From Ryuthela nishihirai (lineage: Eukaryota; Arthropoda; Arachnida; Araneae; Heptathelidae), in NCBI GenBank assembly GCA_038380435.1, contig JAWZYU010000130.1, forward strand, positions 504,001-568,000: a stretch of 64,000 nt of DNA, written 5' to 3'. Under the pieces are notes generated by a model, which was not told the origin of the DNA, did no database searches, and was given only the letters and a program-made list of their open reading frames with translations. Below are positions 1-64,000 of this stretch, one piece after another (within the stretch, counting starts at the first letter, position 1; the number at the start of each line of letters is the position of its first letter). The position numbers and the translations under genes were made by a program.

Positions 1-331
1 GGTTGCGGTTAATATTCACAGCACATTGGATCGTATGAGCTCACAAAGACGTAGATCGTGTGGGCTCACTCACGGAAATATTGAACGTAACATTCCAGTT
101 AACGTTCACAGCGAAATGGAGCGTGTGCAGTAACTGCACACGCTCTAGTTTGCTGTGAACGGTAACTGGAGTGTGTACAGTTGCTGTACACGCTCCAGAT
201 ATTTTTCCTGAATTCTGTAGTCACGTGACAAGAGAGTTGCCAGATCACTAATTTCTAAAAAAATCGTTGCCAGATATTTTTTCTGAATTCCGTAATCAAC
301 CATAGCGTTCGGATACTTTTTTGAGCGACTG
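1..331. mobile_element. Tc1-like foldback MITE, composite, cut by window start
   Basis: The right end reads CGGATACTTTTTTGAGCGACTG followed by TA, which is the terminus shared by all members of this foldback family in the window and resembles Tc1/mariner inverted repeats. Inside are nested inverted repeats: GTGCAGTAACTGCAC at about 126-140, GTGTACAGTTGCTGTACAC at about 173-191, and a segment with alternating GATCGTGTGGGCTCAC words at about 30-75. No coding capacity is visible. The 81-codon frame on the minus strand is a by-product of the repeat. The left end lies outside the window. Confidence 0.7.
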
Positions 332-1276
332 TACTCAGAATTGCAGGAAATATATGTTTTGTAAATATTCACTTGCGAGTTAAACACCAACTCTTGTGGA
401 ATTTGACTATGTATTAGCTATGTATTTAAATATTGTGCAAATAAATTATTGAGAGGTCCTACATAGTGATCCAAAGGTCCTACATAGGGGATTTGATCCC
501 ATTAAAAACCCAGATGGGGAATTCCTTCATAAGACATTATGGTTATATGGTCTACGTTACCTCCACATCCTTAAAGACATTTCTTTGTGGGAATTTAAGC
601 TCCTTTTCTGCAGTATACCCTTGGATATAATATAAAGAGATAATAAAGATCCCCTCAAGCAGATGCTTGCCACAGAGATCTGGCAGGAGCCTTCAGTTTA
701 CCAGATAGTAGAAGGTCTGTCACAATGCTTTTGAAAAATGAAAAAGTATCTAATTTTTAAATTTTGAATAAATAAATTGAAAAAACTTAGTTATGATTAT
801 TTAGAAGTATGGATATATGTTACCCTTATTAATAGTGTTGCAATTTCAAGTTTACTAGTTTTATAAAAATTAATATCTCTCGATAATTTTTTTAGAAATA
901 GTATAATGTGCCTGTTCCTATCATAAAGATTACCCTATTTGTTTCCATAGTTTTACAATGCTGCAATCTAGGATGGCCAGCCGTTATGAGCTTGGGATCT
1001 ATATTTCATTTTTAAATTGTACTCGACCATACTTGTGATATACGATCGACTTTTCCCTGCCCAGGAAAAGAATTTTGGCCCCACCCATACCAAGAACAAG
1101 CAATCAAAAAAATTAATGCTGTGCACTATCCAGAACTGAATTGATTTTGAACTGAAATTTAAAAATTATAAATTTCTTTCTTGTATTACTATTATATATT
1201 CAATTATATATTAGATATTATTAAAATATAAGAGATGGATTAGCTGTTCACCCATGCTGTCAGCAACCTCACCCAT
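332..1276. other. AT-rich non-coding stretch with a SINE-A 3' fragment
   Basis: No gene is visible. At 646-725 there is an antisense 3' fragment of SINE family A (CCCCTCAAGCAG through AGAAGGTCTGTCAC). The rest is AT-rich sequence without recognised motifs. Confidence 0.6.
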
Positions 1277-1660
1277 GGGGGCGGGAGCGGGGTGGCTCAG
1301 TCGGTAGCGCGCCAGGCTCGTAATCTGTAGTTTCCAGGTTCGCTGGGTCAGCGTTCAGATTTATCTCCGCAAAATTCCCTGCCCTGCCCACGGTCAGTAG
1401 GGGACATCGATGCGCTTGCTAAAGGCCGCCGTCCGTCGGCTGGGACGTTAAGCCTGGCCCCGTGTGCGGGAGAGACATACCCTGTGCACATTAAAGAACA
1501 TGCTGGATGGTCTTGACGGGAGGCTACCATCTGTCTCCCAACAGCTGTTCCAGTGGGTCCCCTCCCCCAACCTTCTCTTAGTCTTCGGGGTCCATGTGAC
1601 CTGGCCATTTAGCCCATGGTGTGCAAAAAAGTGCCGCTCAGAGGTAAAACAACCCAACCC
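1277..1660 (+). mobile_element. SINE family B, full length (tRNA-Thr-like head)
   Basis: The tRNA-derived head has A-box-like GTGGCTCAGTCGGTAGCGCG and B-box-like GGTTCG; the loop CTCGTAA would give anticodon CGT (Thr). A central body follows (GGGACGTTAAGCC; GTGTGCGGGAGAG) and then a 3' module of about 165 bp ending AGGTAAAACAACCCAACCC. The acceptor stem cannot close, so this is not a tRNA gene. Short ORFs here on either strand are incidental and recur with every copy. The central body resembles the conserved core of widespread invertebrate SINE superfamilies; that comparison is from memory and not tested. Confidence 0.9.
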
Positions 1661-2185
1661 AAATCCTTACCTTATGTCATAACACTTAATGAAAGTCTGT
1701 TTAGTCTATTTAATAGGTTTCATATGCATTATGGAAAATCCATTATTTAAGCAGTTGTGACTGATACCTCAGTCACTGTCATCATCTTTATATGTTTATC
1801 ACTCTTTTATCCTTTCATTTTTCTAAAAATTTGTTTTCTACGGCAGCTGCATGGTGTCTTACATAGATCTAAGGACCTGACCTCCATATATCCGGGAAAA
1901 CATGGAGCAGGTTGAAAACAAATAGTTATGTCGGCAGCGGTTAAAGATTTGCCAAACTACGATACTGTTTCCCAGGATATTTGAAGGACGAAGTCTTGTC
2001 CTCAGTTTACTAAAAAATAAACATTTTAATGAACGAAAAAAATCTGAATTCTTTTGAAAAGAGATGGTGTTTCCTGCTTTTCTGACCCACTATTTTGTGG
2101 CGTTAGGTGAGAACTACAAAAAACACTTGTATTTTATTAAGCCCCTCCGCCAGCCCAATAAAGTCATATGCTTATGGTATAAGTC

Positions 2186-2295
2186 AGTTCTGCTGAGATC
2201 CTGCCATCCTCACAGACCTTCTGCTGTGGCATATAAACTGGCAGGCTCCTGTCAGACCTGTGGCAAGGAGCTGCTTGAGGGGTATTTATTTTTTT
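2186..2295 (+). mobile_element. SINE family A, 3' fragment
   Basis: This matches the SINE-A body from TCTGCTGAGATCCTGCC to GAGGGGTATTTATTT but lacks the tRNA-like head. Headless copies are typical of truncated retroposition or later deletion. The same fragment is present in the duplicate at 59455-59560. Confidence 0.75.
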
Positions 2296-2306
2296 ATTTT
2301 ATAAGT

Positions 2307-2700
2307 CAGTGATGGGGAAATTATGGCTTGTGATTCAAATTCTTGGAGATGTTTTATCTGGCCTGCCCACATTTTGAGATGAATAGTTTCTGGAACTGAA
2401 GTATTTTAGTTTTGAGAATATTTACGAACACCTAACCGTGCCATGATTGCTATTGGTTGTGGTTGTCAATTGCTGTGTTCAAACCCAATATTTGTATATT
2501 GCAGTTCTTGCCATGACCAAGAGATGGCAGCACCTAACTTGCAAACTCAGCATCAGAGTTTACTCGAATTGAAATAAAAGAAATTGAAAATATTTCCTCA
2601 TCAATGCATTAGGCTCTTGCTTAACCGTGCGAACCTGATATATTAGTCAATATTGTAGTGTTACATTTCATTCATTCAAGTGCAAAATTTAAATCCTCTG
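2307..2700 (+). mobile_element. Possible hAT element 5' end (degenerate)
   Basis: The segment opens CAGTGATGGGGAAATTATGG and continues with ATCTGGCCTGCCCAC, the style of hAT (Charlie-like) 5' termini that begin CAGTG and carry GGCC/CTGGCC-rich subterminal sequence. No matching right terminus was found nearby, and no transposase is readable. The duplicate copy starts at 59575. The call rests on terminus style only. Confidence 0.4.
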
Positions 2701-3080
2701 CAACTTTTAGAAAAGAACGATAGTTGAAGAGCAGTTAGAAAATCTCTCTCTTACACCAAGAGTGGATCCAGAAAATGTATTAAGTGGGGACGATATATAA
2801 GGTAGGACTTCCTTTCAAATTAAGAGGTTTCCTGGCGAAAAACTGGATTTCGCAACTTTTCTAGGCGTTTTGGGCGAAAAACAGCCTATTCTTTTTCTAA
2901 AATTTTCTTTTGGGCACAAAAGCAATTTAATAAAATAAGATCCCTCGATTTACGCGGAAGATAGGTTCCTTACACTGTAGACAAGTTCTGGGATATCACC
3001 ATATAAATAAAAGCCATATACAACCTATGGAAAAATTGGGTATTGGTATCGAAACAAATCCTAGTTATGAATAAAATGTA

Positions 3081-3299
3081 CAGTCGCTCAAAAAAAAAGT
3101 ATCCGAACAGTATGGTCGATTACAGAATTCAGAAAAAATATCTGGCAAAGATTTTTTTTTAGAAATTAGTGATCTGGCAACTTCGTGTCACGTGACACGA
3201 AGGTTGCCAGATCACTAATTTCTAAAAAAAATCGTTGCCAGATATTTTTGCTGAATTCTGTAATCGACTAGAGTGTTCGGATACATTTTTGAGCGACTG
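3081..3299. mobile_element. Palindromic Tc1-like MITE with TA target duplication
   Basis: The whole 219 bp is one near-perfect inverted repeat. It starts CAGTCGCTCAAAAAA and ends TTTTTGAGCGACTG, with TA at 3079-3080 and again at 3300-3301. The arms carry GTATCCGAACA, TGATCTGGCAAC and GAATTCAGAAAAAATATC. The centre is CGTGTCACGTGACACG, a self-complementary 16-mer containing CACGTG. TA flanks and these termini indicate mobilisation by a Tc1/mariner transposase. It has no coding capacity. Confidence 0.9.
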
Positions 3300-3301
3300 T
3301 A

Positions 3302-3600
3302 GGTGGTCATATTATTTTGATATTAGATCGTGTGGGCTCACTCACGGAAATATTGAGCGCGTTCAGTTACCGTTCACAGCAAACTGGAGCGTGTGCAGTA
3401 ACTGCACACACTCCAATTTGCTGTGAACGGTAACTGGAGCGTGTACAGTTGCTGTACACGCTCCAGATATTTTTCCTGAATTCTGTAATCACGTGACACG
3501 AAAGTTGCCAGATCACTATTTCTAAAAAAAAATCGTTGCCAGATATTTTTTCTGAATTCTGTAATCAACCGTAGTGTTCGGATACTTTTTTGAGCGATTG
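3302..3600. mobile_element. Composite foldback MITE
   Basis: It abuts the preceding MITE. A unique-looking stub and GATCGTGTGGGCTCACTCAC are followed by a long inverted repeat centred near 3397 (CAGTTACCGTTCACAGCAAA on one arm, its complement on the other), then a second hairpin GTGTACAGTTGCTGTACAC. It ends with the standard arm TCTGAATTCTGTAATCAACC through TTGAGCGATTG. The same composite appears at 60333-60640 and in part at 1-331 and 3850-4160. Confidence 0.75.
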
Positions 3601-3731
3601 TACATTGAAATTTTATTTATAAATATTTATCTCCAATATCTCTCTGATTATCAATCTGACATATCATTTTTTATCAACATAAATTATTGAGTCATTTTAT
3701 TCACTTATATCATTTCTGCCATATCATTTCT

Positions 3732-4160
3732 TCGTGTCACGTGACACGAAGGTTGCCAGATCACTAATTTCTTAAAAAAAAACGTTGACAGATATTTTTT
3801 CTGAATTCTGTAATCAACCATAGTGTTCGGATACTTTTTTGAGCGACTGTAGGTGGTCATATTATTTTGATACTAGATCGTGTGGGCTCACTCACGGAAA
3901 TATTGAGCGTGTGCAGTTACCGTTTACAGCAAACTGGAGCTGTTGCGGTTAATGTTCAGAGCACATTGGATCGTGTGAGCTCACAAAGACCTAGATCGTG
4001 TGAGCTCACAAAGACCTAGATCGTGTGGGCTCACTGACGGAAATATTGAGCGTGTGTCACAGCAAACTGGAGCGTGTACAGTTACTGCACACGCTCCAGT
4101 TTGCTGTGAACGGTAACTAGAGCGTGTACAGTTGCTGTACACGCTCCAGATATTTTTCCT
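3732..4160. mobile_element. Foldback MITE half-copy followed by expanded composite core
   Basis: 3732-3850 is one arm of the palindromic MITE starting at its CACGTG centre. 3850-4160 is the composite core with extra copies of a word of about 27 bp (GATCGTGTGAGCTCACAAAG) near 3970, 3998 and 4020, so the core has expanded internally. The right-hand terminus is missing: similarity stops at ATATTTTTCCT near 4160. Confidence 0.65.
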
Positions 4161-4360
4161 TAGCTTTTTTTTTACTTGTAGAAAGGGTCTCTTTGTCGCG
4201 GTTAAACCGCTACTCACTCCGCGGGAAAGTGCTTAATTGAGTTATTCCTTTGTTCTCTGACTTTCTGGGTCTTCTAGGGTGTTTCTCTTACACTTTCCTA
4301 CTCTCCGGTCGCTGTGTTCTAATAGAATGAAAATGGCTGCCTGTTTTGGGGCTCTATGGG

Positions 4361-4583
4361 GATCGGATACTTTTTTGAGCGACTGTACTGACATCCAACC
4401 TGAGATAAGGGTCAAGACGTCTACAGATACTGAATTCTATTCTGAGTCAAAGCGTTATGGACGAGTGGTAGAAGATCTGGGAAGGTTGCCAGATCACTAG
4501 TTTGTAAAATAATCGTTGCCAGATATTTTTTCTGAATTCTGTAATCAACCATAGTGTTCGGATATTTTTTTGAGCGACTGTAC
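4361..4583. mobile_element. MITE termini flanking a LINE fragment
   Basis: A MITE right end (CGGATACTTTTTTGAGCGACTG) at 4366-4387 and a second arm at 4487-4583 bracket 4389-4482. The middle part contains GAATTCTATTCTGAGTCAAAG and is nearly identical to 56972-57060. At 56.97 kb that sequence leads into the 3' coding end of a LINE, so 4389-4482 is probably a LINE scrap. Confidence 0.6.
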
Positions 4584-4649
4584 CAACATTTTGCAGCCAA
4601 TGGCTGTCCCATTTGTTCTGTAGAACGGAACCTTTTACCATCAAGATAG

Positions 4650-5033
4650 GGGGTGGTTCAGTCGGTAGCGCACCAGGCTCGTAATCTGTAGTTCCCAGTT
4701 TCGAGTCCCAGCTGGGTCAGCGTTGAGATTTATCTCCGCAAAAATTAACCCGCCCTGCCCACGGTCAGCAGGGGACACCGATGGGCTTGGAAAGACCGCC
4801 GTCCGTCGGATGGGACGTTAAGACGTGGCCCGTGTGCGGGAGAGACATACCCTGTGCACGTTAAAGAACTAGCTGGATGGCCTTGACGGGAGGCTACCAT
4901 CTGTCTCTAAACAGCTGTTCCAGTGGGTCCCCTCCCCCAACCTTCTCTGAACCCTCGGGGTCCTTGTGACCAGGCCATTTAGCCCATGGTGAGCAAAAAA
5001 GTGCCTCTCAGAGGTAAAACAACAACAACCCAA
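4650..5033 (+). mobile_element. SINE family B, full length
   Basis: The tRNA-Thr-like head is at about 4650-4720 (GTGGTTCAGTCGGTAGCG; TTCGAGTCCCAGCTGGG). The body and a single 3' module end AGGTAAAACAACAACAACCC, a slightly expanded CAA tail. Confidence 0.88.
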
Positions 5034-5099
5034 CCATCAAGATAACGCATGTCCCCACACAGCCCCCATTAGTCTCCAGTATCTACACGAGCAAAACGT

Positions 5100-5510
5100 T
5101 CAGGTACAACCATGACCTGCACGCTCGCAGGACTTTCACCTATTGAACACGTCTGGGACATGATGGGCCGACAGCTCCAACAACACCCAAGAAGAGCGCC
5201 AACCACTGTCACTGAAATGGAACATCAACTTCGCGCTATTTGGCGTTCTATCCCTCAGAAGGATAGTGCAGAGCTGTACGATAGCCTTGCCTGTCGTGTT
5301 CACGAATGCATTGCTGTACAGGGCGGTTCACCATCATACTACATAATTATACCACTTTACTGGGTAAGTAAAGTGGTAATTTTCCATATTTATTTTTTGA
5401 TAATGTAATCAATCGCACATCTCAGTGTATGTTAAAAGCTGTCTGCATTGCAATAAAATGGCATCAGTCCTTCAAGGGGTTGCAATTTTTTTTTCCTGTA
5501 TTGTATATAT
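5100..5510 (+). pseudogene. Tc1-like transposase C-terminal remnant and 3' end
   Basis: An open stretch from 5112 to 5408 includes LSPIEHVWDMMGRQL, the region around the last catalytic Glu of Tc1-family DDE transposases (the DD34E group, usual form D-L-N-P-I-E-H). It continues with an R-x-I-P-Q motif and CIAVQGGSPSYY, typical of the family's C terminus. Only about 80 of the usual 340 or so residues remain. The non-coding tail to about 5510 (GGGGTTGCAATTTTTTTTTC) looks like the 3' inverted-repeat side of the element. It cannot be functional: the first two catalytic aspartates are absent. Confidence 0.8.
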
Positions 5511-5515
5511 AGGGT

Positions 5516-5796
5516 GGTTTGGGTTGTTTTACCTCTGAGCGGCACTTTTTTGCACACCATGGGCTAAATGTCCAGGTCACATGGACCCCAAAGGCTCAGA
5601 GAAGGTTGGGGGAGGGGACCTACTGGAATAGCTGTTGGGAGACAGATGGTAGCCTCCTGTCAATCTCCCAACAGCTGTTCCAGTGGGTCCCCTCCCCCAA
5701 CCTTCTCTGAGCCTTCGTGGTCCATGTGACCTGGCCATTTATCCCACGGTGTGCAAAAAAAATTGCTTCTCAGAGGTAAAACAATCCAATCCAATG
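5516..5796. mobile_element. SINE-B 3' modules joined tail-to-tail (inverted pair)
   Basis: 5516-5663 is the SINE-B 3' module on the minus strand and 5664-5796 is the same module on the plus strand, meeting at GTCAATCTCCCAAC. No tRNA-like head is present on either side, so this inverted dimer of about 280 bp is a rearranged SINE product, not two ordinary insertions. Confidence 0.8.
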
Positions 5797-6291
5797 CTCA
5801 AACATATTAAGGAATAATATAACAAATACATCATTACTCTTGCGATCCCTATAATTTAACATGATGACGTCATTTCCTGCTTCACTAGTGTATGCGATGT
5901 GTGGGCATGTCAGTCATCAATTACGTTTCTCCTAACGGCTAACGGAGCGGCTAACGTATTCACGATAACAAATACACAGCATCGATGTATTATGAACGAG
6001 ACTTCAATTTCAATATACAGAAAAGGAATCCCAAACGCGAAATGAGGATATTTTTTGGAGAATTAGATACAGAAATTCGTATATCCAATTAATTCCGTAA
6101 GAATTTTCTTAAGAAGTCCTTGATGAAATGGAAATAAGAATACTTGTAATAATTTATTTAAATTTTCTTTAAGTGGCATTATGAAGGAAAAGTAATCTTA
6201 ATAAAAACAGAAATAAAAATTATGGATTTTATGTTTTTTTTAACTCTGGTGTGAATTGTTTAGGCTAATTTTTTTACCATCGCAAATAAAA
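5797..6291. other. AT-rich non-coding stretch
   Basis: No gene is visible. 5868-5930 (GACGTCATTTCCTGCTTCAC through GTGGGCATGTCA) is the inverse complement of 56305-56370, so a small dispersed repeat lies here. The rest is AT-rich. Confidence 0.5.
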
Positions 6292-6303
6292 ATCAAGAAA
6301 AGT

Positions 6304-6682
6304 TGGGTTGTTTTACCTCTGAAAGGCATTTTTTTTGCACACCGTGGGCTAAATGGCCAGGTCACATGGACCACGAAAGCTCAGAGTAGGTTGGGGGAGG
6401 GGACCCACTGGAACAACTGTTGGGAGACAGATGGTAGCTTCCCGTCAAGGCCATCCAGCGTGTTCTTTAACGTGAACAGGGTATGGCTCTCCCGCACACA
6501 GGGCCACGGCTTAACGTCCCATCCGACGGACGGCGGCCTATTCCAAGCCCATCGGTGTCCCCTACTGACCGTGGGCAGGGAATTTTTCGGAGATAAATCT
6601 CAACGCTGACCCAGCTGGGACTCGAACCTGGGAACTACAGATTACGAGCCTAGCGCGCTACCGAGTGAGTCACGCCCGCCCC
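6304..6682 (-). mobile_element. SINE family B, full length, with 12-bp target duplication
   Basis: Complete SINE B on the minus strand. It is flanked by ATCAAGAAAAGT at 6292-6303 and again at 6683-6694, a perfect 12-bp direct repeat that marks target-primed insertion. The 117-codon frame on the plus strand is a by-product of the SINE sequence. Confidence 0.93.
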
Positions 6683-6694
6683 ATCAAGAAAAGT

Positions 6695-7350
6695 AAAACA
6701 AGGAGTTTAAGAAAGGATGAAATTAAACTATTAAATCATATTTACATTATTATTTAACATGGAATTTCCACTGCAGTATAACTGCTCCCCTCTTTACTTT
6801 TACAAATCTTTAAAAATAACTCTTCAAATGTGCATCCAATAGACAAAGATTTATGAATTTTAATTGCCTCTATTACCTATAATATCATTCTCAAAATATA
6901 CATGGCCACCGTACAGCACCCCCCTAAAATCCGGTCCTATTTTGGAAAAAATATGTATTAAGTTATAAAAGTACTCAATTTATCATTTTTAATATTTTGA
7001 ACGAAATCTTTGTAAGGGTTGGTCCGTAAATTACCCAATTCTGTTATAGATGAATCCACCATTCCCCCTCTAGCTTCATCTTATGTAACAATACCTAACA
7101 CATGATGGGAATTCACTCCCTTCCTGTTTTTCCACAGAAACCTTTTATTATTGTTACGAATTTTTAATAGGAAATCTTGAGCGTGAGTTCCAAAGAATGT
7201 GAATCATCCAATGTGAACTGCTCCACCACCGAGTAGGAAGCCCTCGCTTTAAAATTTTGCAATCAGCCATTTCAAAAACTATCTCTATGGTCGCCGATTC
7301 ACAGTCGCATTTGATCACTTCCCCTTGTCATAATTAATGAAATCTTAAAG
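6695..7350. other. AT-rich stretch without recognised features
   Basis: No open frame of note, RNA gene or repeat family could be recognised. It leads directly into the gypsy pol remnant. Confidence 0.4.
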
Positions 7351-7364
7351 ACTTTTCTAACAGA

Positions 7365-8035
7365 TTAGAGAAGTGGAACCTCACATTTCAGGATTATGAT
7401 ACCGATGTCGTTTATTACCCATGGGAACACAATATCCTCGCCGATACCCTGTCAGGAAACATACATGAGAAGGACAAACACACTCCCAGCCAATTAGGAG
7501 ACTGATCCCTGCTGAGGGAGATGCAGATGGAGGACTCTGCCCTCAGGGGGATTATAGATTCCTTGGAAGGTCAAAACACTAGTCTTGCCACGAACGCCCC
7601 TGACCCTCTCTACATGAAAGAGGGAGTTCTCTTGCTTTTGGACCAACAAAGCCCTGGCATTGACGTCATAGAGCAACTGGTGGTACTGCTCAGTCTAAGA
7701 GACCAAATTTCAAAACTGTGTCAAGATAACCCTTCTTCAGGTCCTCTGGTTGGAGACAAAACACAACAGAGAGCTATATCCAATTAATGTTGGTCAGGAA
7801 TGTACTCCGACAATTGCAACTATGTACAGACATGGATTTGCTGTCTGCAAAGGCGCGGATATGAAAAAAACTCAAAGGGAGAAATTTTCTGACCCACCCC
7901 CCTTTATAGTGCACCGAACGAAGGTCAAAGAAGGACAAGGACACCTGCATACAATAGGCCTGCACATTGCAATAACGGAAGACCTAATTTTGAAAAATAT
8001 AGCACAACATATTACAGATAAATTTTGGTAGCTAT
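7365..8035 (+). pseudogene. Ty3/gypsy pol remnant: RNase H end and integrase zinc finger
   Basis: Read in the right frames, 7368-7505 gives KWNLTFQDYDTDVVYYPWEH then NILADTLSGN, the conserved RNase H terminus of Ty3/gypsy Pol. 7505-7787 gives YMKEGVLLLL and LRDQISKLCQDNPSSG followed by GDKTQQR, the N-terminal part of the integrase zinc finger with its first His replaced. 7787-7895 gives WSGMYSDNCNYVQTWICC, the second half of that finger. Stops at 7504-7506 and around 7787 split it, so it is dead. A relative with the same gene order lies at 54435-54960. The 3' continuation (8420-8830) is similarly shared. Confidence 0.8.
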
Positions 8036-8177
8036 TTATGTTTAAAAATCTGTTAACTAATTTTCAAATATTCTCAATTGTTGTAGTAAAATCCTTATGA
8101 ACAAATAATTCTATTTTAATTGCTTTTAAAGAGATAGCTTTGGCTAAAATTTTAAACAAATTATATCACTTGGTTAG

Positions 8178-8392
8178 CCGTCCCGTGGCCGAGTAGTTAG
8201 CACGCTTGTCTACTGATCTAAGGGACCTGGGTTCGAGCCCCGGATTAGGCATGGATGTGTGTGTCGTTTTTCTGCTGAGGTCCTGCCATCCTCTCAGATC
8301 TACTGTGGCATATAAACTGACAGGCTCCTGTCAGACCTCTGTGGCAAGCAGCTGCTTGAGGGGGTATTTATTTTATTTTTATTATATCCCTT
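8178..8392 (+). mobile_element. SINE family A, full length (tRNA-like head)
   Basis: The head CCCGTGGCCGAGTAGTTAGC with B-box GGGTTCGAGCCCC is followed by the family body (GTTTTTCTGCTGAGGTCCTG; CATATAAACTGACAGGCTCC) and a 3' end CAGCTGCTTGAGGGGGTATT then a T/A-rich tail. The head resembles a Ser- or Leu-type tRNA without a proper variable arm. It lies inside the degraded gypsy copy, so it inserted later. Confidence 0.9.
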
Positions 8393-8419
8393 GTATTTTA
8401 ATGCATAATTAATATCCCT

Positions 8420-8830
8420 CCTTTCTTGCCTCTTTTTACTCAAGGCTGTCCAGGATTGGTCTATCAAGGTGGCTTTGACCGAACGCCTCAACCCCAGAAC
8501 AAACTGAGAATCGGAGCCAGAAGACGACGACAGGATTTGGAACGTCGAGACACCTAGAATCACGTCACGGGCCATTTGACCCGGAGCAGCGCCTACACTA
8601 CCATGAGCCACTGCCCCCCCCCCCCCCCCCGCCAACTCCAAATTCACCATTGTAATGACTGCACACACTCGTATTCATTACGTCACTGTGGCACAAATGG
8701 TAGAGTCACTGTTCCCCTCATTGCCCCTCGCTTGTTACGAGGTCACCAAATACGCTGACTAATCGCACCACCGCCACATACACGAGATTAATGCTGGTGT
8801 CGAGATTAACAGAGATTCCTACAGTTTAAT
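8420..8830 (+). mobile_element. Gypsy-associated 3' segment, degenerate
   Basis: This matches 55485-55970 (AAGGCTGTCCAGG; CTCAGAATCGGAGCCAGAAG in the partner; GGTGTCGAGATTAACAGAGA in both). It contains a poly-C run at about 8613-8630. It likely represents sequence downstream of gypsy pol, perhaps env/3' region or LTR, but I cannot assign it. Confidence 0.45.
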
Positions 8831-8925
8831 AATTATATATTATTTATTATAATAAATATAACATTAAAGTGTATTTATAATATATAAATAAACAAATGTT
8901 TATGGGTCAGAGAAGTATGAATGAG

Positions 8926-9005
8926 GTGTTAATAAAGAAATAATCCCTCAAGCAACTCCTTCCCTCAGAGGTCTGACAGGAGCCTGTCAGGATAATAGAG
9001 GAGAA
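8926..9005 (-). mobile_element. SINE family A, 3' fragment
   Basis: An antisense 3' piece: CCCTCAAGCAACTCCTTCCC, then AGGTCTGACAGGAGCCTGTC. No head is present. Confidence 0.65.
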
Positions 9006-9099
9006 CGTTAATAAATAAATAATTAATAACGTTAATTAGATAACGTTATTCGAATTTCACTGCACGGTACAAATATTGACCTTATATGGTTCCGAGTTC

Positions 9100-9430
9100 T
9101 GAAAATTTTTGATTTAGAATATACTGATGATTTAGCACTTTTGGCATTAGGTGGTTTGATTTTGTAAGTAATGATGAGGTTATGCAAAGCAGTCGGCAAC
9201 CTCCTGTAAGCAGCATATTGTGCATAGAGAGACTCCGTTGGTTTGGCCATTTTGCCCGTATGGATAATTGTAGATTAGCGAATAGGGTTATGAACAGTGT
9301 GCCTAAAGGCCTCAGAAAGAGAGGGGAGACATAGGATGAGATGGGCGGACATGTGAAACAGGACCTTGTTAGAATTGGTCTACAATGACCAGGTGCAGCA
9401 GATGCAGCTCAGGACAGATGCGTTTGGCGA
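9100..9430 (+). pseudogene. LINE 3' coding end, degenerate
   Basis: 9115-9150 resembles the LDYADDLALLA region (ATACTGATGATTTAGCACTT) but jumps straight to sequence matching 54276-54360. 9230-9420 reads RWFGHFARMDNCRLANRVMN and a basic R-x-R-W motif, characteristic of the C terminus of APE-type LINE ORF2 proteins. The jump suggests an internal deletion between the RT active site and the C-terminal domain. Same family as the LINE at 51.5-54.4 kb. Confidence 0.65.
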
Positions 9431-10436
9431 ACAAATTTACGTAATATGGTTTAAACTCCGTAACCCATGGCTGAGAAGGATTTTCTTTCTATATATGTAC
9501 TATGAACAAGACTTCAATTTACAATATAATGAAACGGAGGATGCACGTACAACAATGGAAAACGAGACTGTGTTACAACGTGTCACTTGAGGTATAGCAC
9601 GGGGTGAGAATTACGTCACTTACGAGTTCGAACGATGAAGTTGAAATGAAAGAACATAAGACTATTTCTTCCCTGCTTGCCTGTGATTATATACAAGAAA
9701 GTTCAATGTCTAATAGTAGTTCGGAGAATCTGTGTTTAGAAGAAAGAGATTAATCGTAATCTGTGCGCGTTGGTAGTGAGAATATTTTGGAGATACTTTT
9801 AGTTTGTGTTATGTTGAGTGATCAGTTTTGGATGTTTAACTGATAAGAAAGTTTTTAGTTTCAAATAAAATAGCAATTTATCTGTATCGCAGAAAAATGC
9901 TCTTTGCTTGAAGGAAAATCTGGCAATTATGGATATTGGGATCATTTTATACTAATTGATAGCATAGTGTTGTTTTGTGTGATTAGTGAAGAAATTGTTA
10001 ATGATTTATGCAATTTGTTGCCTTAGTTAATAAATCAGTTCATTTAGAGTTTGTTTATTTATTTGGGATTCACGTTCCGTTGCCAAATATCCAAATAGAA
10101 TTGAAAATCTTTAAAAATACTTTCATTCACACTTTATATTTTTTAATACGTGTATTATCAATTACATATACTATTAGATGGCATGGAAAAATAATTCGGC
10201 TAAACTATTCGTGATGAGACTTCAATATTTTGTGAAAACATATGAAATAGAAAAGAATAAAAATAATATTATCGATTGTTAATTTCGTGTTATTAAATTT
10301 GTTAGTTTTTCATACCTAACAGCAACCACCAGTTGTTGTTTTCGTTTAATCAGCGTATTGATTGGCTAGAATGCAGAAGCGGAGATTGAAAAAAAAAATT
10401 AAATTATAAAGCAGTAATGTTACTGTTCAATGAAGT

Positions 10437-10825
10437 GTGTGGGGCGGGGTGCTCAGTCGGTAGCGCGCCAGGCTCGTAATCTGTACTTCCCAGGTTCGAG
10501 TCCCAGCTGGGTCATCGTTGAGATTTATCTCCGCAAAATTCCCCGCCCTGCCCGCGGTCAGTATGGGACACCGATGGGCTTGGAAAGGCCGCCATCCGTC
10601 GGATGGGACGTTAAGTCGTGGCCCCGTGTGCGGGAGAGCCTACCCTGTGCACGTTAAAGAACAAGCTGGATAGCCTTGACGGGAGGCTACCATCTGTCTC
10701 CCAACATCTGTTCTAGTGGGTCCCCTCCCCCAACCTTCTCTGAGCCTTCGGGGTCCATGTGACCTGGCCATTTAGCCCATGGTGTGCAAAAAAGTGCCGC
10801 TCAGAGGTAAAACAACCCAACCCAA
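10437..10825 (+). mobile_element. SINE family B, full length, inserted in repeat R
   Basis: Complete head, body and single 3' module. The flanks carry CAATGAA at 10428-10434 and 10830-10836, and the uninterrupted R sequence at 20052-20062 has a single such word at the same place, which supports insertion with a short target duplication. Confidence 0.9.
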
Positions 10826-11412
10826 CAACAATGAAATATGAACTTCTAATAATCTAGTAAAATACATTTTTCAGTTACAAATTTCGACTATTATTCAACT
10901 GATGGATCTCTTCCTGCAAGTATTTCACAGTACACCTTCATATATATAATTATTATTCCCTCTTTCTATCATTCGATGCACCAAAGTTGAAAAAGTCATC
11001 AGTACCATGCTTCGAAATTTCGACTGTTACGCAATACGATAACGTACGAACTGTTTACTGTGAGGGTGAAGTTGCCATTCAACGAAAACCTATCTTCTCA
11101 TAAACGGTTAAAAATACATTTCAATTTATGGTTTGATTTGACGATCTGGAAACCGACTGCTTTAAAAAGTTATTCTGTTATTATAGTAGATAAAATAAAA
11201 ATATCTAAAATAAAATTTATCATAAATATTCATGTTAACAATAAAATTGTTTGGAACCTGAAATTTATAACTTTTATTTTTCCATTATGTTTTTCGACCT
11301 AATCCATGACTCCAATTCTTTCATTATTAGGAACATTTGCTGCTAGAAATAAAAAATAATTATAAATAACTTTTATATTAAGTTTTGTTCGCTTTCTATT
11401 TTTCCTTCCTTA

Positions 11413-11607
11413 AAGATCCACTTTCTCCATTCCCACTTAGACTTCTTCCCCAACAACTGCAGCATGGTCAATGATGAGCATGGTGAACGTTTTCATCAGG
11501 ACATTGCAACGATGGAGAAACGATACCAGGGAAACTCTTCCATTTCAATGTTGGCTGACTACTGTTGGACGCTCACCAAAAATGATCCTGAGCAGCTGTA
11601 CAAGTGA
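11413..11607 (+). pseudogene. Fragment of a conserved invertebrate protein family (HSHLDFF / DEHGERFHQD type)
   Basis: The frame from AAG at 11413 to TGA at 11605 reads KIHFLHSHLDFFPNN, then NDEHGERFHQDIATMEKRYQ, then SMLADYCWTLTKNDPEQLYK. I recognise this as the C-terminal signature of a family of uncharacterised proteins found in many copies in arthropod and other invertebrate genomes, often near mobile elements. No start or upstream domain is visible. It sits inside repeat R on the strand opposite to R's usual orientation. It may be a coding piece carried by R or a separate insertion. Function unknown. Confidence 0.7.
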
Positions 11608-12134
11608 AGTCGGAAGTAGAAGCGGAGTTTTACCGATACATGTCATATGTACTCATTACTCTGTTATATAAGAAACTACTGCTGATTTCTCAGAAGTCGT
11701 AGCCAATTTTGCATTTTCATTCTAAAATTTCTAAACTTAATTTTTATTTTTTTTAAAACTTTCATTTTAAAAACTTTTTCTTCCCGTACCTCGTGGCGGT
11801 AGCTCTCTTTTCATCCCTCCCTTCCATTCGCTCTCCGTTAATATTAATCCCTCTCTTAATTCTTTTCTCTCCTGGTGGCTCTCGACGCATCTTCATAACT
11901 GTTCCAAAATTTGGAGAGTTAACGTCCAACAACCTTCGATATTGGGGTGATCGCTTTTTTTAGTTTAAAGGAATAATTTCTTACTCTCTCGAAGAGCGAA
12001 AAAAGAAATTTTATATTTTTTATAAGTTCAGATAACTGCTCGGGTGGATAATTGCTACTGGAACTGAAGATAAAAAAATATTTAAAAAAATTCGAAATGA
12101 TGAATATGGTCGTGAAGAATAATTAGAGTCGCCA

Positions 12135-12650
12135 AACATGATTAAAATTTTTAAAGCTTGTCTGAAATTTTGCTGTAAGAAACCTTTCATTAATGCACTC
12201 ATATCCTAAAAGAGCATCACTAGCTTGTCTGCTGAGAAGCAGACCCATGCCTTATTGATGCTTAATATCTTCCCTCCCTGGAAAGAGAAATTTAAGATTA
12301 TTTTTAAGAATCTGACCTTTATCTGTTCATCTGGTGTCTTGCAAGCCGAGAATATCTAAATTATAACTGTGGAATTCTTGTGTGAGGACATCAAGAGAAA
12401 AAGCTCTGTGCAGAGTCCTCACATTCCAACTACCTATGGAGAGAAAATGGTTAGTGGGATGTTTAAAGAAACTATGTATATTGAGAGAGGGAATGCCGAC
12501 AATATCAAACAGCTACCTAATTGCAGACTTGGGGCAAAGACCCGTTCCCCCACCACTAAAGGCTGAAGCCATCTACACTGCAAAACTTCCTCCAATGTAG
12601 AATTTGACGATGCCAATAGAAGCAAAGAGTTCAGGTGTCTGCAATGACCT
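12135..12650 (-). pseudogene. LINE endonuclease N-terminal piece, antisense
   Basis: Reverse complement of 51540-52035, the start of the LINE endonuclease region: the complement contains the R-x-L-C motif before the LDVL-type beta strand (here disrupted) and the GLLLSR-type segment. Frames are broken by several stops and frameshifts. It is independent of the LINE fragment at 9.1-9.4 kb, which lies on the opposite strand. Confidence 0.7.
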
Positions 12651-12784
12651 CTGCTCAAGATTATCCATCACCTGATAAACATCCCTGGAATCTATTCACT
12701 TGGGGCTGTCAACCCACAAACAAACAGAACACACAGCGATCTGCAAATTCAGGATCCATAATGAAGCCCAGAGCATTATTCCAA

Positions 12785-12960
12785 ACAGTAGCCTAAATAC
12801 TGTTGTCGCAAAGACCCCTTAAGACTGAGTGAAGTTTAGGGGAAGGAACTCGGTGGACAGTTGGTAGAAGACAGATGTTAGCCACGCTTCAGGGCTAACC
12901 AGTGTATTCTTTATCGTGCACAGGGTATGGCTCTCTTACATATGAGCTGACGGCTTAACC
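12785..12960 (-). mobile_element. SINE family B, diverged antisense 3' part
   Basis: It shows GTGTATTCTTTATCGTGCAC and AGGGTATGGCTCTC in the SINE-B order on the minus strand, but with much more divergence than other copies, so it is an old insertion. Confidence 0.55.
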
Positions 12961-13005
12961 TCAGTCAATCACTGATTATCCTACGTATATATGAGACATT
13001 GCGTA

Positions 13006-13870
13006 TTAAATACCTACCGGTAGAAAGATTATTTAAAATATTATAGTAGGAGCTTTTTGAAAAGTTTCTGTTCAGGAAGAAACAGAATAACTAATTGCTA
13101 GAAGCGAATGACTCAATATTGCTGCTTACAGCGCCACTTTAACAGCCTGCAAGGAATTCCCATTTTTCCACTAATTCTCAATGTGCCACTTGGGCTAGCT
13201 TTGAGGTTTATCTCAGCAAAATTCCTTGCCCTGCCTGTCGGATGTGTGTGTGTGTGTGGGGGGGGGGGCTGAATCGGGAGCGCGGCAGGCTCGTAATCTG
13301 TAGTTCCCAGGTTCGAGTCCCTACTGTGTCAACGTTGAGATTTATCTCCGCAAAATTCCCCGCCCTGCCCATGGTCAGTAGGGGACACCGATGGCTTGGA
13401 AAGGCCGCCTTCCGTCTAATGGGACGTTAAGCCGTGGCTCTCGTGTGCAGGAGAGCCATAACCTTTGCACGTTAAAAAACACACTGGATGGCCTTGACGG
13501 AAGGCTACCATTTGTCTCCCAACAGCTGTTTTAGTGGGTCTTCTCTGAGTCGTCGGGGGCCATGTGACCTGGCCGTTTACCCTATGGTGTGCAAAAAAGT
13601 GCCGCACAGAGGTAAAACAACCCATGTTAAATACCTACCGGTAGAAAGATTATTTAATTTATTATATAGTGTGTTAGAAACTAATATTTAAGAAAAGCAT
13701 AAAACTGTAGTGCGTCAACAGCAGAGGTGTACAACGTCACAGAATGACTAGTTGGTAGACACGGACCACTCAATATCGCTGCTTGCAGCGCCATCTTTAG
13801 CAGCCTGCTCAGCAAAACTTGCCCTGCCTGTCGGATGGGACGTTAAGCCGTAGCCCTTGTGTGCAGGAGA
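13006..13870. repeat. Local tandem duplication around a SINE B
   Basis: 13006-13240 and 13624-13860 are diverged direct copies: both begin TAAATACCTACCGGTAGAAAG and continue with CACTCAATAT-type sequence, CTGCCTGTCGGATG at the end. A SINE B (13259-13623) with a TG/G-run at its left edge (13240-13270) lies between them. Confidence 0.65.
13259..13623 (+). mobile_element. SINE family B, full length
   Basis: Head from GGGGGGGGGCTGAATCGGGA, B box TTCGAGTCCC, body, and 3' module ending AGGTAAAACAACCCA. The left edge is a TGTGTGTG plus G-run microsatellite. Confidence 0.85.
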
Positions 13871-14120
13871 GTACTACTCTGTGCACGTTAAAGAACACAC
13901 TGGGGAGTATTAACGGGAGGTTCCTTGCTTTTACCAATGAGCAGCACGTTTTTGTGCACAAATGGCTAAATAGCCAGGTCACAAGGCCCCCGAGGGCTCA
14001 GAGAAGTTTGTGAGGAGGGGACCCACTGGAAAAGTGTTAGGAGACCTATGTCAGCTTCCCGTCAAGGATACCCAGTATGTTTTTTAACGTGCACAGGGTA
14101 TGGCTCTCCTGAATAGAGGA

Positions 14121-15186
14121 GGGGCGGGGGTGGCTCAGTGGGTAGCGTGCCAAGCTTGTAATCTGTAGTTCTCACGTTCGAGTCCCAGCTGGGTCAGCGT
14201 TGAGTTTTATCTCCGCAAAATTCCCCGTCCTGCCCACGGTCAGTATGGGACACCGATTGGCTTGGAAAGGCCGCCGTCCGTCAGATGGGACGTTCAGCCG
14301 TCGCCCCATGTGCGGGAAAGCCATACCCTGTGCACGATAAAGAACACGCTGGGTGACTTTGACGGGAGGCTACTATCTGTTTCCCAACAGTTGTTTCAGT
14401 GGGTGACCTCCTCCAACCTTCTTTGAGCCTTCAGGGTCCTTGTGACCTGGCCATCTAGCCCATGGTGTGCAAAAGTACCGCTCAGAGGTAAAACAACCCA
14501 ACGCAACGTTAAAGAACACACTGGATGGCTTGACGGGATACCACCATTTGTCTCTCTATAGCTGTTCCAGTGGGTCCCCTCCCCTAACCTTCTCTGAGCC
14601 TTCGGGGTCCTTATGACCTGGTCATTTAGTCCATGGTGTGTAAAAATGTGCCGCTCAGAGGTAAAAAATTCCAACGTTAAAGAACACGCTGGATGGCCTT
14701 GACTGCAGGCTACCATCTGTCTTCCAACTGCTGTTCCAGTGGGTCCTCTCCTCCAACCTTCTGTGAGCATTCGGGGTCCTTGTGACCTGGCCATTTAACC
14801 CATGGTGTGCAAAAATAGTGCCGCTCAGAGTTAAAAAAACCCAACGTTAAAGAACACTCTGGATGGCCTTGATACGAGGCTGCCATCTGTCGCCCAACAG
14901 CTGCTCCAGTGGGTCCCCTCCCCCAACCTTCTCTGAACCTTCGGGTTCCTTGTGACCTTGCCATTTAGCCCATTTTGTGCAAAAGAGTGCCGTTCATAGG
15001 TAAAACAAGCCAACATTAAAGAACACGCTGGATGGCCTTGACGGGAGGCTACCATCTGTCTCCCAACAGCTGTTCCATTGGATTCCCTCCACCAACCATC
15101 TCTGAGCCTTAGGGGTCCTTGTGACCTGGCCATTTAGCCAATGGTGTGCAAAAAAGTGCCGCTCAGAGGTGAAACAACCTAACCCA
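14121..15186 (+). mobile_element. SINE family B with five tandem 3' modules
   Basis: A normal SINE-B head and body at 14121-14504 is followed by four more copies of the 3' module alone, at 14505-14672, 14673-14842, 14843-15011 and 15012-15186. Each extra unit is about 168-170 bp, starts AACGTTAAAGAACACNCTGG and ends CAGAGGTAAAA plus CAACCC. The short word AACG at the end of one unit and in GTGCACGTTAAAG of the parent body gives the likely fusion point. The frames of 84-132 codons on the minus strand are artefacts of this periodicity. Confidence 0.88.
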
Positions 15187-15189
15187 AAA

Positions 15190-15740
15190 CACTCTCCCTC
15201 TTTTACCTTTTTTCCGCTCGATTGACGGATTATTTCGTCCCTCCCAACACCACCCCTTTCTCTTTTCCTTGATCCAGTCCCATTGTAAACTAATGTTATT
15301 AAATGGAAGAATGTTAAACTAAATCTCAATTTTTATGATACCTTTATTTCAAAAAGCAGTTACTGATATTCATTTGGCGTCTATCAATCTTTTCAAGATA
15401 TACATCTTTTTGGCGGAAAGGATAAATGAGATTTTTCTTTGTGATTCCAAAAAAATTAGCTTAAACTTGGCTTCAGCTTAAAGAGGCTTCAGTTTTGAAA
15501 TTACCATAAACAATGCAAATTAATAAAGTTCATGATTCTTTTTTCTGGTTTTTTTAATATATATATTTTTTCTTCTTAACGCTACCTGTCGAAAGTTAAA
15601 TTAAATTATTTGAAGTCTTTGTGTTTCCGTTTATTTTGAACTTTTTTGGGATATCTGATATAGATGCGTTCTGTGGAAACAAAAAAACATAAAAACAACG
15701 GAAATGAACAATTTACACAAAGAACTAAATGTCATGGCAA
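15190..15740. other. AT-rich stretch with left copy of a 175-bp direct repeat
   Basis: 15378-15552 matches 16632-16812 (CTTTTCAAGATATACATCTT; GGATAAATGAGATTTT; CTTCAGTTTTGAAATT). The rest is AT-rich and featureless. Confidence 0.7.
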
Positions 15741-16005
15741 CGGGACTCCGAGGGCTGAGAGAGTGTTGGGAAAAACGGACCCACTCAACAACTGCTAGGA
15801 GAAAGGTGATAGCAGCATATCAAAGTCATGTTCTTGCACGTAGCAAGTTCTTACACGTGCACAAGATATGAGTTGGGTTCTTTCAGGTCTCAGCAGCACA
15901 TTTTGGCACCAAATGGGGTAAACGACCAGGTCACAACGACCCCGAGAGCTGAGAGAAGGTTGCGGGAAGTGGTCGCAGTGACAGGCTGTTAGTCATTGCC
16001 CCTCA
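15740..16005 (-). mobile_element. Two diverged antisense SINE-B 3' modules
   Basis: Two successive minus-strand modules, each with CCGAGxGCTGAGAGxxxGTT and, between them, TTGGGTTCTTTCAGGTCTCA. They are older than most copies, judged by mismatches to the family sequence. Confidence 0.55.
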
Positions 16006-16253
16006 TGATGACGTGATCAAACGCTGAACTGAAGAGAATGGTGGTGGTATCGCAGTAGACCATGGCCGATACTACGGACGAGATTTCGAGCTTCCTGTGA
16101 AGACAGACAATAAGTCCTTGTGCTCATCTCGGTGGCTGTGAATGTGTTGCCAGTACACGCAGTGAGCTGTAAAGGCATGAAAAATCGCAGGAAGGGGAAA
16201 CGACGAGCCACGGTGGAAGTGTGTCTTTTATCGATTGGGCAACACTACCGAGA

Positions 16254-16572
16254 TTGATGTTGATGTTCCTGAGATGATGTTTCTGATGTTGATGTTCCTG
16301 AGATGATGTTTCTGACGTTGATGTTCCTGAGATGATGTTTCTGATGTTGATGTTCCTGAGATGATGTTTCTGATGTTGATGTTCCTGAGATGATGTTTCT
16401 GATGTTGATGTTCCTGAGATGATGTTGATGTTCCTGAGATGATGTTGATGTTCCTGAGATGATGTTTCTGACGTTGATGTTCCTGAGATGATGTTTCTGA
16501 TGTTGATGTTCCTGAGATGATGTTTCTGATGTTGATGTTCCTGAGATGATGTTTCTGATGTTGATGTTTTTG
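16254..16572 (+). repeat. 29-bp minisatellite (about 11 units)
   Basis: The unit is TGATGTTGATGTTCCTGAGA followed by TGATGTTTC, repeated with period 29. Two units are shortened to 18 bp by loss of TTTCTGATGTT. The unit itself consists of TGATGTT words. The 111-codon minus frame rich in His-Gln and Thr-Ser is a translation of the repeat and has no support as a protein. Confidence 0.95.
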
Positions 16573-16631
16573 GTTTGCATCTCAGAGGCTACTGATTTTA
16601 AGGCTACTGATTTTATTACCGATTTTAATTT

Positions 16632-16812
16632 GTCGTCTATCTATCTTTTCAAGATATACATCTTTTTGGCTGTAAGGATAAATGAGATTTTGCCTTGCGA
16701 TTCCAAAAAAATTTGCCTAAACTTGGCTGCAGCTTAAAGAGTCTTCAGTTTTGAAATTGCCATAAAAAATGATATTTCTCTAAAGTAAAGTTCATGATTC
16801 TTCTTTCTGGTT
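16632..16812 (+). repeat. Right copy of the direct repeat flanking the minisatellite
   Basis: Diverged direct copy of 15378-15552, ending TTCATGATTCTTCTTTCTGG. The two copies enclose about 1.1 kb with diverged SINE tails and the minisatellite. There is no TG...CA boundary or target duplication, so LTRs are not supported. Confidence 0.75.
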
Positions 16813-16819
16813 CTTAACG

Positions 16820-17092
16820 TTGCGCGTGTATCGAAACCACGAAACATTTATTCTGTGGCTGCAAATTCGCGCAAGAATTATGACTAAAATTTCAAACGTG
16901 GTCAGGATTGCCAGCAATGTCAGAGGACACTGTATTATTCCATCATCCGCTGGCAATCAGCACACAAAAAAATATGTTATGGATATCTGCCTGACTGAGA
17001 TTAATCACCAACTCTGGAGGGCCAGGCAAAGGAAATTTTGGAGGAGCAAAACAGAGACCACAGGAAAATTGCTATGGAAAAGGAAAATGTGA
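16820..17092 (+). other. Unrecognised 90-codon open frame
   Basis: The frame starts at ATG 16820 and ends at TGA 17090. Its product is basic (ends near RQRKFWRSK...KRKM) and contains no motif I recognise. A Tc1-like MITE begins about 60 bp downstream. It could be a fragment of a transposable-element protein or chance; there is no upstream promoter or splice evidence. Confidence 0.25.
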
Positions 17093-17149
17093 AATTCGCG
17101 ATCGGTTGCAGCTGGATAAGAAGAGATTAACAGCAAAGCATGCCATGTA

Positions 17150-17548
17150 CAGTCGTTCAAAAAAGTATCCGAACACTACAGTTGATTACAGAATTCAGAA
17201 AAAATATCTGGCAACGATTTTTTTAGAAATTACTGATCTGGCAACCTTCGTTTAACGTGACACGAAGGTTGCCAGATCACTAATTTCTAAAAAAAATCGT
17301 TGCCAGATATTTTTTTTCTGAATTCTGTAATCAACCATAGTGTTCGGATATTTTTTAATACGTATATATAATGCGTATGAATATATAATGCAATGAATAT
17401 GGAGCGTGTGCAGTTACCGTTCACAGCAAACTGGAGCGTGTTGTGAACGGTAACTGGAGAATGTACAGTTGCTGTACACGCTCCAGATATTTTTCCTGAA
17501 TTCTGTAATCAACTCTAGTGTTCGGATACTTTTTTGAGCGACTGTACT
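17150..17548. mobile_element. Palindromic MITE (right end damaged) plus composite copy
   Basis: 17152-17355 is the palindromic MITE: left terminus ACAGTCGTTCAAAAAAG, centre CGTTTAACGTGACACG (damaged), right arm stopping at GTTCGGATATTTTTT without the terminal GAGCGACTG. 17402-17546 is the composite form: TGCAGTTACCGTTCACAGCA, the hairpin GTACAGTTGCTGTAC and an intact right end TTTTTTGAGCGACTG. Confidence 0.8.
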
Positions 17549-17925
17549 TCTGGCGACCGTGGGCTAAATTTGTTGGAGTGACTAAGAAGGGTTTCTTATT
17601 TGTAAAATTTTTGCAATTATTTGGCAATTCCCTAATCATCATTAGATTCAATTCATTCTTCAAATCAAAAGTTTAATTCTTAACAGGTTATTTTAAAATT
17701 ATTAAAACTTTTTTCTAACATTTAATGAGAGAATGTTTTTAAATCAATACTACCATTAAGGTAGTACTGATTAAGGTAGTTTTACTAAAGTAAAATCGAA
17801 TAAATAATCCTTAAATGTATTTTTACGAACTATTGCTAAAATTTAACTCTTCAGATACTAGGTATTTCAATACAATGTTATATAAAATTAAAATCAAATA
17901 TAAATATGTAAATATTTTAATGTTA
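17549..17925. other. AT-rich non-coding stretch
   Basis: No gene is visible. It contains a short direct repeat (AAGGTAGTACTGATTAAGGT), otherwise plain AT-rich sequence. Confidence 0.4.
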
Positions 17926-18110
17926 GAGTGGTTAGCGTGCTTGGCTACTGACCTAAGGGACCTGGGTTCGAGCCCCGGGTAAGGCATGGATGTATGTGTC
18001 GTTTTTCTGCTGAGGTCCTGCCGTCCTCACAGACCTTCTACTATGGCATATAAACTGACAAGCTCCTGTCAGACCTCTGTGACAAGCAGCTGCTTGAGGG
18101 GGTATTTATT
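17926..18110 (+). mobile_element. SINE family A, nearly complete
   Basis: The head starts within the A box (AGAGTGGTTAGCGTGCTTGG), B box GGGTTCGAGCCCC, full body, 3' end CAGCTGCTTGAGGGGGTATT. About 10 bp of the 5' end are missing or diverged. Confidence 0.85.
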
Positions 18111-18900
18111 TATTAATTTTTTATTTATATTAACCTAGTTGTAGTTGTACTTTGTATTTGAATGTATGCAGTGTTTAATTTCCGGCCTTAAGCTCTTCCT
18201 TCCCTTCTCCTTTCCCCCTCAATCCCCCACCCACTCCCCATTCTTAGTCTTTTATGTTATGGTCAGCACTTAAAAGGAGAAGGTCAAATCTCGCCATTGA
18301 GAGCCACGTTACCGTAACCTTCAGCCGGACAAACCCTTAGGCTCAGCAATCCTGGGCGAGGCAGGCTGCCAACTGACCTTAAGCACGCAGAGCCGAGACG
18401 ATCGCTGTTGCTGCTACTGACTCCCTCTTCTCCCCTCGTCTCTTTTTTTATCCTTCCTTCTTTCTTCCTTCCACTTTCTTTGACTCTGATTCCTTCCTCA
18501 CACAGGAATAAATCCCTTTCATTTAATCATCATCCGATGTCTCATGCTCATCGCTTTTTACGCATCTCCGAGATCACTCTACAATTATTTTTCAAGAATA
18601 ACTATGGTCACAAGACCCAGTGTGACTTCAACTGAACTGGGTCGTTGTCCGGGTTTTCAGAAAGGGAAAGAGGGACGGGAGCCTTCCTTTTTTTTTATGC
18701 GGCCGAAACTTCATTTCCTGCGCAATGGCAGGAACCCGGATTTGTACCCCTCTCACCTCAAGGGTGCTAAATGTTTTACGTTTTTCTTTGGTTATGGCGA
18801 AAGGTTTCTATTTGTCTTTCCCTTGAATCGCATCTCAATTGTGCATGCTGGGAAGGGGGATGGACGCCGTCTAATAAGACTTGGGAATATTCCCTAGCAA
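18111..18900. other. Pyrimidine-rich stretch without an assignable gene
   Basis: 18180-18520 is unusually C/T-rich for the window. Open frames of 75 and 117 codons (18408-18635 and 18544-18897) overlap out of phase and match nothing I recognise. I cannot decide between unique non-coding DNA, an old element and a distant exon. Confidence 0.3.
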
Positions 18901-18904
18901 TGTT

Positions 18905-19140
18905 GTGTGACAGAATGAAAGTTGTTTGAAAGATGTGTGTTTTTGAGGCACAGCTGGCAGACAACATTATGTTTTGCTGAGGCTGTCTCGCTGATCACAT
19001 TAAATTAGTTTAACCTCATGCCCGACAGATGAGTGTCTGAATCTTAGTTCGACGGCAAAAGGGATTAAGAAAAACTCAAGTGAAACTGATTTTAGATATA
19101 ATTTGCTTTCGAGAGTTTTTCCTAATTACAAAGGGAGAGG
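18905..19140 (+). repeat. Dispersed repeat of about 220 bp, inverted partner at 55003-55222
   Basis: GTGTTTTTGAGGCACAGCTG, CTGTCTCGCTGATCACATTA and GAGTTTTTCCTAATTAC all occur in reverse complement at 55003-55222. At 55 kb it interrupts the gypsy remnant, so this is probably a small mobile element; its ends are not sharply defined. Confidence 0.7.
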
Positions 19141-19309
19141 CAAAAGTAAAGAGAGATAATAATATTACCGAAGAGTTTTAAAGAACGTTTACACACAAGA
19201 CTCGTCATTGTGTCGTTATGAGTTAGAGAAGCGAAAACTAAACAAACAAAATTATGAGAAAAAAACATTATAGAAGAAAAAAAATTTTTTTGCGGCATCT
19301 TCCAGTACA

Positions 19310-20693
19310 ATGGTGTACGAAATTTAACATAAAAGTTAGTTATGATTATGATATGAAGGTCGTACTTGGCTACTGATCTAAGGGACCTGGGTTCGAGCCC
19401 CGGGTAAGGCATGGATGTTCGTGTCGTTTTTCTGCTGAGGTCCTGCCATGCTCACAGTCCTTCTACTCTGGCATATAAACTGACAGGCTCCTGTCAGACC
19501 TCTGTGGCAAGCAGCTGCTTGAGGGGATATTTTTTTAATATTGTTATTTTAAATATTCCTAATGGAGAAAGAATTAGAGCCATGTATTAAGCCGATAAAC
19601 ATAACGGAAAAAATAAACGATGTAAATTTCAGGTTACTAACAACTTTATTGTTAACACGTTTATTTTTGATAAATTCTATTTCAGATATTTTTACTTCAT
19701 CCATTATAATAATAGATTAACTATTTAAAGCAGTCTGGTGGCCAGATCGTCAAATCAAACTATAATTTGTAATTTTTTTAACCCATTATGAGAAGATTGG
19801 TGTTCGTTAAATGACTACTTCATCCTAACAGTAACCATTTCGAACGTTAGCGTTGTCAGAACGTTCGAAATTTCAAAGCATGGTACTGATGACTTTTCGA
19901 ACTTAGGTGCATAGAATGATAGAAAGATTGAATAATAATTACATATGAAGGAAAGCGTGCTGTGAAATACTTGCCGGAATAGATGCCTCAGTTGACTAAG
20001 AGTCGAAATTTGTAACGGAAAAATGTATTTTGCTAGATTATCAGAAGATTAGTTTTCATTGAATAGCAACTTGATGAAATGGTCAGTGTTAGGACTTTAT
20101 AAATTTTATTTTAATCTCCGCTTCTGCAGAGACGTTACTCGAAACGACAGAAATAGGAAACTCGCATTGCCGATTAAACGAAAAAATAATACTTCCATCC
20201 GTTTGTTTAAATTTTACACAGGTAGCTTTTATTAACTATGAAAAGCTAACAATCATAACACAAAAGTAAAAATCGATAATATTTATTTTATATATATGTT
20301 TTACACAATATTGAAGTCTCATCACGAATACTTTAGCGATTTATTTTTCCATGTTATGTAATAGAATATGTAACTGTCAAACGTATTAAAAAAAAAACAG
20401 TTGTGAAGAAAATTGTTTTTACAGATTTTCAATTCTATTTCAATATTTGGGAATAGAGCACGAATTCGAAATAAATAACCAAACTATAAAGTAACCGATT
20501 TAATAACTAAGGCTACGAAATTGCACAAGTCATAAACAATTTCTTAACTGATCACACAAAACACCAATATGCTACCAATCAGTATAAAATTATCCTGTTA
20601 ATCACAAAATATCAGATTTTCTTTTAAAAGCACATATTTCTGCGATACAAATAAATTGCTATTTTACTTGAAACTGAAAACTTTTTTACCAGA
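19310..20693 (+). repeat. Dispersed repeat R, plus copy
   Basis: This matches the reverse complement of 9832-11404. It is interrupted by SINE A at 19366-19545. Sequence to the right (20694-21387) shows no further similarity and is AT-rich with no recognised feature. R has no convincing coding frame on this strand. Confidence 0.75.
19366..19545 (+). mobile_element. SINE family A, 5'-truncated, inserted in repeat R
   Basis: It begins at TACTTGGCTACTGATCTAAG, losing the A box, and continues intact through the B box, body and CAGCTGCTTGAGGGGATATT. The surrounding R sequence resumes on both sides when compared with the inverted copy at 11.35 kb. Confidence 0.85.
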
Positions 20694-21387
20694 ATGAATT
20701 ATGAATTTTGAAAAATCCAGTTGATTTTAATTACCTAAAATTCTGTTTAACAGTAAGACACTGCTTGGTCTACTGTTTTTTAGAGAAACAATCTGAAGAG
20801 TTTAACTAAGAAATCACAATTAGTTACAGAAAATGAAGATTAATATTACCTATTTTGCTACTGCGTTGTTTTCTTGTTATATTCAATTTTAGAGACTCTG
20901 AATAATGTTTTCGTTAGAACATATAAAATCTTATCTGGATATTTCCCTTTCTATACAATTAGAATTTAAATATAATTTTTAAATGCGAAGTTTCCAAAAC
21001 GTCCGACAGATGGCAGCATTAACCAATCAAATAATTGCCCTATCGATTTTGCAAGAAATTTCCACATAGTAACAGAATACACAATGTCTTCTCTGCAAGC
21101 AATATTCATGTAGCAGAAAAACATTTTCAAGGGGTTGGCAAGCAAATTTTATAAACTGATGGAAGAAAATTATCCTCAAAGTACTGAGCAAAACTATCAA
21201 ATACTCTTGATAAACTGTATAAAATGATATATACTACCCTACAGCTTAGTAACAAATAAAAACTTAGAAAATGAAATTGTTTATATTTCCGTCTCACAAT
21301 ATTTAGGGAGGGGAAGTGACCTTAGAATTATTATTCCCCTCGCTATATCCTAGATACTAGATGATCTAATACAAGACATTACGATAT
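20694..21387. other. AT-rich stretch without recognised features
   Basis: No gene, RNA or repeat family could be recognised between the end of repeat R and the next SINE. Confidence 0.4.
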
Positions 21388-21399
21388 TTTACATTCATG

Positions 21400-21783
21400 G
21401 GTTGGGTTGTTTTACCTCTGAGCGGCAGTTTTTTGCACACCATGGGCTAAATGGCCAGGTCACAAGGACCCCGAAGGCTCAGAGAAGGTTGGGGGAGGGG
21501 ACCCACTGGAACAGCTGTTGGGAGACAGATGATATCCTCCCGTCATAGCCATCCAGCGTGTTCTTTAGCGTGCACAGGCTATGGCTCTCCCACACACGGG
21601 GTCACGGCTTAACGTCCCATCCGACGGACGGCGGCCTTTCCAAGCCCATCGGTGTCCCCTGCTGACCGTGGGCAGAGCGGGGAATTTTGCGGACATAAAT
21701 CTCAACGCTGACCCAGCTGGGACTCGAACCTGGGAACTACAGATTACGAGCCTGTCGCGCTACCGACTGAGCAACCCCCGCCC
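21400..21783 (-). mobile_element. SINE family B, full length, with 12-bp target duplication
   Basis: Complete antisense SINE B flanked by TTTACATTCATG at 21388-21399 and 21784-21795. The perfect 12-bp repeat shows a fairly recent insertion. Confidence 0.93.
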
Positions 21784-21867
21784 TTTACATTCATGTAATC
21801 GGTGTGGAAATCATTTTGACCTCATGCGGTCGATAGTGGCGGTCATGTGGAATAGAGTATCCTTGTA

Positions 21868-22295
21868 CCCTGAATCTTTGTGACCTGGCCATTTAGCCCA
21901 TTGTGCGGAAGAAAACTGCCGCTCAGAGGTAAAACAACTCCAACGTTAAAGAACATATTTTATAGCCTTCGTGGGAGGCTGCCATCTGTCACCTAAAAGC
22001 TGTGCAATGGATATCCTCCTTACAACTTTCTCTGAGCCTTTGGGGTCCTTGTGACCTGGCGATTTTGTCCATCGTGTGGAAAAAAGTGACCTTCAGAAGT
22101 AAAATATTCCAACGTTAAAGAACACGCTGGATAGCTTTAACGAGAGGCTACTATCTGTCTCCTAAAAGATGTCCAGTGGATATCCTACCCGCAACTTTCT
22201 CTGAGCATTTGGGGTCTTGTGACCTGGTCATTTAGCCTATTGTGTGAAAAAGGTGACCTTCAGATGTAAAATATTCTAACGTTAAAAAGCACTCC
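21868..22295 (+). mobile_element. Headless chain of SINE-B 3' modules
   Basis: A partial module (to 21941), two full modules (21942-22110 and 22111-22277) and the start of another (CTAACGTTAAAAAGCAC), all plus strand, with no tRNA-like head. Mismatch is higher than in the 14-15 kb chain, so this chain is older. Confidence 0.7.
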
Positions 22296-22315
22296 GTAAA
22301 TTGCATAAAATTTGA

Positions 22316-22641
22316 CGTGACACGACGATCTGTTGGCAGTTGCCAGATCAACACGGCAGATCAACACGGCGGTTGCCAGATCGTGTCAGTAGTGACACGA
22401 TCTGGCAACCGCCGTGTCACGTCACACGACGGTTGCCAGATCACAAATTTCTAAAAATATCGTTGCCAGATATTTTTATTGAACTCTGTAATCAACCATA
22501 GTGTTCGGATGTTTTTTGGAGCGACTGTACAAGAAGGTTGCCAGATCACTAATTTGTAAAAAAAAGAAATGTTGCCAGATATATTTTTGTCTTAATTCTG
22601 TAATCAACACTAGTGTTCGGATACTTTTTTGAGCGATTGTA
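22316..22641. mobile_element. Rearranged palindromic Tc1-like MITEs
   Basis: Repeated arms TGATCTGGCAAC / GTTGCCAGATC occur four times between 22330 and 22450 around GTGTCACGTCACAC centres. Two right-hand ends follow, at 22494-22528 (GATGTTTTTTGGAGCGACTG) and 22605-22640 (TTTTTTGAGCGATTG). The centre has duplicated, giving a multi-hairpin form. Confidence 0.7.
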
Positions 22642-22663
22642 CTCTCATAATCTCTAGATGTAC

Positions 22664-22870
22664 TCTCCTGTACCAACATGACGATGATCCCATCCACAAA
22701 GCGATTACATTAGGGAATGGTTTGATGAGAGGAATGTGAAAGAACTTGACTGGCCTGCACAGAGCCCTGTTCTCAACCTCATTGAACTCTTTTTGGATGA
22801 ATTGGAACACCGACTGCGAGCCAGGCCGACCTGCCAGACATCAGTGATCGGCATCACTAATCCTTTTGTG
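22664..22870 (+). pseudogene. Tc1-like transposase C-terminal remnant
   Basis: 22736-22860 reads ELDWPAQSPVLNLIELFLDE, the W-P-A-Q-S-P-D-L-N-P-I-E-H block of Tc1 transposases with the catalytic Glu region altered (N-L-I-E-L), then LEHRLRARPTCQTSV. Upstream, the D-D-x-P-x-H-K-A motif around the second catalytic Asp is visible only with frameshifts. It is closely related to the C-terminal block at 28053, with which it shares the RARPTCQTSV-type segment. Confidence 0.8.
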
Positions 22871-23037
22871 GCATTTATTTCAACTTCATCTTTCGAACTC
22901 CTAAGTGACTTAGAGGCGGGTTTTGCTCAGTCGGTAGCGTTCCACATCACTAATCCTTTTGTGGCATTTATTTCAACTTCATCTTTCGAACTCCTAAGTG
23001 ACTTAGAGGCGGGTTTTGCTCAGTCGGTAGCGTTCCA
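22852..23037 (+). repeat. 93-bp perfect tandem duplication
   Basis: 22852-22944 is repeated at 22945-23037 (start CATCACTAATCCTTTTGTGG; end GTCGGTAGCGTTCCA). It joins the end of the Tc1 remnant to the first part of a SINE-B tRNA-like head, so the head's A-box region is present twice. Confidence 0.95.
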
Positions 23038-23478
23038 GGATCGTACTTTGTAGTTCCTAGGTTCGAGTCCCAGCTGGGTCAGCTTTGAGATTTAAATAAA
23101 TAAATAAATACCCCCTCAAGCAGCTGATCGCCACAGAGGTCTGACAGGAGTCTGTCAGTTTATATGCCACAGTAGAAGATCTGAGAGGATGAATTTTTTT
23201 CCGCAAAATTCCCCGCCCTGCCCACGGTCAATAGGGAACACCGATGGGCTTGGGAAGGCTTCCGTCCGTCGGATGGGACGTTAACCCATGACCACGTGTG
23301 CAGGAGAGCCATACCCTGTGCACGTTAAAGACACGCTGGATGGCTTTGACGGGAGGCTACCATCTGTCTTCCGACTGTCCCCTACCCCAACCTTCGCTGA
23401 GCATTCGGGGTACTTGTTTCCTGGTCATTTAGACCATGGTGTGAAAAAAGTGCCGCTCAGAGGTGAAACAACCCATCC
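23008..23478 (+). mobile_element. SINE family B interrupted by SINE family A
   Basis: The SINE-B head continues to GCTTTGAGATTT at 23090. An antisense SINE-A 3' piece (23091-23190, CCCCTCAAGCAGCTGATCGC to AGATCTGAGAGGATGA) comes next, and then SINE B resumes at TTTTTTCCGCAAAATTCCCC and runs to AGGTGAAACAACCCA. Nesting places SINE A activity after this SINE-B insertion. Confidence 0.88.
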
Positions 23479-23573
23479 CTAAGTGACGTAATTCTCATCC
23501 CGCGCTACATCTCGAGTGTCACGTACTCTCACAATCCCTCCATACATACATAAAAAATCTTCATGCATTCATG

Positions 23574-23958
23574 GGTTGGGTTGTTTTATCTCTGAGCGGC
23601 ACTTTTTTGCACACCATGGGCTAAATGGCCAGGTCACATGAACCCAGAAGGCTCAGAGAAGGTTGGGGGAGGGGACCCACTGGAACAGCTGTTGGGAGAC
23701 ATATGGTAACCTCCCGTCAAGGCCATCCAGCGTTTTCTTTAACGTGCACAGGGAGTGGCTCTCCCACACACGGTGCCACGGCTTAACGTCCCATCCGACG
23801 GACGGCGGCCTTTCCAAGCCCATCGGTGTCCCCTACTGACCGTGGGCAGGGCGAGGAATTTTGGGGAGATAAATCTCAACGCTGACCCAGCTGGGACTCG
23901 AACCTGGGAACTACAGATTACGAGCCAGGCGCGCTACCGACTGAGCCACCCCCGCCCC
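23574..23958 (-). mobile_element. SINE family B, full length, with 12-bp target duplication
   Basis: Complete antisense copy flanked by CATGCATTCATG at 23562-23573 and 23959-23970. Confidence 0.93.
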
Positions 23959-24059
23959 CATGCATTCATGAGCTACGAGATCAAACCAGAGTGGAAAATG
24001 GTTTTCTTGAAACACATCCGATCTTAACTACATCTGCTGCATCTCGTCAATATAGACCA

Positions 24060-24330
24060 ATTCTAAGAGCCGAACACAAGCCTAAAATCAACAAGATCAA
24101 CTCCAACCATTGGTTGGAGTTGTGTAAAGCAGGGTGCCAATGGACTCGAGCACTGGAACAGCGTTCTCTGGAGTGATGAATCACGCCTCATCATCTGGCA
24201 GTCTGACGGACGAGTCTGGGTTTGGAGGATGCCAGGTGAACTCTATCTGCCTGACTGTCGCATGTCAGCTGTGAAGTTTGGTGGAAGAAACTTCATCCTC
24301 TGGGGCTCCTTTTCTTCATGGGCAGTTTTC
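24060..24330 (+). pseudogene. Tc1-like transposase, middle part around first catalytic Asp
   Basis: 24134-24330 reads WNSVLWSDESRLIIWQSDGR, then VWVWRMPGELYLPDC and AVKFGGRNFILWGSFSS. These are the W-S-D-E-S motif with the first catalytic Asp and the F-G-G...W-G-x-F-S block of Tc1 transposases. Upstream to 24060 is frameshifted. The next expected block (x-P-V-x-G...Y-N-x-I-L) is found only at 28053, beyond 3.7 kb of inserted repeat R and satellite. Confidence 0.82.
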
Positions 24331-24339
24331 TGCATATGT

Positions 24340-24622
24340 GAAAAAGGAAATAATCTTTTTCATTCTTTCAGACAGCAAGAAATTATTCCTTGAAGTTAAA
24401 AAGTGATCACCCAACTATCAGAGATATTTGGACACTAACAGTTAAAAATTTGTAACCGTTATGGAGATGCGTCGCGAATCACCAGGAGGCAAGAATTAAG
24501 AGAGGGATTCATATTGACCTAGAGCGCATTGGAGGAGGGAGAGCTGGAAACAGCTGCCGCCACAAGGTACGTGTGGGGAACGTTATACACAGGGCACACC
24601 TTTGTGTCATTTTTAGTTAGAG
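24340..24622 (+). repeat. Left part of repeat R, up to the hAT array
   Basis: 24376-24585 matches the reverse complement of 11770-11985 (AAGAAATTATTCCTTGAAG; GATGCGTCGCGAATCACCAG; TAAGAGAGGGATT). R resumes on the other side of the first satellite array at 27287. The 8 bp before the array (AGTTAGAG) do not match the 8 bp after its right terminus (CTGTAATC), so no hAT target duplication survives. Confidence 0.7.
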
Positions 24623-27278
24623 CAGTGGTTATCAAACTTTTATACTGGAATCGAACTTTTACTCTGGAAAAGTGTATGTAACTGGCATACCCCTTGTATA
24701 AACAGACAAAACCACAGTTATAGTATAACAATGGGAATAAAATAAAACATATATATCAGTGGTTCTCAACCTTTTATACTTCACGTACCCCCTGGAAATG
24801 TGTATGTAACTGGCGTACCATTTGTATAGATAGATAAAACTATAGTTATAGTATAACAATGGGAATAAAATAAAACATATATATCAGTGGTTCTCAACCT
24901 TTTATGCTTCACGTGCCCCCTGGAAATGTGTATATAACTGGCGTACCCCTTGTATTGATAGATAAAACTATAGTTATAGTATAACAATGGGAATAAAATG
25001 AAACATATATATCAGTGGTTCTCAACCTTTTATGCTTCACGTACCCCCTGGAAATGTGTATGTAACTGGCGTACCCCTTGTATAAATAGATAAATCTATA
25101 GTTATAGTATAACAATGGGAATAAAATAAAACATATATATCAGTGGTTCTCAACCTTTTATGCTTCACGTGCCCCCTGGAAATGTGTATGTAACTGGCGT
25201 ACCCCTTGTATAGATAGATAAAACTATAGTTATAGTATAACAATCGGAATAAAATAAAACATATATATCAGTGGTTCTCAACCTTTTATGCTTAACGTAC
25301 CCCCTGGAAATCTGTATGTAACTGGCGTGCCTCTTGTATAGATAGATAAATCTATAGTTATAGTATAACAATGGGAATAAAATAAAACATATATATCAGT
25401 GGTTCTCAACCTTTTATGCTTCACGTGCCCCCTGGAAATGTGTATGTAACTGGCGTACCCCTTGTATAGATAGATAAAAATATAATTATAGTATATTAAT
25501 GGGAATAAAATAAAACATATATATCAGTGGTTCTCAACCTTTTAAGCTTCACGTACCCCCTGGAAATGTGTATGTAACTGGCGTACCCCTTGTATAGATA
25601 GATAAAACTATAGTTATAGTATAACAATGGGAATAAAATAAAACATATATATCAGTGGTTCTCAAACTTTTATGCTTCACATACCCCCTGGAAATGTGTA
25701 TGTAACTGGGGTACCCCTTGTATAGATAGATAAAAATATAATTATAGTATAACAATGGGAATAAAATAAAACATATACATCAGTGGTTCTCAATCTTTTT
25801 TGCTTCACGTGCCCCCTGGAAATGTGTATGTAACTGGCGTACCCCTTGTATAGATAGATAAAACTATAGTTATAGTATAACAATGGGAATAAAATAAAAC
25901 ATATATATCAGTGGTTCTCAACCTTTTACTCTTCACATATCCCCTGGAAATATGTATGTAACTGGCGTACCCCTTGTATAGATAGATAAAACTATAGTTA
26001 TACTATAACAATGGAAATAAAATAAAGCATATATATATATATCAATGTTTTCAATCTTTTAAGCTTCACGTACCCCCTGGAAATGTGTATGTAACTGGCG
26101 TACCCCTTGTATAGATAGATAAAAATATAATTATAGTGTAACAATGGGAATAAAAAAAAAAAACATATATCAGTGGTTCTCAACCTTTTATGCTTCACGT
26201 ACCTCCTTTAAATTTCTATGTAACTTAAGTACCGCTTGTGTAGATAGATAAAACTATAGTTATAGTATAACAATGGGAATAAAACAAAACATATATATCA
26301 CTGGTTCTCAAACTTTTATGCTTCACGTACCCCCTGGAAATGTGTATGTAACTGGCGTACCCCTTATATAGATAGATAAAAATATAATTATAGTATAACA
26401 ATGAGAATAAAATAAAACACATATATCAGTGGTTCTCAACCTTTTATACTTCACGTACCCCCTGGAAATGTGTATGTAACTGGCGTACCCCTTGTATAGA
26501 TAAATAAAACTATAGTTATAGTATAACAATGGGAATAAAATAAAACATATATATCAGTGGTTCTCAACCTTTTATGCTTCACGTACCCCCTGGAAATGTG
26601 TATGTAACTGGCGTACCCCTTGTATAGATAGATAAAAATATAATTATAGTATAACAATGGGAATAAAATAACACATATAAATCAATGGTTCACAACCTTT
26701 CATGCTTCACGTGCCCCCTGGAAATGTGTATGTAACTGGCGTACCCCTTGTATAGATAACTAAAAATATAATTATAGTATAACAAGGGTAATAAAATAAA
26801 ACACATATATCAGTGGTTCTCAAACTTTTATGCTTCACGTACCCTCTGGAAATGTGTATGTAACTGGCGTACCCCTTGTATAGATAGATAAAAATATAAT
26901 TATAGTATAACAATGGGAATAAAATAAAACACATATATCAGTGGTTCTCAACCTTTTATGCTTCACGTACCTCCTGGAAATTTCTATGTAACTTAAGTAC
27001 CGCTTGTGTAGATAGATAAAACTATAGTTATAGTATAACAACGGGAATAAAATAAAACATATATATCAGTGGTTCTCAACCTTTTACGCTTCACGTACCT
27101 CCTGGAAATGTGTATGTAACTGGCGTACACTTTGTATAGATAGATAAAAATAATTATATTATAAGAATGGGAATAAAATAAGACATATATATACACATAT
27201 AACACTATCTGGCGACTTTTAAACTCTCTCTGCGAACCCTAAAATATTTTACTGCGTATTCCACGTTGAGAACCGCTG
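24623..27278. repeat. Array 1 of the 128-bp hAT-TIR satellite (about 20 units)
   Basis: Tandem units of about 128 bp, each starting ATCAGTGGTTCTCAACCTTT then GCTTCACGTACCCCCTGG, then TGTAACTGGCGTACCCCTTG, then GATAGATAAAACTATAG, then ACAATGGGAATAAAATAAAA. CAGTGGTTCTCAACC is a classic hAT (Charlie-type) 5' terminus. The array closes with CGTTGAGAACCGCTG at 27264-27278, the opposite terminus in inverted orientation. The first unit (24623-24752) is the most diverged. Two unit types alternate irregularly: AAAACTATAGTTATAG and AAAAATATAATTATAG. Minus-strand frames of 66-75 codons recurring every 128 bp are a by-product. Confidence 0.92.
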
Positions 27279-27286
27279 CTGTAATC

Positions 27287-28052
27287 TATGAAGCGATCAC
27301 CCCAAAATCAGAGGGTTTTTATGGATGACTTTTTTTTAAGTTTGGTGCATCGAATGACAGAAAGAGGGAATAATAATTAAATATAGGAAAGTGTGCTGTG
27401 AAATACTTACCGGAATAGATGCATCAGTTGACTAAATGTCGAAATTCGTAACTGAAATATTGCATTTTACTAGATTATCAGAAGATTAGTTTTCATTGAG
27501 TGGCAACTTGATAGAACGGTCACAGTTACGACTTTACAATTTTTTATTTCAATCCCCGCTTCGGCAGAGATCTTCCTCGAACTGATGCCGAATCACAGAA
27601 TAGTAATGGATTAAACGAAAAAATAAAACTTCTAACCGTATGTCTAAAGTTTATACAGGTAGCTCTTGTTAACTATAAAAAGCTGACAAACTTAACGAAA
27701 GTAACAATCGAGAATATTATTTTCCTCCTTTTTTATGTCATATGTTTTGACAAAAATATTGAAGTCTCATCACGAATACTTTAGCCGAATTATTATTCCA
27801 TGCCATGTAATAGACTATATAACTGATATCACACGCATTCAAAAACACAAACTGCGAATAAATGGAGTTTTACAAATTTTCGATTCTATTTGGATATTTG
27901 GCAATCGATTGCGAATTCAAAATAAATAAACAACTATAAATGAACTGAATTAATAACACGGCAATAAAATTACGTGAATCATAAACAATTTCTTAACAAA
28001 TCACACAAAACCCTCATATGCTATCAATTAGTATAAACTAACTAACTGCTAA
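27287..28052 (+). repeat. Repeat R, right part (flank copy 1)
   Basis: R resumes after the array (GAAGCGATCACCCC) and matches 19850-20600 and the reverse complement of the 9.9-11 kb copy. It stops near 28052, where Tc1 transposase coding similarity starts. A 64-codon frame at 27735-27929 is a by-product of the repeat. Confidence 0.75.
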
Positions 28053-28485
28053 CCTCATAATTCCTGTGAACGGTCCTATAATGGCGTTCTCGACAATTCT
28101 GCACTCCGAACATGATGGCAACAGTTCGGTGAAGACCCTTTCCTCTACCAACAGGATGACGTTCCCGTCCACAAAGCGAGGACCATGCGGGAATGGTTTG
28201 ATGACAGGGATGTCGAAGAACTTGACTGGTCTGCACAGATCCTGGATCTCAACACCATGGAACACTTTTTGAATGAATTGGAACTCGGAGTGCGAGCCAG
28301 GCGGACCTGCCAGACATCAGTGACCGGCATCGCTGATGCTCTTGTGGCAGAAAGGAAGGCAATTCCAGCAGCAACGTACCAAAATCTAGTAGGACGCATT
28401 TCCTGCAGACTGGGGGGTTGTGGTAGCACCAAAGGTTGTATCAACGAGACATTAATTCCTTTCCTATTACCGGAAGGTTATTGAT
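28053..28485 (+). pseudogene. Tc1-like transposase C-terminal part (flank copy 1)
   Basis: From CTCATAATTCCTGTGAACGG (LIIPVNG, one frame) the similarity shifts frame to YNGVLDNSALRT, stop, WQQFGEDPFLYQQDDVPVHK (second catalytic Asp region), then REWFDDRDVEELDWSAQILD and LNTMEHFLNELE (catalytic Glu retained in M-E-H), then IPAATYQNLVGR. One in-frame stop (TGA near 28113) and the missing N-terminal half make it a pseudogene. It continues the piece at 24060-24330, so one Tc1 element was split by repeat R. Confidence 0.85.
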
Positions 28486-28532
28486 GAATGACTCTCTGGA
28501 TACGTTTGTTCATATAATGTATTTGATAAATA

Positions 28533-29365
28533 CCGGGTGATCCAAAAGTAAGAGAAAAAGTTAAAATGCAATAATTCGGAAAGTATAGACAGCAGCACGA
28601 TGCGGTTTTCAGAGAAATGCACAGAAAGACATGGAATTCTTTTAATAACGATAAATTTAATTGCCAGAATAGTAACATTTGCCACCGATAGGTAGCGCTT
28701 CAGTTCTGTTAGGAGTTTGTACACCTCTCTTTTGTTGCGATCTAATGCAACCGCGGCAATTTCCGATTCCGCCTATACGACACTACCAGTTATGAAAAGC
28801 CGTGCTTATCTATAGCCGGGGGAAAGGAATACGCCATATAGACTCACCTCAATCTCGGCTTAACATGGCAGCAGTCCTATTGAAGGAAAGCTAACCACCG
28901 GAAGAAACCTATTATTTATTCTGTTCCCCGGTTAGCCATGAACAAGGATATGTAGATCCAAGTTCGCTCGGCACCCGGGGTGGAAGGAGTTTGTACAGTG
29001 GCGCAGCACAATTCGCAACGCAACTAGGATTACAAATGTTCGATGCGACGGCCGTCATTCATGAGAATGACAGTCAGACGTGGCACGACGCTCTGCACAG
29101 CATCGAAGATGGTTTCAGCTGTAATTCCTGTCACATGATGGCTAATAAATTCTTTCAACATGGCCAATGACGTCGGCCGTCATGTGTACACCGCTACAGC
29201 GCCACCTGTCAGTGACAAATGTAACTATTCTGGCAACAAAATTTTTCGTTATTAAAAAAAATCCCATATCTTTCTGTGCATTTCTGTGAAAACCGCATCG
29301 TGCTACTATCTGTACTTTTCCAATTATTGCCTTTTTGCCTTTTCTGTTACTATTGGATCACCCTG
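28533..29365. mobile_element. Non-autonomous mariner/IS630-like element, 833 bp (copy 1)
   Basis: Inverted termini CCGGGTGATCCAAAAGTAAG and, in complement at the other end, CAGGGTGATCCAATAGTAAC. Similarity between the two ends continues inwards for about 170 bp (GCACGATGCGGTTTTC and ATTGCCAGAATAGT on both sides). TA precedes the left end; the right flank is TT here but TA in copy 3. Near 29029-29218 the minus strand retains a scrap of transposase C terminus ending in the R-R-I-E-H-L type seen in copy 2. The centre is deleted, so it is not autonomous. Confidence 0.85.
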
Positions 29366-29489
29366 TTCATCCCGTATCACATCTGAATCCCACTGCTCTC
29401 TACGCAGTTGTCCATCAACCAGATTCTTAATTCTGTTAAGAACAACCATGAAAGGACACTATCTGGAGCACAAAGTAGGCTGATACCCG

Positions 29490-29712
29490 TCTAGTTATCA
29501 GAAGATCTGCGATTGACATTTTTAAAAGTAGGTGTAATAATACCTCTGATAATATTCTTAGGAACAATACCTTTATCATTAAAGATATCAAGCATTTCCG
29601 TCAACCATGTTATAACAGATACATTCCTAACTTTAAGCATTTCGATAGTAATTTCACCTAACCTTAGGTTTTCTGTAAACAGAGAAAATGAAATATTTTT
29701 TCTTATTCTCAT
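29490..29712 (-). pseudogene. LINE reverse-transcriptase N-terminal scrap, antisense
   Basis: The minus-strand frame reads ITIEMLKVRNVSVITWLTEM then LDIFNDKGIVPKNIIRGIIT, parallel to TTETLRAGNVSITTWMTEIF...DKGIVSKDFTRAIVIP of the LINE at 53.2 kb. It is the region just before the first RT palm motifs. No further RT sequence follows directly. Confidence 0.7.
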
Positions 29713-29732
29713 AATTGTAAAATAAATATTTT

Positions 29733-29945
29733 CCGCCGTTTCGTGGCCGAGTGGTTAGCGCGCTTGGCTACTGATCTACGGGACCTGGGTTCGAGCCCCG
29801 GTTAAGGCATGGATGTTCGTGATGTTTTTCTGCTGAGGTCCTGCCATCCTCTCACACCTTCTACTCTGGCATATAAACTGACAAGCTCCTGTCAGACCTC
29901 TGTGGCAAGCAGCTGCTTGAGGGGGTATTTATTTATTTTTATTAT
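29733..29945 (+). mobile_element. SINE family A, full length
   Basis: Head CGTTTCGTGGCCGAGTGGTT, B box GGGTTCGAGCCCC, body, and 3' end GAGGGGGTATTTATTT. It is present at the same relative site in flank copy 3 (48605-48815), so it inserted before that duplication. Confidence 0.9.
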
Positions 29946-29984
29946 ATTTAAATATTTTCCTTTTTATTTTTAATTAATTACATT

Positions 29985-30070
29985 CTTCCATCATCATCGT
30001 CGTCGTCGTCGTCGTAAACATCATCAAAGAGCGATAGGCGTCCGAGGTCCAACCAGATCTTGCAATTTAG
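29985..30070 (-). mobile_element. LINE 3' tail, antisense, with a trinucleotide run
   Basis: The complement of 30040-30062 (GGTTGGACCTC) followed by GAC/GAT repeats matches the LINE 3' end at 54375-54425 (GGTTGGACCTCCGTAGCC, GATGATGATT). TCG/TCA repeats at 29990-30015 are the remnant of the LINE's trinucleotide tail. 30070-30570 has no recognised content; frames of 65-99 codons there are unsupported. Confidence 0.6.
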
Positions 30071-30570
30071 TTCTCGAAGCATATTTGTCCTGAGTGTTCT
30101 GCATTCATTTTCATATATACGCAGAACGATAACAAAAGTGTCCTTTCTGAAGCATTGTCGGCACAGGGACCAAAGACTTGCGAGCCACATCCGGTGGATT
30201 CTGGTTGGCTCCAGAATTTACCTTCTCGTCTGCTGTCCGGTATTCATACAAGCGGTGATGACACCACCAGAGACTGCAACTTCCGCTATGCCTCGACGTG
30301 CAAAGGCGCTGCTACCACCAAATCCATCCCGAGGGAGCGATCAAGACCATAGCAACTAAACGTTCGTGGAAAAGAAACGACCCACGTGGTAGAGAGTGCA
30401 ACATCAAAGAACTCTCAAGCCCTTGCTAATATTTGTTCCTTCTGATTGGCGGATGCTTACCACTGGAAGGGGCAGATGATACCTTTCGTCAGGAGGAAGT
30501 TAGAGGGGAGACTGTTTTATGCGGAGAGATGAGAAACGTTAATAATATATAATAAATAATATATAATAAA

Positions 30571-30675
30571 TAACCAGTTCCTTGTAACCTAGTCATTTAG
30601 ACCATGGTGTGCAAAAAAGTGTCCCTCATAGGTAAAGCAACCCAACGTTAAACAACACGATGGACGGCCTTGACG
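30571..30675 (+). mobile_element. SINE-B 3' modules truncated by satellite array 2
   Basis: CTTGTAACCTAGTCATTTAG to AGGTAAAGCAACCC is the end of one module, and AACGTTAAACAACACGATGG starts the next, which stops at CCTTGACG where array 2 begins. In copy 3 the same module continues (49556 onward), so 30675/30676 is a breakpoint. Confidence 0.85.
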
Positions 30676-32740
30676 AATATAAAACTACAGTTATAGTATA
30701 ACAATTGGAATAAAAAAACACATATATATCAGTGGTTCTCAACCTTTTATGCTTCACGTGCCCCCTGGAAATGTGTATGTAACTGGCGTACCCCTTGTAT
30801 AGATAGATAAAAATATAATTATAGTATATTAATGGGAATAAAATAAAACATATATATCAGTGGTTCTCAACCTTTTAAGCTTCACGTACCCCCTGGAAAT
30901 GTGTATGTAACTGGCGTACCCCTTGTATAGATAGATAAAACTATAGTTATAGTATAACAATGGGAATAAAATAAAACATATATATCAGTGGTTCTCAAAC
31001 TTTTATGCTTCACATACCCCCTGGAAATGTGTATGTAACTGGGGTACCCCTTGTATAGATAGATAAAAATATAATTATAGTATAACAATGGGAATAAAAT
31101 AAAACATATACATCAGTGGTTCTCAATCTTTTTTGCTTCACGTGCCCCCTGGAAATGTGTATGTAACTGGCGTACCCCTTGTATAGATAGATAAAACTAT
31201 AGTTATAGTATAACAATGGGAATAAAATAAAACATATATATCAGTGGTTCTCAACCTTTTATGCTTCACGTGCCCCCTGGAAATGTGTATGTAACTGGTG
31301 TACCCTTTGTATAGATAGATAAAACTATAGGTATAGTATAACAATGGGAATAAAATAAAACATATATATCAATTGTTGTCAACCTTTTACTCTTCACGTA
31401 TCCCCTGGAAATATGTATGTAACTGGCGTACCCCTTGTATAGATAGGTAAAACTATAGTTATACTATAACAATGGAAATAAAATAAAGCATATATATATA
31501 TCAATGTTTTCAATCTTTTAAGCTTCACGTACCCCCTGGAAATGTGTATGTAACTGGCGTACCCCTTGTATAGATAGATAAAAATATAATTATAGTGTAA
31601 CAATGGGAATAAAATAAATAACATATATCAGTGGTTCTCAACCTTTTATGCTTCACGTACCTCCTTTAAATTTCTATGTAACTTAAGTACCGCTTGTGTA
31701 GATAGATAAAACTATAGTTATAGTATAACAATGGGAATAAAACAAAACATATATATCACTGGTTCTCAAACTTTTATGCTTCACGTACCCCCTGGAAATG
31801 TGTATGTAACTGGCGTACCCCTTATATAGATAGATAAAAATATAATTATAGTATAACAATGAGAATAAAATAAAACACATATATCAGTGGTTCTCAACCT
31901 TTTATACTTCACGTACCCCCTGGAAATGTGTATGTAACTGGCGTACCCCTTGTATAGATAAATAAAACTATAGTTATAGTATAACAATGGGAATAAAATA
32001 AAACATATATATCAGTGGTTCTCAACCTTTTATGCTTCACGTACCCCCTGGAAATGTGTATGTAACTGGCGTACCCCTTGTATAGATAGATAAAAATATA
32101 ATTATAGTATAACAATGGGAATAAAATAACACATATAAATCAATGGTTCACAACCTTTCATGCTTCACGTGCCCCCTGGAAATGTGTATGTAACTGGCGT
32201 ACCCCTTGTATAGATAACTAAAAATATAATTATAGTATAACAAGGGTAATAAAATAAAACACATATATCAGTGGTTCTCAAACTTTTATGCTTCACGTAC
32301 CCTCTGGAAATGTGTATGTAACTGGCGTACCCCTTGTATAGATAGATAAAAATATAATTATAGTATAACAATGGGAATAAAATAAAACACATATATCTGT
32401 GGTTCTCAACCTTTTATGCTTCACGTACCTCCTGGAAATTTCTATGTAACTTAAGTACCGCTTGTGTAGATAGATAAAACTATAGTTATAGTATAACAAC
32501 GGGAATAAAATAAAACATATATATCAGTGGTTCTCAACCTTTTACACTTCACGTACCTCCTGGAAATGTGTATGTAACTGGCGTACACTTTGTATAGATA
32601 GATAAAAATATAATTATATTATAAGAATGGGAATAAAATAAGACATATATATATACACATATAACACTATCTAGCGACTTTTAAACTCTCTCTGCGAACC
32701 CTAAAATATTTTACTGCGTATTCCACGTTGAGAACCGCTG
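30676..32740. repeat. Array 2 of the hAT-TIR satellite (about 15 units)
   Basis: It starts inside a unit (AATATAAAACTACAGTTATAG). From 30730 it follows the order of variant units of array 1 from 25397, including the odd AGCATATATATATATCAATG unit, with one additional 128-bp unit near 31230-31360. It ends at the same inverted terminus (CGTTGAGAACCGCTG, 32726-32740). Confidence 0.92.
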
Positions 32741-33514
32741 CTATAATCTATGAAGCGATCACCCCAAAATCAGAGGGTTTTTATGGATGACTTTTTTTTA
32801 AGTTTGGTGCATCGAATGACAGAAAGAGGGAATAATAATTAAATATAGGAAAGTGTGCTGTGAAATACTTACCGGAATAGATGCATCAGTTGACTAAATG
32901 TCGAAATTCGTAACTGAAATATTGCATTTTACTAGATTATCAGAAGATTAGTTTTCATTGAGTGGCAACTTGATAGAACGGTCACAGTTACGACTTTACA
33001 ATTTTTTATTTCAATCCCCGCTTCGGCAGAGATCTTCCTCGAACTGATGCCGAATCACAGAATAGTAATGGATTAAACGAAAAAATAAAACTTCTAACCG
33101 TAAGTCTAAAGTTTATACAGGTAGCTCTTGTTAACTATAAAAAGCTGACAAACTTAACGAAAGTAACAATCGAGAATATTATTTTCCTCCTTTTTTATGT
33201 CATATGTTTTGACAAAAATATTGAAGTCTCATCACGAATACTTTAGCCGAATTATTATTCCATGCCATGTAATAGACTATATAACTGATATCACACGCAT
33301 TCAAAAACACAAACTGCGAATAAATGGAGTTTTACAAATTTTCGATTCTATTTGGATATTTGGCAATCGATTGCGAATTCAAAATAAATAAACAACTATA
33401 AATGAACTGAATTAATAACACGGCAATAAAATTACGTGAATCATAAACAATTTCTTAACAAATCACACAAAACCCTCATATGCTATCAATTAGTATAAAC
33501 TAACTAACTGCTAA

Positions 33515-33946
33515 CCTCATAATTCCTGTGAACGGTCCTATAATGGCGTTCTCGACAATTCTGCACTCCGAACATGATGGCAACAGTTCGGTGAAGACCC
33601 TTTCCTCTACCAACAGGATGACGTTCCCGTCCACAAAGCGAGGACCATGCGGGAATGGTTTGATGACAGGGATGTCGAAGAACTTGACTGGTCTGCACAG
33701 ATCCTGGATCTCAACACCATGAACACTTTTTGAATGAATTGGAACTCGGAGTGCGAGCCAGGCGGACCTGCCAGACATCAGTGACCGGCATCGCTGATGC
33801 TCTTGTGGCAGAAAGGAAGGCAATTCCAGCAGCAACGTACCAAAATCTAGTAGGACGCATTTCCTGCAGACTGGGGGGTTGTGGTAGCACCAATGGTTGT
33901 ATCAACGAGACATTAATTCCTTTCCTATTACCGGAAGGTTATTGAT
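33515..33946 (+). pseudogene. Tc1-like transposase C-terminal part (flank copy 2)
   Basis: Same content as the copy at 28053, with the DVPVHK and L-N-T-M regions, the in-frame stop before WQQFG and the additional one-base deletion near 33721 that separates the catalytic Glu block from what precedes it. Confidence 0.85.
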
Positions 33947-33993
33947 GAATGACTCTCTGGATACGTTTGTTCATATAATGTATTTGATAAATA

Positions 33994-34826
33994 CCGGGTG
34001 ATCCAAAAGTAAGAGAAAAAGTTAAAATGCAATAATTCGGAAAGTATAGACAGCAGCACGATGCGGTTTTCAGAGAAATGCACAGAAAGACATGGAATTC
34101 TTTTAATAACGATAAATTTAATTGCCAGAATAGTAACATTTGCCACCGATAGGTAGCGCTTCAGTTCTGTTAGGAGTTTGTACACCTCTCTTTTGTTGCG
34201 ATCTAATGCAACCGCGGCAATTTCCGATTCCGCCTATACGACACTACCAGTTATGAAAAGCCGTGCTTATCTATAGCCGGGGGAAAGGAATACGCCATAT
34301 AGACTCACCTCAATCTCGGCTTAACATGGCAGCAGTCCTATTGAAGGAAAGCTAACCACCGGAAGAAACCTATTATTTATTCTGTTCCCCGGTTAGCCAT
34401 GAACAAGGATATGTAGATCCAAGTTCGCTCGGCACCCGGGGTGGAAGGAGTTTGTACAGTGGCGCAGCACAATTCGCAACGCAACTAGGATTACAAATGT
34501 TCAATGCGACGGCCGTCATTCATGAGAATGACAGTCAGACGTGGCACGACGCTCTGCACAGCATCGAAGATGGTTTCAGCTGTAATTCCTGTCACATGAT
34601 GGCTAATAAATTCTTTCAACATGGCCAATGACGTCGGCCGACATGTGTACACCGCTACAGCGCCACCTGTCAGTGACAAATGTAACTATTCTGGCAACAA
34701 AATTTTTCGTTATTAAAAAAAATCCCATATCTTTCTGTGCATTTCTGTGAAAACCGCATCGTGCTACTCTCTGTACTTTTCCAATTATTGCCTTTTTGCC
34801 TTTTCTGTTACTATTGGATCACCCTG
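33994..34826. mobile_element. Non-autonomous mariner/IS630-like element, 833 bp (copy 2)
   Basis: Same ends and length as copy 1, including the TT in place of TA at the right flank. The minus frame 34679-34491 (62 codons) reads LAMLKEFISHHVTGITAETI and ends NDGRRIEHL, which I recognise as the usual C-terminal ending of a mariner/IS630-type transposase group of arthropods. Confidence 0.85.
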
Positions 34827-37800
34827 TTCATCCCGTATCACATCTGAATCCCACTGCTCTCTACGCAGTTAGAGCCCCCTGGAAAGGTGTATGTAACTGG
34901 CGTACCCCTTGTATAGATAGATAAAACTATAGTTATAGTATAACAATGGGAGTAAAATAAAACATATAAATCAGTGGTTGTCAACCTTTTATGCTTCACG
35001 TACCCCCTGGAAATGTGTATGTAACTGGCGTACCCTTGTATAGATAGATAAAAATATAAATTTAGAATAACAATGGTAATAAAATAAAACACATATATCA
35101 GTGATTCTCAAACTTTTATGCTTCACGTACCCCCTGGAAATGTGTATGTAAGTAGCGTACCACTTGTATAGATAGATAAAACTATAGTTATAGTATAACA
35201 ATGGGAATAAAATAAAACATATATATCAGTGGTTCTCAACCTTTTATGCTTCACGTGCCCCCTGGAAATGTGTATGTAACTGGCGTACCCCTTGTATAGA
35301 TTGATAAAACTATAGTTATAGTATAACAATGGGAATAAAATAAAACATATATATCAATGGTTCTCAAACTTTTACGCTTCACGTGCCCCCTGGAAATGTG
35401 TATGTAACTGGCGTACCCCTTGTATAGATAGATAAAACTATAGTTATAGTATAACAATGGGAATAAAATAAAACATATATATCAATGGTTCTCAACCTTT
35501 TACGCTTCACGTGCCCCCTGGAAATGTGTATGTAACTGGCGTACCCCTTGTATAGATAGATAAAACTATAGTTATAGTATAACAATGGGAATAAAGTAAA
35601 ACATATATATCAGTGGTTCTCAACCTTTTATGCTTAACGTGCCCCCTGGAAATGTGTATGTAACTGGCGTACCCCTTGTATAGATAGATAAAACTATAGT
35701 TATAGTATAGCAATGGGAATAAAATAAAACATATATATCAGTGGTTCTCAACCTATTATGCTTCACGTGCCCCCTGGAAATGTGTATATAACTGGCGTAC
35801 CCTTTGTGTAGATAGATAAATCTATAGTTATAATATAACAATGGGAGTAAAATAAAACATATAAATCAGTGGTTCTCAACATTTTATGCTTCACGTGCCC
35901 CCTTGAAATGTGTATGTAACTGGCGTACCCTTTGTGTAGATAGATAAAACTATAGTTATAATATAACAATGGGAATAAAATAAAACATATATATCAATGG
36001 TTCTCAACCTTTTACGCTTCACGTACCCCCTGGAAAGGTGTATGTAACTGGCGTACCCCTTGTATAGATAGATAAAACTATAGTTATAGTATAACAATGG
36101 GAGTAAAATAAAACATATAAATCAGTGGTTCTCAAACTTTTATGCTTCACGTGCCCCCTGGAAATGTGTATGTAACTGGCCTACCCTTGTATAGATAGAT
36201 AAAAATATAATTTTAGAATAACAATGGGAATAAAATAAAACACATATATCAGTGATTCTCAAACTTTTATGCTTCACGTACCCCCTGGAAATGTGTATGT
36301 AACTGGCGTACCCCTTGTATAGATAGATAAAACTATAGTTATAGTATAACAATGGGAATAAAATAAAACATATATATCAGTGGTTCTCAACCTTTTATGC
36401 TTCACGTGCCCCCTGGAAATGTGTATCTAACTGGCGTACCCCTTGTATAGATAGATAAAACTATAGTTATAGTATAACAATGGGAATAAAATAAAACATA
36501 TAAATCAGTGGTTCTCAACCTTTTATGCTTCACGTGCCCCCTGGAAATGTGTATCTAACTGGCGTACCCCTTGTATAGATAGATAAAACTATAGTTATAG
36601 TATAACAATGGGAATAAAATAAAACATATATATCAGTGGTTCTCAACCTTTTATGCTTCACGTGCCCCCTGGAAATGTGTATGTAACTGGCGTACCCTTT
36701 GTGTAGATAGATAAAACTATAGTTATAATATAACAATGGGAATAAAATAAAACATATATATCAATGGTTCTCAACCTTTTACGCTTCACGTACCCCCTGG
36801 AAAGGTTTATGTAACTGGCGTACCCCTTGTATAGATAGATAAAACTATAGTTATAGTTTAACAATGGGAGTAAAATAAAACATATAAATCAGTGGTTCTC
36901 AACCTTTCATGCTTCACGTGCCCCCTGGAAATGTGTATGTAACTGGCTTACACCTTGTATAGATAGATAAAAATATAATTATAGTATAACGATGGGAATA
37001 AAATAAAACATATATATATCAGTGGTTCTCAACCTTTTATGATTCACGTACCCCCTGGAAATTTCTATGAAACTTAAGTACCGCTTGTGTAGATAGATAA
37101 AACTATAGTTATAGTATAACAATGGGAATAAAATAAAACATATATATCAGTGGTTCTCAACCTTTTATGCTTCACGTACCCCCTGGAAATTTCTATGTAA
37201 CTTAATTACCGCTTGTGTAGATAGATAAAACTCTAGTTATAGTATAACAATGGGAATAAATTGAAACAAATATATCAGTGGTTCTCACCTTTTATGATTC
37301 ATGTACCCCCTGGAAAGGTGTATGTAATTGGCGTACACCTGGTATAGATAGATAAAACTATAGTTATAGTATAACAATGGGAATAAAATAAAACATATAT
37401 ATCAGTGGTTCTCAAACTTTTATGCTTCACGTACCCCCTAGAAATCTGTATGTAACTGGCGTACCCCTTGTATAGATAGATAAAACTATAGTTATAGTAA
37501 AACAATGGGAATAAAACATATATATCAGTGGTTCTCAACCTTTTAATCTTCACGTGCCCCCTGGAAATGTGTATGTAACTGGCGTACCCCTTATATATAT
37601 AGATAAAACTATAGCTATAGTATAATAATGGGAATAAAATAACACATATATATCAGTGGTTATCAACCTTTTATGCTTCACGTGCCCCCTGGAAATGTGT
37701 ATGTAACTGGCGTACCCTTTGTGTAGATAGATAAATCTTTAGTTATAGTAAAACAATGGGAATAAAACATATATATCAGTGGTTCTCAAACTTTTATGCT

Positions 37801-39399
37801 TCACGTGCCCCCTGGAAATGTGTATGTAACTGGCGTACACCTTGTATAGATAGATAAAAATATAATTATAGTATAACAATGGGAATAAAATAAAACGTAT
37901 ATATCAATGGTTCTCAAACTTTTACGCTTCACGTGAACCCTGGAAATGTGTATGTAACTGGCGTACCCCTTGTATAGATAGATAAAACTATAGTTATAGT
38001 ATAACAATGGGAATAAAATAAAACATATATATCAATGGTTCTCAAAATTTTACGCTTCACGTGCCCCCTGGAAATGTGTATGTAACTGGCGTACCCCTTG
38101 TATAGATAGATAAAACTATAGTTATAGTATAACAATGGGAATGAAATAAAACATATATATCAGTGGTTCTCTACCTTTTATGCTTCACGTGCCCCCTGGA
38201 AATGTGTATGCAACTGGCGTACCCTTTGTGTAGATAGATAAAACTATAGTTATAATATAACAATGGGAATAAAATAAAACATATATATCAATGGTTCTCA
38301 ACCTTTTACGCTTCACGTACCCCCTGGAAAGGTGTATGTAACTGGCGTACCCCTTGTATAGATAGATAAAACTATAGTTATAGTATAACAATGGGAGTAA
38401 AATAAAACATATAAATCTGTGGTTCTCAACCTTTTATGCTTCACGTGCCCCCTGGAAATGTGTATGTAACTGGCGTACCCTTGTATAGATAGATAAAAAT
38501 ATAATTTTAGAATAACAATGGGAATAAAATAAAACACATATATCAGTGATTCTCAAACTTTTATGCTTCACGTACCCCCTGGAAATGTGTATATAACTGG
38601 CGTACCCCTTGTATAGATAGATAAAACTATAGTTATAGTATAACAATGGGAATAAAATAAAACATATATATCAATGGTTCTCAACATTTTACGCTTCACG
38701 TGCCCCCTGGAAATGTGTATGTAACTGGCGTACCCCTTGTATAGATAGATAAAACTATAGTTACAGTATAACAATGGGAATAAAATAAAACATATATATC
38801 AGTGGTTCTCAAACTTTTATGCTTCACGTGCCCCCTTTAAATGTGTATGTAACTGGCGTACCCCTTGTATAGATAGATAAAACTATAGTTATAGTATAAC
38901 AATGGGAATAAAATAAAACATATATATCAATGGTTCTCAAACTTTTACGCTTCACGTGCCCCCTGGAAATGTGTATGTAACTGGTGTACCACTTGTATAG
39001 ATAGATAAAACTATAGTTATAGTATAACAATGGGAATGAAATAAAACATATAAATCAGTGGTTCTCAACCTTTTATGCTTCACATACCCCCTGGAAATTT
39101 CTATGTAACTTAAGTACCGCTTGTGTAGATAGATAAAACTCTAGTTATAGTGTAACAATGGGAATAAAATGAAACAAATATATCAGTGGTTCTCACCTTT
39201 TATGATTCACCTACCCCCTGGAAAGGTGTATGTAACTGGCGTACCCCTGGTATAGATAGATAAAACTATAGTTATAGTATAAGAATGGGAATAAAATAAA
39301 ACATATATATCAGTGGTTCTCAACCTTTTATGCTTCACCTACCCCCTGGAAATCTGTATGTAACTGGCGTACCCCTTATATAGATAGATAAAACTATAG

Positions 39400-42300
39400 T
39401 TATAGTAAAACAATGGGAATAAAACATATATATCAGTGGTTCTCAACCTTTTAATCTTCACGTGCCCCCTGGAAATGTGTATGTAACTGGCGTACCCCTT
39501 ATATATATAGATAAAACTATAGTTATAGTATAACAATGGGAATAAAATAACACATGTATATCAGTGGTTCTCAACCTTTTATGCTTCACGTGCCCCCTGG
39601 AAATGTGTATGTAACTGGCGTACCCTTTGTGTAGATAGATAAAACTATAGTTATAGTATAACAATTGGAATAAAATAAAACATATATATATCAGTGGTTC
39701 TCTACCTTTTATGCTTCACGTGCCCCCGGGAAATATGTATGTAACTGGCGTACCCTTTGTATAGATAGATAAAAATATAATTATAGTATAACAATGGGAA
39801 TAAAATAAAACATATATATATCAGTGGTTCTCAACCTTTTATGCTTCACGTGCCCCCTGGAAATGTGTATGTAACTGGCGTACACCTTGTATAGATAGAT
39901 AAAAATATAATTATAGTATAACAATGGGAATAAAATAAAACATATATATATCAGTGGTTCTCAACCTTTTATGCTTCACGTGCCCCCTGAAAATGTGTAT
40001 GTAACTGGCGTACCCCTTGTATAGATAGTTAAAATTATAGTTATAGTATCACAATGGGAATAAAATAAAACATATATATCAGTGGTTCTCAACCTTTTAT
40101 GCTTCACGTGCCCCCTGGAAATATGTATGTAACTGGCGTACCCCTTGTATAGATAGATAAAACTATAGTTATAGTAAAACAATGGGAATAAAACATATAT
40201 ATCAGTGGTTCGCAACCTTTAAATCTTCACGTGCCCCCTGGAAATGTGTATGTAACTGGCGTACACCTTATATAGACAGATAAAACTATAGTTAGAGTAT
40301 AACAATGGGAATAAAATACCACATATATATCAGTGGTTCTCAACCTTTTATGCTTCACGTGTCCCCTGGAAATGTGTATGTAACTGGCGTACCCCTTGTA
40401 CATATAGATAAAACTATAGTTATAGTATAACAATAGGAATAAAATAAAACATATATATCAGTGGTTCTCAAACTTTTATGCTTCACGTACCCCCTGGAAA
40501 TGTGTATGTAACTGGCGTACCCTTTGTATAGATAGATAAACATATAATTATAATATAACAATGGGAATAAAATAAAACATATAAATCAGTGGTTCTCAAC
40601 CTTTTATGCTTCACGTGCCCCCTGAAAATGTGTATGTAACTGGCGTACCCCTTGTATAGATAGATAAAACTATAGTTATAGTATAACAATGGGAATAAAA
40701 TAAACCATATATATCAGTGGTTCTCAACCTTTTATGCTTCACGTACCCCCTGGAAATGTGTATGTAACTGGTGTACCCCGTGTATAGATAGATAAAAATA
40801 TAATTATATTATAACAATGGGAATAAAATAAAACATATATATCAGTGGTTCTCAATCTTTTATGCTTCACGTGCCCCCTGGAAATGTGTATGTAACTGGC
40901 GTACCCCTTGTATAGATAGATAAAACTATAGTTATAGTAAACAATGGGAATAAAACATATATATCAGTGGTTCTCAACCTTTTAATCTTCACGTGCCCCC
41001 TGGAAATGTGTATATAACTGGCGTACCCCTTATATATATAGATAAAACTATAGTTATAGTATAACAATGGGAATAAAATAACACATGTATATCAGTGGTT
41101 CTCAACCTTTTATGCTTCACGTGCCCCCTGGAAATGTGTATGTAACTGGCGTACCCTTTGTGTAGATAGATAAAACTATAGTTATAGTATAACAATTGGA
41201 ATAAAATAAAACATATATATATCAGTGGTTCTCTACCTTTTATGCTTCACGTGCCCCCGGGAAATATGTATGTAACTGGCGTACCCTTTGTATAGATAGA
41301 TAAAAATATAATTATAGTATAACAATGGGAATAAAATAAAACATATATATATCAGTGGTTCTCAACCTTTTATGCTTCACGTGCCCCCTGGAAATGTGTA
41401 TGTAACTGGCGTACACCTTGTATAGATAGATAAAAATATAATTATAGTATAACAATGGGAATAAAATAAAACATATATATATCAGTGGTTCTCAACCATT
41501 TATGCTTCACGTGCCCCCTGAAAATGTGTATGTAACTGGCGTACCCCTTGTATAGATAGATAAAATTATAGTTATAGTATCACAATGGGAATAAAATAAA
41601 ACATATATATCAGTGGTTCTCAACCTTTTATGCTTCACGTGCCCCCTGGAAATATGTATGTAACTGGCGTACCCCTTGTATAGATAGATAAAACTATAGT
41701 TATAGTAAAACAATGGGAATAAAACATATATATCAGTGGTTCGCAACCTTTAAATCTTCACGTGCCCCCTGGAAATGTGTATGTAACTGGCGTACACCTT
41801 ATATAGACAGATAAAACTATAGTTAGAGTATAACAATGGGAATAAAATACCACATATATATCAGTGGTTCTCAACCTTTTATGCTTCACGTGTCCCCTGG
41901 AAATGTGTATGTAACTGGCGTACCCCTTGTACATATAGATAAAACTATAGTTATAGTATAACAATAGGAATAAAATAAAACATATATATCAGTGGTTCTC
42001 AAACTTTTATGCTTCACGTACCCCCTGGAAATGTGTATGTAACTGGCGTACCCTTTGTATAGATAGATAAACATATAATTATAATATAACAATGGGAATA
42101 AAATAAAACATATAAATCAGTGGTTCTCAACCTTTTATGCTTCACGTGCCCCCTGAAAATGTGTATGTAACTGGCGTACCCCTTGTATAGATAGATAAAA
42201 CTATAGTTATAGTATAACAATGGGAATAAAATAAAACATATATATCAGTGGTTCTCAACCTTTTATGCTTCACGTACCCCCTGGAAATGTGTATGTAACT

Positions 42301-42490
42301 GGTGTACCCCGTGTATAGATAGATAAAAATATAATTATATTATAACAATGGGAATAAAATAAAACATATATATCAGTGGTTCTCAATCTTTTATGCTTCA
42401 CGTGCCCCCTGGAAATGTGTATGTAACTGGCGTACCCCTTGTATAGATAGATAAAACTATAGTTATAGTAAACAATGGGAATAAAACATA
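39400..42490. repeat. Higher-order duplication in array 3, period about 1,531 bp
   Basis: Variant units recur in the same order at a distance of 1,531 bp: for example the AACCTTTTAATCTTCACG unit (39450 and 40981), the GACAGATAAAACTATAGTTA unit (40276 and 41807) and the GTGTACCCCGTGTATAG unit (40770 and 42301). That is 12 units, some shortened. Boundaries are approximate. Confidence 0.85.
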
Positions 42491-42899
42491 TATATCAGTG
42501 GTTCTCAACCTTTTAATATTCACGTGCCCCCTGGAAATGTGTATGTAACTGGCGTACACCTTATATAGATAGATAAACTATAGTTATAGTAAAACAATGG
42601 GAATAACACATATATATCAGTGGTTCTCAACCTTTTATGCTTCACGTGGCCCCTGGAAATGTGTATGTAACTGGCGTACCCCTTGTACATATAGATAAAA
42701 CTATAGTTATAGTATAACAATGGGAATAAAATAAAACATATATATCAGTGGTTCTCAAACATTTATGCTTCACGTACCCCCTGGAAATGTGTATGTATCT
42801 GGCGTACCCCTTGTATAGATAGATAAAAATATAATTATAGTATAAAAATGGGAATAAAATAAAACATATATATCAGTGGTTCTCAACCTTTTATGCTTC

Positions 42900-45720
42900 A
42901 CGTGCCCTCTGAAAATGTGTATGTCACTGGCGTACCCCTTGTATAGATAGATAAAACTATAGTTATAGTATAACAATGGGAATAAAATAAAACATATATA
43001 TCAGTGGTTCTCAACCTTTTATGCTTCACGTACCCCCTGGAAATGTGTATGTAACTGGCGTACCCCTTGTATAGATAGATAAAAATATAATTATAGTATA
43101 ACAATGGGAATAAAATAAAACATATACATCAGTGGTTGTCAACCTGTTATGCTTCACGTGCCTCCTGGAAATGTGTATGTAACTGGTGTACCCCCTGTAT
43201 AGATAGATAAAACTATAGTTGTAGTATAACAATGGGAATAAAATAAAATATATATATCAGTGTTTCTCAACCTTTTATGCTTCACGTGCCCCCTGGAAAT
43301 GTGTATGTAACTGGCGTACCCCTTGAAGAGATAGATAAAACTATAGTTAGAGTATAAAAATGGGAATAAAAGAAAACATATATATCAATGGTTCTCAACC
43401 TTTTACGCTTCACGTACCCCCTGGAAAGGTTTATGTAACTGGCGTACCTCTTGTATAGATAGATAAAACTATAGTTATAGTATAACAATGGGAATAAAAT
43501 AAAACATATAAATCAGTGGTTCTCAACCTTTTATGCTTCACGTGCCCCCTGGAAATGTGTATGTAACTGGCGTACCCCTTGTATACATAGATAAAAATAT
43601 AATTATAGTATAACAATGGGAATAAAATAAAACATATATATCAGTGGTTCTCAACTTTTTATGCTTCACGTTCCCCCTGGAAATGTGTATGTAACTGGCG
43701 TACCCCTTGTAGAGATAGATAAAAATATAATTATAGTATAACAATGGGAATAAAATAAAACATATATATCAGTGGTTCTCAACTTTTTATGCTTCACGTT
43801 CCCCCTGGAAATGTGTATGTAACTGGCGTACCCCTTGTATAGATAGATAAAAATATAATTATAGTATAACAATGGGAATAAAATAAAACATATATATCAG
43901 TGGTTCTCAACTTTTTATGCTTCACGTTCCCCCTGGAAATGTGTATGTAACTGGCGTAACCCTTGTATAGATAGATAAAAATATAATTATAGTATAACAA
44001 TGGGAATAAAATAAAACACATATATCAGTGGTTCTCAAACTTTTATGCTTCACGTACCCCCTGGAAATGTGTATACAACTGGCGTACCCCTTGTATAGAT
44101 AGATAAAACTATAGTTATAGTATAACAATGGGAATAAAATAAAACATATGTATCAGTGGTTCTGAATCTTTTATGCTTCACGTACCCCCTGGAAATGTGT
44201 ATGTAACTGGCGTACCCCTTGTATAGATAGATAAAAATATAATTATAGTATAACAATGGGAATAAAATAAAACATATATATCAGTGGTTCTCAACCTTCT
44301 ATGCTTCACGTACCCTCTGAAAATGTGTATGTCACTGGCGTACCCCTTGTATAGATAGATAAAACTATAGTTATAGTATAACAATGGGAATAAAATAAAA
44401 CATATATATCAGTGGTTCTCAACCTTTTATGCTTCACGTACCCCCTGGAAATGTGTATGTAACTGGCGTACCCCTTGTATAGATAGATAAAAATATAATT
44501 ATAGTATAACAATGGGAATAAAATAAAACATATACATCAGTGGTTGTCAACCTGTTATGCTTCACGTGCCTCCTGGAAATGTGTATGTAACTGGTGTACC
44601 CCCTGTATAGATAGATAAAACTATAGTTGTAGTATAACAATGGGAATAAAATAAAATATATATATCAGTGTTTCTCAACCTTTTATGCTTCACGTGCCCC
44701 CTGGAAATGTGTATGTAACTGGCGTACCCCTTGAAGAGATAGATAAAACTATAGTTAGAGTATAAAAATGGGAATAAAAGAAAACATATATATCAATGGT
44801 TCTCAACCTTTTACGCTTCACGTACCCCCTGGAAAGGTTTATGTAACTGGCGTACCTCTTGTATAGATAGATAAAACTATAGTTATAGTATAACAATGGG
44901 AATAAAATAAAACATATAAATCAGTGGTTCTCAACCTTTTATGCTTCACGTGCCCCCTGGAAATGTGTATGTAACTGGCGTACCCCTTGTATACATAGAT
45001 AAAAATATAATTATAGTATAACAATGGGAATAAAATAAAACATATATATCAGTGGTTCTCAACTTTTTATGCTTCACGTTCCCCCTGGAAATGTGTATGT
45101 AACTGGCGTACCCCTTGTAGAGATAGATAAAAATATAATTATAGTATAACAATGGGAATAAAATAAAACATATATATCAGTGGTTCTCAACTTTTTATGC
45201 TTCACGTTCCCCCTGGAAATGTGTATGTAACTGGCGTACCCCTTGTATAGATAGATAAAAATATAATTATAGTATAACAATGGGAATAAAATAAAACATA
45301 TATATCAGTGGTTCTCAACTTTTTATGCTTCACGTTCCCCCTGGAAATGTGTATGTAACTGGCGTAACCCTTGTATAGATAGATAAAAATATAATTATAG
45401 TATAACAATGGGAATAAAATAAAACACATATATCAGTGGTTCTCAAACTTTTATGCTTCACGTACCCCCTGGAAATGTGTATACAACTGGCGTACCCCTT
45501 GTATAGATAGATAAAACTATAGTTATAGTATAACAATGGGAATAAAATAAAACATATGTATCAGTGGTTCTGAATCTTTTATGCTTCACGTACCCCCTGG
45601 AAATGTGTATGTAACTGGCGTACCCCTTGTATAGATAGATAAAAATATAATTATAGTATAACAATGGGAATAAAATAAAACATATATATCAGTGGTTCTC
45701 AACCTTCTATGCTTCACGTA
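42900..45720. repeat. Higher-order duplication in array 3, period 1,408 bp (11 units)
   Basis: Variant units recur at exactly 1,408 bp: ACATCAGTGGTTGTCAACCT (43126 and 44534), CCCCTTGAAGAGATAGATAA (43319 and 44727) and three consecutive ACTTTTTATGCTTCACGTTC units (43654 and 45062 onward). The two copies are almost identical, more alike than neighbouring units are to one another, so this duplication is recent. Confidence 0.9.
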
Positions 45721-46923
45721 CCCCCTGGAAATGTGTATGTAACTGGCGTACCCCTTGTATAGATAGATAAAAATATAATTATAGTATAACAATGGGAATA
45801 AAATAAAACATAAATATCAGTGGTTCTCAAACTTTTATGCTTCACGTACCCTCTGGAAATGTGTATGTAACTGGCGTACCCGTTTTATAGGTAGATAAAA
45901 CTATAGTTATAGTATAACAATGGGAATAAAATAAAACATATATATCAGTGGTTCTCAACCTTTTATGCTTCACGTACCTCCTGGCAATTTGTATGTAACT
46001 GGCGTACCCCTTGTATAGATAGATAAAACTATAGTTATAGTATAACAATGGGAATAAAATAAAACTTATATATACACATATAACAGTATCTACCGACTTT
46101 TAAACTCTCTCTGCGAACCCCAAAATATTTTACTGCGTATTCCTCGTTGAGAACCGCTGCTATAATCTATGAAGCGATCGCCCCAAAATCGGAGGGTTTT
46201 TATGGATTACTTTTTTTTATGTTTGGTGCATCGAATGAGAGAAAGAGGGAATAATAATTAAATATAGGAAAGTGTGCTGTGAAATACTTACCGGAATAGA
46301 TGCATCAGTTGACTAAATGTCGAAATTCGTAACTGAAATATTGCATTTTACTAGATTATCAGAAGATTAGTTTTCATTGAGTGGCAACTTGATAGAACGG
46401 TCACAGTTACGACTTTACAATTTTTTATTTCAATCCCCGCTTCGGCAGAGATCTTCCTCGAACTGATGCCGAATCACAGAATAGTAATGGATTAAACGAA
46501 AAAATAAAACTTCTAACCGTAAGTCTAAAGTTTATACAGGTAGCTCTTGTTAACTATATAAAGCTGACAAACTTAACGAAAGTAACAATCGAGAATATTA
46601 TTTTCCTCCTTTTTTATGTCATATGTTTTGACAAAAATATTGAAGTCTCATTACGAATACTTTAGCCGAATTATTATTCCATGCCATGTAATAGACTATA
46701 TAACTGATATCACACGCATTCAAAAACACAAACTGCGAATAAATGTATTTTTAGAAATTTTCAATTCTATTTGGATATTTGGCAATCGATTGCGAATTCA
46801 AAATAAAGAAACAAACTATAAATGAACTGAATTAATAACACGGCAATAAAATGACATGAATCATAAACAAATCACACAAATCTCTCATATGCTATCAATC
46901 AGTATAAACTAACTAACTGCTAA

Positions 46924-47357
46924 CCTCATAATTCCTGTGAACGGTCCTATAATGGCGTTCTCGACAATTCTGGACTCCGAACATGATGGCAACAGTTCGG
47001 TGAAGACCCTTTCCTCTTCCAATAGGATGACGTTCCCGTCCACAAAGCGAGGACCATGTGGGAATGGTTTGATGACAGGGATGTCGAAGAACTTGATTGG
47101 TCTGCACAGATCCTGGATCTCAACACCATGGAACACTTTTGGGATGAATTGAAACTCGGACTGCGAGTCAGGCCGACCTGCCAGATATCAGTGACCGGCA
47201 TCGCTGATACTCTTGTGGCAGAAAGGAAGGCAATTCCAGCAGCAACGTACCAAAATCTAGTGGGACGCATTTCCTGCAGACTGGGGGGTTGTGGTAGCAC
47301 CAAATGTTGCACTAACGAGACATTAATTCCTTTCCTATTACCGGAAGGTTATGGATG
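46924..47357 (+). pseudogene. Tc1-like transposase C-terminal part (flank copy 3)
   Basis: As in copy 1, with differences: FWDELKLGLRVRPTCQ is closer to the family form than the FLNELELGVRARR of copies 1 and 2 (W retained before D-E-L). The in-frame stop before WQQFG is shared by all three copies, so the gene was dead before duplication. Confidence 0.85.
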
Positions 47358-47403
47358 AATGACAGTCTGGATACGTTTGTTCATATAATGTATTTGATAA
47401 ATA

Positions 47404-48236
47404 CCGGGTGATCCAAAAGTAAGAGAAAAAGTTAAAATGCAATAATTCGGAAAGTATAGACAGCAGCACGATGCGGTTTTCAGAGAAATGCACAGAAAGA
47501 CATGGAATTCTTTTTATAACGATAAATTTAATTGCCAGAATAGTAACATTTGCCACCGATAGGTAGCGCTTCAGTTCTGTTAGGAGTTTGTACACCTCTC
47601 TTTTGTTGCGATCTTATGCAACCGCGGCAATTTCCGATTCCGCCTATACGACACTACCAGTTATGAAAAGCCGTGCTTATCTGTAGCCGGGGGAAAGGAA
47701 TACGCCATATAGACTCACCTCAACCTCGGCTTAACATGGCAGCAGTCCTATAGAAGGAAAGCTAACCAGCGGAAGAAACCTATTATTTAATCTGTTCCCT
47801 GGTTAGCCATGAACAAGGATATGTAGATCCAAGTTCGCTCGGCACCCGGGGTGGAAGGAGTTTGTACAGTGGCGCAGCACAATTCGCAACGCAGCTAGGA
47901 TTACTAATGTTCAATGCGACGGCCGTCATTCATGAGAATGACAGTCAGACGTGGCACGACACTATGCACAGCATCGAAGAGGGTTTCAGCTGTAATTCCT
48001 GTCACATGATGGCTAATAAATTCTTTCAACATGGCCAATGACGTCAGCCGATCTGTGTACACCGCTACAGCGCCACCTGTCAGTGACAAATGTAACTATT
48101 CTGGCAATAAAATTTTTCGTTATTAAAAAAAAACCCATGTCTTTCTGTGCATTTCTGTGAAAACCGCATCGTGCTACTGTCTGTACTTTTCGAATTATTG
48201 CCTTTTTACCTTTTCTGTTACTATTGGATCACCCTG
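47404..48236. mobile_element. Non-autonomous mariner/IS630-like element, 833 bp (copy 3)
   Basis: Same termini as copies 1 and 2, with an intact TA duplication at 47402-47403 and 48237-48238. The minus-strand transposase scrap is at 48089-47904. Confidence 0.9.
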
Positions 48237-48604
48237 TACATCCCGTATCACATCTGAATCCCACTGCTCTCTACGCAGTTGTCCATCAACCAGATTCTTA
48301 ATTCTGTTAAGAACAACCATGAAAGGACACTATCTGGAGCACAAAGTAGGCTGATACCCGTCTAGTTATCAGAAGATCTGCGATTAACCTTTTTAAAAAT
48401 AGGTGTAATAATACCTCTGATAATATTCGTAGGAACAATACCTTTATCATTAAAGGTATCAAGCATTTCCGTCAACCATGTGATAACAGACACATTCCCA
48501 ACTTTAAGCATTTCGATAGTAATTTCAAATAAGCTTAGATTTTCTGTAAACAGAGAAAACGAAATATTTTTTCTTATTCTCATAATTGTAAAATAGATAT
48601 TTTC

Positions 48605-48815
48605 CGTCGTCCCGTGGCCGAGTGGTTAGCGCGCTTGGCTACTGATCTACGGGAGCTGGGTTCGAGCCCCGGGTAAGGCATGGATGTTCGTGTTGTTTTT
48701 CTGCTGAGGTCCTGCCATCCTCTCAGACCTTCTACTCTGGCATATAAACTGACAAGGTCCTGTCAGACCTCTGTGGCAAGCAGCTGCTTGAGGGGGTATT
48801 TATTTATTTTTATTA
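48605..48815 (+). mobile_element. SINE family A, full length (flank copy 3)
   Basis: Orthologous in position to the SINE at 29733. Head GTCCCGTGGCCGAGTGGTTA, B box GGGTTCGAGCCCC, 3' end CAGCTGCTTGAGGGGGTATT. Confidence 0.9.
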
Positions 48816-49484
48816 CATTTAAATATTTTCCTTTTTATTTTTAATTAATTACATTCTTCCATCATCATCGTCGTCGTCGTCGTCGTAAACATCATCAAAG
48901 AGCGATAGGCGTCAGAGGTCCGACCAGATTTTGCAATTTAGTTCTCGAAGCATATTTGTCCTGAGTGTTCTGCATTCATTTTCATATATACGTAGAACGA
49001 TAACAAAAGTGTCCTTTGTGAAGCATTGTCGGCACAGGGACCAAAGACTTGCGAGCCACATCCGGTGGATTCTGGTTGGTTCCAGAATTTACCTTCTCGT
49101 CTGCTCTCCGGTATTCATACAAGCGGTGATGACATCTCCAGAGACTGCAACTTCCGCTGTGCCTCGACGTGCAAAGGCGCTGCTACCACCAAATGCAAGC
49201 CTAGGGAGCGATCAAGACCATAGCAACACAACGTCCCTGGGAAAGGAAATGACCCACGTGGTAGAGAGTGCAACATCAAAGAACTCTCAAGCCCTTGCTA
49301 ATATTTGTTCCTTCTGATTGGCGGATGCTTACCACTGGAAGGGGCAGATGATACCTTTCGTCAGGAGAAAGTTTGAGGGAACGGGCAGAGAAAGAGTGAA
49401 GACAGAAAGTATTAGAGGGGAGACTGTTTTATGCGGAGAGATGAGAAACGTTATTAATATACAATAAATAATATATAATAAATG

Positions 49485-50402
49485 ACCAGGTGATTGTGAC
49501 CTGGTCATTTAGACCATGGTGTGCAAAAAAGAGCCCCTCATAGGTAAAAGAACCCAACGTTAAACAACACGATGGACGGCCTTGACGGAAGGCTACCATA
49601 TGTCTTCCAACAGCTGTTCCAGTGGGTCTCCTCCTTCAACCTTCTCTGAGCCTTCGGGGTTCTTGTGTCCTGGCCATTTCGCCCATGGTGTGCAAAAAAG
49701 TGCCGCACAGAGGTAAAAAAACCCAACGTCAAAGAACACGCTGGATGGCCTTGACCGGAGGCTACCATTTGTCTCCCAACAGCTGTTCCATTAGGTCCTC
49801 TCCCCCAACCTTCTCTGAGCCTTCGGGGTCCTTCTAACCTGGTGATTTAGCCCATGGTTTGGAAAAAAGTGCCACTCAAAGGTAAAACAACCCAACGTTA
49901 AAGAACACGATGGATGGCCTTGACCGGAGGCTACCATCTGTCTCCTAACAGCTGTTCCAGTGGGTCCTCTCCCCCAACCTTCTCTGAGCCTTCGGGGTCC
50001 TTGTGACCTGGTCATTTAGTCCATGGTGTGGAAAAAAGTGCCGCTCAGAGGTAAAAAATACACGTTAAAGAACACGCTGGATGGCCTTGACGGGAGGCTA
50101 CCATCTATCTTCCAACAGCTGTTCCAGTGGTCCCCTCCACCAACCATCTCTGAGCGTTAGGGGTCATTGTGACCTAGACATTTAGCAATTGTGTGCGAAA
50201 AAGTGCCGCTCAGAGGTAAAATAATCCAACAATAAAGAACACACTGGATGGCCTTGACGGGAGGCTACCATCTGTCTCCCAAGAGCTGTTCCAGTGGGTC
50301 CCCTCCACCAACCATCTCTGAGCCTTAGGGGTCCTTGTGACCTAGCCATTTAGCCCATGTTGTGCAAAAAAGTGCCGCTCAGAGGTGAAACAACCCAACC
50401 CA
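49485..50402 (+). mobile_element. Headless chain of five SINE-B 3' modules
   Basis: A partial module (49485-49555) followed by full units at 49556, 49725, 49894, 50062 and 50228, each of about 168-170 bp, ending with AGGTGAAACAACCCAACCC. No tRNA-like head. Both this chain and the 14-15 kb chain finish with the sequence AACACTCTC after the last CCCAAC-type tail (15186 and 50402). Confidence 0.88.
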
Positions 50403-50469
50403 AAACACTCTCAATTAAAACAGATGAAAACGTGTGCTGTCTATATAATCATGTTACTGGTATAGGAAC

Positions 50470-50960
50470 AAACTACAATTTTTGAAGTCAAATTTGCAGG
50501 ATAACAATTTAATTCATTTTGAAACTTGTAAAGAGTTCTATGAAGAAATGAAGCCACTTAATAAAACAGTTAATTTTGAAAAATTTCTTCTTAAATTAAA
50601 TATCCAAATTGAAGATTTTATTAGAAGATTTTCTCAATTTGATGACCTTAAGCAAAGTTTAAATTTATTCAGTAATCCATTGAATATTGATATTAGCACC
50701 GATGATCCTAAATATCAAATGGAATTATGTGACCTTCAGACCGACCCAATTATTGCATCTAATAGAGAAACTTGAAAAGAATTGTTCAAACTTTTACCTA
50801 AAGACAAATATCCAAAAATGAAAGATTTTGGAGTCCAAATAATTTCTATATTCGGAAGTACATATTATCTGCGATACATATGCCTGAAATTCATATTAGT
50901 AGTAAATAATCACAGTTTAAGTCCTGTAGACATGGAACTCATGAAATAATGAGCTGAAAA
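50470..50960 (+). pseudogene. hAT-family transposase C-terminal remnant
   Basis: 50482-50775 reads LQDNNLIHFETC, then RFSQFDDLKQSLNLFSNPLN and YQMELCDLQTD. After an in-frame TGA (50773-50775) the same frame continues KELFKLLPKDKYPKMKDFGV then QIISIFGSTYYLRYICLKF. The F-G-S-T-Y block is the hAT C-terminal dimerisation motif (F-G-S-T-Y-x-C-E-x-x-F-S), with the following C-E...F-S mutated. The style is that of the Charlie/ZBED/SCAND3 lineage. N-terminal BED finger and catalytic regions are absent. Confidence 0.78.
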
Positions 50961-51276
50961 AAAATTTGGTTTTGCCATGAGTGGGATTCGAACCCATATT
51001 AATTTATTATCACTTATTATTTTTCGTATAAGTAAAAAAATAAAATTGAGGTTTGTTAGATATATTATTACTTATTGTTTTTCTTAAAACTAAAATAATT
51101 TTTGAGGTTTTTGACGTTTATTGCTACTTATTATTTTTCGTATAAATAGAATAATTTTTTTGAGGTGACATAAGTGATTTTTCAGTTACATAATATGTCC
51201 TATTTTTTTTTTGGCTCGCGAAATATTGGCAAAAGAAAAACATGGCCCTCGGGCTTACAAAAGTAGGACAGCACTG
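50961..51276 (+). mobile_element. hAT element 3' end
   Basis: Non-coding sequence after the transposase remnant contains three spaced copies of TATTATTTTTCGTATAA-like words. It ends TTGGCTCGCGAAATATTGGC ... CATGGCCCTCGGGCTTAC ... GTAGGACAGCACTG at 51276, a typical hAT 3' terminus ending CACTG. Repeat R resumes immediately afterwards (GATTAAACGAAAA), so the hAT element had inserted in an R copy. Confidence 0.65.
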
Positions 51277-51522
51277 GATTAAACGAAAAAAAATACTTCT
51301 AACCTTATGTCTAAATTTTATACAAGTAGCTTTTGTTAACTATGAAAAGCAAACAATCATAATAACACAAAAATAATAATCGAGAATATTATTTTTATCT
51401 TTTTTTAATATTGAAGTCTCATTACGAATAGTTTAGCCAAATTATTTTTCCATGCCATGTAATAGAATATATAACTGATATCACACGTATTCAAAATTAA
51501 AAAAGTTTAAATAAAAGTATCA
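51277..51522 (+). repeat. Repeat R fragment between hAT end and LINE
   Basis: Matches 27608-27860: CTTCTAACCTTATGTCTAAA, GAAGTCTCATTACGAATAG, CCATGCCATGTAATAGAATA. It is cut where LINE similarity starts near 51540. Confidence 0.75.
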
Positions 51523-51539
51523 TCAGAGATTTCCCATTC

Positions 51540-54425
51540 TGTTTGAACTCTTTGCTTCTATTGGCATCGTCAAATGCTGCATTGGAGGAAGTCTTACAGT
51601 GTAAATGGCTTCAGCCTTTAGTAGTTGGGGGGAACGGGTCTTTGCCCCATGTCTGTGATATGGGGTCGGTTTGATATTGTCGGCATTCTCTCTCTCAATA
51701 AACATAGTTTCTTTAAACATCCCACTAACCATTTTCTTTCCATAGGTAGTTGCAATTTGAGGACTCTGCACAGATATTATCCTCTTGATGTCCTCACACA
51801 CGATTTCCACCTTTATAATTTAGATGTTCTCGGCTTGCAAGACAACAGATGGACAGAAGAAGGCAGATTCTTAAAAATAATCTTAAATTTCTCTTTTCAG
51901 GGAGGGACGACAACAAGAATCACCGAGGCGTGGGTCTGCTTCTCAGCAGACACGCTAGTGATGCTCTTCTAGGATATGAGTGCATTAATGAAAGTTTTCT
52001 TACAGCAAAATATCAGACAAGCGTTAAAAACTTGAATGTTATCTGCTGTTATGCCACCACTGAGGATGCCGATGTGGATGCGAAGGATAGGTTTTAAGGA
52101 CAACTTCAGGATATTTTGGATTCTGTCAAGAAAGGAGATATTGCCCTTGTTCTTGGTGACTTCAATGCAAAAGATGATACTGACTCTGACCTTTGGGGAG
52201 GAGTAATAGACCCTTTTGTTATTGGTAGCTGCAATGGGCAACATCTCCTACAGGTAAGTAAACTCAATGGTTTCAGAATAACTAACACTTATTACAAACA
52301 CCGCGACATACATAAGTACACATGGGTTTCACCTGATGGGCTGCATAAGATTATGATTGATAATATATATTAATTAACAGCAAATGGGCTAGTTCTGTTA
52401 GGAATACCAGGTCATATAGGGGAGCTGAAATGGGATCTGACCATTACTTTGTTAAAAGTCTGTTGCAAATTAAACTTAAAAGTGTTGTACTAGGGTTAAA
52501 ATTTTACTTTCAATACTGATGCTCTGAAAAACCCAGTTATAGCCAAAGCTTACCATGAGAGGTTACTTAGTCATTATGACAGTCATGGTATGCTTACTAC
52601 TGAAGTTGAGGAAGAATGGGATCATTTTAAACAGGCTTTTTTGGACACTAACAGTACTCTTTTAGGGAAAAAGGAGCAGAGGAGACAGAATTTTCTGAGT
52701 GATAAGGCACTTGAGCTTATTTCAGAAATAAAGAACTGCAGGAATGTCCTTAATCAATACCCTACTAGTCCTAATAGAAAGCACTACAGAGAACTTAATA
52801 ATCGTGTAGAGGATCAGTTAGCTGCTAATAAGAATGTTTCGTTTGATGGCTTGTATGACAAAGCCGAGGAAGCAGTTAGACAGTACAACAGCAGAGAGCT
52901 GTACCAGATAGTTAGTGTAGTATAAAACGAAAAGGTGTACAGAGATTGAAGGATAAACAAGGTAAGGTTAAATAAGGGGAGGATTCTGTCATGGCTAGGT
53001 GGGCTGAGAATTTCAGTGATTTTCTAAGCAATATGGTTAGTTCTACTCCCATTGTTTGCAATGATGATAGATGCATTGGTGGCTTTAACGTTGGCCCTAT
53101 AACACAATCTGAAGTTATTTTGGCTATTTCTAAATTTAAACTTCATAAATCCCCAAGGGTAGATGAAATTACTACTGAAACGCTTAGAGCTGGGAATGTT
53201 TCGATTACCACTTGGATGACTGAAATTTTTAATATCTTTTGTGATAAAGGCATTGTTTCTAAGGATTTTACCAGAGCTATTGTTATCCCTATTTTATAAA
53301 ATGTGACCGCAGTTCTTGTGATAACTATAGCAGTATCAGCCTACTCTCTGTTCCCTGTAAAATTCTTTCCATGATTGTGCTTTATAGAATTAAGAATCTG
53401 GTTGACAGTCAATTGCGTGATGAGCAATGTGGTTTCAGAAGTGGTAGGGGATGTGTGGATCAGATATTTTCACTTAGGCAGATTCTTGAGAAATGTTTAG
53501 AGTTTAGAAACCTTTGGTTGCTAGTTTTATTGATTTCAAAAAGGCTTTCGACTCTGTTGATCGTCATAATTTGTGGTTGATTGTGAGATCATATGGTATA
53601 CCAGACAAGTTAGTTAACATAATGAAAGCTCTCTATACTAACACTGAGTCGTGTGTGAGTGTTGGTAAGGCTTGTAGCAATTGGTTTAGCATTACTTCTG
53701 GTGTTCGACAAGGGTGCATTTTGTCTCCTTTTGTCTTTAGCTTGGTTATTGTTTATGTTATGCGATATTCACTTCAAAGCAAAGATTTTAGCCTTAAATG
53801 GACTGGAAATACGAAAATTTCTGATTTAGATTATGCTGATAATTTAGCCCTTTTGGCAAATGATGTTGATGAGATAAACTCTTTCATTCGAGCTGTTGAT
53901 GAAACTGGTAGTAGAGTAGGTTTGGTTATAAACAGAGAGAAAACTAAAGTGATGAAAATTGGTCAGGCAGGCTGTGATTCAGTTAATCTGAATGGTTGCA
54001 GTCTTGAGCAGGTGTCGCAGTTTAATTACCTTGGGAGCTATGTAACAGATACTGGTGATGTGCGGCATGAGATTAACAGACGAATAGGGATTGCTGCCGG
54101 GACTTTTAAGAATCTACGGAGAGTGTGGAGAAATAGGCGTATACACCTAAAGACTAAAATTAGACTGTATAATAGTTTGGTTCTTTTTAGGGTTAGTTAT
54201 GTTAGTCAAACTTGGATGCTGTGTAAACAAGATAACAGGAAATAGATGCTTTTGATTCCAGATGCTTACGCAGTATCTTGGGCATTAGGTGGTTCAACTT
54301 TGCAACTAATGATGAGGTTAGGCAAAGGAGTCGGCAACCTCCTTTAAGCAGAATATTGTGCAGAGTAGTATTGTCTGGTTGGACCTCCGTAGCCTATGGC
54401 TGGTTGATGATGATTATGATGATGT
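51540..54425 (+). pseudogene. Non-LTR retrotransposon (APE endonuclease + reverse transcriptase), frameshifted
   Basis: The most complete LINE in the window. Endonuclease: GSCNLRTLHRY and LDVLGLQDNRWTEEGRF at 51746-51870; after frameshifts RGVGLLLSRHASDALLGYEC, VLGDFNAKDDTD (52155-52190), YTWVSPDG and GSDHYF. Linker 52590-52925 (RRQNFLSDKALELI). Reverse transcriptase 52991-54245: CGFRSGRGCVDQIFSLRQIL, FIDFKKAFDSVDRHNLW, SGVRQGCILSPFVFSL, LDYADNLALLA, then FNYLGSYVTDTG. Frame breaks lie near 51895, 52097 (TAA), 52371, 53297 and 53520. The catalytic YADD is YADN (AAT at 53841-53843). The 3' end has a GATGAT run. By overall style it belongs to the invertebrate group with CFDP2-like proteins (RTE/jockey-type); the clade is not certain. 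Confidence 0.88.
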
Positions 54426-54434
54426 TATAGATGA

Positions 54435-54960
54435 ATTATTGGCGAAGTGGAACCTCACACTTCAGGTTATGATATCGATGTCGTGTGTCACCCATAGGAA
54501 TATAATATTCTCTTTGATACCCTGTCGCGAAACAAACAGGCACTTGAGAAGGACGCACACCCTCCCAGCCAATTAGGAGACTGAGCCCTGCTGAGGGAGA
54601 TGTAGATGGAGGACCCTGTCCTCAGGGGGATTATAGATGTCTTGGAAGGTCAAAACACTAGCCTTGCCACGAACGCCCCTGACCCTTTCTACATGGAAAT
54701 TTGGTCCAAATGAAAAATTCCTCTTTCATTTGGACCAACGAAACTCTGGCACTGACGTCATAGAGCAACTGGTTGTACTGCTCAGTCTAAGAGGCCAAAT
54801 TTTAGAGTTGTGTCTCGATAACCCTCGTTCAGGTCTCCTGGGTAAGGACAAAACACAACAGAGAGTTGAATCCAAATAATATTGGTCAGGAATGTAGTCC
54901 GACATTCGCGACTATGTGCAGACATGCATTTTTGTCTACAGAGGTGCGCCTATGATGAAA
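54435..54960 (+). pseudogene. Ty3/gypsy pol remnant, second copy
   Basis: Same order as 7365-8035: KWNLTLQ with RNase H end sequence (frameshifted), LRGIIDVLEGQNTSLATNA in one frame, then the integrase zinc finger as NPRSGLLGKDKTQQR and WSGM, stop, SDIRDYVQTC at 54880-54945. The His of the finger is lost here too (GLLG). It starts immediately after the LINE tail. Confidence 0.78.
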
Positions 54961-55002
54961 AGCCAAAGGGGAAAATATTCCGACGCTCTCCCCCTCCCTT
55001 TG

Positions 55003-55222
55003 TAATTAGGAAAAACTCTTGAAAGCAAATTATATCTAAAATCAATTTCACTTGAGTTTCTCTTAATCTCTTGTCGTCGAACTAAGATTCAGACACTCAG
55101 CTGTAAGGTTAAACTAATTTAATGTGATCAGCGAGACAGTCTCAGCGAAACATAATGTTCTCTGCCAGCTGTGCCTCAAAAACACACATCTTTCAATCAA
55201 CTTTCATTCTTTCACAGTTCAT
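55003..55222 (-). repeat. Dispersed repeat of about 220 bp inserted in the gypsy remnant
   Basis: Reverse complement of 18905-19140. Compared with 7895-7925, the gypsy sequence is continuous across this point in copy 1 (CCTTTATAGTGCACCGAACG) and interrupted here, so this is an insertion. Confidence 0.75.
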
Positions 55223-56300
55223 AGAACTAAAGTCAAAGGGCCTGCACACTTCAGTAACAGAACACCTAATTATGAAAAATATGTAGCACAACTTATTAGA
55301 GTAAAATTTCTAAAAATAGATTGGTAGTTCTTTATTTTTAAAATCTGGTTACTAATTTTCAAATATTTTCAAATATCTTAATAAAATCCTTATGAATAAA
55401 TAATTTTATTTTAATTGCTTTTAAAAGAGATCGCTTTGCCTTTAATATTAAACGTAGTATATCACTCGAAATTTTATGCATAATTAACATCCCTCCTTTT
55501 TTCACTCCTTTTACTCAAGGCTGTCCAGGCCTAGTGTATCAAGGCAGCTTTCACCGAACACTCTATCCAAGGGCGACCTCAGAATCGGAGCCAGAAGGAC
55601 ACAACTGGGATTTGGAACCTCGAGCCACCTAGAACCGTGTCACAGGTCATCCGGCCAGCGCAGCGACCACAGTCTTGTCTGCAGTAACAGAAGACCTAAT
55701 TTAGAAAGAGTCACTGCCACACTGCCAACTCCGAGTACACCCCTTCAATGACAGTCCACACTCGCATTCATTACGACACCGTGGCCCAAATTGTAGAGTC
55801 ACTATTCTCCCCAGTGCAGACAGAATCACCACCGCCACGAACCTCGCTCATTACGAGTTCACCAAACACACTGCCTGCCTTCACCACCTCCACTGCCGCA
55901 GTGGCCACCACCACGGCGAGCTTAACGCTGGTGTCGAGATTAACAGAGATTCCTAGAGGACCGAACTGCGGAGCTTTCCCGGCACGCCGCCCATCACATA
56001 AGGGGACACCTAAGCCAAAGAAGCCTAAGCGACCTCAGCCACCGTCCTTACCGCTCTAGCTTCGCTACCCAGAAATGGAAGTTTCGTCGAATTCTTGACT
56101 GTTCCAATGCACGAAACGGGAGATCCACGGAGTGGACGAGATACACGTGGACAGCTTTCCTTGTGGGCGAGTCTGCCCAGTAGTCATTGATCCGCCTGCG
56201 CGCACACAAAAGAAGTCGAATCAGCGAAGGAGTCCAGCTATTTAGAATGGCCATCGGGAAAATTGTGAAGCCTGTGTTCTGATTCTTTGACACACTAATC
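55223..56300 (+). mobile_element. Gypsy-associated 3' segment, second copy
   Basis: 55485-55970 matches 8420-8830. A 103-codon frame (55748-56059) encodes a Ser/Thr/Pro-rich chain ending in the basic GTPKPKKPKRPQPP. The copy at 8640-8830 is homologous in DNA but not open in this frame, which argues against conservation as protein. It could be gag-, env- or LTR-adjacent sequence; I cannot decide. Confidence 0.4.
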
Positions 56301-56454
56301 TAATTCGTGAATGACATGCCCCACACATCGTATACACTAGTGAAGCAGGAAATGACATCATCTCTACACTTTCGGTATTCTTCAGTTATGTAGACTGTTT
56401 TGAGGATTGTAAACTTCATTGAGATATCCATTAAACAGGCATTTCACAGGCGTA

Positions 56455-56853
56455 ACTGTGACTGAACTCTCACGCCTTTGCAATTTTTTTACAATTTTAT
56501 TGCAATTTCCGCTTTCGCAGAAACCATTCTTGAACTAGATAAGAAAGAAACTCGACCATACCGATAAAACGAAAATAATAAAACTTCAAAAACTGTGTCT
56601 AAATTTTATACTGGTAGTTGCATTTAGCTGTGAAAAGCTAAAAAATTTCATAACACCAAAATAGTAACGGAGAACATAATTTTTATCCTACATTCTTTTA
56701 CACGAATATTGAAGTCTCACCACGAATAGTGCAGACGAGTTATTTTTCCATGCCATGTAATAGAATATATAACTGATATCACACGTATTAAAAACACAAA
56801 ATGTGAATAAAATTTATTTTACCGATTTTCAATTCTGTTTGAATATTTTGCAA
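56455..56853 (+). repeat. Repeat R fragment
   Basis: Matches 27540-27900: CAATTTCCGCTTTCGCAGAA, GAAGTCTCACCACGAATAG, CCATGCCATGTAATAGAATA, GATTTTCAATTCTGTTTG. A Tc1-like MITE arm follows directly. 56301-56454 has a small inverted relative at 5868-5930 and nothing else recognised. Confidence 0.7.
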
Positions 56854-56856
56854 CCG

Positions 56857-56966
56857 AACGTGTCACGTGACACGAAGGTTGCCAGATCACTAATTTCTAA
56901 AATAATCGTTGCCATATATTTTTTCTGAACTCTGTAATCAACCATAGTGTTCGGATACTTTTTTGA
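56857..56966. mobile_element. Tc1-like foldback MITE, half-copy
   Basis: Starts at the palindrome centre (GTGTCACGTGACACGAAGG) and runs to GTTCGGATACTTTTTTGA, losing the last GCGACTG where the LINE scrap begins. Confidence 0.75.
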
Positions 56967-56971
56967 CACCC

Positions 56972-57725
56972 AACCTTAGATAGGGGTCAAAACGTGTACA
57001 GATACGCTGAATTCTATTCTGAGTCAAAGCGTTATGGACGAGTGGTAGAGGATCTGGGATACGACCGAGAATGGTCTTCAAACGAAGACATTTTTGAAAA
57101 GGGTCAGTCTATCCTGGATGTCCTCAGATCACTACCTAACGCATGTACTAACGGGACATCGGAGCTTCCCAGCGTATCTGGAGCGTTTTAAGATCGCTGG
57201 CCACAGTAACTCCGGCAGTGGGGCTCCAGATGCAGTTGGGTTGGGATGTTTCACCTCTGAGAGGCACTTTTTTGTACACCATGGGCTGAATGGCCAGGTC
57301 ACATGGACCCCGAACGCTCAGAGAAGGTTGGGGGAGGGGACCCACTGGAACAGCTGTTGGGAGACAGATGGTAGCCTCCCGTCAAGGCATCCAGCGTGTT
57401 CTTTAACGTGCACAGGGTATGGCTCTCCCGCACACGGGGCCACGGCTTAACGTCCCATCCGACGGACGGCGGCCTTTCCAAGCCCATCGGTGTCCCCTAC
57501 TGACCGTAGGCAGGGCGGGGAATTTTGCGGAGATAAATCTCAACGCTGACCCAGCAGGGATCGAACCTGGGAACTGCAGATTACGAGCCTGGCGCGCTAC
57601 CGACGGAGCCACCCCCGCCCCTCTCCAGATGCAGACGTCGGGCATTATATCCACCGGTGTCCGATCACGGAAGAGTTCGCTAACGAACTCAGAAGCTCCG
57701 AAGAGATCAGTGAATAGCAGGCAGG
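56972..57725 (+). pseudogene. LINE 3' coding end split by a SINE
   Basis: Upstream of the SINE: ESKRYGRVVEDLGYDREW, then, in another frame, THVLTGHRSFPAYLERFKIA and GSGAPDA. Downstream: PDADVGHYIHRCPITEEF. The joined pattern (T-G-H-x-x-F-x-A-Y-L-x-R-F...C-P) is the C-terminal Cys/His region of jockey/R1/I-type LINE ORF2 proteins, though the expected first cysteines are not visible. It is a different LINE from that at 51.5-54.4 kb. The first part recurs at 4389-4482. Confidence 0.7.
57236..57622 (-). mobile_element. SINE family B, full length, with perfect 12-bp target duplication
   Basis: Complete antisense SINE B flanked by CTCCAGATGCAG at 57224-57235 and 57623-57634. Removing the SINE and one repeat restores continuity of the LINE C-terminal sequence around it, direct evidence for the insertion event. 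Confidence 0.95.
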
Positions 57726-57774
57726 GCGGTCACAGTGTCCATCAGGAGTGCTCGAGTCAGGCCGCATCTGAGCG

Positions 57775-57885
57775 ACATGGATTGGCTCCTATGGTTGGCT
57801 CAACATGGGTTGGCTCGTCGACCCATGTCGACGTTGTCCATGTTGGCCTGACATGGTTGGCCCGACATGGGTTGGCTCATATGAG
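57775..57885 (+). repeat. Short degenerate minisatellite (CATGGGTTGGCTC)
   Basis: Five or six variants of GACATGGNTTGGCTC, including the inverted GACCCATGTCGAC in the centre. Frames of 67 and 201 codons crossing it have no support. Confidence 0.7.
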
Positions 57886-58028
57886 CGACATTGTTCATTC
57901 GTATGCCGAATCCGGGACTCACTTCTTTGAGACCGAAGCTGATTTCGCTCTTCTACTACTTTTCCTACTCTTAGCACCCCCTTTAATAGCACCCATACTA
58001 AAGGTTCCTACTGGTCTCCCCTGAGAGA

Positions 58029-58408
58029 AGGGGCGGGGGGTGGCTCAGTCGGTAGCGCGCCAGGCTCGTAATCTGTAGTTTCCAGGTTCGAGTCCCAGCT
58101 GGGTCAGCGTTGAGACTTTTCTCCGCAAAATTCCTCGCCCTACCCACGGTCAGTAGGGGACACCGATGGGCTTGGAAAGGCTGCCGTCCGTCGGATGGGA
58201 CGTTAAGCCGTGGCCCCGTGTGCGGGAGAGCCATACCCTATGCACGTTAAAGAACACGCTGGATGGCCTTGTCTGGAGGCTACCATCTGTCTCCTAACAG
58301 CTGTTCCAGTGGGTCCCCTCCCTCAACCTTCTATGGGCCCTCAGGGTCCTTCTGATCTGACCATTTAGCCCATGGTGTGCAAAAAAGTGCTGCTCAGAGG
58401 TAAAACAT
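58029..58408 (+). mobile_element. SINE family B, full length
   Basis: Head GGGGCGGGGGGTGGCTCAGT, B box GGTTCGAGTCCC, body and 3' module ending AGGTAAAAC. The sequence just after it (58409-58465, TTAGTTAACATAATAAAAGC) matches the LINE RT at 53610-53670, so the SINE sits in or next to another LINE scrap. Confidence 0.9.
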
Positions 58409-58480
58409 TAGTTAACATAATAAAAGCTCTCCATAATAACACTGAGTCGTGTGTGAGAGTTGGTAAGTCTTTTAAACAGT
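58409..58480 (+). pseudogene. LINE reverse-transcriptase scrap
   Basis: TTAGTTAACATAATAAAAGC, CTCC, then ACACTGAGTCGTGTGTGAGA and GTTGGTAAG match 53608-53672 (LVNIMKALYTNTESCVSVGK region of the LINE). Only about 70 bp remain. Confidence 0.8.
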
Positions 58481-58615
58481 TTAGAAGTCATTGGCGGTCA
58501 GGCTGATATCATAAACATTTTAGAAGTCCTTTCAGTCATGGCGATGGCTGAGTCTTATAATGGCCACGGTCTTATAAATGGAAATAGTGAGGCTTAGGAT
58601 GTCTATGGAAAGCCC

Positions 58616-58911
58616 AACGTTAAAGAACACGTTTGATGGCCTTGACGAGAGCCTACCATCTGTCTTCTAACAGGGGTCCATGTGACCTGGCCATTTAGTC
58701 CATGGTGTGCAAAAAAGTGCCGCTCAGAGGTAAAAACAACCCAACGTTAAAGAACACGCTGGATGACCTTGACGGGAGGCTACCATCTGTCTCCCAACAG
58801 CTGTTCCAGTGGGTCCCCTCCCCCAACCTTCAGTGAGCCTTCGGGGTCCATGTGACCTGGCCATTTAGCCCATGGTTTGCAAATAAGTGCCGCTCAGAGG
58901 TAAAACAACCC
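58616..58911 (+). mobile_element. Two headless SINE-B 3' modules
   Basis: 58616-58742 is a module with an internal deletion (AACAGGGGTCCATGTGACC); 58743-58911 is a full module. The second runs straight into the segmental duplication, as at 1490-1660. Confidence 0.85.
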
Positions 58912-60754
58912 AAATCCTTACCTTATGTCATAACACTTAATGAAAGTCTGTTTAGTCTATTTAATAGGTTTCATATGCATTATGGAAAATCCATTATTTA
59001 AGCAGTTGTGACTGATACCTCAGTCACTCTCATCATCTTTATATATTTATCACTCTTTTATCCTTTCATTTTTCTAATAATTTGTTTTCTACGGCAGCTG
59101 CATGGTGTCTTACATAGATCTAAGGACCTGACCTCCATATATCCGGGAAAACATGGAGCAGGTTGAAAACAAATAGTTATGTCGGCAGCGGTCAAAGATT
59201 TTCCAAACTACGATACTGTTTCCCAGGATATTTGAAGGACGAAGTCTTGTCTTCAGTTTACTAAAAAATAAACATTTTAATGAACGAAAAAATCTGAATT
59301 CTTTTGAAAAGAGACAGATCTTCATGATATGGTGTTTACTGCTTTTCTGACCCACTATTTTGTGGCGTTAGGTGAGAACTACACAAAACACTTGTATTTT
59401 ATTAAGCCCCTCCGACAGCCCAATAAAGTCATATGCTTATGGTATAAGTCAGTTCTGCTGAGGTCCTGCCATCCTCACAGACCTTCTACTGTGGCATATA
59501 AACTGACAGGATCCTGTCAGACCTCTGTGGCAAGCAGCTGCTTGAGGGGGTATTTATTTTTTTATTTTATAAGTCAGTGATGGGGAAATTATGGCTTGTG
59601 ATCCAAATTCTTGGAGATTTTTTATCTGGCCTGCCCACATTTTGAGATGAATAGTTTGTGAACTGAAGTATTTTAGTTTTGAGAATATTTAAGAACACCT
59701 AACCGTGCCATGATTGCTATTGGTTGTGAGTTGTCAACTGCTGTGTTCAAACCTGATATTTATATATTAGCAGTTCTTGCCATGAACCAAGAGATGGCAG
59801 CACCTAACTTGCAACTCAGCATCAGAGTTTACTCGAATTGAAATAAAAAAAATTGAAAATATTTCCTCATCAATGCATTAGGCTCTTCCTTAGCCGTGCC
59901 AACATGATATATTAGTCAATATTCTAGTGTTACATTTCATTTATTCAAGTGCAAAATTTAAATCCTCTGCAACATTTAGAAAAGTGAAAACACTTCTAGA
60001 AAGAAACGATAGTTGAAGAGCAGTTAGAAAATCTCTCTCTTACCAAGGGTGGATCCAGAAAATGTATTAAGTGGGGACGATATATACGGTAGGACTTCTT
60101 TACGAATTGAGAGGTTCCCTGGCGAAAAAATGGATTTCGCAACTTTTCTAGGCGTTTTGGGCGAAAAACAGCTTATTCTTTTTCTAAAATTTTCTTTTGG
60201 ACACAAAAGCAATTTAATAAAATAAGATCCCTCGATTTACGCGGAAGATAGGTTCCTTACACTGAAGATAAGTTCTGGGATTTTTTCTGAATTCTGTAAT
60301 CGACCATAGTGTTCGGATACGTTTTTGAGCGACTGTAGGTGGTCATATTATTTTGATACTAGATCGTGTGAGCTCACTCACGGAAATATTGAGCGCGTGC
60401 AGTTACCGTTCACAGCAAACTGGAGCGTGTGCAGTAACTGCACACACTCCAATTTGCTGTGAACGGTAACTGGAGCGTATACAGTTGCTGTACACGCTCC
60501 AGATAATTTTCCTGAATTCTGTAATCACGTGACACGAAAGTTGCCAAATCACTATTTCTAAAAAAAACGTTGCCAGATATTTTTTCTGAATTCTGTAATC
60601 AACCGTAGTGTTCGGATACTTTTTTGAGCGACTGTACATTGAAATTTTATTCATACATATTTATCTCCAATATCTCTCTGATTATCAATCTGACATATCA
60701 TTTTTTATCAACATAAATTATTGAGTCATTTTATTCACTTATATCATTTCTGCC
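58912..60754 (+). repeat. Segmental duplication, copy 2 (partner 1662-3720)
   Basis: Direct copy containing the SINE-A 3' fragment (59455-59560), the hAT-like 5' end (59575) and the composite MITE (60333-60640). It lacks the 260 bp present at 2986-3245, joining GTTCTGGGA to TTTTTTCTGAATTC at about 60279. An extra 17 bp (AGTGAAAACACTTCTAG) near 59982 is absent from copy 1. Confidence 0.85.
60279..60640. mobile_element. Tc1-like MITE arm plus composite foldback MITE
   Basis: A right arm (GAATTCTGTAATCGACCATA to GAGCGACTG) is followed by the composite with the CAGTTACCGTTCACAGCAAA inverted repeat, hairpin ATACAGTTGCTGTACACG, and an intact right end (GAGCGACTG then TA at 60637). Confidence 0.75.
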
Positions 60755-60960
60755 AGATACATTATTAAAGACGCAAGAAGAAGTCGGGAAATTCAGACTT
60801 TACGAAAAAGAGAAAAAGTTTCGATCGCAGGCGACGAAGAATATTCAGCTGCACCGAATGGCAAGTAGGAAAGATTTTTCAAACCTATAAAATAAATATA
60901 GAGGAAGTTATTTCACTCACATTTCATGGTCCAACCAAATCACTAATGAATCAATGAACA

Positions 60961-61185
60961 GGATGGCTCATGAAAATAGATATGGACCAGTTCATAATCT
61001 TTCTGTAGGATCGGTAGCCTTTGGAATTTTAAAATTATTACCGAGTGACAATATGAGTGAATTAATTTTGAAAAATACGAACCAAGGTGTTGACCACCTA
61101 AAGCAGGCTCTCTCAATCAGCGACACAAAAAATGTACTGAATCTGGCTCATTCCTTCCAATTATTCGATAAACATATTTACGTAC
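60961..61185 (+). CDS. Candidate isolated exon, unknown product
   Basis: An open frame (ATG at 60954, stop near 61206) reads MAHENRYGPVHNLSVGSVAF, then LLPSDNMSELILKNTNQGVD and LSISDTKNVLNLAHSFQLFD. Its composition is balanced, unlike the repeat-derived frames elsewhere. CACTAATG-AACAG at 60939-60961 could be a branch point and acceptor, and GTACGTAAC at 61182 a donor. It is the only stretch that looks like host coding sequence. I do not recognise the protein. It could equally be an old transposon fragment or chance. Confidence 0.25.
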
Positions 61186-61189
61186 GTAA

Positions 61190-61508
61190 CAAATCTTTTT
61201 TTTTTTAAGAAAGAAAATACTTCCCTATACAAAAGGACGGAGGTAACCTAGAAGCTATATTAGGCTTCTCACATGACATACTAGCGGATTTTACAGTAGA
61301 CCAGTAACACCACGAATTCCTAATTCTAATTAAAAATGTATATTTTCATTTTTAATGAGATATTTCCTTTGATTCCTTAAAAGTAGTTTTTTTTTTCGTT
61401 TTCCTTTGAAATGCGTGTTTTTGTTTTAAGTTGAGAATTTTCCCATGCTGTTATTCCAGAATATGTAATAGGTTTTTTTTGTGCAATAATCCTGAGGTAT
61501 TTTAACTA
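61190..61508. other. AT-rich stretch without recognised features
   Basis: No gene or repeat recognised. It includes several T-runs. Confidence 0.4.
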
Positions 61509-61831
61509 CAGTGGACCCTCGATATAACGCGCATATCGGGCGGGAAACAACACCCGCGTTATAAGGTGAACCGCGTTATACCGAGCGGCGCGGTGGCGAC
61601 ACAATAAATTTACTCAGAACGATTTGAGCTATATACTGAAACATCCCATCAACTATATATATTATATATTTTAATAAAAAAACAATTTATTTATTAAGTG
61701 TTTTATTAAAATTCACATAACATAGTTATACATCTTAATAAGTACATACCTGTAAAACAAGTGGATCCCGATATACCGCGCTATAACCGAGTGCGCGGTA
61801 TAGCGAGCAGCGCTATAACGAAGGTCCACTG
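61509..61831. mobile_element. Pogo/Tigger-like MITE, 323 bp
   Basis: Starts CAGTGGACCCTCGATATAAC and ends CGAAGGTCCACTG, with TA at 61507-61508 and 61832-61833. Both ends contain variants of GTTATA/TATAACG and CCGCG words in inverted order (CCGCGTTATACCGAGC; TATACCGCGCTATAACCGAG). The AT-rich centre has no transposase. TA duplication and these termini fit the pogo/Tigger branch of Tc1/mariner. Confidence 0.85.
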
Positions 61832-61833
61832 TA

Positions 61834-62410
61834 TTACTTTCAGAAAGAAAATCGTTACGAAAAGGAAAATGGTTTTGGGAGTTCCGTTCGTGCGTTACAC
61901 TGTTTGACGTAAGTGAGAAAGATTATTCAGTTTTCAATAACAGTCGTTTTAAATTTATGGACGACCCCTAGGTCTTTAACAGATTGCATATTTTCAATTT
62001 TTAGTGGTCTTACCATGTAGGCCACTGAACTGGAATACTACAATTTGTGCAATTAAAACTTCTAGATTAAACGAAAGTTTATTCTTATATTAAAATTGTC
62101 AGAATTCATAGTGGTAGTTGTTTTCACTCTCATGTTAATTTTTTCTATGATTACAAAATTACATGAAGAAAGAAAAATTTATTGGTTTTTGGAAATAATC
62201 GACTTACGTTTCTAATACACTCAAAGTTAAACAAAAGTTATAAAAAATTCTTCACTAGTCCCCTGACTGATATAAGAATTCATCTATAGGTATGAAGCGA
62301 ATGAGATTAAACTGACAACATACGAGTACTGTCAGTTTGGTGTGTAAAAGTACTTAGTGGTTAAATATGATATTTCAAATTTTCACTGTTTAGAATATGT
62401 AAAACACAGT
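61834..62410. other. AT-rich stretch without recognised features
   Basis: No gene or known repeat could be recognised here. Confidence 0.4.
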
Positions 62411-62415
62411 AACGA

Positions 62416-62632
62416 ACGTCCCGTGGCCGATTGGTTAGCGCGCTTGGCTACTAATCTAAGGGACCTGGGTTCGAGACCCGGATAAGGCATGGATATGTGT
62501 GTTGTTTTTCTGCTGAGGTCCTGCCATCCTCACAGACCTTCTACTATGGCATATAAACTAACAGACTCCTATCAGACCTCTGTGGCAAGCAGCTGCTTGA
62601 GGGGGGGTATTTATCCATTTTTTTTTAAAACA
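62416..62632 (+). mobile_element. SINE family A, full length
   Basis: Head CGTCCCGTGGCCGATTGGTT, B-box-like GGGTTCGAGACCC, body and 3' end CAGCTGCTTGAGGGGGGGTA then a T/A tail. Confidence 0.9.
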
Positions 62633-62859
62633 CAATAAATCAAATCTGGTCATTAGAAGACGATTATCAATCAAACTCTAGGACAACCTAAATAATGACA
62701 ATTGCAGATTGCAAGCATAACTATGAAACTTTTAATAATCTTTTTCCTAAATAGATATTACGTACGATCCACAAATAATAGATGTTCGAAATGAGACCAT
62801 AGTGCCATGGCTAGGATATCTGACGAACTTATTAATTTAAAAAATAACTTAATCCGACT

Positions 62860-63424
62860 CTGAGTCGCACTTTTTTTGCACACCATGGGCTGAACGGTGT
62901 GCAAAAAAGTGCCACTCAGAAATAAAATAATCCAACGTTAAAGAACACGCTGGATGGCCTTGACGGAAGGCTGACAACTTGACAACAGCTGTTCCAGTGG
63001 GTCATCTCCCCTAATCTTCTGTGAGCCTTCGGGGTCCTTGTGACCTGGCCATTTAGCCCATGGTGGGCAAAATAGTGCCACTCAGAGGTAAAACAACCCA
63101 ACGTTAAAGAACACTCTGGATGGCCTTGACGGGAGGCTACCATCTGTCTCCCAACAGCTGTTGCAGTGGGTCCCCTCCCCCAACCTTCTCTGAGCCTTCG
63201 GGGTCCATGTGACCTTGCCATTTAGCCCATGGTGTGCAAAAAAGTGCCCAACGTTAAAGAACACGCTGGATGGCCTTGACGGGAGGCTACCATCTGTCTC
63301 CCAACAGCTGTTCCAGTGGGTCCCCTCCCCCAACCTTCTCTGAGCCTTCGGGGTCCATGTGACCTGGCCATTTAGCCCATTGTGTGCAAAAAAAGTGCCG
63401 CTCAGAGGTAAAACAATCCAACCC
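62860..63424 (+). mobile_element. Chain of SINE-B 3' modules with an inverted start
   Basis: 62860-62895 is the end of a module on the minus strand, meeting a plus-strand module end (62896-62933) in a short palindrome. Units follow at 62934, 63100 and 63250. The unit at 63100 lacks the last CGCTCAGAGGTAAAACAA before the next starts, so junction positions vary among units. Confidence 0.85.
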
Positions 63425-63833
63425 TCTAACAATATAATAGAACGAAACTGAACTGTCATGTCAATATAAAGTCACATTGGAAGAAAATAACTTCTTAAAT
63501 ATGCTTTTTATCCAAAAAAATATTCAAAGATCAATGAAATCTACATGAGACTAAATTTCGAAAAAATATTGATTCTGTATTTAAAGAATTGTGAAAGACA
63601 AAATATTTAGCAGTTGAGATATTCTGAAAAGTGAACTGAAGCGATTTCAAAACGAAAACAATAAACATTTTATTTGACTTTATTATTTTACACAAACCTA
63701 TTTGTATCAGCATGAGTAATTTTTGTTTTCACAAAGAGTTCATGCATTTATCTTTCTTTGCATTCACAGCGATCATTAGGTTTATTTGAAGCCAATCTCT
63801 TCGCTGTTGTATTTCTGCCAATTACTGCCTATA
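63425..63833. other. AT-rich stretch without recognised features
   Basis: No gene recognised. The 60-codon minus frame at 63531-63713 has no support. Confidence 0.4.
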
Positions 63834-64000
63834 GGGGGGGCGGGGGGGGGCTCAGTCGGTAGCGCGCCAGGCTCGTAATCTGTAGTTCCCAGGTTCGAGT
63901 CCCAGCTGGGTCAGCATTGAGATTTATCTCCGCAAAATTCCCCGCCCTGCCCACGGTCAGTAGGGGACACCGATGAGGCTTGGAAAGGCCGCCGTCCGTC
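63834..64000 (+). mobile_element. SINE family B, cut by window end
   Basis: Head from a G-run and GGGGCTCAGTCGGTAGCGCG, B box GGTTCGAGTCCC, and the start of the body (CGCCCTGCCCACGGTCAGTA). Confidence 0.9.

Follow-up and report, generated by a model that had tools for sequence, protein, structure and literature searches.

Introduction

The conversion of transposons into satellites has usually been inferred from relics. That satellites can be derived from transposon ends is already known from Tetris and Xstir. As described, the Tetris/TIR-220 element of Drosophila virilis contains tandem repeats inside its terminal region, in up to 66 copies (PMC4079207). In Xenopus, the abundant Xmix MITE carries a tandem array, Xstir, and MITE, array and composite forms coexist; the origin of Xstir has been placed either in an internal segment (PMC6004289, PMC12628747) or in the TIR (table in PMC9659126). 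Tandem truncated Helitrons have been described with many 5' ends, one 3' end and several to several hundred repeats (PMC12628747), and the same source credits McGurk and Barbash with tandem dimers and a 16-copy expansion of the hAT element hobo. Stacking through microsatellites has been described for MULE-type elements, and involves whole, unrelated elements (PMC5907723). Finally, Mar is a Buster-type hAT MITE of Drosophila with 8-bp nnnTAnnn duplications and a relic full-length copy, for which no tandem arrays seem to have been reported, the word "tandem" being absent from the main text (PMC3517528).

Here, we describe a 128-bp satellite in a 64,000-nucleotide stretch of the genome of the spider Ryuthela nishihirai (contig JAWZYU010000130.1, positions 504,001 to 568,000), hereafter referred to as the window, and follow it through the assembly. 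It resembles Tetris in its variable copy number and satellite-like arrays, and in the homogenization that has been described for some complete Tetris copies. However, Tetris is a foldback element whose repeats lie inside the TIRs and have 37 bp in common with the terminal domain, whereas the unit here spans the whole left end together with its terminus and is repeated on one side only; moreover, the Tetris paper reports that no transposase copy was found, whereas a transposase-bearing copy is described below. The Xmix/Xstir system, as described, is of the T2-MITE/Kolobok type with a TTAA target, in contrast to the hAT/Buster-like element examined here, which has an 8-bp nnnTAnnn target and a unit that includes the terminus. 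The anatomy is like that described for the Helitron arrays, but those are attributed to rolling-circle elements, whereas cut-and-paste transposition with target duplications is indicated here. In the hobo arrays whole elements were apparently joined, while in the spider the repetition is confined to the left 128 bp. Searches of the open-licence articles in PMC listed no title or abstract describing a hAT left end, with its terminus, that forms satellite arrays closed by one right end, which is not proof of absence. To the initial annotation, which read the unit as a multiplied hAT left end, we add evidence that the arrays are not independent of one another, an estimate of their scale across the genome, target duplications for both forms of the element, the assignment to the Buster group, a transposase-bearing relative and an AT-rich junction between units.

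Anatomy of the arrays in the window

Tandem Repeats Finder identified 3 arrays of the 128-bp unit in the window, located at positions 24664-27192, 30679-32652 and 34874-46073 of the plus strand, which we refer to as arrays A, B, and C. A BLAST search (E ≤ 1e-3) recovered 124 unit copies, in agreement with the approximately 120 units estimated initially, and 122 of these were at least 100 bp long. They were distributed as 20 copies in array A (the first unit included), 16 in array B and 88 in array C, with no copies in the window outside the 3 arrays. The 15-bp head of the unit, CAGTGGTTCTCAACC, had 118 plus-strand matches in the window at 2 or fewer mismatches, compared to a mean of 0.04 in shuffled controls. 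The earlier statement that every unit opens with this motif thus holds if mismatches are allowed, but not for exact matches, of which there were 58.

Each array was closed by one copy of the opposite terminus, as had been claimed. In array A, the 128-bp units (24757-27192) were followed by a single right end of 86 bp (27193-27278) that terminated in GTTGAGAACCGCTG, and single right ends were also located downstream of array B (32655-32740) and array C (46074-46159), all on the plus strand. The exact GTTGAGAACCGCTG motif was found once per array, at positions 27265, 32727 and 46146, respectively. Only array A had retained an intact outer left end, which consisted of a diverged first unit of 134 bp (24623-24756, plus strand) preceded by AGTTAGAG. 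The left end of array B has been lost inside another repeat, and array C was truncated on the left at a junction near position 34874. No target duplication matched at the insertion in the window itself, where AGTTAGAG on the left was compared with CTGTAATC to the right of array A and CTATAATC to the right of arrays B and C.

Segmental duplication of a single insertion

The sequences to the right of the arrays were highly similar to each other. The segment at 27201-29408 downstream of array A was 99.6% identical over 2.2 kb to the segment at 32663-34869 downstream of array B, and the segment at 27201-30669 was 94.9% identical over 3.5 kb to 46082-49581 downstream of array C; the right flank proper of array A (27279-29408, plus strand) is thus present to the right of both other arrays. 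Furthermore, arrays A and B were 97.2% identical to each other (25218-27298 versus 30679-32760), and 14 of the 19 units examined in array A had their nearest neighbor in array B, which is a duplicate of array A. The shared flanks show that the 3 arrays are segmental duplicates of one insertion. Their independence is therefore ruled out, and the single right terminus represents one observation rather than three.

A 36-bp pattern for the right end of the type found in the window had 60 matches in the genome at 3 or fewer mismatches, including the 3 in the window, and 37 of the 60 were located between 91 and 106 Mb on a single contig, C2. The flanks of the window were common to all loci of this type that were read, namely L015 and L016 (flanks) and L022 (left flank), and the diverged first unit of array A was found together with its left flank in L016 and L022, which represent other copies of the duplicated segment. 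Because the flanks recur in this way, the insertion must have been copied along with a longer stretch of DNA, and on this comparison of flanks the window is best described as holding one multi-unit array that has been further copied by segmental duplication.

Abundance in the genome

To estimate the scale of the amplification, we searched the assembly (3.11 Gb, 1,680 contigs) with short patterns, for which all match counts are lower bounds. A 30-bp unit head had at least 150,197 matches at 2 or fewer mismatches, which at 128 bp per unit corresponds to about 19 Mb, or about 0.6% of the assembly. At least 125,108 matches were obtained for heads with ATATAT in front, which is the signature of an internal unit, and most heads are thus located inside arrays. 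A reversed control pattern had no matches in either search. For a 41-bp pattern of the generic right end, at least 732 matches were obtained at 3 or fewer mismatches, and the 100 that were listed were spread over many contigs; being based on a longer pattern, this number should not be set in a ratio to the 150,197 heads. Exact unit patterns had no matches in the IMG/VR and GTDB contigs.

Two samples of loci were inspected. The first consisted of 30 loci with the generic right end, of which 20 contained a left end by the script criterion, including L044 with an 880-bp gap and the rearranged L068, which are not clean elements; the 10 loci in which no left end was found by this criterion included L066, discussed below. 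The second sample was drawn from the beginning of contig C1, where the exact heads listed formed 24 clusters. The stretches read comprised 9 single-unit loci (L008 and L083-L090) and 15 arrays. The clusters listed do not comprise all heads on C1, and an array at 15.340 Mb was seen only in the search for ATATAT plus head. The longest array on C1 extended from position 6,875,764 to beyond 6,889,500 and would contain at least approximately 107 units if continuous; the middle part was not read, and exact heads were listed through much of its span. Several arrays on C1 had no right end or contained foreign insertions (L006, L080 and L081).

The units have features of both satellites and MITEs. Long tandem arrays, a genome share of about 0.6% and local homogenization are as in satellites, with the sampled arrays being interspersed, and the single-unit elements of approximately 190 to 335 bp are non-coding, have both ends and are present in high copy number, as in MITEs. 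Use of the unit in satellites unrelated to hAT had been named as evidence against its derivation from a transposon end, and the loci opened contained either the left end of the element family or truncated arrays, such as L006 and L080.

Target duplications at single-unit and multi-unit elements

The 8-bp flanks were identical at all 8 positions in 8 of the 20 elements in the first sample and at 7 positions in another 5, compared to 0 of 380 (8/8) and 5.8% (7/8) in mismatched pairs of loci. The perfect duplications included those of the single-unit elements L042, L046, L049, L055, and L064, to which the C1 sample added L088. Solitary elements that combine one unit with the right terminus and an 8-bp duplication, as predicted from the window, are thus present in the genome. 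Preservation was poorer in the C1 sample, where a duplication of at least 7/8 was detected in only 2 of 10 scored elements, which shows that many copies of the element are old or rearranged.

Target duplications were also identified at arrays. Among 7 arrays with both ends scored, 4 had a duplication of at least 7/8, namely L043 (7 units, 8/8, GACTAGAT), L050 (8 units, 8/8, CTCTAGGT), L056 (7 units, 2 of which were partial, 7/8) and L082 (4 units, 7/8, from the C1 sample). No duplication was detected in the other 3, L047 (23 units, 4/8), L075 (5/8) and L078 (5/8). In addition, the 12-unit array L007 had TCTTAGAG/TCTTAAAG by eye, beside a shortened right terminus. No two unrelated sites were seen to share an array with an identical order of units, and transposition of arrays en bloc is therefore something that we infer.

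TA occupied positions 4 and 5 in each of the 15 duplications that matched at 7/8 or better, a count for which L051 was shifted one base by hand and in which L068 was included although rearranged. A paralogous empty site was identified for the single-unit element L051, the joined flanks of which aligned uninterrupted to a LINE-like copy in the window (53661-53974, plus strand) with 84% identity over 314 bp. The uninterrupted host sequence was also present in L063 and L008, all of these being paralogous LINE-like copies.

A transposase-bearing relative and assignment to the Buster group

The initial annotation had called for a hAT element with matching ends. Such an element was found by extending L066, a right end with no unit nearby, into the locus referred to as L069. 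This contained a decayed element of 2.53 kb (L069:5966-8495), in which a single left unit of 93.5% identity and a right end were present, flanked by ATCTAAAC and ATCTAAAT. Between the ends, broken open reading frames for a hAT transposase were identified on the other strand. The joined pieces had 452 protein matches at E ≤ 0.001, the best of which was to a protein of 643 amino acids with 52% identity that was annotated with PF05699. Many of the named matches were to "zinc finger BED domain-containing protein 5-like", and others were SCAND3-like or hypothetical. The pieces alone had no match to a hAT family in Pfam, and their identification as a hAT transposase therefore follows from the protein search. 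The C-terminal piece had 4,177 candidate copies, 150 of which were scored; apart from the query copy these were 71% to 88% identical, and most rows contained at least one stop codon. Judging from these sequences, the transposase family looks old and largely decayed.

Several features place the element among the hAT transposons. In addition to the 8-bp duplications in both samples and the transposase remnants in L069, which shares both ends, the termini are short inverted repeats with a CAGNGGTTCTCAAC-type motif, typical of hAT ends. In the window these were CAGTGGTTCTCAACC on the left and GTTGAGAACCGCTG on the right, and beyond the window mostly GTTGAGAACCCCTA/G. The interpretation of the unit as a hAT left end that was multiplied while the right end stayed single is thereby supported by the solitary elements, the arrays bounded by duplications and L069. 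The sequence nnnTAnnn, to which each of the 15 well-matched duplications (7/8 or better) conformed, has been described as the target consensus of Buster-type hAT elements (PMC3517528), and ZBED5 has been placed in the Buster family (PMC3606216). Target and protein similarity thus both suggest that the family is of the Buster type.

Unit junctions, subtypes and array growth

The junctions between units were AT-rich. Of 405 internal junctions, 266 consisted of ATATATAT followed by CAGTGG, and 97% had A or T in at least 7 of 8 positions; the overlapping loci L001 and L002 were both included, so that about 10 junctions were counted twice. The outer flanks of the 4 arrays with duplications were target-site-like and did not consist of AT tracts. 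Among the arrays with no duplication, L006 was an exception in having an AT-rich left flank, GTAATATA, and it had no right end.

The loci were also sorted by internal deletions. The comparison was made without the duplicates L002-L004 and L041, without L009-L038, which have window-type right ends and 3 of which are the window itself, and without L069-L073 and L095-L096; furthermore, 9 loci were classified as other, a right end could not be recognized in 7, and a single locus contained a long gap. Each of 4 internal-deletion subtypes contained both one-unit and array members, which indicates that the array state has arisen, been transferred or been lost more than once. An AT-rich tract was present at the place equivalent to the junction in single-unit elements that were full-length or of the AACATATATCTAGCG subtype, and was missing in the single-unit members of the CACTGACTTTG and ATTTTTACTTTG subtypes. 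Taken together, these observations point to repeated gains, gene conversion or unit loss, rather than to a simple founder.

The nearest neighbor was located in the same locus for 259 of 387 units, with ties counted in favor of the own locus. The fraction was high in L079 (31 of 32), L091/L092 (30 of 31) and array C (81 of 86), and low in L002 (1 of 14), L075 (2 of 8), array A (2 of 19) and L093/L094 (4 of 13). In array C, blocks of 11 and 12 units were repeated at more than 99% identity: the block at 42757-44422 at an offset of 1,408 bp (11 units, 99.3% identity) and the block at 39403-41047 at an offset of 1,531 bp (12 units, 99.2% identity), both on the plus strand. These similarities show that the growth of the arrays has been largely, though not universally, local.

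Origin of the arrays

We consider it likely that the unit is the left end of a hAT element that was first duplicated at an AT-rich tract, after which multi-unit elements were dispersed and grew locally in blocks. The 128-bp unit would then be the complete left end, with the terminal inverted repeat and the subterminal region, of a Buster-type hAT that survives as decayed transposase-bearing copies and many short non-autonomous derivatives, a large class of which carry the left end head to tail and the right end once. The first duplication may have taken place at an AT tract around positions 118-132 of the element, which could pair with AT-rich sequence just outside the left terminus during slippage or unequal exchange, so that exactly one left end would be copied. 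Multi-unit elements would subsequently transpose with the leftmost of their left ends and their only right end, and once landed would expand by unequal exchange of unit blocks. This order of events builds on the observed anatomy, on the target duplications at one-unit and several many-unit elements, on the coexistence of these forms and on the locus-specific growth. No element that represents the founding state was found.

Transposase copies, single-unit MITEs, elements with a few units and intact target duplications, long arrays and segmental copies of arrays coexist in this genome, and the order of events can therefore be tested with population long reads. The system also provides an opportunity to learn which of many adjacent left ends a hAT transposase uses, and whether cut-and-paste transposition can deliver dispersed satellite arrays. 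More tentatively, the mobile form may itself be the element with multiple left ends, a "many-headed" hAT, in which any of the left ends could be brought together with the right end by the transposase, so that the number of units would be reset. A reset with each jump would explain the presence of single-unit and many-unit members within one subtype, and such an element would make and disperse its own satellite, seeded by a short AT tract that duplicates exactly one end.

A flank that is not AT-rich cannot yield an AT-rich junction by slippage in place, and the 4 arrays bounded by duplications were therefore either multi-unit at insertion or gained units by gene conversion. In the latter case, stationary single-unit insertions would have received units copied from arrays elsewhere and the arrays would not transpose. 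Conversion would leave the target duplications intact and would account for the 4 subtypes with both one-unit and array members, for the single junction phase that they share and for the subtypes in which single-unit members lack the AT tract. However, no donor-recipient pair was found, and with 259 of the 387 units being most similar to units in their own locus, local growth would be needed afterwards anyway. We regard this explanation as rather unlikely and favor that the 4 arrays bounded by duplications were already multi-unit at insertion.

It is less probable still that the second left end was acquired by nested insertion of an element into the AT tract of another copy, followed by a deletion between the right halves that would leave a second left end beside a lone right end. 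TA is central in the targets, ATATATAT fits the nnnTAnnn target, and the junction of AT tract and CAGTGG is what such an event would leave. Right termini would then be expected near internal sequence of the element. However, a right terminus 6 to 34 bp in front of the internal motif CACATTAAATTTTG was found 0 times in the genome, in a search with an exact pattern for one subtype and no positive control. A right terminus followed by ATATATATA had 1,545 matches at 3 or fewer mismatches, of which the 2 exact ones were opened (L095 and L096) and were not nested.

More improbable again is that an excised circle was amplified by rolling-circle replication, a route suggested for the Helitrons: the anatomy, in which left ends are many and the right end single, is that described for the Helitron arrays (PMC12628747), but the target duplications and the transposase are those of a cut-and-paste hAT, and the block duplications specific to each locus can suffice for growth. 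The capture of a pre-existing satellite by a hAT element that then spread it, as has been proposed for the miDNA4 MITE of Xenopus (PMC12628747), can hardly be upheld here, since the start of the unit coincides exactly with the transposon terminus, since the one left end of L069, the copy with transposase remnants, matches it at 93.5% identity, and since there are single-unit elements with perfect target duplications.

Arrays and their flanking sequences

Right flanks were shared between arrays of the 128-bp hAT left-end unit located at distant genomic sites, forming one set of two loci (L074 and L077) and a second set of four (L007, L039, L040, and L041), and we therefore infer that some arrays move within larger duplicated or transposed segments, like those in the window. 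The first unit of array A, at 24623-24756, was a diverged 134-bp variant that differed from the internal units; a first unit of this type was also present in L015, L016, and L022, which carry the same duplicated segment. The 8 bp that lie to the left of array A, AGTTAGAG, recurred at the left boundary of array C (34867-34874) and there abutted sequence otherwise located near 29400, a microhomology-type rearrangement.

The transposase-bearing hAT copy in L069 was adjoined by an LTR-type element (L069:1640-5846) with 2 identical 656-bp direct repeats and a 988-amino acid ORF, and sequence related to this element began directly after the array in L081. The single-unit hAT element in L051 was inserted into a family that is represented in the window by an ORF of 245 amino acids (53508-54245), which by its motif resembles a LINE reverse transcriptase. 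By reading, the right flank of the hAT locus L047 likewise resembled this LINE-like family.

Other repeats in the window

The window also contained a unit of ~169 bp in head-to-tail repetition and a dispersed repeat of ~385 bp, of which ~170 bp at one end matched the tandem unit (sites of the 2 repeats: 14334-15183, 21943-22271, 49494-50399, and 62896-63422). The dispersed repeat is SINE-like and occurs 10 times in near-complete form within the window, one of these copies being 57237-57621; no tRNA genes were identified in the window by ARAGORN. The tandem unit represents a second case of transposon-to-tandem repeat conversion, beside the hAT left-end satellite. Finally, Tandem Repeats Finder identified a minisatellite with 11 copies of the 29-bp unit TGATGTTGATGTTCCTGAGATGATGTTTC at 16255-16569, in which a 156-bp period with 100% matches was also present.
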